DNA of 38,366 nt. It comes from Dermatophilaceae bacterium (lineage in GTDB: Bacteria; Actinomycetota; Actinomycetes; Actinomycetales; Dermatophilaceae). The DNA is taken from positions 1 to 38,366 of the forward strand of contig JACMPC010000145.1 of NCBI GenBank assembly GCA_014377705.1, in the 5' to 3' direction. Both the position numbers and the translations under genes were made by a program. Each line of letters opens with the position of its first letter. The stretch's first letter is position 1. Shown here one piece after another: positions 1 to 38,366 of the stretch. The notes under the pieces were generated by a model. That model made no database searches. It was not told the origin of the DNA and saw only the letters and a program-made list of their open reading frames with translations.

Positions 1-834
1 GTCACCCCCACAGCGGTGATCGCCGCCGCGCGGGGCCTGGTGAAGACCTACGGCACCGGCGACATGGCTGTGCAGGCCCTGGCAGGCATCGACGTGGACT
101 TCGCCCGCGGCGAGCTGACCGCGATCATGGGCCCGTCGGGGTCGGGCAAATCCACCCTGATGCACTGCATGGCGGGCCTGGACACGGTCACCTCGGGCAC
201 TGTGATGATCGACGGCCAGGACGTAGGCCGGATGAACCAGCGCCAGCTGACCCGGCTGCGCCGCACAAGGCTGGGATTCATCTTCCAAGCGTTCAACCTC
301 GTGCCCACCCTGACCGCGGCGGAGAACATTACGCTGCCGCTCGACATCGCCCGCCGCCCGATCGACCGGGCGCACTTCGACGCGATCGTGGCCGCGGTCG
401 GGCTCGAGAAGCGTCTCCACCACCGGCCGGGCGAGCTGTCCGGCGGCCAGCAGCAGCGCGTGGCCTGTGCCCGCGCCCTGGTCGCCAAGCCCGCTGTCAT
501 CTTCGCTGACGAACCCACTGGGAACCTCGACTCGAAGTCATCCACCGAGCTGCTCGGATTCCTGCGCCGCTCGGTCGACGACCTCGGCCAGAGCGTTGTC
601 ATGGTCACCCACGACCCCCGCGCGGCCACCTACGCCCACCGGGTCCTGTTCCTGGCCGACGGCCTGCTGGTCGGTGAGCTCACGAACCCGACCCAGGCCT
701 CCGTGCTCGAGGTCCTTGGCCGCCTCGGATCGGTTGACCACACCCCCTCCGACCGCACCCCCTCCGACGACACCTCGTGCGACGACACCTCATTCGACCG
801 TGCCGCGTCCGAGTTCGCCGCAGTCGGCGCCTGA
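1..834 (+). CDS. ABC transporter ATP-binding protein, MacB/LolD type (5' end possibly outside window)
   Basis: This is the ATPase subunit that powers a MacB/FtsX-like exporter at the membrane. Counting from the GTG at base 16, Walker A (GPSGSGKST) is at residues 39-47, the Q-loop Gln at 91, the signature LSGGQ at 141-145, Walker B (VIFADEP) at 161-167 and the switch His at 199. That is a complete nucleotide-binding domain. The frame is open to the window edge and no Shine-Dalgarno precedes the GTG at 16, so the true start may lie just upstream. The last 40 residues are a low-complexity Thr/Ser/Asp tail with a repeated TPSD/DTS pattern beyond the normal domain. Its TGA overlaps the ATG of the permease gene by one base (TGATG), so the two are translationally coupled and are partners. 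The exported substrate cannot be read from the sequence. Confidence 0.93.
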   Translation, partial: VTPTAVIAAARGLVKTYGTGDMAVQALAGIDVDFARGELTAIMGPSGSGKSTLMHCMAGLDTVTSGTVMIDGQDVGRMNQRQLTRLRRTRLGFIFQAFNLVPTLTAAENITLPLDIARRPIDRAHFDAIVAAVGLEKRLHHRPGELSGGQQQRVACARALVAKPAVIFADEPTGNLDSKSSTELLGFLRRSVDDLGQSVVMVTHDPRAATYAHRVLFLADGLLVGELTNPTQASVLEVLGRLGSVDHTPSDRTPSDDTSCDDTSFDRAASEFAAVGA

Positions 835-3392
835 TGCGCCGCGTCGCGCTGCGCGGGATCCGCGCGCACCTGGTCCGGTTCATCCTGTCGGTCCTGGCCG
901 TGACCCTTGGGGTGGCTTTCGTGGCGGGCACGTTCTCGCTGCGGACCATGATGTCCTCGACGTTCACCGGGATCGTCGACTCCTCCATGCCCGCCGACGC
1001 TTACGTGCGCGGGGCTAAACCGGACGCCGGGAACAGCATGACCGGCACGACCGGCCAGACCCGCACGACCGTCCCGGCCACCCTGGCCGCCACGATCGCA
1101 GGGGTCGACGGCGTGGACAAGGCGTTCGCGGACATCTCCGGCCCGATCGTGCTGGTCGGCGCTGACGGCACCGCTGTGCAGCCCACCCAGTCGCCGAGCT
1201 TCGCCTTGGCCCTGCACCCCGACGACACCACCATCAAGGTCGCAGTGGGCCGCGCCCCGCGCGGGCCGACCGAGATCGCCCTGGAGTCGGCGACCCTGGC
1301 CTCGTCTGGCCTGTCGGTGGGGGACCGGACCAAGGCCGTCGTGGCCGGAGCGATCCGTGACGTTCAGGTAGTCGGCGAGGTGTCCTTCGGTGCCCCGGCG
1401 GCCGGAGCCACCATCGTCTTCCTCGACGTGGCGACCGCGACCGCTGCCTACTCCCCGGACGGCAAGGTGTCCACGATCTCTGTGTATGCGAACCCGGGGG
1501 TGGCCGAGGCCGACCTGGTCGCGAACCTGGCTCCCGTGCTCGCCCGCGAGAAGGCCGCGGCCGCACAGGCCCTCGCCGGTGACGCGATGCGCGCTGAGGC
1601 ACGCACCGACATCGAGGGCCAGCTCGGGTTCGTGCAGACGTTCATGCTCGTCTTCGCCGGGATCTCCCTGTTCGTGGGCGCGTTCATCATCTCCAACACG
1701 TTCACGATGTCCGTGCGCCAGCGGATGCGCGAGTTCGCGCTGCTGCGCGCCATCGGGGCGTCCCCGTCCCAGGTGTTCGCCTCGATCCTGATCCAGGCCG
1801 CCGCCGTCGGCCTGGCCGGGTCCGCCCTCGGGATCGCCGCCGGCCTCGGCCTGGTCCGGCTGTTGCGGATCGGGTTCGAGAAGGTCGGCATGGACCTGTC
1901 CGGGTCCATCCCCCTGGACACCACCACCGTGGTCCTCTCCCTGCTCATCGGCACCGTGGTGAGCATCAGCGCGGCCGCCCTGCCGGCCCGCCGCGCCGCC
2001 CTGACCGCTCCGGTCGAGGCCATGCGCGCGGCCGCCGCGACCGACAAGTCGCTGAAGAGGCGCACCATCGCCGGCAGCGTCCTGGCCGCGGCCGGTACGG
2101 CGGCCCTGGTCGCCGCCCTGGTCGCACCGGAGCCCAACGGCTCGACGATGCTCGCACTGGGCGCGCTCGCCCTGGTGGTCGGCGTGCTGCTCCTGGCCCC
2201 GATCATCGCCCGGCACACCCTGGGCGCCCTGGCTGCGGCGTTCGTCGCCGGAGTCAAACCCCTGGGCCGACTCGCCCGCGGGAACGTGATCCGCAACCCT
2301 CGCCGCACCGCGAACACCGCCGGGGCGCTGATGATCGGCATGGCCCTGGTCGGGGCCGCGTCGGTCCTGGCGGCCTCGGCGACCGCCTCCACCCGGTCCA
2401 TCGTCGCCGATGGCTGGACCTCGGACTTCTCAGTCCAGTCCGCCAGCGGCGTGCCAGCCGGAGCGGTGGCAGACGTTCAGGCCCTGGCGACGGTCGGCTC
2501 GGTCGACGTGCTCGCCTCTGGGCCTACCGTCGTCGCCGGCCCTGGCGAAAGAACATCGGGGCAGGCCACCCTGTCAGTGGCCGGGCTCCCACCTGAGGCG
2601 TTCGGGCGGACGATCGATCTCGAGGTCGTGGACGGTTCCCTGCGCACCCTCGCCGACGGCGCTGTCGCGGTACAGCAGGCGACCGCCACGGACCGCGGCT
2701 GGTCCCTCGGCGACACGGTGACCTTCACCTCACAGGCCGGCACCGCGACGGCGCCGGTGGGCGCGATCATCGACACCCAGCTGATCAGCGAACCGGTCAT
2801 CATGTCCAGCTCGCTCCTCGCCCGGGTGGTCCCGCCGGCCCAGGTCAGGATCGACTTTCTGCTCATCAACGCCGCGCCCGGCATCACCCCCGACACGCTG
2901 CGCGCGGACCTCGTCGCCGTCTCCGCTCCGTACGTGGTGCTCTCGGTGCTCGACGCGAAGGACCTCGCCGCCGCCCTCGCCGATCAGGTCAACCAGATCC
3001 TGGTGATCCTGTACGCGCTGCTCGGCCTCTCGATCATCATCGCGGTCCTGGGCATCGTCAACACGTTGGCGCTATCGGTGATCGAACGGACCCGCGAGAT
3101 CGGCCTCATGCGCGCCGTCGGCCTCGGCCGGCTCCAGCTCGCCGGGATCATCACCATCGAAAGTGTCCTGACAGCGGTGTTCGGCACCGTCGTGGGCGTC
3201 GCCGTCGGGGTGGCCGTGGCGGCCGCGATGCCGACCGTGTTCACCGGCATCGGCCTGACCACACTGGCTATCCCCTGGGCCCAGCTCGCCGCGATGCTCT
3301 CCCTGGCCGCCGTCGTCGGCGTCCTAGCCGCACTGTGGCCCGCTTCTCGCGCCGCCCGCCTGCCCGTCCTCGACGCCGTCGCCTCCGACTGA
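834..3392 (+). CDS. FtsX-like ABC transporter permease, 852 aa
   Basis: This is the membrane subunit of the exporter whose ATPase lies directly upstream. An open frame begins earlier, but the ATG at 834 is the natural start because it shares a base with the upstream stop. The protein begins with a basic stretch and one membrane helix (about residues 16-37), followed by an extracytoplasmic region of about 230 residues (MacB periplasmic-core-like). Next is a three-helix FtsX domain ending in the cytoplasmic motif RRAALTAPVEAMR. A second pair of helices and a second outside domain follow, then a second FtsX domain at the C-terminus with the family motif IERTREIGLMRAVG. This duplicated 10-helix layout matches large actinobacterial FtsX permeases. 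Such proteins act mechanically on extracytoplasmic partners or export lipids, peptides or drugs. No substrate can be assigned. Confidence 0.93.
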   Translation: MRRVALRGIRAHLVRFILSVLAVTLGVAFVAGTFSLRTMMSSTFTGIVDSSMPADAYVRGAKPDAGNSMTGTTGQTRTTVPATLAATIAGVDGVDKAFADISGPIVLVGADGTAVQPTQSPSFALALHPDDTTIKVAVGRAPRGPTEIALESATLASSGLSVGDRTKAVVAGAIRDVQVVGEVSFGAPAAGATIVFLDVATATAAYSPDGKVSTISVYANPGVAEADLVANLAPVLAREKAAAAQALAGDAMRAEARTDIEGQLGFVQTFMLVFAGISLFVGAFIISNTFTMSVRQRMREFALLRAIGASPSQVFASILIQAAAVGLAGSALGIAAGLGLVRLLRIGFEKVGMDLSGSIPLDTTTVVLSLLIGTVVSISAAALPARRAALTAPVEAMRAAAATDKSLKRRTIAGSVLAAAGTAALVAALVAPEPNGSTMLALGALALVVGVLLLAPIIARHTLGALAAAFVAGVKPLGRLARGNVIRNPRRTANTAGALMIGMALVGAASVLAASATASTRSIVADGWTSDFSVQSASGVPAGAVADVQALATVGSVDVLASGPTVVAGPGERTSGQATLSVAGLPPEAFGRTIDLEVVDGSLRTLADGAVAVQQATATDRGWSLGDTVTFTSQAGTATAPVGAIIDTQLISEPVIMSSSLLARVVPPAQVRIDFLLINAAPGITPDTLRADLVAVSAPYVVLSVLDAKDLAAALADQVNQILVILYALLGLSIIIAVLGIVNTLALSVIERTREIGLMRAVGLGRLQLAGIITIESVLTAVFGTVVGVAVGVAVAAAMPTVFTGIGLTTLAIPWAQLAAMLSLAAVVGVLAALWPASRAARLPVLDAVASD

Positions 3393-3449
3393 GGCGCCGA
3401 CATGACAACAACCCGACCCAGCACAATCCACCGGAATAGAGGCCAAGCC

Positions 3450-3578
3450 ATGCCAACCATGCGACGAACCCTCGTCGGACTCCAACTGCTCAATGCACTC
3501 TCCGCGGCCGGCGGCGGGATCGCCCCAGAACCCCGGACGGTCTTCCCTGCCCGCGAAGACCAGGGGGTGCTCCGATGA
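3450..3578 (+). CDS. 42-residue ORF coupled to the downstream gene; possible truncated membrane protein
   Basis: A small frame starts at the ATG at 3450, with GAGGCC about 6 bases upstream. It ends in a TGA that overlaps the ATG of the next gene (ATGA, bases 3575-3578). The first 25 residues (LVGLQLLNALSAAGGG) look like the start of a membrane helix followed by a glycine hinge. The rest is charged and cannot span a membrane. My reading is that this is the N-terminus of a small membrane protein whose body has been deleted, or a leader whose translation feeds the next gene. The overlap supports translation. Function is unknown. Confidence 0.45.
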   Translation: MPTMRRTLVGLQLLNALSAAGGGIAPEPRTVFPAREDQGVLR

Positions 3579-4789
3579 GGACGGTGGTGCGGTGGTTCAT
3601 CGTCGTGGTCGTGCTCGGACATGGTCTGATCCACCTGCTCGGCGCAGCCAAGGGACTGGGCCGGGCCGAGGTGGCCGCGCTGCCCGAACCGATCGGCCCG
3701 GCGATGGGCCTCGCCTGGCTGGCCGCCGCAGCAGCCGTCGTGGCGACCGGGGTGATGCTCGCCGTCCGGAACCGCAGGTGGCGGGTCTCCGGCGCCGTCG
3801 GCGCCGTCCTCTCCCAGACAGTGATCCTGACGTCGTGGAACGATGCCAGGACCGGAACCGTGGTGAACGTCCTGCTGCTCGCCGCACTGGGGTACACCTT
3901 CGCTTCCCGCGGCCCGACGAGCTACCGCGCCGAGTACCAGCGTCGCACCGCGGCAGCGCTGCGCGAGTCCCACTCCGGACCCGGCGCGGTGGTGACTGAA
4001 ACCGACCTGGCCCACCTCCCAGACCTCGTCGCCGGGTACGTCCGCCGGTCCGGTGCCGTGGGGCAGCCCCGGGTCTGGTCCGTCCACGCCCGCATCCACG
4101 GACGGATCCGCGCCGGCGCGAACGCAAGGTGGATGACGTACACCGGCGAGCAGGTCAACACCTTCGGACCCGCGCCCAGCCGGTACTTCTGGATGGACGC
4201 GACGCTGTTCGGCCTGCCGGTCGACGTCCTGCACGTCTTCGCCGGCCCTGCCGCCACCATGCGCGTCAAGCTGTGCTCGGTGGTGCCGATGGCCAACGCC
4301 GCGGGGCCAGACATGGATCGGGCCGAGACCGTGACGTTGTTCAACGACCTGTGCATCCTGGCCCCATCCGCGCTGATCGACGCACCGATCGTCTGGCAGC
4401 CCACAGACGACAACCACGCTCGCGGCATCTTCACCAACGGCGCGCAAACAGTCACTGCCGACCTGACATTCAACGACGGCGACCTCGTTGACTTCGTCTC
4501 CGACGACCGGATGAGTATGTCCCGCGACGGCTCCACCTTCACCCCGCAACGCTGGTCGACACCCGTACGCGACTACCGCACCTTCGGCTCCCGCAGACTC
4601 GCCACCCACGGGGAAGGCCGCTGGCACATCACCGACCCTCAGGGCCAGTACGCCTACCTGGAGTACAACCTCGATGCCATCACCTGCACCCCGCAGGACG
4701 CCGACCGCGGCGATGCCCAATCCATCTCAACCAACGCGGATCCGACCCTGGAGAAGGTCGACTCGCGGAAGAGGATGATCGCGGGGTAG
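3575..4789 (+). CDS. Membrane-anchored protein of unknown function, DUF6544-like, 404 aa
   Basis: The first 115 residues hold about four membrane segments: VVRWFIVVVVLGHGLIHLL near residue 4, then segments near 43-63, 70-85 and 92-108. A soluble C-terminal part of about 290 residues follows. It has motifs such as LPDLVAGYVRRSG, ARWMTYTGEQ and WHITDPQGQYAYLEYNLD, which I associate with the DUF6544-type actinobacterial proteins; this assignment is from memory. No catalytic motif is obvious. Start: the ATG overlaps the stop of the 42-residue frame upstream. The last 30 residues beyond the LEYNLD motif are variable. It follows the ABC exporter on the same strand after 180 bases, so shared transcription is possible but not shown. 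Confidence 0.75.
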   Translation: MRTVVRWFIVVVVLGHGLIHLLGAAKGLGRAEVAALPEPIGPAMGLAWLAAAAAVVATGVMLAVRNRRWRVSGAVGAVLSQTVILTSWNDARTGTVVNVLLLAALGYTFASRGPTSYRAEYQRRTAAALRESHSGPGAVVTETDLAHLPDLVAGYVRRSGAVGQPRVWSVHARIHGRIRAGANARWMTYTGEQVNTFGPAPSRYFWMDATLFGLPVDVLHVFAGPAATMRVKLCSVVPMANAAGPDMDRAETVTLFNDLCILAPSALIDAPIVWQPTDDNHARGIFTNGAQTVTADLTFNDGDLVDFVSDDRMSMSRDGSTFTPQRWSTPVRDYRTFGSRRLATHGEGRWHITDPQGQYAYLEYNLDAITCTPQDADRGDAQSISTNADPTLEKVDSRKRMIAG

Positions 4790-4833
4790 CCGGTGCGCGG
4801 GCTGCCATCCCAACCCTTGGGGCTTGCACTTCG

Positions 4834-5360
4834 GTGACCACCGTCGGCATCAGCTCCAAGCTGACCGCCGCGGCAGCGCTCAACCTGGTATTGGACTGGC
4901 TGCTGATCTTCGGGACACCTCGGCATGCCGCGGCTGGGCCTGGAGGGTGCGGCATCGCCACCACATCGGCGCGGTTCGTCAAGATCACGGTGATTCTGGT
5001 CAGTGCCTCTGCTGCCCACCACCTAGTCGCGTTGACCCGGCTGGCGGACCTCCATGGCGCCGGCGTGCGCCTGCTGCGCCGCTTCAGGCGGTGGCGCTGC
5101 CCCTGACGATCACCGGGCTGTTGTGGGCGCTGGGTGATGCCGCCTACACAGTGGTCCACGGACGGATGGGCACGGACTCGCTGGCGGCCATGGCGATGAC
5201 GTTCCCGGTGCAGTCGCTGTCCATCGGGTCGTGGGTCTACGTCGGGTTGTTCGCGATCTCGGGACACATCCGGCACATGGGGCCGCTGTGCCTGCTCGGC
5301 TCGACCTCGTCGGCGGCTTCGCTGATGTCTTGGGCACCAGCCCTGCCACAGGACACCTGA
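4834..5360 (+). pseudogene. Remnant of a MATE-family multidrug efflux transporter
   Basis: Pieces of a MATE (NorM-like) transporter lie in order but in different frames. LNLVLDWLLIFGTP reads in one frame from about 4876. LGMPRLGLEGAA follows in the next frame (4919-4954), then IATTSARFVKITVIL back in the first. After another shift near 5090, VALPLTITGLLWALGDAAYTVV reads on through SLAAMAMTFPVQSLSI. This order is the end of the N-terminal half followed by the first helix of the C-terminal half. The first five helices and most of the last five are absent. At least three single-base shifts plus both truncations make this a dead gene. The restored motifs are clear; only the outer borders are uncertain. 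Confidence 0.85.
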
Positions 5361-5636
5361 GCCGGACAAGGAACCCTCGGAAGCATGCTCGGGGTGGTAC
5401 CTGTGGCCGCTGGGCGTCGAACTCCTGCGTCCCTGCTAAGCCCACCACGCAACGGTCCGTCGTGCCGGAGTGTCGCTTCCACTTATCGGCACGAGGTTGT
5501 GTCACGGTAAAAGCAGTAGTGGCTCTTGATAACTTGTCACCGCGCACCTCTCATCAAGGGCAACCAGGGTCATCCTCAGGGGCCGCCTACACCAACAGCG
5601 GCGAACGGCACTTCAGCCAGACGCTCAAGGAGAGTC

Positions 5637-6050
5637 ATGCACACGGATCCGACCCTGAGGGTTCTCATCGTTGACGACACCCTGGTGTTGCGGGAACTTC
5701 TGGCGCTCACACTCGAGAGCGATGACCGCTTCAGCGTGGCCGGCTGGGCGGCCGACGGCGCGCAAGCGATCCGGCTCGTGGAACAGGACCAGACAGATGC
5801 CATCATCCTCGACCTGCAGATGCCGGGAATGGATGGCCTCACTGCACTCCCGCGCCTGCGGCAGCTCTGCCCGGACGCTGTCATCGCCGCACACAGCTTC
5901 GACGGCGAGGCTCTGGAACGAGCCATGGCTCTCGGGGCTGACCTGTCGGTGGCCAAGGGGTCCGGACTGGAGGAGCTGTTGAACGCTATCGCCATTGGCC
6001 GCGAAACGCGTCGTCAGCTCCAGTCAAGCGAGAAGAACAACGCTGCCTGA
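5637..6050 (+). CDS. Stand-alone response-regulator receiver (CheY-like) protein, 137 aa
   Basis: This is a receiver domain with nearly nothing else. The acidic pair DD is at residues 13-14, the phospho-accepting Asp at 59 (ILDLQMPGMDG), the switch Ser at 87 and the conserved Lys at 107. The phosphorylation machinery is therefore intact. The ATG at 5637 is chosen because AAGGAGAG lies just before it; the frame is open further upstream. The tail of about 25 residues (RETRRQLQSSEKNN) is too short for a DNA-binding domain. The protein probably signals by protein-protein contact, or is the truncated front of a NarL-type regulator. No kinase gene is adjacent, so its partner is elsewhere. The 276 bases upstream, after the MATE remnant, hold no recognisable gene. 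Confidence 0.85.
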   Translation: MHTDPTLRVLIVDDTLVLRELLALTLESDDRFSVAGWAADGAQAIRLVEQDQTDAIILDLQMPGMDGLTALPRLRQLCPDAVIAAHSFDGEALERAMALGADLSVAKGSGLEELLNAIAIGRETRRQLQSSEKNNAA

Positions 6051-6233
6051 ACAGGGCAGACTCCGGTTCGTCGACGAGACAGGCGAGCACTCGAGGCCTT
6101 GCGTGGCTCCGGGGATCTGGCGTCGCAGAACCCGGCCTGCTGCGTTCACAGGCAAGACGTCATCCATGTCACCTGCCAGGCGGAAGTCCACTGATGATGG
6201 CCAGGTTGTCCCCAGGCTACGGACGAGGGCAGG

Positions 6234-6995
6234 ATGAGGCACATGAAGCGGTCAGGAACTTCGGGGACGCCTCAGCCGGTCTCCGGGCAAGCGCCCGCCC
6301 TGGCGGGCCCGGTGATCATGAACCAGGACTGGCGCGACCTGACCTTCCTGCACTGGGCAGCCGACCCCCGCCGCCTGGAACGGTTCATGCCACCGGGAGC
6401 GCACCCCGACACCTTCGAGGGACGCAGCTACGTCGGGCTGATCCCGTTCCGCATGGTGGACGCCGGTGTTGGTCGTGGCCCGGGGGTGCCGTGGGCCGGA
6501 ACCTTCCTGGAGACCAACGTCCGGCTGTACTCCGTGGACGAGACAGGGCGGCGCGGGATCGTCTTTCTCAGCCTGGACACGGATCGGTCGATCATCGTGG
6601 CAGGAGCCCGGCTGGCTTTCGGCCTGCCATACCGCTGGGCACGAATGCGGCACGCGGCGACGTCCGAGGGGGTGCACCGCTACGAGACGCGACTGCGCTG
6701 GCCGGCGGCCACAGTCACGAGCCGGATCACGATCAGGGCCGGCGCGCCACGCAAGGCGACCGCCCTCGATGAGTTCCTCACCGCCCGTTGGGGTCTGCAC
6801 GTCCGGCATCTCGGGCGCACCCGGTACGTGCCGAACGCCCACCCACCCTGGCCCTTGCGCGACGCTGAGGTCATCGAGCTCGACGACGACCTGATGCGCT
6901 CGGTGGGTCTTGGCAACCTTGGGTCACGACCGCCCGACCACGTCGCCTTCAGCGAGGGCGTCCACACCGATTTCGGGCTGCCCGAGAAGATCTGA
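6234..6995 (+). CDS. DUF2071 (YqjF-like) family protein, 253 aa
   Basis: The protein matches the DUF2071/YqjF pattern. It has an early motif, QDWRDLTFLHWAADPRR, then RFMPPG and FEGRSYVGLIPFRM. The middle part has FLETNVRLYSVDE and IVFLSLDT, and the end has the DVIELDDDL-like HPPWPLRDAEVIELDDD. Family members are small soluble beta-rich proteins of unknown biochemical role. The length of about 250 residues is normal. ATG 6234 and ATG 6243 are both possible starts; GAGGG lies 4-5 bases before the first. The 183 bases between it and the receiver gene show no further gene. It converges on dps. The 97-base gap between them contains a small perfect hairpin (CAGTTG, loop GCAA, CAACTG at 7049-7064) of uncertain role. 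Confidence 0.85.
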   Translation: MRHMKRSGTSGTPQPVSGQAPALAGPVIMNQDWRDLTFLHWAADPRRLERFMPPGAHPDTFEGRSYVGLIPFRMVDAGVGRGPGVPWAGTFLETNVRLYSVDETGRRGIVFLSLDTDRSIIVAGARLAFGLPYRWARMRHAATSEGVHRYETRLRWPAATVTSRITIRAGAPRKATALDEFLTARWGLHVRHLGRTRYVPNAHPPWPLRDAEVIELDDDLMRSVGLGNLGSRPPDHVAFSEGVHTDFGLPEKI

Positions 6996-7092
6996 GCGCA
7001 CGCACGCGTCGCGCAGGTGAGTCACACCGTTTATGACGAGCCGGCAGCCAGTTGGCAACAACTGCCCAGTGGGGGGCCGGGCCGCTGGCCTG

Positions 7093-7566
7093 TCAGGCGA
7101 GCATGCTGCGGAGCATCCACGCGGTCTTCTCGTGGACGTCGAGCCGACGCACGAACAGGTCGGTCGAGACCTGGTCTGGGGCGCCTTCGACGAGGGGCAG
7201 GGTTTCACGGATGGTGCGGGCGGTGGCCTCGTGGGCCGCGACCAGCCGGCGCACCATCTCGAGGGCATCGGGCACGTCGGTGTCCTCGGGAACAATTGAG
7301 AACTCCGCGAACTGTCGGTAGGTCCCGGGGGCCGGCGCGCCCAGCGCACGTATCCGCTCCGCGATCTCGTCGACCGCCAGGGCCAGCTCCGTGTACTCGT
7401 CCATGAACATCGCGTGGAGCGAGTGAAACATCGGGCCGACGACGTTCCAGTGATAGCTGTGTGTCTTGAGGTAGAGAGAGTAGGAATCTGCCAGAACCCG
7501 CGACAGCCCCTGAACGATCTCCCCGCGCTGTTCATCGGCGATACCGATGTCTACTGAGCTACTCAT
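7093..7566 (-). CDS. dps: Dps-family DNA-binding ferritin-like protein, 157 aa
   Basis: This mini-ferritin oxidises Fe(II) with hydrogen peroxide, stores the iron in a 12-subunit shell and may coat DNA, protecting the cell in oxidative stress. The inter-subunit ferroxidase ligands are visible: His39, His51, Asp66 and Glu70. The spacing (12, 15, 4) is the same as in well-studied Dps proteins (31, 43, 58, 62 in Listeria). HSYHWNVVGP and FHSLHAMFMDEY are the classic signature. The ATG at 7566 is chosen because GGGAG sits 6 bases before it, although the frame stays open upstream. The start overlaps the stop of the upstream SDR gene by 8 bases, so the two are co-translated. The C-terminal tail is short, without the Lys-rich DNA-binding extension of E. 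coli Dps. Confidence 0.94.
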   Translation of the reverse strand: MSSSVDIGIADEQRGEIVQGLSRVLADSYSLYLKTHSYHWNVVGPMFHSLHAMFMDEYTELALAVDEIAERIRALGAPAPGTYRQFAEFSIVPEDTDVPDALEMVRRLVAAHEATARTIRETLPLVEGAPDQVSTDLFVRRLDVHEKTAWMLRSMLA

Positions 7567-8368
7567 GTGAGACTCCCTGCGTTGACTGACCCGATGGTGA
7601 GGTGCCCCGTTCTGGGGTGATCCGTTCTGAGGCGACCCGGTCTGGGGCCTCTGCCGCGAAGTCGGCCGCGGCCAGCTGGAGGCGTTTCGGTTCGGCCAGC
7701 GCGTCGGCGATGGTCCGGGCCACCATCTCGGGGTCCAGACCCTTGGCGAGGCGGGGTACGGAGCCGTGCAGTGGCCGTTCGTGCAGACCTGTGTTGGTGT
7801 GCGGCGGGCGGACGTCGAGCACTCGTATCCCGGCCCGCCTAAGCTCCCGGGCCAGTGCGGCGTCGGCCGCACTCAACGCAGCCTTGGTCGCGGAGTAGGC
7901 GGCCATGCCCGGCAAGGGCTGTTCGGCAACGACGGCCGACAGGTGCACCACCGTGCCCTGGCTGGCCTGTAGCAGCGGCAGGCATCGGCGCAGGAGCCAC
8001 AGGGGCCCGATCACGTTGGTGAGGAACAGCTCCTCGATCACGACGTCGGGGGTGTCGGCCAGGGGGCCGAAGGCCACGATGCCGGCGGCGTTCACGAGCA
8101 CGTCCAGGCGCCCGAAAGCGGCGGTCGCCGCCGCCACCAGCCTGTCTCCGGCGTCGGGGTCGTGCAGGTCCAGCACGGCGCTCGCCGACCCGGGTAGCTC
8201 TTCGCTGCGTTCCCGTAACGCGGCCGGGTCACGGCCGGTCAGGACGAGCCGGGCGCCGCGCCGGGCCAGCTCACGGGAGATTGCCCAGCCCAGCCCGCCG
8301 GTGGCTCCCACCACGGCCACGACCGGGTTCTCGATTATCCGTTGGGGTTCACTCGGCACGGGGCACAT
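7559..8368 (-). CDS. Short-chain dehydrogenase/reductase (classical SDR), 269 aa
   Basis: This is an NAD(P)-dependent oxidoreductase with a Rossmann fold. The glycine motif GATGGLG is at residues 21-27, NAAG at 93-96, the catalytic Ser at 144, Tyr at 158 and Lys at 162 (YSATK). Arg46 after the second strand (LVLTGRD) favours NADP(H). The last 35 residues beyond the fold are low-complexity. Substrate is unknown. Start: the ATG at 8368 has GAGG immediately before it; a GTG four codons in is an alternative. The stop lies inside the start region of dps, so this is an SDR-dps operon, suggesting use under stress. The 112 bases upstream of the start contain a repeated TGTTCA(C/T)GA element. Confidence 0.9.
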   Translation of the reverse strand: MCPVPSEPQRIIENPVVAVVGATGGLGWAISRELARRGARLVLTGRDPAALRERSEELPGSASAVLDLHDPDAGDRLVAAATAAFGRLDVLVNAAGIVAFGPLADTPDVVIEELFLTNVIGPLWLLRRCLPLLQASQGTVVHLSAVVAEQPLPGMAAYSATKAALSAADAALARELRRAGIRVLDVRPPHTNTGLHERPLHGSVPRLAKGLDPEMVARTIADALAEPKRLQLAAADFAAEAPDRVASERITPERGTSPSGQSTQGVSHE

Positions 8369-8425
8369 CCTCAGCCCTGCCCGGCGGTGAGGTCGCCTGA
8401 TCCGCGGTTCACTCTGCAGGCCCTT

Positions 8426-8443
8426 TGTTCACGATGTTCATGA
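8426..8443. promoter_or_regulatory. Tandem 9-bp repeat upstream of the SDR-dps operon (candidate operator)
   Basis: TGTTCACGA is followed directly by TGTTCATGA, one mismatch, 58-75 bases upstream of the SDR start in the gap that should hold the SDR-dps promoter. Seen directly: the repeat and its place. Inferred: a protein-binding site. No regulator can be named. Confidence 0.25.
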
Positions 8444-8480
8444 CAACTCCAACCGGCCGAACCCCTCCAGCTATTCCGCA

Positions 8481-9449
8481 TCAAATACCCCTGTTGAGAA
8501 CGGCCTCGGCGGCAGCCCGGCCGGACAGGAAGGCTCCCTCGATCCGGGGACCGCCATACCCGTCGCCGGCGAAGACGAGGCCCCCTTCGGCCCGCACCAG
8601 GCACGTCTGGGGATGCGGCTCGACCGGTGTCGCGTATCGCCATCGCTGCAGGCTGGTGTCAAGGATCTCGGCCCCGCCAAGCCAAGGCGACGCGGCCCGC
8701 AGCAGATCGGTGATCAGCGCGTCGTTGTCCTGCTCCCACCGGGCAGCCGCGACATCACTGCGGGTGTGCAAGGTGAGCGCCGGCACCGGCGATACACCCT
8801 TTGCCATATTGTCGCCGATCCACGACCAGGTCGGGTCGTCCTGGAGCTGGATGCCACCGGGAAAAGGAACTGATGGCCGGTCGCCGAGGGCGACGAGCAA
8901 CGAGATCGTCGGCGCATAGGCCAGCTCAGGGATCGTGGCCTGGCCGGCGACCAGGGCCGCCGACTGTGGTGCCGGTGGTGTCAGCACCACGACATCGGCC
9001 TCGAGCAACCCAGCCGATGCCCACCGGGTCGCCGGCCAGGTCACCGCCCAGCGACCTCCGACCTTTCGGACGCCGTCGACGTGAACCGACTGGCGGACGT
9101 CCAGACCCACGGTCATCCGCGCCGCCAGCTGCGCCATCCCGTCCGCGCCGACAAACCGGGGATGCCCGTCGTCGGAGGGGAAACCGCGACACCACTGCCG
9201 CACCGTGCCCTCGGCGAGCCATCGCGCCACCACCACTGAGAAAGCCTCGCTGCGGACCGTGAAGAACTGGGCGCCGTGGTCGGCGAACGCGCCACCGGCC
9301 ATCGCTCTGGTCGCCATCCGGCCGCCCGCGCGACGGCCCTTGTCCAGCACGGACACCACCTGTCCGGCGTCGGCGAGCAGCCGGGCGGCGGTGAGCCCCG
9401 CCATGCCCGCTCCGATCACGACAACCCGTGACGGGCTCGCAGCTGTCAC
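8481..9449 (-). CDS. FAD-dependent oxidoreductase, renalase-like, 322 aa
   Basis: This is a flavoprotein of the amine-oxidase fold. The dinucleotide motif VVVIGAGMAGLTAARLL is at about residues 9-25, then LDKGRRAGGRMATR and DHGAQFFTVRSEAF. Near the C-terminus GGLVFAGDGYGGPRIEGAF closes the FAD site. The GGRM...GAQFFT pattern is that of bacterial renalase-like proteins, which re-oxidise wrongly reduced NAD(P) isomers. The exact substrate here is inferred. Start: GTG 9449 is preferred because it overlaps the stop of the upstream gene as GTGA; the frame stays open beyond it but that part has no flavin-fold sequence. It is the last gene of a four-gene overlapping operon. Confidence 0.85.
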   Translation of the reverse strand: MTAASPSRVVVIGAGMAGLTAARLLADAGQVVSVLDKGRRAGGRMATRAMAGGAFADHGAQFFTVRSEAFSVVVARWLAEGTVRQWCRGFPSDDGHPRFVGADGMAQLAARMTVGLDVRQSVHVDGVRKVGGRWAVTWPATRWASAGLLEADVVVLTPPAPQSAALVAGQATIPELAYAPTISLLVALGDRPSVPFPGGIQLQDDPTWSWIGDNMAKGVSPVPALTLHTRSDVAAARWEQDNDALITDLLRAASPWLGGAEILDTSLQRWRYATPVEPHPQTCLVRAEGGLVFAGDGYGGPRIEGAFLSGRAAAEAVLNRGI

Positions 9450-10414
9450 GAACGATCGAAGACTGGATGGCGCCAACGATATGCGACGGACCCATCGAGG
9501 CAGGCCGGAATACCCTCGAGCACGCCGCGGTAGCGAGGAACCAGATCCAGCTCGGACCACAGCCTGCCAGGCATGAGCTGCAACGAGAGGTTCCAGCCCC
9601 TGATCGTGTCACCGGAGACCATGGTCGGTCCGCGCCGGCCCAGCACCATCCCGGCCACAGCGGCCCCGCCGGTGGCAAGGCGCCGGGGAACCCGCACTAC
9701 CCGGGTCTGGGGCGCAAAGGTCGTCAGGATCTCGAAGAAGTCGTTCCAGGTGACGGTCTCATCGTCGGCGACCGGTGCGGTGCCCGACCACCGCTGGAGC
9801 GCGGCGCCGATCAGCACCCTCGCGGCATCCTCGACGTGCAGCTGGGCAAAGGGGTTGTCTCCGGGGCCGGGGAACACCACCTTTCGGTGGCGTACCAGAC
9901 CGAAGAGGAGGCTCTGGGGTCCGTAGACGTGCGGCAGCCGAAGGCTGGCGACCGTTGGCCCGCCTGCCTCGGTGCCACGTGCGAGGGCCGCTTCGGCATC
10001 GAGCTTGGCCCTGCCATAGGCGAGCGCCGGGCTTGCTGCGGTGTCATCGCCGATCGCTGTCGACCCGTCGTAGACGAACATGCTGGACCCGTAGACGATG
10101 TGGCCGACGCCGGCTTCAGCTGCGGCGCGGGCCAGATGATCGGTGCCCTCCACCATCGTGGGGAACAGGCGCGGGTACGGCTCGAAGGTGGCGCGACCGC
10201 CCAGATGGATCACGACGTCAACCCGCTTCACCGCGCGGGCGAGCGACGGGGCCGACGTGAGGTCGCCGTACACGGGCTCGACATCCAGCCCGGCCAGCAG
10301 CGGCGCCCGGGAAGGCCTGCGGATCATCACCCGGGTCTGCTGGCCTGCTGCTGCGAGCTGTCGCACGACCTCGCTGCCGATGAACCCGGTTGCGCCCGTC
10401 AGCAAGATCGTCAC
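9446..10414 (-). CDS. NAD-dependent epimerase/dehydratase-like extended SDR, 322 aa
   Basis: This is a Rossmann-fold protein of the extended SDR class. GATGFIG is at residues 7-13 and DLTSAPSL follows the third strand. The Ser pair is at 110-111 (VYGSSMF), with catalytic Tyr133 and Lys137 in YGRAK. LRLPHVYGP and the late motif QLHVEDAARVL are typical of sugar-nucleotide epimerases and related reductases. The intact YxxxK makes it likely to be an active enzyme. Substrate is unknown. Its ATG overlaps the stop of the CPBP gene (bases 10411-10414) and its stop overlaps the start of the flavoprotein gene, so translation of the three is linked. Confidence 0.9.
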   Translation of the reverse strand: MTILLTGATGFIGSEVVRQLAAAGQQTRVMIRRPSRAPLLAGLDVEPVYGDLTSAPSLARAVKRVDVVIHLGGRATFEPYPRLFPTMVEGTDHLARAAAEAGVGHIVYGSSMFVYDGSTAIGDDTAASPALAYGRAKLDAEAALARGTEAGGPTVASLRLPHVYGPQSLLFGLVRHRKVVFPGPGDNPFAQLHVEDAARVLIGAALQRWSGTAPVADDETVTWNDFFEILTTFAPQTRVVRVPRRLATGGAAVAGMVLGRRGPTMVSGDTIRGWNLSLQLMPGRLWSELDLVPRYRGVLEGIPACLDGSVAYRWRHPVFDRS

Positions 10415-11253
10415 CCGACAGATCCTCCCACAACTCGCGTGAGCTTCCCCTGAGTCGGAGAGGCCTTTTCTGCCGGGATGTGTGGCACAGCCAGGTTGAG
10501 CTTCTCGATGCGGAACAACGGCGGGAGGTAGCGCAGCATCAGCACCGACCAGGTGAGGTGCGTCAGCGCGGACGCCTCGATGCCCCCCGAAGCCCGACGT
10601 TGCAACCCAAACAGGAGGCCCATGACCACGCTGGCCAGGACCAGTGCAGGGTTCCGGGTGGAAGCAGTGGCCAAGGCGTATGCCGCGGTCGACTTTGCCA
10701 CCGGGTGGCGTCTGCCCACCGCGGCGTAGAGAGCACCCCGGAAGAACAGCTCCTCGGCGAGGCCGTTGGCGCAGGTGGTCGCGATGACCAGCGGGGTCGA
10801 CCCGCGGTCGGCATACCGCAGCACCCGGGTGAGAGCCCTGTCCAGCACGGGCACGTGACGACAGGCACGCGCAGCCCCGTAGAACACGCAGAAGGCGCCG
10901 ACTCCGGTCACGACGGGTGTCACGAGGGGACGATGCAGGCTTTGGTCACGCCTCTGGGCCTGGCCCAGATGCAGCGGACCAGAGCCCAGGGCGCCACCGG
11001 CCCACGTTGCCGCGACGCCGAAGGTGAGAACGTAGAACCGCCGCGATCCGGGTCTGCTGGACAAGGACAGCCCGAGGAGAGCGGCCCCCGTCACACCAAC
11101 TCCCGTCACGATCCGGCGTCGGCGAGCATGCGCCTCATCCGTTTCTTGGTGGTCGCGGGGGACCTTGTCCCTGAGCGATCTGGGAAAGGGGCCGGGCAGG
11201 CTCGGACGCCCGTCATCAGGTCGTGCGTGCTTGGCGGGCCCGTCACTTCCCAC
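10411..11253 (-). CDS. CPBP-family intramembrane metalloprotease, 280 aa
   Basis: This membrane protein carries the CPBP (CAAX-protease / bacteriocin-processing, Abi) signature. EELFFR is at residues 167-172 of the form started at 11253, and a His with Trp two residues on (THLTW, His at 232) forms the second motif. Hydrophobic segments lie before, between and after these. The family holds Rce1-like glutamate proteases and proteins of unknown role. Start: GTG 11253 follows a GAGG and overlaps the upstream stop by 11 bases. An earlier in-frame start at 11355 would overlap over 100 bases and has low-complexity sequence. The first 45 residues are hydrophilic and variable, so a start further in is possible. 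It is the second gene of the overlapping operon. Confidence 0.85.
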   Translation of the reverse strand: MGSDGPAKHARPDDGRPSLPGPFPRSLRDKVPRDHQETDEAHARRRRIVTGVGVTGAALLGLSLSSRPGSRRFYVLTFGVAATWAGGALGSGPLHLGQAQRRDQSLHRPLVTPVVTGVGAFCVFYGAARACRHVPVLDRALTRVLRYADRGSTPLVIATTCANGLAEELFFRGALYAAVGRRHPVAKSTAAYALATASTRNPALVLASVVMGLLFGLQRRASGGIEASALTHLTWSVLMLRYLPPLFRIEKLNLAVPHIPAEKASPTQGKLTRVVGGSVG

Positions 11254-12139
11254 GCACCTCACGCTCCCGTTCGGCCAGGGCCTGGCGGACGGCCTCGTCG
11301 TACCCCATCGGATCGAACGGCACGAGAGCGCGGATCGAACCGTTCTTGACGACAACCTCGTTGGTCATCGAGTCCACCAGCGCTCGCGCCGTCTGGGTGT
11401 CGACGTCTGTGACGAGGGACAGCCAGAGCGACGACAGCTGAGGGGTCAGCAGGGGTACCGGCATCACGAGGAACTTGCGGCCCTGGATCTTCGCCACGCG
11501 GCGCATCATGGTGACGTACTCCAGCACCTCGGGACCGCCGATGTCGTAGGCATGGTCGGCTGCTTCGGGCAGCTCGAGCACGCCCACGAGGTAGCGAACC
11601 ACATCGTCGATGGCGATCGGCTGGGTACGGGTGCGGACCCAGCGCGGGGTGATCATGGCCGGCAGGTGCGCAACCAGCTGGCGGGTCAGCTCCCACGAGA
11701 TACCCCCGTGCCCGACGATGATCCCGGCGCGCAACGTGGTCACCGGGACCCCCGTACTGCCCAGCAGCTGTTCCACCCCGCGCCGGCTGCGCAGGTGCGC
11801 GGACAGGTCATCGTCATCGTCTCCCAGTCCCCCCAGATAGACGATCCGCTGCAGTCCAGCCGCGGCGGCAGCCTCCGCGAACGCACTGGCCGCATCAGCG
11901 TCTTTGCGCTCGAAGTCGGCGGAGTCCAGCGAGTGCACCAGGTAGTACGCCGCCTGAAATCCGGTGAGAGCGTCCTTCAGGGTCTGTGGATCGTGGACGT
12001 CGCCATAGACGGCTGCACTACCGCCCTCATAGGACGCCGGGCGTCGCGTCATGGCCTGCACGTCATAGCCAGCTGCGATCAGAGCCGGGCACAACCGCCT
12101 CCCGACAAAACCCGATGCGCCGGCAACCAGTACCTTCAC
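11243..12139 (-). CDS. NAD(P)-binding (NmrA-like, atypical SDR) protein, 298 aa
   Basis: The N-terminus LVAGASGFVGRRL is an NAD(P)-binding GxxGxxG motif. AMTRRP after the second strand suggests NADP. YLVHSL, RIVYLGGLG and LRAGIIVG follow, as in NmrA-like and atypical SDRs. The YxxxK catalytic pair is not evident; the usual Tyr position lies in the HLRSRRGVEQLL region. It may therefore be a redox sensor or an atypical reductase. A GTG start at 12139 has a strong GGAGGGAGG about 8 bases before it, so this is the first gene of the operon that continues through CPBP, epimerase-like SDR and flavoprotein genes. Upstream lies a short inverted repeat (TGGTC, 5 bases, GACCA at 12194-12208) that might bind a regulator. 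Confidence 0.88.
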   Translation of the reverse strand: MKVLVAGASGFVGRRLCPALIAAGYDVQAMTRRPASYEGGSAAVYGDVHDPQTLKDALTGFQAAYYLVHSLDSADFERKDADAASAFAEAAAAAGLQRIVYLGGLGDDDDDLSAHLRSRRGVEQLLGSTGVPVTTLRAGIIVGHGGISWELTRQLVAHLPAMITPRWVRTRTQPIAIDDVVRYLVGVLELPEAADHAYDIGGPEVLEYVTMMRRVAKIQGRKFLVMPVPLLTPQLSSLWLSLVTDVDTQTARALVDSMTNEVVVKNGSIRALVPFDPMGYDEAVRQALAEREREVRGK

Positions 12140-12454
12140 TGCGCCCTCCCTCCTCAGGTTCCGGTGTCGTGTCGAGCACTCCGGAACTCAGATTGGTCGA
12201 TAAGACCACAAAACTCAAGGGAGAGCGCTGTATGCCGTCATGCTCCGGTCTGCATACGCCGTCCAGGCAAGGCGGAAAGCGTCCCGGTGGCCGTGGGATG
12301 GCCCGGGCAAGGTGGCCTGGGCCGACGTGATCTCCAGGGCCTGTCTCTCAGCACTGGTCGATGGGCTCAGCCCCGTAGGCGGGGAGAAGCGTTCTAGTCG
12401 TTCGACCTCCTTCTTCGGCTCGATCATCTTGAGCTCGCGCCCCAATGCCAACCG
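12140..12454. other. Gap of 315 bases: promoter region of the minus-strand operon, otherwise nothing recognised
   Basis: The right-hand operon start at 12139 must draw its promoter from here. On the minus strand TTGAGT followed after 17 bases by CAATCT is the best weak match, and it overlaps the TGGTC/GACCA inverted repeat at 12194-12208. From about 12210 to 12454 no frame on either strand looks like a known protein. This part may be further debris of the broken gene that follows. Confidence 0.35.
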
Positions 12455-13183
12455 GTGAAACTGCTCGAGCTGGCAAGGACACCAACCTCTGGGTATGGAG
12501 CATCGAGCAGTCCCCAGAAGGTCGGCGGTGTTCTGCTCATCGCCCTGGTCGTCGCAGCCAACCTGCTCAACCTGTCCACGAACCGGTTGCTGGACCGAAC
12601 CATTGAAGACGTGGCAGTCGCTGGCCAGACCCTCGGCACCGTCGCAGCTACCAAAGTCCCTCCGTCACCGGGGCACTCGGGCGCCTTCCCGAAGATCTGG
12701 TCGGAACAGACTTCCTCGAGCTGGTCGATGAGGCGGATCGGGGCCTTGCCAGGGCCGGCTGACCGAAAGCATCGCCCGCCCCGGCAGACCGGTCAACGCC
12801 GAGCTGGGTCTGCGTAGTGGCGAGGCCTCGCCCGGCTCGGTGGCGACGAATTCACCATTGTCATCACCAGGGACGGACCTTCGCGGAGCGATCGACAACG
12901 GCGAGCTTGCGCTCCGTTACCAGCCGGCGCGATCCCTGACCTCCGGTCGGATCGAGACGGTGAACGCGTCGAGGATGTCCTCATCATCGAGGCGGTGATC
13001 ACCGTTGCCCATTCCCTGGGCATCCGCACTATCGCGGAGGGCGTTGAGACCGTGAAACAGCTTGAGGCCTTCCGCCGCCCGGGCTGCGACGGCGTCCAGG
13101 GCTTCCTGATGTCACGGCCGGTTCCGGGGTCGCAGGTTCCGGCGATGCTGGGTCTGGTGCAGAAGCCGGCCACGCTGGCCTAG
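12455..13183 (+). pseudogene. Remnant of a PAS-GGDEF-EAL cyclic-di-GMP enzyme
   Basis: Fragments of a signalling protein lie in the right order but in shifting frames. VLLIALVVAANLLNLSTN resembles a hydrophobic or helical N-terminal part. VTGALGRLPEDLVGTDFLELV, then LTESIARPGRPVNAEL after a frameshift near 12757, is a PAS domain. ARLGGDEFTIVI carries an intact GGDEF motif (12839-12853), with the front half of that domain missing. RGAIDNGELALRYQPARSL (from 12882) is the start of an EAL domain. It jumps directly to HSLGIRTIAEGVETVKQLEA and GCDGVQGFLMSRPVP, the end of an EAL domain, so about 150 residues including the EAL motif are gone. The intact gene would have made or destroyed cyclic di-GMP. 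Frameshifts, an in-frame stop and two large deletions show it is dead. Confidence 0.88.
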
Positions 13184-13214
13184 AGGGCAGCCCAGGTCAA
13201 GGTCGTGATCACCG

Positions 13215-13769
13215 TCAGAGCCGCCCCGGGTCCGCTCGCAGCTGCTTGACCAACCGGACACCGATGAGCTCCCCGAAGCGCTCGACCTCGCCCTTGACGT
13301 ATCCCGAGCTGAGGTACAGGTCGATTGCCGGGTGCTGGTCCGGCCCGGTCACCAGGGCCGCCGTCTCGTAGTCGAGCTGGCGAGCGCGATCCTCCAGCGC
13401 GCCGAGGAGGGCGCGCGCGAAGCCCTTCCCCTGATGGATGGGGCGCACGCGCATCCTCAGGATCTCGCAGCCCAGCGCGTCAACCTGCCACAGCCCGCCC
13501 ATGGCCACGACCTCGCCCTCGACCGCGCCGACCAGCATGGCGCCCCGCCGGCTCAGGTAGGACCCGGCGACGTCGTCCAGGTCGCCACCGTAGATGTCGC
13601 CGTCCTCGGGCACGCCCGCCGCCGCGAGCCCGTAGCGGTTCAGCTCGACCAGCGTCTCGTGGTCGGCGGGCTCGTAGTCACGGATGACCAACCCGGGCAG
13701 GGGCTCCGTGGGACCTGAGAAGGGACCAGAACAGGCGCGGTGCTGCTCGGCGCTACTTGCCGAGCTCAT
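13215..13769 (-). CDS. GNAT-family N-acetyltransferase, 184 aa
   Basis: This is an acetyl-CoA-dependent acetyltransferase of the GNAT fold. The domain starts at LVIRDYEPADHETLVELN. GEVVAMGGLWQ is the central strand, ILRMRVRPIHQGKGFARALL holds the acetyl-CoA pyrophosphate loop (QGKGFA), and AIDLYLSSGYVK is the C-terminal motif. The acceptor is unknown; it could be an amine or amino acid given its neighbours. The ATG at 13769 lies inside the end of the regulator gene (17-base overlap), so the two are co-expressed. The first 25 residues before the fold are variable, and a later start cannot be excluded. Confidence 0.9.
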   Translation of the reverse strand: MSSASSAEQHRACSGPFSGPTEPLPGLVIRDYEPADHETLVELNRYGLAAAGVPEDGDIYGGDLDDVAGSYLSRRGAMLVGAVEGEVVAMGGLWQVDALGCEILRMRVRPIHQGKGFARALLGALEDRARQLDYETAALVTGPDQHPAIDLYLSSGYVKGEVERFGELIGVRLVKQLRADPGRL

Positions 13770-14445
13770 CGTTGTCCAGCTCGTTGAGGTAGTTGTAGAC
13801 GGTGAACCGGGTGACGTGCAGCGCCTGGGCCGCCATACCGACGCTCTCCTTGAGCATGAAGAAGCCGCGGTCCTTAAGGTCGTTCACGACGGCGATCTTG
13901 TGCTTCTTGTGCATGAGGTCCACCGGCGCCCCGGCGACGTCGATCGCCTCGGCGAGCAGGTGCTGGGCGAGCTCGTCGATGTCCCGGGCGAACTTCTCCT
14001 CCTGTGGCTGTGCCGCCTGCTCGGCGGGCCCCTCACTCGGGAGCATCGCCTCTGCGATCGCCTTCACGGCCTGCCAGATCATCACGTCGGCGTTGATGCA
14101 CAGCGCTGCGACCGCGGTGCCCTCGGTGTCCCGGACCACGACGGTCGTCGACCGCAGTGACCTGCCGTCGGGGCGGCGCGTCTCGTAGCCCACCGTCGTG
14201 GCGATCGTCCCGTCCGCCGCCTTGCGGAGCAGCAGGTCGGTGGCCGGCCCTCCGACGCTGCGACCGGTCACGTCCCCGGCGATGGCCACGATCGAGTTGG
14301 GCAGGCGCCGCAGGTCGTGCAGGACAACCTCGCAGTCGTCGGGCAGGGTGCGGCTCAGCGGTTCGACGAGGGTGGCGAGCGTGGCAAGGACCTGCTCCGC
14401 GTAGTCCGCCGGGCGTCCCGCCGTCGACAGCGATCCGATGGTCAT
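13753..14445 (-). CDS. YheO-type PAS / HTH transcriptional regulator, 230 aa
   Basis: The N-terminal half has the YheO-like PAS pattern: VLHDLRRLPNSIVAIAGDVTGRSVGGPATDLLL, then GRSLRSTTVVVRDTEG and AALCINADV. The C-terminal half ends with a helix-turn-helix of the DauR/YheO kind (VGMAAQALHVTRFTVYNYLNEL). Regulators of this family sense amino acids or related small molecules and control adjacent catabolic genes. It diverges from tryptophanase and shares its control region, so it probably regulates tnaA, the permease and itself in response to tryptophan or indole. That role is an inference. ATG 14445 is chosen over an in-frame ATG at 14484 because GGAGAGGAAC precedes it. The GNAT gene overlaps its 3' end. 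Confidence 0.9.
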   Translation of the reverse strand: MTIGSLSTAGRPADYAEQVLATLATLVEPLSRTLPDDCEVVLHDLRRLPNSIVAIAGDVTGRSVGGPATDLLLRKAADGTIATTVGYETRRPDGRSLRSTTVVVRDTEGTAVAALCINADVMIWQAVKAIAEAMLPSEGPAEQAAQPQEEKFARDIDELAQHLLAEAIDVAGAPVDLMHKKHKIAVVNDLKDRGFFMLKESVGMAAQALHVTRFTVYNYLNELDNDELGK

Positions 14446-14488
14446 CCTCTGTTCCTCTCCACATCCGGACCAATATTGTGACATGTTG

Positions 14489-14538
14489 TTGAGTTGTTAT
14501 CAATCTTGTTGGACTCTTCAACTCAATTAGGTTACTTT
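14489..14538 (+). promoter_or_regulatory. tnaA promoter region with inverted-repeat operator
   Basis: TTGAGTTG (14489-14496) and CAACTCAA (14519-14526) form a perfect 8-base inverted repeat, 30 bp centre to centre, about three helical turns. A promoter-like TTGGAC (14509-14514), 18-base spacer and TACTTT (14533-14538) overlaps the right arm. The stretch is strikingly AT-rich for this genome. Seen: the repeats and their place between divergent genes. Inferred: the YheO-type protein binds here and controls tnaA. Confidence 0.45.
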
Positions 14539-14626
14539 GCTTGTAGGAGTGAACCGCTCAACGACGCGTGGAACGCTCCGCATCTGTAGTCGGGCGCAGC
14601 CCGGCAGCCACCCGAGGAGACGCGCC

Positions 14627-16006
14627 ATGCAGTACATGCCCGAGCCTTTCAAGATCAAGATGGTCGAGCCGATCCGGATCACCACCAGGCAAGAGCGTGA
14701 GGGCTTCATCCGGGACGCCAACTACAACACCTTCGCCCTCACGGCCGCGGACGTCTACATCGACCTCCAGACGGACAGCGGCACGGGCGCGATGAGCGAC
14801 TCCCAGTGGGCGGCTGTCATGCGGGGCGACGAGTCGTACTCCGGCGGTCGCAGCTACTACCGGCTGATGGACGCAGGCAAGGACATCTTCGGCTACGAGT
14901 ACCTCCAGCCGGTGCACCAGGGCCGCGCAGCCGAGAAGATCCTGTTCCCGCTGCTGGTGACCACCCCGGGGCAGTACGTCATCTCCAACATGTTCTTCGA
15001 CACCACCCGGGCGCACGTCGGTCTGGCCGGCGGTCGCGCCGTCGACTGCGTCTGCCCGCAGGGCATGGACTCGAGCACGTACTTCGACTTCAAGGGCAAC
15101 ATGGACGTCCCGAAGCTCGAGACACTGATCACAGAGTATGGCGCAGAGAACGTCGCGGCGATCGTCATGACGATCACCAACAACAGCGTCGGCGGCCAGC
15201 CGGTCTCCATGGAGAACATGCGTGAGACCGCGAGGGTCGCCCACCAGAACGGCATCACCGTCGTCATCGATGCGGCCCGGTACGCCGAGAACGCCTACTT
15301 CATCAAGGAGCGCGAGGCCGGCTACGAGGACGCCTCACCCATCGAGATCACCCGCGAGATGTTCAGCTACGCCGACGTCTTCACGATGAGCGCGAAGAAG
15401 GACGCGCTGGTCAACATGGGCGGTCTGGTCGCCGTCCGCGAGGACCAGGTCCTCAGCGACGCGATCAAGACGTCCTGCATCGCCTTCGAGGGCTACCTCA
15501 GCTACGGGGGCCTGTCCGGCCGCGACCTCGAGGCGATGGCCACCGGCCTGTACGAAGGCCTGGACCCCGACTTCTTGCGCTACCGCATCGGGCAGATGCA
15601 GTATCTCGCCGCACGGCTCACCGAGTACGATATCCCGTTCCAGAACCCCGTCGGTGGCCACGCGGTCTTCGTCGACGCGGGCAAGATGCTCCCGCACATC
15701 CCGTGGTACGAGTTCCCCGGCCAGGCCCTGGCGATCGAGCTCTACGTGGAGGCCGGCATCCGCAGCTGCGACATCGGCTCCTACCTGATGGACCGCGACC
15801 CGGTGACCCGTGAGCAGCTTCAGGCGCCGTTCGAGTTCACCCGTCTGGCTGTCCCGCGCCGCGTCTACACCCAGGCGCACCTCGACGTGGTCGCCGAGGC
15901 CCTCAAGGCGGTCAAGGACCGTGCCGCCGATGTCCAGGGTTACGTGATCACCTGGGAGCCGAAGGTCCTGCGTCACTTCACCTCGCACCTCAAGCCAGTC
16001 GGCTGA
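14627..16006 (+). CDS. tnaA: Tryptophanase (L-tryptophan indole-lyase), 459 aa
   Basis: This PLP enzyme splits L-tryptophan into indole, pyruvate and ammonia. The PLP lysine is in SAKKDA (Lys257-258, the second expected to bind PLP). The main look-alike is tyrosine phenol-lyase, and three specificity positions decide against it. Asp125 (FFDTTR) matches tryptophanase Asp137, where TPL has Thr124. Ile383 (CDIGSY) stands where TPL has Arg381. His450 (KVLRHFT) matches tryptophanase His463, where TPL has Phe448. The C-terminal [14 protein letters not shown] is also tryptophanase-like. ATG 14627 is chosen for its GAGGAGA 6 bases upstream; an in-frame upstream extension looks unlike the family. Length is close to the E. 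coli enzyme. The next gene, 15 bases on, is an amino acid permease. No Trp-containing TnaC-like leader peptide was found. Confidence 0.93.
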
Positions 16007-16021
16007 GCAGGGAAAACGAAC

Positions 16022-17470
16022 ATGAGTACTGAAGCACGGCAGGGGCCAGCGGTCGCGGAGGCGGCCGGGCGGATCCGCGGCGGCCACGGGACGAGCCCGC
16101 AGGCTGACGGCGGGCTGCGACGAGGGCTGAAGAACCGTCATATCCAGATGATCGCGCTGGGCGGCGCCATCGGGACCGGGCTCTTCTACGGCTCCGCCAC
16201 CAGCATCGGCATGGCCGGGCCATCCATCCTGCTGTCGTACCTGCTCGGTGGTGCGGTGATCTTCCTCATCATGCGGGCCCTGGGCGAGATGTCGGTGCAC
16301 ACTCCGGTGTCGGGCGCCTTCAGCCACTACGCGTTCCAGAACTGGGGACCGTTCGCCGGGTTCTTCTCGGGATGGAACTACTGGTTCAACTACATCGCGG
16401 TCAGCATGGCCGAGCTGGCAGTGGTCGGCATCTATGTGAACTACTGGCTGCCGGGCGTGCCTGCCTGGGTCTCCGCGGCGCTCTTCCTCGTGCTGATCAC
16501 TGGCGTCAACCTGATCAACGTCAAGGCGTACGGCGAGTGCGAGTTCTGGTTCGCGATCATCAAGGTCGTCGCGATCGTCGCGATGATCGGCCTGGGTGCC
16601 GCCATCATCCTCTTCGGCGTCGGCACCGGCGGCAAGGCGACAGGGATCACGAACCTCTGGGTCCACGGGGGCTTCTTCCCCAACGGCATCTGGGGCATGC
16701 TCACCGCGCTGGTGGTCGTCATGTTCTCCTTCGGCGGCGTCGAGCTGATCGGCATCACCGCCGGCGAGGCCGAGAACCCAGACCGCACCATCCCCAAGGC
16801 GATCAACCAGGTCGTCTACCGCATCCTCATCTTCTATGTCGGCGCCATCTTCGTGATGCTCTGCATCTTCCCGTGGAACCAGATCGACGCCGGGGGCAGC
16901 CCCTTCGTCATCATCTTCGACCGGATCGGCATCGCCGGCGCGGCGACGCTGCTCAACGTGGTCGTCCTCACGGCGGCCGTCTCGGCATACAACAGCGGTC
17001 TCTACAGCAACGGGCGGATGCTCTACAGCCTGTCCCGGCAGGGCGACGCGCCTCGCTACCTCAGCAAGCTCAACAGGAGCGGCTCCCCCTATGCCGGCGT
17101 GCTGACGTCGTCGGCCGTGACCGCCGTGGCCGTCGTGCTCAACTTCTTGTTCCCCGGCAAGGTCTTCCTGTATCTCATCTCCGTCGCGCTCATCGCGGGC
17201 ATCTTCAACTGGTCGATGGTCGTCATCACCCAGATGAGGTTTCGCAGGCGCATCGGCGTGGGCGAGGTCGACAAGCTCGGGTTCAAAATGCCGTTCTACC
17301 CGGTCGCGAACTACGCCGTCCTCGCCTTCCTGGCGGGGGTCGTGGTCCTGATGGCCTTCCTGCCCGACTTCAGGTACGCCCTGTACGTCGGTCCGGCCTG
17401 GGTCGCCATCCTGTACGTGGCGTACCGGATCAAGACGTCCGCCGCGCGACGTGTGACCGCACCTGCCTAA
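16022..17470 (+). CDS. Amino acid permease of the APC family (AroP/LysP-like), 482 aa
   Basis: This is a 12-helix proton-coupled amino acid importer of the cytoplasmic membrane. The first helix carries the family signature RGLKNRHIQMIALGGAIGTG (about residues 34-53). MRALGEMSVHTPVSGAF and FSFGGVELIGITAGEAENP are the other AAT-family motifs, and YNSGLYSNGRMLYSL is in helix 8. The first 30 residues are a cytoplasmic tail. The substrate is probably tryptophan or another aromatic amino acid, because the gene follows tnaA after only 15 bases in what should be one transcript. That is a context inference, since related permeases carry GABA, lysine or proline. AGGGAAAA lies upstream of the ATG. A long hairpin follows the stop. 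Confidence 0.92.
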   Translation: MSTEARQGPAVAEAAGRIRGGHGTSPQADGGLRRGLKNRHIQMIALGGAIGTGLFYGSATSIGMAGPSILLSYLLGGAVIFLIMRALGEMSVHTPVSGAFSHYAFQNWGPFAGFFSGWNYWFNYIAVSMAELAVVGIYVNYWLPGVPAWVSAALFLVLITGVNLINVKAYGECEFWFAIIKVVAIVAMIGLGAAIILFGVGTGGKATGITNLWVHGGFFPNGIWGMLTALVVVMFSFGGVELIGITAGEAENPDRTIPKAINQVVYRILIFYVGAIFVMLCIFPWNQIDAGGSPFVIIFDRIGIAGAATLLNVVVLTAAVSAYNSGLYSNGRMLYSLSRQGDAPRYLSKLNRSGSPYAGVLTSSAVTAVAVVLNFLFPGKVFLYLISVALIAGIFNWSMVVITQMRFRRRIGVGEVDKLGFKMPFYPVANYAVLAFLAGVVVLMAFLPDFRYALYVGPAWVAILYVAYRIKTSAARRVTAPA

Positions 17471-17478
17471 CCCGCCTG

Positions 17479-17520
17479 CGGCAATGGCTCCCCACCGGAT
17501 GCGGCGGGCAGCCATTGCCG
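17479..17520. terminator. Long hairpin between convergent permease and MFS genes
   Basis: CGGCAATGGCT (17479-17489) pairs perfectly with AGCCATTGCCG (17510-17520). The 20-base inner part can pair further (CCCACCG with CGGCGGG, one mismatch, GATG loop). No T-run follows on either side. It is probably a bidirectional terminator or mRNA-end stabiliser for the two converging transcripts. Confidence 0.6.
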
Positions 17521-17557
17521 TATCGCTGGCTGGCCCGGAACGCCCCTCACGCCCGGG

Positions 17558-19081
17558 TCAGGCCTGATCCGAGACCGCTGTGAGGGGCGGGCCGTCGACC
17601 GGACAGCAGGGCCGCATCGACGGTGACTCCGGAGGGGGGCCTTCGGGGACGGCGCCGGGATGAGGCTCAGGGGCACGGACAAAGACGGCAGCCAGGAGTC
17701 CGCCGGTGACCAGGAGCGCGACACAGACCCAGATCACTGTGCGGAAGGCGGGTTCGAGGACGGCCGGATCGGCGTAGCCGAGCCCGCTCAACCCGGCCAC
17801 CAGGGGCAGGACCGCCACGGCCAGCAGCCCGCCGATCCGGGCCACCGCGTTGTTGACCCCGCTGGCGAGCCCGGCCCGGCTCTCGGCGACAGCGGCGAGG
17901 GCGGTCGCCGTCAGGGGAGCCACCGTCAGCGCCAGCCCGGCGCCGAACACTGACACCGGCGGCAGCACATCCACGAGGTAGGACGCGTCCGGGCCGATGC
18001 GCGACAGCCCGGCGACGCCCGCCGCGGCCAGGATCGGCCCCGCTGTCATCGGTATCCGCGGCCCGGTCCGCGCGCTCAGCGCCCCTGCGCGCGCGGAGAA
18101 GGCCAGCATGATCAACGTCACCGGCAGCAGCGAGACCCCGGCTGCCAGCGGTGTGAAACCGGCCACGACCTGAAGGGTCAGGACCAGCCAGAAGAAGATC
18201 CCGCCCAGCGCGGCATACACCGCGAAGGTCACGGCGTTGGCGGCGCTGAACACGCGGGAGGCGAAGATGCTCAGCGGCAACATCGGCTCGCTGGTGCGCA
18301 ACTCCCAGGCGAGGAAGCCGGCAGTCCCCGCCAGGCCGGCGGCCAGCGACCCCCAGACTGCCGGTGAGCCGATCCCCCTGGTGGGCCAGGCGATCAGCCC
18401 GTAGGTCAGTGCCGCCAGTCCCACGGCCGCCAGCCCGGCCCCGGTGACGTCGATGTGGCGGGACGCGGCCGGGTCGCTGGACTCCGGGACGTACCGGCGG
18501 GCGACGACCATGACTGCAAGGGCGATGGGGACGTTGATCAGGAAGATCCAGCGCCACGAGGTGACCCCGATCAGCCACCCCCCGATGAACGGACCGGTGG
18601 CCCCGGCGATGCCGCCGAGCCCGGACCAGGCACCGATGGCGCGCCCCCGGTCAGCCGGGCGGAAGGACGCCTGCAGGATGGCGAGGCTGCCCGGGGTCAG
18701 CAGAGCTCCGCCCACCCCCTGCAGCCCGCGGGCGGCGACCAGCATCTGGATGTTCGGCGCCAGCCCGCAGAGCATCGAGGCCAGCGCGAACCACGCCACC
18801 CCGACGATGAATACCCGGCGCCTGCCGAGGCGGTCCCCCAGGGAACCACCCAGCAGGATGAGACACGCAAGCGTCAGGGTGTAGGCATTGACCGTCCAGG
18901 TCAGTGCGGAGAGCCCCGCGTCCAGGTCCTCGCCGATGACGGGCAGGGCGATGTTGACCACTGTCGCGTCGACGAACGTCAGGCTGGAGCCCAGGACTGT
19001 GGCCATGAGCACCCACCGCGCCGCCGGCTCCCCGTAGGCAAGCCCCACCTCTGGCGCAGTGCCACTCCGCCCGGTGCCCAT
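17558..19081 (-). CDS. MFS drug exporter, DHA2 (14-TM, EmrB/QacA-type), 507 aa
   Basis: This is a proton-driven exporter of the major facilitator superfamily. Motif D1 is present as FVDATVVNIALPVIGEDL in helix 1. Motif A follows helix 2 (GGSLGDRLGRRRVF). Motif C, typical of exporters, is in helix 5 (GSGLGGIAGATGPFIGGW-like). Hydrophobic segments continue to about residue 475, consistent with 14 helices. The last 35 residues are Pro-rich and cytoplasmic. Substrates are toxic organic compounds or dyes in this family; here the substrate is unknown. It might export indole or another metabolite from the convergent tryptophanase genes, but nothing in the sequence shows this. The region before the ATG at 19081 has no strong ribosome site. 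Confidence 0.92.
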   Translation of the reverse strand: MGTGRSGTAPEVGLAYGEPAARWVLMATVLGSSLTFVDATVVNIALPVIGEDLDAGLSALTWTVNAYTLTLACLILLGGSLGDRLGRRRVFIVGVAWFALASMLCGLAPNIQMLVAARGLQGVGGALLTPGSLAILQASFRPADRGRAIGAWSGLGGIAGATGPFIGGWLIGVTSWRWIFLINVPIALAVMVVARRYVPESSDPAASRHIDVTGAGLAAVGLAALTYGLIAWPTRGIGSPAVWGSLAAGLAGTAGFLAWELRTSEPMLPLSIFASRVFSAANAVTFAVYAALGGIFFWLVLTLQVVAGFTPLAAGVSLLPVTLIMLAFSARAGALSARTGPRIPMTAGPILAAAGVAGLSRIGPDASYLVDVLPPVSVFGAGLALTVAPLTATALAAVAESRAGLASGVNNAVARIGGLLAVAVLPLVAGLSGLGYADPAVLEPAFRTVIWVCVALLVTGGLLAAVFVRAPEPHPGAVPEGPPPESPSMRPCCPVDGPPLTAVSDQA

Positions 19082-19200
19082 GGCTCAGTGTCTCCCAGGT
19101 GGTTGGTCCGACGGCCGGCTCGGGACCTGTGCTCGGGAAGTCGATCGCCAGGCCCACCCGCTGTCTTCCCAGGTGGGTGCTCTCATCGAGGGCCCCGCGT

Positions 19201-19650
19201 TCACCCCCGTAAGTCGGTCCTCGGAGACAGGACGAACACCGGGATCGACCGGTCCGTCTTGGCCTGGTAGTCGGCATAGTCGGGAAAGGCAGCCACGCAT
19301 CGCTCCCACCAGATCGCCTTTTCGCCGCCGGTGACCTCACGGGCGGTCATCGCCTGGACGACCGTTTCGTCCCGCAGCTCAACTCGGGGGTCAGCGACGA
19401 GGTTGTTGTACCAGACCGGGTTCTTGGGGGCACCACCCATCGAGGCCACGGCGGCATACTCGCCGTCATGCTCGACCCGCATCAGCGGCACCTTGCGCAC
19501 CTTGCCGGACCTGGCGCCGCGGGTGGTCACGATGATCACCGGCATGTCGCGCATGGTCGTGCCCGAGGAGCCACCTGACCCCTCGTACTCCTCGACCTGG
19601 TCGCGGACCCACTGGGCAGTGCTGGGCTCATACTCACCGTTCAGGGACAT
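19201..19650 (-). CDS. Nitroreductase-family deazaflavin (F420)-dependent oxidoreductase, 149 aa
   Basis: This belongs to the DDN-like family that uses reduced coenzyme F420. The core is [21 protein letters not shown], then [20 protein letters not shown] and [17 protein letters not shown], all diagnostic of the family (Mycobacterium Ddn and relatives). Length is normal. Start ATG 19650 is preferred because family similarity begins at once ([19 protein letters not shown]). An open extension upstream is low-complexity. The natural substrate is unknown; relatives reduce quinones or other unsaturated ketones. It implies that the host makes F420, as actinobacteria do. It stands alone between the MFS gene and the ABC permease, all on the minus strand. 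Confidence 0.92.
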
Positions 19651-19717
19651 GGGCCCACTCAACACCACATGCCCGGGTGCCGCACAGTCCTCCCAAACAT
19701 CTGATGACCTCGCCCGC

Positions 19718-20578
19718 TCAGCCGGTGACGTCTTTGTCCGAGAACCGGGCCCAGGCGGCAAGCCAGAAGACCAGCATGTATCCGGCGGCCGTCAGCAGCC
19801 CACGGGTCAGGTCGCCCCACGCAACGGGGTCCCTCAGGACGTCGCCGAAGGACATCCACCAGTGCGTGGGCAACCACTCGTGCAGCCAGGACAGCTGTGG
19901 GATCGAGTCGAGGATGAAGCTGAGGACGTTGATGATGACCACCGCGATGGTCGCACCGATCGGCTGCTCGGTAAGGGTCGAGATGAACAGCCCGATCGCC
20001 CCCAGAGAGGCGAAGCACAACCCGAGATAGAGGGTGGCCATGGCCAGGCGCAGGACCGCCGAACCCATGCCGATCTGGGTGCCGGAGAGCAGGGTCATCT
20101 CACCACCACCGAACAGTGCCACCCCGACGACCGCGCCCACCAGCGAGACCCACACCGTGGCCACCAGCGAGAAGATGGTGATGGCGGCGAGCTTCACCGC
20201 CAGCAGCCGCGTGCGATGCACCGGGACCGTCAGCAGATAGCGCAGCGTTCCTATGTTCGCCTCACCAGCCACCGAGTCTCCCGCGATGGTGCCCACCGCC
20301 AGCGGCAGGAACAGACCCAGCTCGATGCTCAGCGCAGCCAGCGCGACAAACAGCCCGTTGGACGTGATCGAGCTGAGGAAGTCAGGTCCGCGTCCCGGCC
20401 TGGGCGTCGACACCTTGACGGCGATCGCGATGATGATCGGCACCACGGCCAGGATGCCCATCCCCGCCTGGTTGCGGCGGCGTCCGAAGATCAGCCGCAG
20501 CTCGGAGCGCAGGAAGCGGGCGGAGATGTGCCGCAGCGGTCGTTCCGCCGGCGCGATGGAGACGTCAGCCGCTGACAT
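19718..20578 (-). CDS. ABC-2 type transporter permease, 286 aa
   Basis: This is the membrane half of an ABC exporter. About six hydrophobic segments lie from the N-terminal [15 protein letters not shown] to the C-terminal [13 protein letters not shown]. The segment [26 protein letters not shown] is the typical ABC-2 cytoplasmic coupling region. Its start overlaps the end of the ATPase gene by 14 bases, which fixes the partnership. The operon order is LolA-like protein, ATPase, permease. The substrate is unknown; the LolA-like partner suggests handling of lipid or a lipoprotein-linked molecule at the outer face of the membrane. Confidence 0.9.
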
Positions 20579-21539
20579 TGAAGCCCTCCCCGGTCAGTGA
20601 GACGAACAGGTCCTCGAGGCTCGGCCGCTCGAGGGCGAACCCGGTCACCGGCACACCGTCCTGCACCAGCGCCATCACGATCTTCTCCGCAGCGACCGCG
20701 CCCACGGTGCCTACGGCCAAACCGGGTTCGGCCACCACGTCTGTCAGCCCGAGCCCCCGCAGTACGCGTGCAGCATCCTGCGGACGGTCGGTGACCACCC
20801 TGGCCTTCGGCTCGCTGACTGCCCGCACCTGGGCGATCGGCCCCTGGGTCAGCAGGCTGCCGACGTGCATCACCCCGATGTGGGTGCACACCTGCTCGAC
20901 CTCGGACAGGAGGTGGCTGGAGATCAGCACCGTGGCCCCGTCGTCGGCCAGCGAACCGATGAGGTGGCGCACCTCGCGGGTCCCCTGCGGGTCCAGGCCG
21001 TTGGTCGGCTCGTCGAGCACCAGCAGCTCCCGGGGGGCGAGCAGCGTGCCCGCGATCGCGAGCCGCTGACGCATCCCCAGGGAGTAGGCGCGGTACTTCT
21101 TGTCGGCCGCAGCGAGCAGTCCCACCCGGTCCAACGCACCATCGATCCTGACCTTGGTGGTGCGCGGATCGGCATGGCGGTCAACGGAGTCCAGTCGCAC
21201 CAGGTTGGCCCGGGCCGACAGGTACGGGTGAAACGCCGGCCCCTCGACCAGCGACCCCACCAGCGGCAGGACATTCCCCGTATGGTCGGGCATCGCCTTG
21301 CCGAGCAGACGGTGATGGCCTGCGGTGGGCCGGATCAGCCCAAGCAGCATCCGGATCGTCGTGGTCTTGCCGGAGCCGTTCGGTCCGAGGAAACCGTAGA
21401 CGGCACCGCGTGGCACCAGCAGGTCGACGGCGTTGACCGCGACCTGCTGGTGGAACCGTTTGGTCAGTCCCGAGGTGGCGACCGCCAGGTTCTCCATCGC
21501 GAGGCCCTCCATCCCAGCGTCACCTGGCGCGCCGGTCAC
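20565..21539 (-). CDS. ABC transporter ATP-binding protein (DrrA/NatA-like), 324 aa
   Basis: This is the ATPase for the adjacent ABC-2 permease. Walker A GPNGSGKTT is at residues 52-60. The signature is YSLGMRQRLAIA (near 157), Walker B is LLVLDEPTNGLD and the switch His is in ISSHLL. A C-terminal regulatory extension of about 100 residues follows, ending with the family-typical ERPSLEDLFVSLTG. The GTG start at 21539 overlaps the stop of the LolA-like gene as GTGA. An ATG 14 codons further in (before ENLAVATSG), with GGAGGG 6 bases upstream, is an equally good candidate and better fits the usual N-terminus. Confidence 0.93.
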   Translation of the reverse strand: MTGAPGDAGMEGLAMENLAVATSGLTKRFHQQVAVNAVDLLVPRGAVYGFLGPNGSGKTTTIRMLLGLIRPTAGHHRLLGKAMPDHTGNVLPLVGSLVEGPAFHPYLSARANLVRLDSVDRHADPRTTKVRIDGALDRVGLLAAADKKYRAYSLGMRQRLAIAGTLLAPRELLVLDEPTNGLDPQGTREVRHLIGSLADDGATVLISSHLLSEVEQVCTHIGVMHVGSLLTQGPIAQVRAVSEPKARVVTDRPQDAARVLRGLGLTDVVAEPGLAVGTVGAVAAEKIVMALVQDGVPVTGFALERPSLEDLFVSLTGEGFNVSG

Positions 21540-22756
21540 CTAGCTGCCAGCGCGGCGTACAGACCCTCCGGCGTCACGGCCCCGACCACCAGCCTGCCGT
21601 CATCGGTGAGCAGCGCCGAGAACGCGGTTCCGGCCATCAGGTGCCCCGAGCCCCAGCTGCCCGAGACCTTGGGCAGGAGGGCGGCGATCTTCGTCAGCTG
21701 CTCGAGGTTCTTGTCAGCCGCTCCTCCCGTGCTGCCACTGGCGCCCGTCTTGGCGTTGGCCGCGGGCATCTTGACCACCATCACGGCACCCCAGCCTTCG
21801 CCGACCACCTTGGGCATGTCAGCCGAGCTCGGTTGCGGCGCAACGGCCCTGCTCTTGCCCGTCGCGACATCCCCGGCACCGCTCACCCTGGCGTCGGTCA
21901 CCTTGGCCTCGGTCACCGTGGTGCCCGGCGGCGCCTTGAAGGCGAACTGGGCGGCGTCCGGCCGGGCGAAATCGACAGCGCTGAACCCCACCTCGAACAC
22001 CGGGTCGGAGACCTTCTTGGCGAACACCTGAACCCGCAGCGGAACGTGCTCGGCGCCGTCGATGGCCACCCTGACCTGAGCCACCAGCGAGGTCGTCTCC
22101 TTAGGGGTGAGCACGAGCTCATAGGCTGAACGCCCGGCCACCGTGGCGGTGCCGCTGGTCGTCACCACGGTGCTCGCGCTGATCGCCCCGAGCGCCTTCT
22201 CGGCGGCAGCCTGCGGCGAGGTGGGCAGGTCGGCCGCGCCCGGCATACCGGCGGCGGGCCTGGTGGCGGACTGCTTGGCGGCAGAGTGCTTGGCGGCTGC
22301 ACCGGTCAGCGTCGCGCTCGTTGGTGCCACGTAGTGTCTGGCCGTCTTGTCCTGGCTGGACCAGACCCAGACGTCCTTTCCGTTACGGATCACGTCAGAC
22401 TCGCCCAGCGTCCCGAGCAGGGCCATCCGCGCCTTGTCGGGGCCGGCGAACCAGACCCGCATGGTGTGCGTGCCTGAGATCAGGGAGGTCAGGTCCGAGC
22501 TGGCCATCCCGCCCGAGCCGCCCGAGCCGGGAAGACTCGGCAGACCGAGATCGGACTTCTGGACCACGGTCCCGGACAGTCCGTCCAGGCGTGCCTTCTG
22601 AACATCCACCAGAAGCTGGGCGGCGCTGCGTTCCGGCAACCCGGAGCCGGCGCTCGCCTGCAGCGCCCCAACTGCCGAACCTCCTCCGACAAGTGCCACC
22701 GCGGTCACCGCTGGAACCGCCCACCGCAGGGCCGGGGACTTCTCGAAGATGCTCAT
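21536..22756 (-). CDS. LolA-like secreted protein, first gene of an ABC operon, 406 aa
   Basis: An N-terminal membrane/signal segment (ALRWAVPAVTAVALVGGGSAVGAL, residues 8-31) precedes a domain of the LolA/LppX/RseB fold. Recognisable parts are the opening SAAQLLVDVQKARLDGLSGTVVQ, VWVWSSQDKTARHYV, the strand YELVLTPKETTSLVAQVRVAIDG, and VFEVGFSAVDFARPDAAQFAFKAPPG. Such domains bind lipids or lipoproteins in a hydrophobic pocket. Two inserts are Ala/Ser/Gly-rich linkers. The protein likely sits outside the membrane and works with the ATPase and permease that follow. ATG 22756 has GAGG near it, and the longer frame upstream is not protein-like. The promoter lies in the 80 bases shared with the divergent two-component system. 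Confidence 0.85.
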   Translation of the reverse strand: MSIFEKSPALRWAVPAVTAVALVGGGSAVGALQASAGSGLPERSAAQLLVDVQKARLDGLSGTVVQKSDLGLPSLPGSGGSGGMASSDLTSLISGTHTMRVWFAGPDKARMALLGTLGESDVIRNGKDVWVWSSQDKTARHYVAPTSATLTGAAAKHSAAKQSATRPAAGMPGAADLPTSPQAAAEKALGAISASTVVTTSGTATVAGRSAYELVLTPKETTSLVAQVRVAIDGAEHVPLRVQVFAKKVSDPVFEVGFSAVDFARPDAAQFAFKAPPGTTVTEAKVTDARVSGAGDVATGKSRAVAPQPSSADMPKVVGEGWGAVMVVKMPAANAKTGASGSTGGAADKNLEQLTKIAALLPKVSGSWGSGHLMAGTAFSALLTDDGRLVVGAVTPEGLYAALAAR

Positions 22757-22778
22757 GGCCTCATCTTGCACCCGCCCC

Positions 22779-22800
22779 CCTGAGAGGCACCTGAGAGTCA
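22779..22800. promoter_or_regulatory. Two 11-bp direct repeats between the LolA-ABC operon and the two-component genes
   Basis: CCTGAGAGGCA (22779-22789) is followed at once by CCTGAGAGTCA (22790-22800), one mismatch, in the 80-base divergent region. OmpR-family regulators typically bind tandem direct repeats with an 11-bp period. I infer that this is the binding site of the adjacent response regulator, controlling itself and the ABC operon. Confidence 0.5.
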
Positions 22801-22836
22801 GTGCGTGCCAGCGCAGGCCGTGACAGTCTGTATGTC

Positions 22837-23493
22837 GTGCGACTGCTGGTAGTTGAGGACGAGCCACGCCTTGGGGCTGCCCTCAAACGCGGGCTGACCG
22901 CCGAGGGGATGCTCGTCGACCTCGCCACGGACGGTCCCGAAGGGCTGGAGGCCGCCCGCCACGGTGAGTACGACGCGGTCGTCCTGGACGTGATGCTGCC
23001 GGGGATGTCGGGCTACAACGTCGTCCGCACGCTGCGCACCGAGGAGAACTGGGTCCCGGTCCTGATGCTCTCGGCGAAGGACGGCGAGTATGACCAGGCC
23101 GACGGCCTGGACTACGGCGCCGACGACTACCTGACCAAGCCCTTCTCCTTCGTGGTGCTGCTGGCCCGCCTGCGCGCTCTGGTGCGGCGCAACCTGCCGG
23201 CCCGGCCGGCCATCCTCGCCTCCGGTGGCGTCACCCTCGACCCCGCGACCCATCAGGTTGAGGTGGCCGGGACCCCGGTCGCCCTGACCCCCCGGGAGTA
23301 CGCCCTGCTCGAGTACTTCCTGCGCCATCCCGGCCGGGTTGTCAGCAAGACCGAGCTGCTCGACAACGTCTGGGACGCGACGGAGGACGCCGACCCCAAC
23401 GCCGTCGAGGTGTATGTCGGGTACCTCCGGCGCAAGGTGGGGCGCGAGGTGCTGTTGACCGTGCGCGGCGCAGGCTACCGACTACGCCCATGA
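22837..23493 (+). CDS. OmpR/PhoB-family response regulator, 218 aa
   Basis: This is a two-domain transcription factor. The receiver domain has acidic Glu7-Asp8, phospho-acceptor Asp51 (VVLDVMLPGMSG), switch Ser79 and Lys101 in LTKPF. The winged-helix domain occupies about residues 125-218 with LTPREYALLEYFLRHPGRVVSKTELL and VEVYVGYLRRKVG. The GTG at 22837 starts the protein at RLLVVEDEP, as usual in the family; an upstream GTG at 22801 would add 12 unrelated residues. Its stop overlaps the kinase start (ATGA), so the pair is coupled. The tandem repeat just upstream is its likely operator. Confidence 0.95.
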   Translation: MRLLVVEDEPRLGAALKRGLTAEGMLVDLATDGPEGLEAARHGEYDAVVLDVMLPGMSGYNVVRTLRTEENWVPVLMLSAKDGEYDQADGLDYGADDYLTKPFSFVVLLARLRALVRRNLPARPAILASGGVTLDPATHQVEVAGTPVALTPREYALLEYFLRHPGRVVSKTELLDNVWDATEDADPNAVEVYVGYLRRKVGREVLLTVRGAGYRLRP

Positions 23494-24881
23494 GCAGTCG
23501 GCTCGACACACCCGATGGCCGTCACCCGGGGGGCCGGCGTAGGCACGGGTTGAGCTTGCGCGCCCGGCTCCTTGCCCTGGGAGTCACGGGGGTGGCCATG
23601 GCGCTGGCCCTCGGCAGCCTGGTGCTGTACGCCGTGCTGACGTTCACGCTGAGCCGCAACCTGGACGACAGCGCGTTCGCCAGCGCCCAGGCTGTCGCCG
23701 CCATGGCCGGGAACGACACGGTCCCAAACCCGCTGCCGGTCTCGGGCTCCCAGGTGGTGCAGGTCGTCGACAGCTCCGGCGCCGTGGTCAGCGCGTCGAT
23801 GACCGCCGACCGGCTGACCCCACTGCTCCGGCCTCCCGAGCTGGCCAGAGCACTTGTCGGGGAGCGGATCTCGATCCCGGGAGCGCGGGCAGGGCTCTCC
23901 GGGACCCTGCGCGCCATTGCCGTCCGGTCCGGTCCGGCCTCCGCTGCTCCCAGCGTCATCGTCGCCGTCCCGGTCAGCGACATCGAGCAGAGCCAGCGCA
24001 TCCTGCGCAACACCCTGCTACTCGCCTATCCCCCCCTGGTCGCCATCATGGCCCTGATCGCCTGGCGGATGATCGGCTCGGCGCTGCGACCGGTGGAGGC
24101 GCTGCGCTCGGGCGCCGCCCGGATCAGCGGAAGCGACCAGGACGAACGCCTGACTGCCCCTGAGACCACCGACGAGATCCGCGCGCTGGCGCTCACCCTG
24201 AACGACATGCTCGACCGGCTGGCCGCCTCCAGGGGCCGCCAGCGCGCCTTCGTCGCCGACGCGGCCCATGAGCTGCGCAGCCCGCTGGCCAGCATGCGCA
24301 CCCAGCTCGAGGTTGCCCGGCACCTGGGCGAGGGCGGCGACCTTACCGAGGACCTGCTCGCCGACGTGGCCCGGCTGTCCCTGCTGGTCGAGGACCTGCT
24401 GCTGCTGGCACGGGCCGGCAGCGACACCAGAAACCCGCCGGTGCGGGAGTCCGTTGACGTCAGGGCCCTCCTGTTGGCAACGGCCGAGCGGTATTCCGGC
24501 TCGAGGGTTCCGGTGTCGGTCGCCCAGGGTCAGCCCGTGTACGCCAACGTCAACGCCGAGGAGCTGCGCAGGGCGCTGTCCAACCTGGTCGACAACGCGG
24601 TCCGCCATGCCGGCTCGAACGTCGTCCTCGAGGTGCACGCGGCAGGAGGTGGCGCGGTGCTGGCAGTGATCGATGACGGACCTGGCATCCCGGCCGAGGA
24701 ACGGGAGCGGGTGTTCGAGCGGTTCGCCCGCCTCGACGACGCCCGTGACCGCGACGCGGGGGGCACCGGCCTGGGGCTGGCCATCGTCAAAGAGCTCCTG
24801 CGACGCTCAGACAGCTCAGTCACCCTGCAGGACCCCCCCTCCGGAACCGGCCTAGCCGCAGTAGTCCGCCTCCCCACCTAA
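23490..24881 (+). CDS. Two-component sensor histidine kinase, 463 aa
   Basis: This membrane sensor phosphorylates the adjacent response regulator. Helix 1 is at about residues 28-52 and helix 2 at about 173-193, bounding a 120-residue outside sensor domain with no recognised ligand motif. HAMP follows at about 194-246. The phospho-accepting His260 is in AHELRSPLASM. The ATP-binding domain has the N-box NLVDNAVRHAG (365-375), DDGPGI (395-400), FERFARLDD and GTGLGL (425-430). All catalytic parts are intact. It overlaps the regulator gene by 4 bases. The stop TAA at 24881 is followed within two bases by the repeat array. The signal is unknown; control of the divergent LolA-ABC operon suggests cell-envelope stress or an antimicrobial compound. 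Confidence 0.95.
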   Translation: MSSRLDTPDGRHPGGRRRHGLSLRARLLALGVTGVAMALALGSLVLYAVLTFTLSRNLDDSAFASAQAVAAMAGNDTVPNPLPVSGSQVVQVVDSSGAVVSASMTADRLTPLLRPPELARALVGERISIPGARAGLSGTLRAIAVRSGPASAAPSVIVAVPVSDIEQSQRILRNTLLLAYPPLVAIMALIAWRMIGSALRPVEALRSGAARISGSDQDERLTAPETTDEIRALALTLNDMLDRLAASRGRQRAFVADAAHELRSPLASMRTQLEVARHLGEGGDLTEDLLADVARLSLLVEDLLLLARAGSDTRNPPVRESVDVRALLLATAERYSGSRVPVSVAQGQPVYANVNAEELRRALSNLVDNAVRHAGSNVVLEVHAAGGGAVLAVIDDGPGIPAEERERVFERFARLDDARDRDAGGTGLGLAIVKELLRRSDSSVTLQDPPSGTGLAAVVRLPT

Positions 24882-24882
24882 C

Positions 24883-25198
24883 AAACCTAGGGACCCTGCG
24901 CCCAGCAAAACCTAGAGACCCTGCGCCCAAGAACCAGTCAAACCTAGGGATCGTGCGCCCAAGATGCCCGCAAACCTAGGAACGGTGCGCCGATTCATCT
25001 CCCAAACCTAGGGCCCGTGTGCCCATCCTTCCCATGCTCTGGGCGCCGTGCAGCCGGATGCGCTCACACGTGGGCATCCTGAGGTTGGCCCGCCAGGACC
25101 ATGAACTCGGGGCGCGGAGCACCGTCCCCAGGTTTGGTCGGTCCTGACCTGCACCGTACCTAGCTTTGCGGATCGATCGGCGCACCGTCTCTAGCTCT
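24883..25198. repeat. Mirrored array of 22-nt repeats with about 32-bp period
   Basis: Five plus-oriented copies begin AAACCTAGGGA (or close) and end in GTGCGCCCA (or close). They lie at 24883-24904, 24908-24929, 24940-24961, 24972-24993 and 25004-25025. A degenerate sixth lies near 25034-25056. Starts of copies 2 to 5 are exactly 32 bases apart, with unrelated 10-base spacers. Three copies in the opposite orientation lie at 25114-25135, 25146-25167 and 25177-25198 (15-18 of 22 matches), spaced 32 and 31. Each arm begins at the stop codon of the gene that points into it: the kinase on plus, asd on minus. Between the arms is a short hairpin (GGATGC/GCATCC at 25056-25061 and 25074-25079). There are no coding frames. 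The period equals about three DNA turns. Function is unknown. Confidence 0.85.
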
Positions 25199-26266
25199 AC
25201 GGTTTGGTGAGCTCTTTGGCCAGGAGCTCGCAGATCTGGGCGGTGTTCAGGGCAGCGCCCTTGCGCAGGTTGTCACCACAGACGAACAGGTCAATGGTGT
25301 TTGGGAAGTCCAGCGCCTGGCGGATACGTCCGACGAACGTCGGGTCGGACCCCACGACGTCGGCCGGAGTCGGCCACTCGCCCTCGGCGGGGTCGTCCAG
25401 GACCACGACCGATGGCGCCTCGATCAGGGCCTGACGTGCGGCTTCGGCGGTCAACGGTCGCTCGAACACGGCATGCACGGCGAGCGAGTGGGTCGTGATG
25501 ACGGGCACCCGGACGCAGGTCGCCGAGACCCTCAGATCAGGGATGCCAAGGATCTTTCGGGACTCGTTGCGAACCTTGAGCTCCTCCGAGCTCCACCCAC
25601 CGTCCTTCAGCGAGCCCGCCCACGGCACGACGTTCAGAGCCAGAGGCGCGGGGAACGGCGACTCCTCGCCGAGCTTGTCGCTCACCGCGGCCCGAACGTC
25701 ACCGGCGTGCTGGCCGACCTCGCGATTTCCGGAAATCACCGCAATCTCGTCATAGAGCCGGTCGACACCTGACTTGCCGGCACCCGAGGCGGCCTGGTAC
25801 GAGGAGACGACGAGCTCCTTGAGCCCCCACCCGGCATGGAGGGTACCGAGGGCGTCGATCATCGTCAGAGTCGTGCAGTTGGGGTTGCTGATGATGCCCT
25901 TGGGTCGGTTGCGAACCTGAGCCGGGTTGACCTCGGGCACGACGAGCGGCACTTCGGGATCCATCCGGAACGCACCCGAGTTGTCGACGGCGATGGCACC
26001 ACGGGACACCGCGATCGGAGCCCACTGCGCCGCGATCTCGTCGGGCACGTCGAACATCGCGACGTCAACCCCGTCAAACGCCTCGGCCGTGAGCTCCTGG
26101 ACCACCACATCCTCACCGCGCACTTTCAACACCTTGCCGGCGGAGCGAGCCGAGGCGAGGAGTCGGATCTCGCCCCAGACGTCCGAACGCTGGCTGAGGA
26201 TGCTGAGCATGACGGTGCCGACCGTGCCGGTCGCACCGACGACGGCCAGGGTGGGCTTGCGAATGC

Positions 26267-26270
<4 letters not shown>
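25197..26270 (-). CDS. asd: Aspartate-semialdehyde dehydrogenase, 357 aa
   Basis: This NADPH enzyme reduces aspartyl phosphate to aspartate semialdehyde. It is the second step of the pathway to lysine, threonine, methionine and the diaminopimelate of peptidoglycan. The NADP motif [10 protein letters not shown] is at about residues 12-21. The catalytic Cys132 is in SNPNCTT, and the substrate/active-site region [12 protein letters not shown] follows. [13 protein letters not shown] holds the active-site His, and [16 protein letters not shown] is the typical C-terminal motif. The ATG at 26270 overlaps the lysC stop by 4 bases, the usual actinobacterial lysC-asd operon. The stop codon lies at the edge of the repeat array, whose outermost inverted copy touches it. 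Confidence 0.97.
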
Positions 26271-27544
<1,274 letters not shown>

Positions 27545-27716
27545 AGGACACTCCGTGTTGTGGTGGACGGCGGGCCCGCCAGTTTACGTCCGGCTGCCCG
27601 TCTTGAGGGTGCCGACCGTATTCCAAAATGTCTGCTCCCTGCCACATGGTGGCCCTTTGCGCAGGCCAGATCGCCGGTATGCCGCCCTGGGCCGGCAGGT
27701 GAGCGTGAGTCGACAA

Positions 27717-29333
27717 TCACACCGAGACGACGAGCGGGGCGAGCACGATGTCCTTCAGGTCGCGCTCCACCGACTGCAGACGCCACCGGTCGCTGAACAC
27801 GGCCAGCAACACGCCGTCACTGCGCGAGAGCACCTCGACCGCGCGTTGCCCACGCAGCCGGTCCCTGCCCTCGGCATCGGTGCGCCTGGCCAGTGAGTAC
27901 CCCAGCCGGTCGAGCGAGATCGGCGAGTTGAACTCATGCGCCATCCGATGCTCGGCGACCTCGAACTGCATCGGACCGACCGCTGCCAGGACCGGCGCCT
28001 GGTCGCCTCGCAGATCCGATCGCAGGATCTGGACGACACCCTCGTGATCCAGCTGTTCGATGCCCCGCCTGAACTGCTTGTAGCGGCTCGTGTCCTTGGC
28101 CCGGGCGACCGCGAAGTGCTCGGGTGAGAAAGACGGGATCGGGGGGAAGGTGACCGGCTCGTCGATGAAGAGGGTGTCCCCGACCCGCAGGGCGTTGGCG
28201 TTGACCAGGCCCACGACGTCGCCGGGGAACGCGCGGTCGATGCTGGTGCGCTCGCGACCCATCACCTGTTGGGCGTACTTCGTGGCGAAGGGGCGGCTGG
28301 TGCCCGAGTGGGTGACGATCATGCCGCGCTCGAAGGTCCCCGAGCAGATGCGCACGAAGGCCAGGCGGTCGCGGTGGGCGACATCCATGCCCGCCTGCAC
28401 CTTGAAGACGAACGCGCTGAACGGCGAGTCGATCGGGCGCGGTATGCCGTCCGCATCCAGCCGGGCACTCGGTGCCGGAGCCAGGTCGACCAGGGTGTCG
28501 AGCAAGAACCTGACCCCGAAGTTGAGCACCGCCGATCCGAACATCACCGGTGTGCTCGTGGCCGACAGGAATCCCTCCGGATCGACTCCCGCGCCGGTCG
28601 CCACGATCAGGTCGCTCTCCTCGACGGCCTGCCGCCACGCCTCACCCTCGAGAGCCTGCGCCGCATCAGCACTGAGGTGTTCCTCGGCGGCGACGGTGGC
28701 CCCGCCATCGGTGCGGGTGAACTTGAGGTAGTCGCCGGTCGCCATGTCCAGCACGCCGCGAAAGTCGCCGGAGATCCCGACCGGCCAGTTCAGCGGCGCC
28801 GGCTGCAGCCCGGTCCGGTCCTGGATCTCGTCCATCAGGTCAAGGACATCCTTGCCGGCCCGGTCCCACTTGTTGATGACCGTGATGATCGGGATGTTGC
28901 GGTGCTTGCAGACCTCGAACAGCTTCATGGTCTGGACCTCGAGGCCCTTGGCCGCGTCCACGAGCATGACGGCTGCGTCGACCGCGGAAAGAACCCGGTA
29001 GGTGTCCTCGGAGAAGTCGGCGTGCCCAGGGGTGTCGACCAGGTTGATCACCGTGTCGCGGTAGGTGAACTGCAGCGCTGCCGAGGTGATCGAGATGCCG
29101 CGCTCGCGCTCGATGTCCATCCAGTCCGAGACCGTGCCCTTGCGTCCGTCCTTGGCGTGCACCGCTCCGGCGCGGTTCAACGCATGAGCATGCAACGCGA
29201 GCGCCTCGGTGAGGGTCGACTTGCCGGCGTCGGGGTGGCTGATGACCGCGAAGGACCGACGTCGTCCAGCCTGTACGACAGACTCGGCCCTGGCCTTGCG
29301 CAGGGTCGCCGGAACGACGTTCGTCGTACTCAT
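27717..29333 (-). CDS. prfC: Peptide chain release factor 3, 538 aa
   Basis: This translational GTPase removes RF1/RF2 from the ribosome after termination. The G1 loop SHPDAGKST is at residues 32-40, G3 DTPGHADF at 100-107 and G4 NKWD at 154-157. The switch region ERERGISITSA is characteristic of RF3 rather than EF-G. Domain 2 and the C-terminal RF3 domain (VLAAVGPMQFEVAEHRM) follow. Length matches E. coli RF3. ATG 29333 begins STTNVVPATLRKARAE; an in-frame ATG at 29357 is also possible and neither has a strong ribosome site. It is separated from lysC by 172 bases, so it has its own transcription end or reads into lysC. Confidence 0.95.
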   Translation of the reverse strand: MSTTNVVPATLRKARAESVVQAGRRRSFAVISHPDAGKSTLTEALALHAHALNRAGAVHAKDGRKGTVSDWMDIERERGISITSAALQFTYRDTVINLVDTPGHADFSEDTYRVLSAVDAAVMLVDAAKGLEVQTMKLFEVCKHRNIPIITVINKWDRAGKDVLDLMDEIQDRTGLQPAPLNWPVGISGDFRGVLDMATGDYLKFTRTDGGATVAAEEHLSADAAQALEGEAWRQAVEESDLIVATGAGVDPEGFLSATSTPVMFGSAVLNFGVRFLLDTLVDLAPAPSARLDADGIPRPIDSPFSAFVFKVQAGMDVAHRDRLAFVRICSGTFERGMIVTHSGTSRPFATKYAQQVMGRERTSIDRAFPGDVVGLVNANALRVGDTLFIDEPVTFPPIPSFSPEHFAVARAKDTSRYKQFRRGIEQLDHEGVVQILRSDLRGDQAPVLAAVGPMQFEVAEHRMAHEFNSPISLDRLGYSLARRTDAEGRDRLRGQRAVEVLSRSDGVLLAVFSDRWRLQSVERDLKDIVLAPLVVSV

Positions 29334-29474
29334 CAAGTCCCGCTCATCGGCGTGCACTCATCACGTTTACGCTTCATCGCCCCCAATATTACGTGTCCGG
29401 ATGGTGACCCCTGAAATCCGTCGTGATGACCTCGCCGATAGCGTCATGCCACCACACCTGCGAAGAAGGGCCTT

Positions 29475-30607
29475 AGCCTGCAGACAGCGGGCGGGATCGA
29501 GGTCACCGGGGTCAGGGGGGCGTTCGGCTCGGTGCAGGCCGTGGACCGCATCGACCTGCTGGCCAGACCCGGCGAGGTCACCGCGCCCGTCGGCCCCAAC
29601 GGCGCCGGCAAGACCACTCTGCTGCTGATGCTCGCTCTTCTTCGTGCTCGGGCTCGGCATGCTCGTGGTCCCGTCGCTGACTGCCACCTCCATCAACGGC
29701 GACCGGGAGCATGGCGTCCTGGCCACCCTTCAGACCACGCTGCTGACGCCCGCGGACATCGTGATCGGCAAGTTCCTCGCGGCCAGGGCGATCTCGCTCG
29801 CCTTCCTGCTCGCCGCCTCGCCCTTTCTGGTGTGGGCCTGGATTGCCGGCGGGGTCGAGATCGGCCGGATGCTGCTTGCCGTGGCGGTGCTCGCCTTCGT
29901 CCTGGCCGTCATCTGCGCTCTGGGGCTGATGTTCTCGGCACTCACCGCGCGCACGATCGCCTCAGCGGTGCTGACCTATCTGTCGGTAGCCGCGCTCACC
30001 TTCGGCACCGTGATCGCGTTCCTGATCACGATGCCCATCCTGTCCACCCAGCAGAGCGTGCGGGTCAAGGTTGTTCCCGACGCCTGGTTCGAGCAGCACC
30101 AGTCCGCCAGTGCCGATGGGAAGGCGATCAGTGAGCCGACGCCGGCAGACTGCGTGTATGTCATCCGGGATCAGACCACCCTGCACACCGAACGCACCTG
30201 GTGGCTGCTTACCCTCAACCCGTTTGTCGTCGTCGCCGACGCCGCTCCGTCGCGAAAACCGGTGAACCATCTCGGCTCCGAGCCGCTGCAGATAATCAGC
30301 GACGGAGCCAGGACGGCCCGGATGGGCACCAGCGCTGAGTCCCTCAACGAGTGCTGGCCCGGGCACCCCCGGGGGCGGCCGGGGGTGCCCGGGGGTGCCC
30401 AACAGCCAACGGAACAACAGACCAAGAAGCAGGAGGCCAGTCAGGCCAGGGTGCAGAAGGTCTAGAGGGCGCCTGAACGCAGTGCCCGCGGTCTGGCCCT
30501 ACGGCTTCGTGTTCCTCGGTCTCATCGGGGCCGGGTCCACGTGGGTGGCCGCACGCCGGGTGCGAACCCCAGTCCGCAAGCTGCCCCGCGGCACCCGAAT
30601 CGCCTGA
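29475..30607 (+). pseudogene. Deleted ABC transporter: ATPase start fused to permease, with a late frameshift
   Basis: The stretch opens with an ABC ATPase N-terminus: IEVTGVRGAFGSVQAVDRI, then PVGPNGAGKTTLLLMLA, an intact Walker A, in one frame to about 29634. Directly after this the frame changes to the middle of an ABC-2 permease: VLGLGMLVVPSLTATSINGD, DIVIGKFLAARAISLAFLLA, and on to LNPFVVVADAAP. About 200 ATPase residues and the permease N-terminus are missing. After a GC-rich hairpin at 30361-30390 the frame breaks again. The last permease helix and tail (VWPYGFVFLGLIGAGSTW, RVRTPVRKLPRGTRIA) are in a third frame, ending at the TGA at 30607. The permease part alone is still a 270-codon open frame and could be misannotated as a gene. 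Confidence 0.85.
30361..30400. repeat. Perfect 12-bp GC hairpin with an extra direct copy of one arm
   Basis: GGGCACCCCCGG (30361-30372), a six-base loop and CCGGGGGTGCCC (30379-30390) make a perfect stem. The last ten bases GGGGGTGCCC are repeated at once (30391-30400). It sits in the ABC pseudogene where the reading frame is lost. It could be an inserted palindromic element, or slippage expanding a natural GC stretch. Confidence 0.6.
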
Positions 30608-30647
30608 ATCTGACACCTGCGGGCGCCAGCAGGCCCCAGGTCAGACC

Positions 30648-31220
30648 TCAGGGGTGAAGGGCGGCGAACTCCGCCTCGGCGACCGCGTCGGAGTCAGCGT
30701 CAAGCCGGATGTGGCCGAGCACCGCCTGCAGGACCCGCAGGGCCCGCGTGGCGCTGTCACCCCAGGAAGAGAGGTAGCTGAACTGCCACCACCAGAGAGC
30801 CTCGCTGACCCGGCCGCTCTCGAAGTGCTGCAGCCCGTGGGTCAGGGCGGCTGCCACCTCAGCCAGGTCGTTCGACATGGAGCCCGTAGTCACCTCGGCG
30901 CTGACCAGCGGGTCGACGACATGGACATAGTCGTCCAGGCCGTTGAACAGCGTCACCAGTCCCTGACGCAGGGGGTCGACATCGACATCGGGACCAGGGT
31001 CGGCTTCGAATCGCTCATCGGGCACGACGTCGGTGATGGCGCCCAGACGTGCCCCGGCAACCAGGACCTGCGAGACGGCAAGCAGGAGAATAGGTATCGC
31101 AGTATCCGGCTCAGCCCCGGAGGCCACCTCGGTGACCGAGCTCAGGTACGCACGGGCCTCTCGCGCCGAGTCCTCACCCAGGTTCGTCAGATCGTCAAGG
31201 TTCGTCAGCTCGTCAAACAT
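30648..31220 (-). CDS. DUF5063 family protein, 190 aa
   Basis: This is a small acidic, mostly helical protein matching the actinobacterial DUF5063 family. Recognisable parts are [27 protein letters not shown], the acidic [12 protein letters not shown], and the aromatic C-terminal stretch [31 protein letters not shown]. Function is unknown. ATG 31220 has a strong GGGAGGAGAG 7 bases upstream and overlaps the end of recR by 8 bases, so the two genes are translated from one mRNA. This arrangement next to recR is common in the group and suggests a link to DNA repair or replication, though nothing in the sequence proves it. Confidence 0.88.
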
Positions 31221-31812
31221 CGAGAACTCTCCTCCCTTCGAAGGCCCGACCAAGGGTGACCTCGTCGGCGTACTCCAAGTCTCCCCCGACCGGCAGCCCC
31301 GACGCCAGTCGAGTCACCTTCAGATCCAGCGGGCGCAGCAGACGAGCCAGATAGGTGGCGGTTGCCTCACCCTCGAGGTTGGGGTCCGTCGCCACGATGA
31401 CCTCGGTGACGGCACCATCTGCCAGCCTGGTCAGCAGTTCCTTGATCCGCAGGTCGTCCGGCCCCACTCCCTCGATCGGGCTGATCGCCCCGCCCAGCAC
31501 GTGGTACCGCCCACGGAACTCCCGGGTCCGCTCCACGGCGACGACGTCCTTGGGCTCCTCGACCACACAGATGTAGGTCAGGTCGCGGCGCGGGTCCGAG
31601 CAGATGCGACATTGCTCCGCCTCGGCAACGTTGCCGCAGACGATGCAGAAGCGGACCTTCTCCTTGACCTCGACCAGTGCGCTGACCAGTCGCGTGACGT
31701 CCAGCGAGTCAGCCTGCAACAGGTGGAACGCGATGCGCTGCGCGCTCTTGGGGCCGACGCCGGGCAACCGCCCGAGCTCGTCGATGAGATCCTGAACCAC
31801 GCCTTCATACAT
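31213..31812 (-). CDS. recR: Recombination mediator RecR, 199 aa
   Basis: RecR works with RecO and RecF to load RecA on gapped DNA. The N-terminal helix-hairpin-helix is [21 protein letters not shown] Cys4 zinc finger follows at Cys56, Cys59, Cys68 and Cys71. The Toprim domain has [14 protein letters not shown] and [19 protein letters not shown], and the C-terminal [20 protein letters not shown] is the Walker-B-like family end. Length is that of E. coli RecR. It follows dnaX by 78 bases on the same strand. In many bacteria ybaB lies between these two genes; here the gap is too short and holds no frame. Confidence 0.97.
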
Positions 31813-31890
31813 CTGGCGAGCCTAGCCCGAAAAGGGGGAGAGCCATGCGGCATGGAACCCCCGGTGGCCCAGGGCGCGGAGCCATCTCGC

Positions 31891-34119
31891 TCACTGGCCC
31901 GGCTCGTCGATCACGGTGCCACCCAGGACCCTCGCGATGACCGGCTGGCCCACGGCGACCGCCTCCTCGATGTTCTCGTCGTCAGTGCTGGCCAGGCTGT
32001 CGTCGGCGGCCGAAGGAGAGGAACGGGTATTGCGGGTGCCCGCTTCCAGCGCGACAGCCGCCCTCGCTCGCTGCATGTGGGTGGAAGGTAGCCCCGATTT
32101 CTCAGCGGCAGGCGCCTGCCCACCCGGTGACGGGACAGCCGGTGAGGCACCAGGCACCGCGACGGCGTGCGACGAGGCATCCGACCCATGAGCATCCGAC
32201 CGCTGGGCACTCGGTGACTGGGCATCCGACCGCTGGGCATCCGACCGGGCATCCGACCGGGCATCCGACCGGGCATCCGAACGCTCGGCACTCGACGACT
32301 GGGCCACCCCCGGGGGCGCGGCATCGTGGCCAGAGGCGCGGGACGGCGCGGCATCTGAGGGCGCAGCCGGAGAAGCGACGACGCCGGGAACAGACGACCC
32401 GGACCGCCCGGACTGCGTTGACGGGATGCCCTCGACCACGGCATCGACCCCGAGCACCTCGCTCAGGGCCTGACGCACCAGCTCGGCATGCTGGCCCCGC
32501 CGGAAGGTCGTGGTCAGCCCCTCGGTCTGGATCCCCAGCAGCAGACGCTTGCCGTCGTAGTCCAGAACCTGGGTGTGCTCCGACAGGAAGGTCCAGGTGA
32601 CACGGCGGATGGTGAAGATCTTGGCCAGGATGTCCGGCCAGGACCGGCGGATCGCGTCGGTGTCGATGCCACCAGGCATCGGTGCGGCCCTGCGCGCCTC
32701 CTGCGCCGGCGGCTCGACACCTGGCGCCCCCCGGCCACCCGACGGCTGCCCGGCCTGCGCCGGCTCTGAGCCGGGTGCCACCTCTGCTGCGGGTGCCAGC
32801 TCTGCTGCGGATTGCGCCTCCGGGCGTGGCTCTGCGACCGGCGACACCTCGACCGGAGGCCGGACTGCCTGCGGCTCCAGCACCGAAGCACGTTGCGCTT
32901 CCCGGTCCACCTCACTGACCGGCTCCTGCCGTCGGGGCCCGGCCGGGGCTGGCGCGCCGCTCATCTCCAGCCGACGTTCGAGCCGGTCGAGGCGGGCCGC
33001 ATACCCGCTCTCGCCGGCGGCTCCCGGCAGCAGGAGGCGGGCGCAGATGAGCTCGAGCTGGAGTCGGGGCGCGGTGGCGCCGGTCATCTCGGTCAGGCCC
33101 GCGTTGACGATGTCGGCCGAACGCGACAGCGCGCCGGCCCCGAAGGCCGCGGACTGCTGGCGTATCCGCGCGAGCTGGTCCTCGGGGGTGCCGCGCAGGA
33201 TCGAGGAGGCACCGTCCGGGACCGCGGCAACCACGATCAGGTCCCGCAGGCGTTCGAGCAGGTCCTCGACGAAACGCCTCGGGTCCTGGCCGGTCTCGAT
33301 GACCTTGTCGATCTGGCGGAACACGGCGCCGGCATCACCGGCCGCAAGTCCGTCAATCGTGGCATCGAGCAGCTCGCCCTCGGTGAATCCCAGCAACGCG
33401 GCGGCACCCTGGTAGGTCAGGCCCTCATCACCGGACCCCGAGATCAGCTGGTCGAGCACTGACAACGAGTCGCGGACCGATCCGCCGCCGGCCCGGACGA
33501 CGAACGAGAGGACGCCCGGAGCAGCCGCGACTCCTTCCGACGTGCACAGCTCGCCCAGGTAGTCCTGCAGCCGGAGCGGGGGCACGAGCCGGAACGGGTA
33601 GTGATGAGTACGTGAGCGGATCGTGCCGATGACCTTGTCCGGCTGGGTCGTGGCAAAGATGAACTTCACGTGCTCGGGCGGCTCCTCGACAATCTTCAGG
33701 AGGGCGTTGAAGCCCTGCGGCGTGACCATGTGGGCCTCGTCGATGATGTAGATCTTGAACCGCGAGATCGCCGGCCCGTATGCCGCCCGCTCGCGCAGGT
33801 CGCGCGCGTCGTCGACCCCCCCGTGGCTGGCCGCGTCGATCTCGATGACGTCGACGCTGCCCGAGCCGTCACGCGCCAGCGCCACGCAGGAGTCGCAGAC
33901 CCCGCACGGGACCGGCGTTGGCCCCTGCTCGCAGTTCAGGCAACGGGCCAGGATGCGGGCCGAAGTCGTCTTGCCGCAACCGCGCGGCCCGCTGAACAGG
34001 TAGGCGTGGCTGACCCGCCCCGTCCGCAACGCCTGCATCAGGGGCTCGGTCACGTGATCCTGACCGATGACGTCGGCAAAGGACTCGGGCCGGTAGCGGC
34101 GATACAACGCTGTGCTCAC
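31891..34119 (-). CDS. dnaX: DNA polymerase III subunits gamma and tau, 742 aa
   Basis: This is the clamp-loader ATPase of the replicative polymerase. Walker A GPRGCGKTT is at residues 44-52. A zinc module follows with Cys63, Cys72, Cys75 and Cys78, and the DEAH-type Walker B is IYIIDEAHMV. Sensor motifs and the domain III collar follow to about residue 370. A long disordered Pro/Ala/Glu linker leads to a globular tau-like piece (SWPDILAKIFTIRRVTWTFLSEHT). The last 170 residues are low-complexity, with an SDAR repeat encoded by a 12-nt minisatellite. The start is the GTG at 34119, giving STALYRRYRPESF as in the family. The SRP RNA gene lies upstream on the same strand. Confidence 0.96.
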   Translation of the reverse strand: MSTALYRRYRPESFADVIGQDHVTEPLMQALRTGRVSHAYLFSGPRGCGKTTSARILARCLNCEQGPTPVPCGVCDSCVALARDGSGSVDVIEIDAASHGGVDDARDLRERAAYGPAISRFKIYIIDEAHMVTPQGFNALLKIVEEPPEHVKFIFATTQPDKVIGTIRSRTHHYPFRLVPPLRLQDYLGELCTSEGVAAAPGVLSFVVRAGGGSVRDSLSVLDQLISGSGDEGLTYQGAAALLGFTEGELLDATIDGLAAGDAGAVFRQIDKVIETGQDPRRFVEDLLERLRDLIVVAAVPDGASSILRGTPEDQLARIRQQSAAFGAGALSRSADIVNAGLTEMTGATAPRLQLELICARLLLPGAAGESGYAARLDRLERRLEMSGAPAPAGPRRQEPVSEVDREAQRASVLEPQAVRPPVEVSPVAEPRPEAQSAAELAPAAEVAPGSEPAQAGQPSGGRGAPGVEPPAQEARRAAPMPGGIDTDAIRRSWPDILAKIFTIRRVTWTFLSEHTQVLDYDGKRLLLGIQTEGLTTTFRRGQHAELVRQALSEVLGVDAVVEGIPSTQSGRSGSSVPGVVASPAAPSDAAPSRASGHDAAPPGVAQSSSAERSDARSDARSDARSDAQRSDAQSPSAQRSDAHGSDASSHAVAVPGASPAVPSPGGQAPAAEKSGLPSTHMQRARAAVALEAGTRNTRSSPSAADDSLASTDDENIEEAVAVGQPVIARVLGGTVIDEPGQ
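32237..32280. repeat. 12-nt minisatellite inside dnaX
   Basis: GCATCCGACCGG is repeated perfectly at 32237, 32249 and 32261, with a partial fourth copy to 32280. Looser copies extend from about 32177 to 32300. Because 12 is a multiple of three, copy changes keep the frame and alter only the number of SDAR units in the disordered tail of DnaX. Confidence 0.85.
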
Positions 34120-34189
34120 GGGCCCAATCTAGTCGGCCCTGCTGACTCCCGACTGACTCCCGGCTGGCTCCCGCCCGGCGACGGCATGG

Positions 34190-34288
34190 GAGGACCCCCC
34201 GCGCACCTGGAAGAGCTCACCTGCCCTTGCTGCCTTCCGGCCCTGGGGGAGTTCGGTGAGGTACCACCACACGAGGGGTCTGCGCCCA
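34190..34288 (-). ncRNA. ffs: Signal recognition particle RNA (4.5S-type, small)
   Basis: The minus strand holds the SRP-RNA tip CCGGAAGGCAGCAAGG (GGAA tetraloop plus the asymmetric loop that binds Ffh) at about 34225-34242. The flanks pair into one long rod: GGTACCTCACC on the 5' side with GGTGAG on the 3' side, and GCAGACCCC with GGGGGGTC at the base. The length of about 99 nt is that of small bacterial SRP RNAs. It lies between dnaX and tRNA-Ser, a frequent actinobacterial position. End points are estimated from the outermost pairing. Confidence 0.93.
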
Positions 34289-34393
34289 CTGTAGCCGAGT
34301 GCCAGGGGCGCCGCAGCCGGCGCAGATGGGTCCGGCAGACCGACGCGACGGCCGATTGTGGAGTGTGGCCCGGTCTCGGGTAGCCTCCTCGAC

Positions 34394-34481
34394 GGAGGAT
34401 TCGCATAGTGGCCTAGTGCGCACGCTTGGAAAGCGTGTTGAGTGAAAGCTCTCAGGGGTTCAAATCCCCTATCCTCCGCCA
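34394..34481 (+). tRNA. tRNA-Ser (anticodon GGA)
   Basis: The acceptor stem GGAGGAT (34394-34400) pairs with ATCCTCC (34471-34477), with discriminator G and an encoded CCA (34479-34481). The anticodon GGA is at 34428-34430 in the loop TTGGAAA. A long variable arm (TGTTGAGTGAAAGCTCTCA region) and the T-arm GGGGTTCAAATCCCC complete a class II serine tRNA reading UCC and UCU. Confidence 0.97.
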
Positions 34482-34547
34482 AAGTATGTAGGACCTCGCA
34501 GAAGACCGACCCTGCGTCGGTGGCGTCGGCGTGCCTAGACTGGCGTG

Positions 34548-34844
34548 ATGATCTTCAGGTCCGTGGGAGACGGGCGCCCCTATCCCGCCCACGGGCTAGG
34601 GACGGCCCGGGACTGGGCCGATGTCCCACCACGGATGATCCGGCTCGACGAGCTCGTCACCACCAAGCGCACCCTGGACCTGGCAACGCTGCTCTCCGAG
34701 GAGTCCACCTTCTACGGGGACCTGTTCGCCCACGTCGTTCAGTGGAAGGGCACGCTGTATCTCGAGGACGGTCTTCACCGTGCCCTCCGTGCCGCGCTAC
34801 AGCAACGTCCCGCCCTGCATGCCCGGGTCCTGGAACTGGACTAA
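34548..34844 (+). CDS. Conserved actinobacterial protein of unknown function, 98 aa (VapB-like label in some annotations)
   Basis: This small protein has a strongly patterned sequence: MIFRSVGDGRPYPAHGL, ARDWADVPPRMIRLDELVTTKRTLDL, then STFYGDLFAHVVQWKGTLYLEDGLHRALRAAL. I recall near-identical proteins beside LytR_C-domain genes across actinobacteria, sometimes labelled VapB-type antitoxin. No toxin gene is adjacent, so I do not accept the toxin-antitoxin role from this sequence. ATG 34548 is preferred; a GTG directly before it is the alternative. It follows the tRNA by 66 bases and precedes the LytR_C gene, which has its own promoter-like sequence. Confidence 0.85.
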   Translation: MIFRSVGDGRPYPAHGLGTARDWADVPPRMIRLDELVTTKRTLDLATLLSEESTFYGDLFAHVVQWKGTLYLEDGLHRALRAALQQRPALHARVLELD

Positions 34845-34859
34845 AACCGCGGAACCCTC

Positions 34860-34887
34860 TTGACTCACAGCGTCAAAGCGTCATGAT
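34860..34887 (+). promoter_or_regulatory. Promoter-like sequence upstream of the LytR_C gene
   Basis: TTGACT (34860-34865) and CATGAT (34882-34887) with a 16-base spacer resemble a housekeeping promoter. The spacer contains GTCAA mirrored against TTGAC, and AGCGTCA twice in a row, which might be an operator. Confidence 0.4.
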
Positions 34888-34923
34888 CGGCACAGGTGGG
34901 TTATCCGATCAGGGGGTTGAGCC

Positions 34924-35517
34924 ATGGACTACCTCCAAGAGTCCGGCGTATCGATCTATCGCCGCCGTCGTCGGCGGCGCGCCGTCATCACCCTGTCCTT
35001 CGTCAGCCTGATGCTGATCGCGACCATCGCGTATGCCGCTTCGTACGTCCAGGGGTGGGTCGGCACCCCGAAAACCACGTCGGTCGCGAACGCAAACTGC
35101 AGCTCTGAACCCACGCTCACGCCCGCCGGGGTGACAGTCAACGTCTACAACGCCTCAGCCCGCACGGGGCTTGCCGCGTCAGTGGCAAGGGCGCTGGACG
35201 ACAAGGGGTTCCGGGTTGCCACAGTGGACAACGACCCCCTGGGCAAGACGATCCTGACGGTGGGGGAGATACGGGCGGGACCGAGCGGGGCTGCCGCGGC
35301 CGCGCTGATCTCGAAGAGGCTGGTGGGGGCCACGGTGGTGCGGGACGACCGACCGGACGCCTCGGTCGACCTCGTCCTGGGCAAGCGGTACAGAGCGTTG
35401 AACACCCCGCCCAAGGTCAAGGTCAAGGTCACTGTGACGAAGGGGATCAGCTCACCCCGAGGTGCTGAGCCTGCGAGTTGCTCAGCTGAAGACGCTCAGC
35501 TGAAGACGCTCAGCTGA
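34924..35517 (+). CDS. Membrane-anchored LytR_C-domain protein, 197 aa
   Basis: A basic cytoplasmic tip (YRRRRRRRAV) and one membrane helix (VITLSFVSLMLIATIAYAA, about residues 20-40) anchor an outside domain of the LytR C-terminal family. Recognisable parts are VTVNVYNASARTGLAASVARALDDKGFRV, VGEIRAGPSGAAAAALI and ASVDLVLGKRYRAL. In other proteins this domain follows a LytR-CpsA-Psr wall-ligase domain; here it stands alone with no catalytic part. It may bind the cell wall. GGGGGTTGAG precedes the ATG. The final dozen residues (EDAQLKTLS end) are encoded by a 14-nt tandem repeat shared with the 3' end of the convergent gene. Confidence 0.87.
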   Translation: MDYLQESGVSIYRRRRRRRAVITLSFVSLMLIATIAYAASYVQGWVGTPKTTSVANANCSSEPTLTPAGVTVNVYNASARTGLAASVARALDDKGFRVATVDNDPLGKTILTVGEIRAGPSGAAAAALISKRLVGATVVRDDRPDASVDLVLGKRYRALNTPPKVKVKVTVTKGISSPRGAEPASCSAEDAQLKTLS

Positions 35518-35541
35518 AGACGCTCAGCTGAAGGCGCTCAG
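35480..35541. repeat. 14-nt tandem repeat across two convergent stop codons
   Basis: GCTCAGCTGAAGAC occurs at 35480, 35494 and 35508, with a one-base variant at 35522 and a partial fifth copy to 35541. The repeat covers both the end of the LytR_C gene (stop 35515-35517) and the end of the acyl-CoA dehydrogenase gene (stop at 35524-35526). As 14 is not a multiple of three, each copy is read in a new frame. Confidence 0.9.
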
Positions 35542-36696
35542 CCCGGTCAGCGCCTGACCGATGACGAGCGTGTGCATCTCGGCGGTGCCCTCGTAGGTCA
35601 GCACCGACTCCAGGTTGTTGGCGTGCCGCAGCACCGAGTACTCCAGCGTGATGCCGTTGGCCCCCAGGATGGTGCGGCACTGGCGCGCGATCGCCATCGC
35701 CTCCCGGGCATTGTTGAGCTTGCCCAGACTGATCTGACGCGGTTCCAGACGTCCGGCATCCTTGAGCCTCCCGAGGTGCAGCGCGAGCAGGAACCCTTTC
35801 TGGAGCTCCAGGGTCATGTCGGCTAGCTTCTGCTGGGTCAGCTGGTACCCACCGATGGGCCGGTTGAACACCTCGCGGCTGCGGGAGTAGTCCAGCGCGA
35901 TCTCCAGACAGTCACGAGCCGCACCCAGGGCCCCGAAGACGATGCCGAAGCGCGCCTCGTCCAGGCACGACAACGGCCCGCGCAGGGACTGTATGCCGGG
36001 CAGCACGGCGTCCGCCGGCAGCCGCACGCCCTCGAGCACGAGCTCTGAGGTGACCGACGCCCGCAACGAGAGCTTGCCGGGAATCTTGTTGGCCGTGAAG
36101 CCGGGGTTGTCGGTCGGCACCAGGAAGCCCTGGATGCCGGCATCCGTACCTGCCCACACCACCGCGACATCGGCGATCGAGCCGTTGGTGATCCACATCT
36201 TCGTGCCGTCCAGCACCCAGTCCTGGCCGTCACGGCGAGCGCGGGTGCGCATCCCGGCCGGGTCGGATCCGAAGTCGGGCTCGGTGAGGCCGAAACAGCC
36301 GATGAGCTCGCCGGCTGCCATCCGGGGCAGCCACTGCTGCTTCTGCTCCTGCGAGCCCCACCGGTGGATGGCGAACATGGCCAGCGAGCCCTGGACCGAG
36401 ACGAAGCTGCGGGCACCGGTGTCGCCCGCCTCCAGCTCCAGGCAGGCCAACCCATAGGCGACGGCGCTCATACCCGCACAGCCATAGCCCTCCAGATGCA
36501 TGCCGAGCAGCCCGAGCCTGCCGAACGTCAGGGCCATCTCCGCGGGGAAGGTGCCGTCCTCGTACCACTGCGCGATGCGGGGCCGGATGCTGTCGTCGAC
36601 CAGACGCCGGACGCTCTGTTGCACCGCCCGCTCCTCGTCGCTGAGCAGGTGGTCGATGCCGAGAAGCTCGAGCGGTCCGACAGGAACCGGTGTCAT
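35524..36696 (-). CDS. Acyl-CoA dehydrogenase, glutaryl-CoA dehydrogenase-like, 390 aa
   Basis: This FAD enzyme oxidises an acyl-CoA between C2 and C3. CFGLTEPDFGSDPAGMRTRAR and WITNGSIADVAVVWA are the FAD-binding signatures. The catalytic base is Glu369 in TYEGTAEMH. The features LACLELEAGDTGARSFVSVQ, LGKLNNAREAMAIARQCRTILGANGIT and RHANNLESVLTYEGT are those of glutaryl-CoA dehydrogenases, which also decarboxylate to crotonyl-CoA in lysine and tryptophan degradation. That substrate is a family inference. The ATG at 36696 is the natural start. The gene ends within the 14-nt tandem repeat, where the last codons LSAFS are part of the unit. Confidence 0.93.
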   Translation of the reverse strand: MTPVPVGPLELLGIDHLLSDEERAVQQSVRRLVDDSIRPRIAQWYEDGTFPAEMALTFGRLGLLGMHLEGYGCAGMSAVAYGLACLELEAGDTGARSFVSVQGSLAMFAIHRWGSQEQKQQWLPRMAAGELIGCFGLTEPDFGSDPAGMRTRARRDGQDWVLDGTKMWITNGSIADVAVVWAGTDAGIQGFLVPTDNPGFTANKIPGKLSLRASVTSELVLEGVRLPADAVLPGIQSLRGPLSCLDEARFGIVFGALGAARDCLEIALDYSRSREVFNRPIGGYQLTQQKLADMTLELQKGFLLALHLGRLKDAGRLEPRQISLGKLNNAREAMAIARQCRTILGANGITLEYSVLRHANNLESVLTYEGTAEMHTLVIGQALTGLSAFS

Positions 36697-36844
36697 GACA
36701 GTCCTCCAGAGACGACGCGGGCGGAATACAGCAGGCTACGGCCCCGGCGGCCTACTCGTGACCGTGGCCCGCACCCGCGTGCCGTTTGGGCTGCGGGCCT
36801 GCACCTCAAGGTCGAGTCCACCGACGTGGTGCGTGAAGGCGTGA

Positions 36845-36946
36845 CCGCCTGGTCCGCGGGCCCAAGGCTCGTTGGCGACGGCTGCAGAAGTGCTCGGTCT
36901 CGATCCAGACGAGGAACCCACCGCTGTGCTTGACTGGGTCAGGTGA
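36845..36946 (+). other. Possible 3' end of a broken or short gene overlapping the photolyase start
   Basis: The frame ending in a TGA at 36944-36946 reads SLATAAEVLGLDPDEEP and TAVLDWVR, which looks like real protein. It overlaps the photolyase GTG as GTGA, the usual sign of coupled genes. A stop at 36842-36844 closes this frame upstream. Just before that, the next frame reads AGLHLKVESTDVVREGVTAW, which could be the preceding part after a frameshift. The family is not recognised. The rest of 36697-36844 shows nothing else. Confidence 0.3.
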
Positions 36947-38366
36947 CGACGCGATGGCTGTTCGGCGACCAGCTCGGCCCGCACTTTCTAGATGGCCCAG
37001 ACCAGCCGGTGCTCATGGTCGAGGCGCGCGGGGTCTTCGCCCGTCGCAGGTTCCATCGGGCGAAGGCGCAGCTGGTGCTCTCCGCGATGCGTCATCGGGC
37101 GGCCGAGCTGGGGGACCAGTGCACCTATGTGCGCGCCGACAGCTATGCGGAAGCGCTCGACGGCTTTGATGAGCCGCTGACTGTCTGCCACCCGACCTCG
37201 CACGCGGCCCTGCGACTCGTCCACGGCCGCGGCGACGTCGAGGTGCTGCCGGCGCGTGGTTTCGCCACGTCCACCGATAACTTCGAGCGATGGGTGCAGT
37301 CTCGGGGGCGGAGACGACTGCTGATGGGCGACTTCTACCGCGATACTCGCCGCCGGTTGGGGATCTTGATGGAGGGCGAGGAACCTGCGGGAGGTAGGTG
37401 GAGCTACGACGCCGACAACCAGGAACCGCCGCCTCGTTCGGCCACGCTAGGGGTTCCAGAGCCGCACTGGCCGACGGAGGACGAGATAGACGCCGAGGTC
37501 CGTCACGACCTCGACCGCTGGGAGCGGGAAGGACACGTCACGTTCCTCGGTTCTGACGGTCCACGCCGGTTCGCTGTCACTCGCGCTGAGTCGCTGGCCG
37601 GCCTGGCCGACTTCCTCACCCACCGGCTGACCGGGTTCGGGCCGCACGAGGACGCGATGTTGTCCGCCGACCCGTGGATGGCGCACTCCTTGCTGTCCGC
37701 ACCCCTGAACCTGGGCTTGCTCGACCCGATCGAGGTGGTCGCAAGGGCAGAGGACGCCTACCTGAACGGTCTCGCCCCGCTGGGGTCGGTGGAAGGCTTC
37801 ATCCGGCAGGTCATCGGTTGGCGCGAGTTCGTCTGGCACCTGTACTGGCATCTTCCGCGGTCGTATCGCACTCGGAACGAATTGCAGGCGCGGAACCCGG
37901 TGCCGGGCTGGTTCGCTGACCTTGAGGCGGAGTCTGTCGATGCGGCCTGCCTGTCTGACGCCCTGGCCAGCGTGCGTGACCGCGGCTGGGTGCACCACAT
38001 CCCGCGACTGATGGTGCTCGGGAACTATGCGATGCAGCACGGGTGGGATCCTGCGGAGGTCACTGACTGGTTCCACCGGGCGTTCGTCGACGGCTACGAC
38101 TGGGTCATGGTGCCCAACGTGGTTGGGATGTCGCAGTTCGCCGACGGTGGAGTGATGGCTACCAAGCCGTATGCCGCCGGGGGCGCCTACATCAACCGGA
38201 TGAGCGACTACTGCTCCAGCTGCGCCTACGACCCGCGCAAGCGAGTTGGCCAGGATGCCTGCCCCTTCACCGCTGGGTACTGGGCCTTCCTGCACCGGAA
38301 TCGGGAACGGCTGGCCACGAACCCCCGCATGGGCCAGGCCCTCAGCGGCCTGAACCGACTCAGCGA
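36943..38366 (+). CDS. Iron-sulfur (6-4) photolyase / cryptochrome of the PhrB (FeS-BCP) family, 3' end cut by the window
   Basis: This light-driven flavoprotein repairs UV (6-4) photoproducts. It opens with TTRWLFGDQLGPHF, the family start. Four Cys that bind a [4Fe-4S] cluster are at 336, 424, 427 and 440. Their spacing (88, 3, 13) is the same as in Agrobacterium PhrB (350, 438, 441, 454). The two histidines needed for (6-4) repair, 365-366 there, are here at 351-352 (GWVHHIPR). The FAD-binding QVIGWREFVWHLYW and MVPNVVGMSQFADGG are intact. The frame runs off the window after 474 residues; about 30 are expected to be missing. GTG 36943 is the only good start after the upstream in-frame stop and overlaps a short frame upstream. 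Confidence 0.95.
   Translation, partial: MTTRWLFGDQLGPHFLDGPDQPVLMVEARGVFARRRFHRAKAQLVLSAMRHRAAELGDQCTYVRADSYAEALDGFDEPLTVCHPTSHAALRLVHGRGDVEVLPARGFATSTDNFERWVQSRGRRRLLMGDFYRDTRRRLGILMEGEEPAGGRWSYDADNQEPPPRSATLGVPEPHWPTEDEIDAEVRHDLDRWEREGHVTFLGSDGPRRFAVTRAESLAGLADFLTHRLTGFGPHEDAMLSADPWMAHSLLSAPLNLGLLDPIEVVARAEDAYLNGLAPLGSVEGFIRQVIGWREFVWHLYWHLPRSYRTRNELQARNPVPGWFADLEAESVDAACLSDALASVRDRGWVHHIPRLMVLGNYAMQHGWDPAEVTDWFHRAFVDGYDWVMVPNVVGMSQFADGGVMATKPYAAGGAYINRMSDYCSSCAYDPRKRVGQDACPFTAGYWAFLHRNRERLATNPRMGQALSGLNRLS

Follow-up and report, generated by a model that had tools for sequence, protein, structure and literature searches.

How the production of indole might be controlled outside the enterics is the question raised by a tryptophanase gene in a high-GC actinobacterium of the Dermatophilaceae. 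Indole serves as a signalling molecule between bacteria and hosts, and among the controls of its production the TnaC leader of enterics has been studied best. Here, tnaA lies divergently from a gene encoding a YheO-type regulator. In what follows, the window is the whole stretch of DNA analysed (38,366 nucleotides), and the genes of concern within it are:

13215 to 13769, minus strand: GNAT acetyltransferase gene, sharing 17 bp with the 3' end of the regulator gene and lying outside the conserved cassette
13753 to 14445, minus strand: YheO-type regulator gene (PAS_6 and HTH_22; 230 amino acids from the ATG at 14445), divergent from tnaA
14627 to 16006, plus strand: tnaA, tryptophanase of 459 amino acids, assigned by family profiles and residue triad, with a Shine-Dalgarno-like gaggag 5' of the ATG
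16022 to 17470, plus strand: APC-family amino-acid permease gene (AroP/PheP-like, 482 amino acids), 15 bp 3' of tnaA

Assignment of the lyase to tryptophanase

TnaA matches Pfam Beta_elim_lyase (PF01212) with 270 bits and the NCBIfam subfamily model PRK13238 'tryptophanase' with 712.7 bits (cut-off, 285), and it contains the active-site lysine context SAKKD of this PLP-dependent family (as SAKKDALV). Its scores fall below the cut-offs of both NCBIfam tryptophanase equivalogs (600.7 and 596.1 bits, versus 750 and 825.8) and of the tyrosine phenol-lyase (TPL) equivalog (534.7 versus 720.7 bits); the Cellulomonas and Cutibacterium proteins, and four of the five other proteins that were scored, likewise missed the equivalog cut-offs while passing that of the subfamily model. 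In the alignment, residues D125, I383 and H450 line up with D-I-H in four solved tryptophanases and differ from T-R-F in one solved TPL, at columns that we take to be the specificity-determining positions between these enzymes. After removal of three partial rows, the alignment held 100 rows, with D-I-H in 76, T-R-F in 22, D-V-H in one and E-I-N in one. A TPL identity was dropped because the triad is D-I-H and not T-R-F, and the phylogeny of TnaA against TPL, a check proposed with the original prediction, sides with tryptophanase. Both the triad and the tree thus support the predicted identity of the window enzyme as a tryptophanase (EC 4.1.99.1) rather than a TPL, and it would be expected to produce indole from tryptophan. 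The closest solved relative by score is 8SIJ ('Tryptophanase 1'; 650 bits over nearly the full length), which carries the same D-I-H triad and whose tree group, with Bacillota and Spirochaetota rows in it, lies outside the actinobacterial clade.

A conserved linkage of regulator, tnaA and permease genes

The product of the divergent gene has the domains of a YheO-type regulator in the expected order (PF08348, 100.2 bits at residues 20-128; PF13309, 62.2 bits at 161-221), in agreement with the prediction and in the orientation claimed, and in the tree it falls in a clade of tna-linked regulators. To our knowledge, no ligand of PAS_6 has been established. The structure model of the regulator was modest (mean pLDDT 73), and Foldseek searches with it returned weak matches, mostly to PAS/LOV proteins (the best with E 2e-4 and a query-length TM of 0.27), which gave no hint of a ligand; a PDB sequence search found no match up to E 1. 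A literature search on PAS_6 yielded nothing useful beyond Campylobacter and Streptomyces. The permease has the Pfam domain AA_permease (APC), and among NCBIfam models it scores best with AroP and PheP, without reaching the cut-off of either (AroP, 519 versus 848 bits). Its substrate is presumably an aromatic amino acid, such as tryptophan.

The regulator gene adjoins tnaA in 19 of 24 actinobacterial loci (in one of the 19 it is frameshifted), and the permease gene lies 3' of tnaA in 18 of the 24. Thirteen genomes were searched for PAS_6 genes, ten of which have a tnaA of this kind; seven of the ten have a single PAS_6 gene each, always adjoining tnaA, and the remaining three of the thirteen, genus mates that lack tnaA, also lack any PAS_6 gene. 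The original prediction of a four-gene island stood for the regulator, tnaA and permease genes but not for the GNAT gene, which was dropped as a cassette member because no match to it (E 1e-6 or better, 50 bits or more) was found in the sequence around tnaA at any of the 60 other loci examined, 23 of which are actinobacterial.

Probable acquisition of the cassette by lateral transfer

The tnaA, regulator and permease genes of the window group with those of Cellulomonadaceae (support 100/100, 95/96 and SH-aLRT 92, respectively), whereas six tryptophanases from the host family fall together in a clade of their own (100/100). Cellulomonas timonensis carries this cassette too. Three genus mates lack tnaA, in assemblies that are 68, 79 and 87% complete. 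To the right of position 19221 the window shares synteny with each of these three genus mates (79-86%), but to the left of it only scattered matches to them occur. Because of the synteny on the right, the contig is not foreign or misbinned, and this explanation was dropped. The Cellulomonadaceae grouping, together with the absence of tnaA from the genus mates, points to lateral transfer, and the possible acquisition that had been suggested for this locus is, for the yheO-tnaA-permease cassette, well supported by the trees, the tnaA-less (if incomplete) genus mates and the break in synteny. The incompleteness of those three assemblies would leave some room for vertical inheritance of the cassette with loss in the genus mates and no transfer, but the placement of all three window genes apart from the host-family tryptophanases, as well as the change at 19221, makes this very unlikely.

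A candidate operator at the tnaA promoter

In the 181-bp gap between the divergent genes, an 8-bp inverted repeat overlapping a promoter-like sequence had been singled out. The repeat is present (14489-14496 and 14519-14526, 30 bp from start to start with a 22-bp spacer), but at least one such repeat also turns up in 69 of 1000 shuffles of the gap that kept its dinucleotides, which is close to chance; it was dropped as an operator, for which O1, described below, is the better candidate. The right arm of the repeat partly overlaps O1. The promoter-like sequence also exists, but on the minus strand, where it belongs to the regulator gene. The elements of the gap are:

14475 to 14503, minus strand: likely regulator-gene promoter, TTGATA-17-CACAAT with TG before the second hexamer (one found in 5 kb, 0.3 expected)
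14487 to 14503, no strand: weak side operator O1-20, TGTTGAGTTGTTATCAA, four mismatches, covering the -35 box of the regulator gene
14507 to 14523, no strand: main candidate operator O1, TGTTGGACTCTTCAACT, two mismatches to TGTTGA-N5-TCAACA
14509 to 14538, plus strand: likely tnaA promoter, with -35 TTGGAC (14509-14514) within O1 and a putative -10 near 14531-14538 (GTTACT or TACTTT)
14547 to 14563, no strand: weak side operator O1+40, GAGTGAACCGCTCAACG, four mismatches, just 3' of the expected tnaA transcription start

O1 has the highest leave-one-out score of the whole 38-kb window (17.3; runner-up, 12.7). A match to TGTTGA-N5-TCAACA with at most two mismatches lies 5' of tnaA in 14 of the 18 actinobacterial loci whose yheO is intact, and in none of the five in which yheO is absent or broken. 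Because the upstream region looks wholly different in four of these five, the loss of the gene and the loss of the site are not clearly two events. The exact palindrome remains at tnaA in L130, L132 and L135, despite the location of their regulator gene behind the permease gene. Four of the 18 loci have no operator or an unclear one, with no clear site in L011 (Cutibacterium) and L134, three mismatches in L127, and a match solely with a 6-bp spacer in L128. When a leave-one-out position weight matrix was used, the operator site ranked first within its own locus in all of the rows used, which were only 13 and whose sites had been picked with the same consensus. In L120, L122 and L133 the best site is found at -71 to -74 rather than at -115 to -135.

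The motif is not unique to these promoters: L125 has a copy with one mismatch 5 kb away, copies with two mismatches occur elsewhere in L133 and L134, and the host assembly contains a second exact match to a looser form of the pattern. Upstream of 29 yheO genes of the class that are unlinked to tnaA (those of 32 other matches that had locus sequence), no match with one mismatch or none was found, and two of the 29 had a two-mismatch match when three spacer lengths were allowed. As these loci lack the operator, and as it was not found in the E. coli yheO gap either, we dropped the idea that it is a general YheO motif.

It could be that the palindrome is bound by some other regulator, or is a promoter relic, and that the YheO-type protein has little or no control over tnaA. 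L011 and L134, which have the regulator gene and no clear motif, would fit such an arrangement, but the motif co-occurs with the gene (14 of 18 loci versus none of five), its best site in each row used lies in the tnaA promoter, and the unlinked yheO genes have no close match, all of which renders this explanation improbable.

O1-20 scores within the top 0.02% of window positions, at an offset (-20) common to relatives, and O1+40 within the top 0.09%, at an offset common to the Cellulomonadaceae relatives. Across rows, the spacing of side sites relative to the main operator peaks at -20, +40 and -60; the +40 peak derives from the window and Cellulomonadaceae rows. In the nine rows outside this clade it is missing from the six best offsets, of which the top three are -20, -60 and -40. 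As individual sites, both side operators of the window are weak. In most rows the strongest operator site falls across the -35 box. The sum for -10-like hexamers at the correct distance across rows was 43, versus 29.2 (sd 3.1), and one of 2000 shuffles did as well.

A model for repression of tnaA

We consider it fairly probable that the window holds a transferred yheO-tnaA-permease cassette in which the YheO-type protein acts on tnaA as a repressor, by way of phased operators. A dimer of the regulator would bind the palindrome across the tnaA -35 box and would also occupy the weaker copies at -20 bp and +40 bp from it, with the three sites on approximately the same face of the DNA. The bound regulator would exclude RNA polymerase from tnaA and the permease gene, and would probably also block its own promoter. 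A PAS_6 ligand, for which tryptophan or one of its close derivatives is the simplest candidate, would free the regulator from DNA; that tryptophan is the inducer is a guess. The permease would import tryptophan, which TnaA would convert to indole, pyruvate and ammonia.

A YheO-type activator that attaches to the O1-20 region and brings in polymerase once ligand is present seems unlikely to us. An activator might use the side sites at -20 and -60 on the upstream side of O1, and such regulators need not repress; HeuR of Campylobacter is another PAS regulator, whose mode of action and PAS_6 membership are unsettled in the excerpted literature. However, five actinobacterial loci retain tnaA although the regulator gene next to it is missing or broken, and three of these five genomes (G041, G090 and G109) are without any PAS_6 gene; as tnaA is kept there without the regulator gene, an essential activator is not easily allowed. 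Furthermore, sites over the -35 box, where the strongest one lies, and past the expected transcription start, where another lies in the clade of the window, are the usual geometry of a repressor.

The replacement of TnaC leader attenuation by a YheO-type regulator, as originally predicted, is indirectly supported by the regulator-linked operator and by the leader sequences. No open reading frame of 5 to 45 codons starts in the 115 nt before the window tnaA, and the Trp-containing leader frames found in five of 23 loci (L122, L128, L133, L134 and L135) have no shared sequence, so that no conserved Trp-containing leader was found in the window or in common among the 23 loci. There was no Rfam match in 12500-18500, and the folding of the leader was not unusual (z -1.14). 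Since the reading-frame, Rfam and folding searches were all negative, a leader peptide and known RNA families were dropped. Tryptophan sensing for tnaA in the enteric manner, by a leader peptide or another RNA element, with the regulator serving something else, might still draw on a leader of probably some 80-90 nt and on a TTG-started frame, read by eye, that ends W-N-A-P-H-L-stop and spans O1 and the leader; this frame begins near the -35 box, however, upstream of the expected transcript, and given the searches above we regard such control as extremely unlikely.

Relation to known systems and significance

The tnaCAB operon of E. coli is likewise an operon for tryptophan transport and catabolism with a tryptophanase (excerpts of PMC10941005 and PMC3902921). 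The window differs in having no TnaC-like leader and in having a divergent PAS_6/HTH_22 regulator and candidate operators at the promoter. The permeases differ as well, the window protein being of the APC family (AA_permease) and TnaB of E. coli of a different one.

Tryptophanase is already known in actinobacteria. According to excerpts of PMC8620323, Cutibacterium modestum genomes carry tnaA and six of eight strains are weakly indole-positive, and C. acnes is indole-positive in Bergey's manual (62% by kit); C. acnes is marked indole-negative in another survey (excerpt of PMC8537960). C. namnetense (L011) has the same regulator-tnaA-permease order as the window and a protein 69% identical to the window TnaA, but no clear operator. 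The excerpted text of PMC8620323 does not discuss regulation of the Cutibacterium tryptophanase, and our literature search found no publication on YheO-type or operator control of an actinobacterial tryptophanase. CfiR (Cj1387c) of Campylobacter jejuni, a YheO-type PAS_6 and HTH protein like the window regulator, is reported from proteomics to repress its adjacent gene (PMC4519771, the excerpts of which give no operator), although its target is a different one, cj1388, a RidA homologue (excerpt of PMC6742949).

In a broader and more tentative form, the model would describe a mobile actinobacterial cassette with a tryptophan- (or indole-) sensing PAS_6 repressor and an operator array phased at 20 bp, in which a protein sensor at the transcription start replaces the ribosome-arrest peptide of enterics. 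If this is true, an actinobacterial protein repressor with defined operators would constitute a second, independent indole switch. A tna-linked regulator of the YheO type would then have an operator assigned to it, and there would be a lead towards the ligand of PAS_6, a domain that would in that case be an aromatic amino-acid sensor. The lateral spread of the cassette, as indicated by the trees, would show a route by which indole production passes between high-GC bacteria.

Conserved unit around tnaA

The analysis concerned four genes in the window:
13769-13215, minus strand: GNAT gene (Pfam Acetyltransf_1)
14445-13753, minus strand: YheO-type regulator gene (Pfam PAS_6 and HTH_22)
14627-16006, plus strand: tnaA (Pfam Beta_elim_lyase)
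16022-17470, plus strand: permease gene (Pfam AA_permease)

We compared the four encoded proteins with 61 tnaA loci (labelled L, the window's own included), 24 of them actinobacterial, accepting matches of at least 50 bits. The regulator gene adjoins tnaA in 19 of the 24 actinobacterial loci, lying divergently upstream in 16 (frameshifted in L123 and 800 bp away in L134) and downstream of the permease gene in three (L130, L132 and L135); it was not found at L118, L119, L121, L129 or L137, the region upstream of tnaA in L137 being outside the comparison. The permease gene lies downstream of tnaA in 18 of the 24. Of the other six loci, L134 has it in fragments, it was not found at L119, L123, L129 or L137, and L136 is uninformative, as its contig ends inside tnaA. 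At none of the other 60 tnaA loci did the GNAT protein have a match. When 13 genomes were searched for PAS_6 genes, seven of the ten carrying a tryptophanase of this kind (at least 67% identity) had one such gene, always adjoining tnaA, and none was found in the other three (genomes G041, G090 and G109) or in the three genomes of the host genus that lack tnaA (genus mates). The linkage counts over 61 loci and the PAS_6 counts over 13 genomes thus define regulator-tnaA-permease as the conserved unit (the cassette), with GNAT as a local neighbour. The original prediction had counted GNAT as an island member, which these data contradict, and had placed the regulator in the YheO family, which its PAS_6 and HTH_22 domains confirm.

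In L123 (genome G056) the regulator gene by tnaA is frameshifted in the assembly and the operator described below is also missing, which may reflect decay of control or a sequencing error. YheO-like genes lie near tnaA in two of 37 non-actinobacterial loci, both from Bacillota (L029, 31% identity; L015, 25%), and the end of the HTH in their proteins is unlike the actinobacterial one. On the other side of the GNAT gene, 12818-13180 holds an EAL-domain gene remnant in which nothing but the C-terminal end of the domain is left (Pfam EAL, E 2.3e-13), just behind LGGDEF, a GGDEF-like string.

Specificity of the lyase

The window TnaA scored over the NCBIfam cut-off of the tryptophanase subfamily model but reached neither of the two tryptophanase equivalog cut-offs nor the one for tyrosine phenol-lyase (TPL). 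Since six of the seven related proteins scanned, including those of Cellulomonas and Cutibacterium, gave the same pattern (one Bacteroidia protein alone passed one tryptophanase equivalog), the window TnaA is part of a distinct branch rather than a lone oddity. Its closest solved relative by score was 8SIJ ('Tryptophanase 1', 650 bits). In an alignment of 100 proteins, from which three partial rows had been dropped beforehand, we read the columns of D125, I383 and H450, which set tryptophanase versus TPL specificity. Of the 100 rows, 76 read D-I-H and 22 T-R-F, with a single D-V-H and a single E-I-N; D-I-H occurred in the window TnaA and the four solved tryptophanases, and T-R-F in the one solved TPL. 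The triad upholds the earlier assignment of the lyase to tryptophanase rather than TPL, with indole production as a prediction.

One other protein and one other group stood out in this comparison. The beta-eliminating lyase of L102 (G740:C1:2046852-2048222), 53% identical to the window TnaA and on a long tree branch (0.81), carries the E-I-N columns, which fit the signature of neither tryptophanase nor TPL, and possibly acts on another substrate. A second actinobacterial D-I-H group (L056, L064, L105 and others; about 49-52% identical to the window TnaA), with the strings FDTTRAN and SAKKDPMG and with three tree rows that share a branch 1.04 changes per column long, is a distinct tryptophanase-like group.

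A palindrome accompanies the linked regulator

Reading the gaps of related loci side by side made visible a palindrome, TGTTGA-N5-TCAACA, that in the window forms the main candidate operator (O1):
14507-14523: main candidate operator O1, TGTTGGACTCTTCAACT, from the palindrome comparison

With at most two mismatches and within 330 bp upstream of tnaA, it was present in 14 of the 18 loci whose regulator gene is intact (six exact) and in none of five lacking the gene (L118, L119, L121, L129) or having a broken one (L123); Fisher's test gave 0.0037 on rows that share descent, and in the four loci lacking the gene the whole upstream region appears different. Among the remaining loci with an intact gene, L127 has three mismatches, L128 has a 6-bp spacer, and L011 (Cutibacterium namnetense) and L134 showed no clear palindrome. 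At the loci that have the regulator gene behind the permease gene, tnaA still has an exact copy, which ties the palindrome to tnaA control. The 8-bp inverted repeat previously offered as evidence for control did not hold up: at least one repeat of that kind arose in 69 of 1000 shuffles of the gap.

A leave-one-out weight matrix was built from 13 rows (L010, nearly a copy of L009, was left out, and L011, L127, L128 and L134 were unused), and in all 13 the chosen site ranked first within its own locus. O1 scored 17.3, the next best position across 38 kb 12.7, and the five loci without an intact regulator at most 3.2 within 300 bp upstream of tnaA and at most 10.7 elsewhere. The motif is not unique: copies also occur 5 kb away in L125 (one mismatch) and elsewhere in the L133 and L134 stretches (two mismatches). 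In the host assembly TGTTGR-N5-TCAACW matched exactly at two places, O1 and one on contig C118, and, with one mismatch allowed, 19 times over both strands versus 7 for the reversed pattern.

In the class, 29 yheO genes unlinked to tnaA, in genomes taken from a class-wide tnaA search to lack tnaA of this kind, had no upstream match with one mismatch or fewer; two matches with two mismatches were present, and none in the E. coli yheO gap. In a regulator tree from which six short rows had been dropped beforehand, the tna-linked actinobacterial regulators formed one clade (17 rows, 95/92) with an unlinked yheO locus (L190) as sister, and two Bacillota YheO-like rows fell outside on long branches. 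The missing motif at unlinked genes, together with this single clade, suggests that the palindrome belongs to the tna-linked regulator subfamily.

Phased sites and the predicted promoter

Around O1 the mean leave-one-out score peaked at offsets -20 (z 12.5), +40 (z 14.9) and -60 (z 10.4), and more weakly at -40 (z 6.2) and +60 (z 4.5), relative to 60 shuffles of single bases. The best offsets were +40 and -20 for the window and three Cellulomonadaceae rows; for the nine other rows alone they were -20, -60 and -40, +40 not being among these three. As 20 bp is close to two helical turns, this spacing puts the copies on roughly the same face of the DNA. The corresponding features of the window are:
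14487-14503: side site at -20, four mismatches, score in the top 0.02% of window positions
14547-14563: side site at +40, four mismatches, score in the top 0.09% of window positions
14509-14514 (-35, TTGGAC) and near 14531-14538 (-10), plus strand: predicted tnaA promoter, by hexamer match
14503 to 14475, minus strand: the regulator gene's promoter-like TTGATA-17-CACAAT, with which the -20 site overlaps

The main site includes a -35-like TTGxxx in its left half, and -10-like hexamers follow with suitable spacing (best of four positions, 13-row sum 43; shuffles gave a mean of 29.2, sd 3.1, with 1 of 2000 as good). In the window's clade a further site lies just past the expected tnaA transcription start. 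Repressors usually occupy sites over the -35 element and just past the transcription start. Activation of tnaA by the regulator is the main alternative; because the main site sits on the predicted -35 and another just past the expected start in the window's clade, we favor repression, in which the YheO-type regulator would act on tnaA through the candidate operators.

A TnaC-like leader peptide before the window tnaA was considered and rejected. No ORF of 5-45 codons starts in the 115 nt before the gene, and the Trp-containing leader ORFs, present in 5 of 23 loci, have no sequence in common; a frame found by eye, ending W-N-A-P-H-L-stop, begins near the -35, ahead of the expected transcript. 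No Rfam family matched in 12500-18500, and folding of the tnaA leader was not unusual (z -1.14).

Origin of the cassette

Of five Cellulomonadaceae proteins, four cluster with the window TnaA (100/100) and one (L126) falls among Propionibacteriaceae; a separate clade (100/100) unites six tryptophanases of the host's own family. The window regulator (95/96) and permease (SH-aLRT 92, not starred) cluster with rows from the same Cellulomonadaceae set. Tryptophanases of this kind are patchy, occurring in 7 of 149 genomes from the host's family, one of them the window's own (27 of 149 when more distant homologues and TPL are counted), 5 of 200 in the Cellulomonas timonensis family, 12 of 197 in the Cutibacterium family (two partial) and one of four in the host genus. 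Under a stricter limit, the window's own was the sole TnaA in a class-wide draw of 394 genomes. TnaA at 81-84% numbered none in the host's-family draw besides the window's own and four in the C. timonensis family draw, and genomes with only more distant homologues numbered 20 and none, respectively; this difference points to a host outside the Cellulomonas family.

DNA similarity to a Cellulomonadaceae locus (L124, 81%) spans 13764-17451, just the three cassette genes. G+C was 65.3% in tnaA and permease, 68.7% in the regulator gene and 68.0% in 19221-28207. Right of 19221 all three genus mates keep synteny with the window (79-86%) as far as 24873 or beyond (in one to 28207), and the contig therefore belongs to the host. 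Over the roughly 19 kb to the left (1-19220) the genus mates gave scattered matches only, those in 1-13200 with E of 1e-60 or below being two short ones; the stretch specific to this strain may therefore far exceed the cassette in size. Between permease and synteny break, 17558-19081 holds an MFS transporter gene of 72.6% G+C, with one 1.25-kb match at 67% in one genus mate and its best Cellulomonas DNA matches (70%) on contigs other than tnaA's. The tree groupings, the patchy spread and the confinement of L124 similarity to the cassette make acquisition by transfer likely, in keeping with the original prediction; we infer its direction and the donor, and a third donor of the cassette is possible.

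Relation to known systems

Tryptophanase in actinobacteria is already known. Cutibacterium species carry tnaA, and their indole tests come out positive, weak or negative depending on the strain and the method (PMC8620323); a survey includes the tnaA genes of S. erythraea, S. scabiei and C. acnes, the last marked there as indole-negative (PMC8537960). For YheO-type proteins there is a precedent in Campylobacter, whose CfiR is reported as a repressor (PMC4519771). Among the listed titles and abstract openings of open-licence papers none concerned regulation of an actinobacterial tnaA, so print elsewhere is possible, and tryptophanase together with YheO appeared only in an E. coli transcriptome study. 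The function is ordinary for the enzyme, and its proposed control is new in detail; what the analysis adds is a specific, testable operator with conserved spacing.
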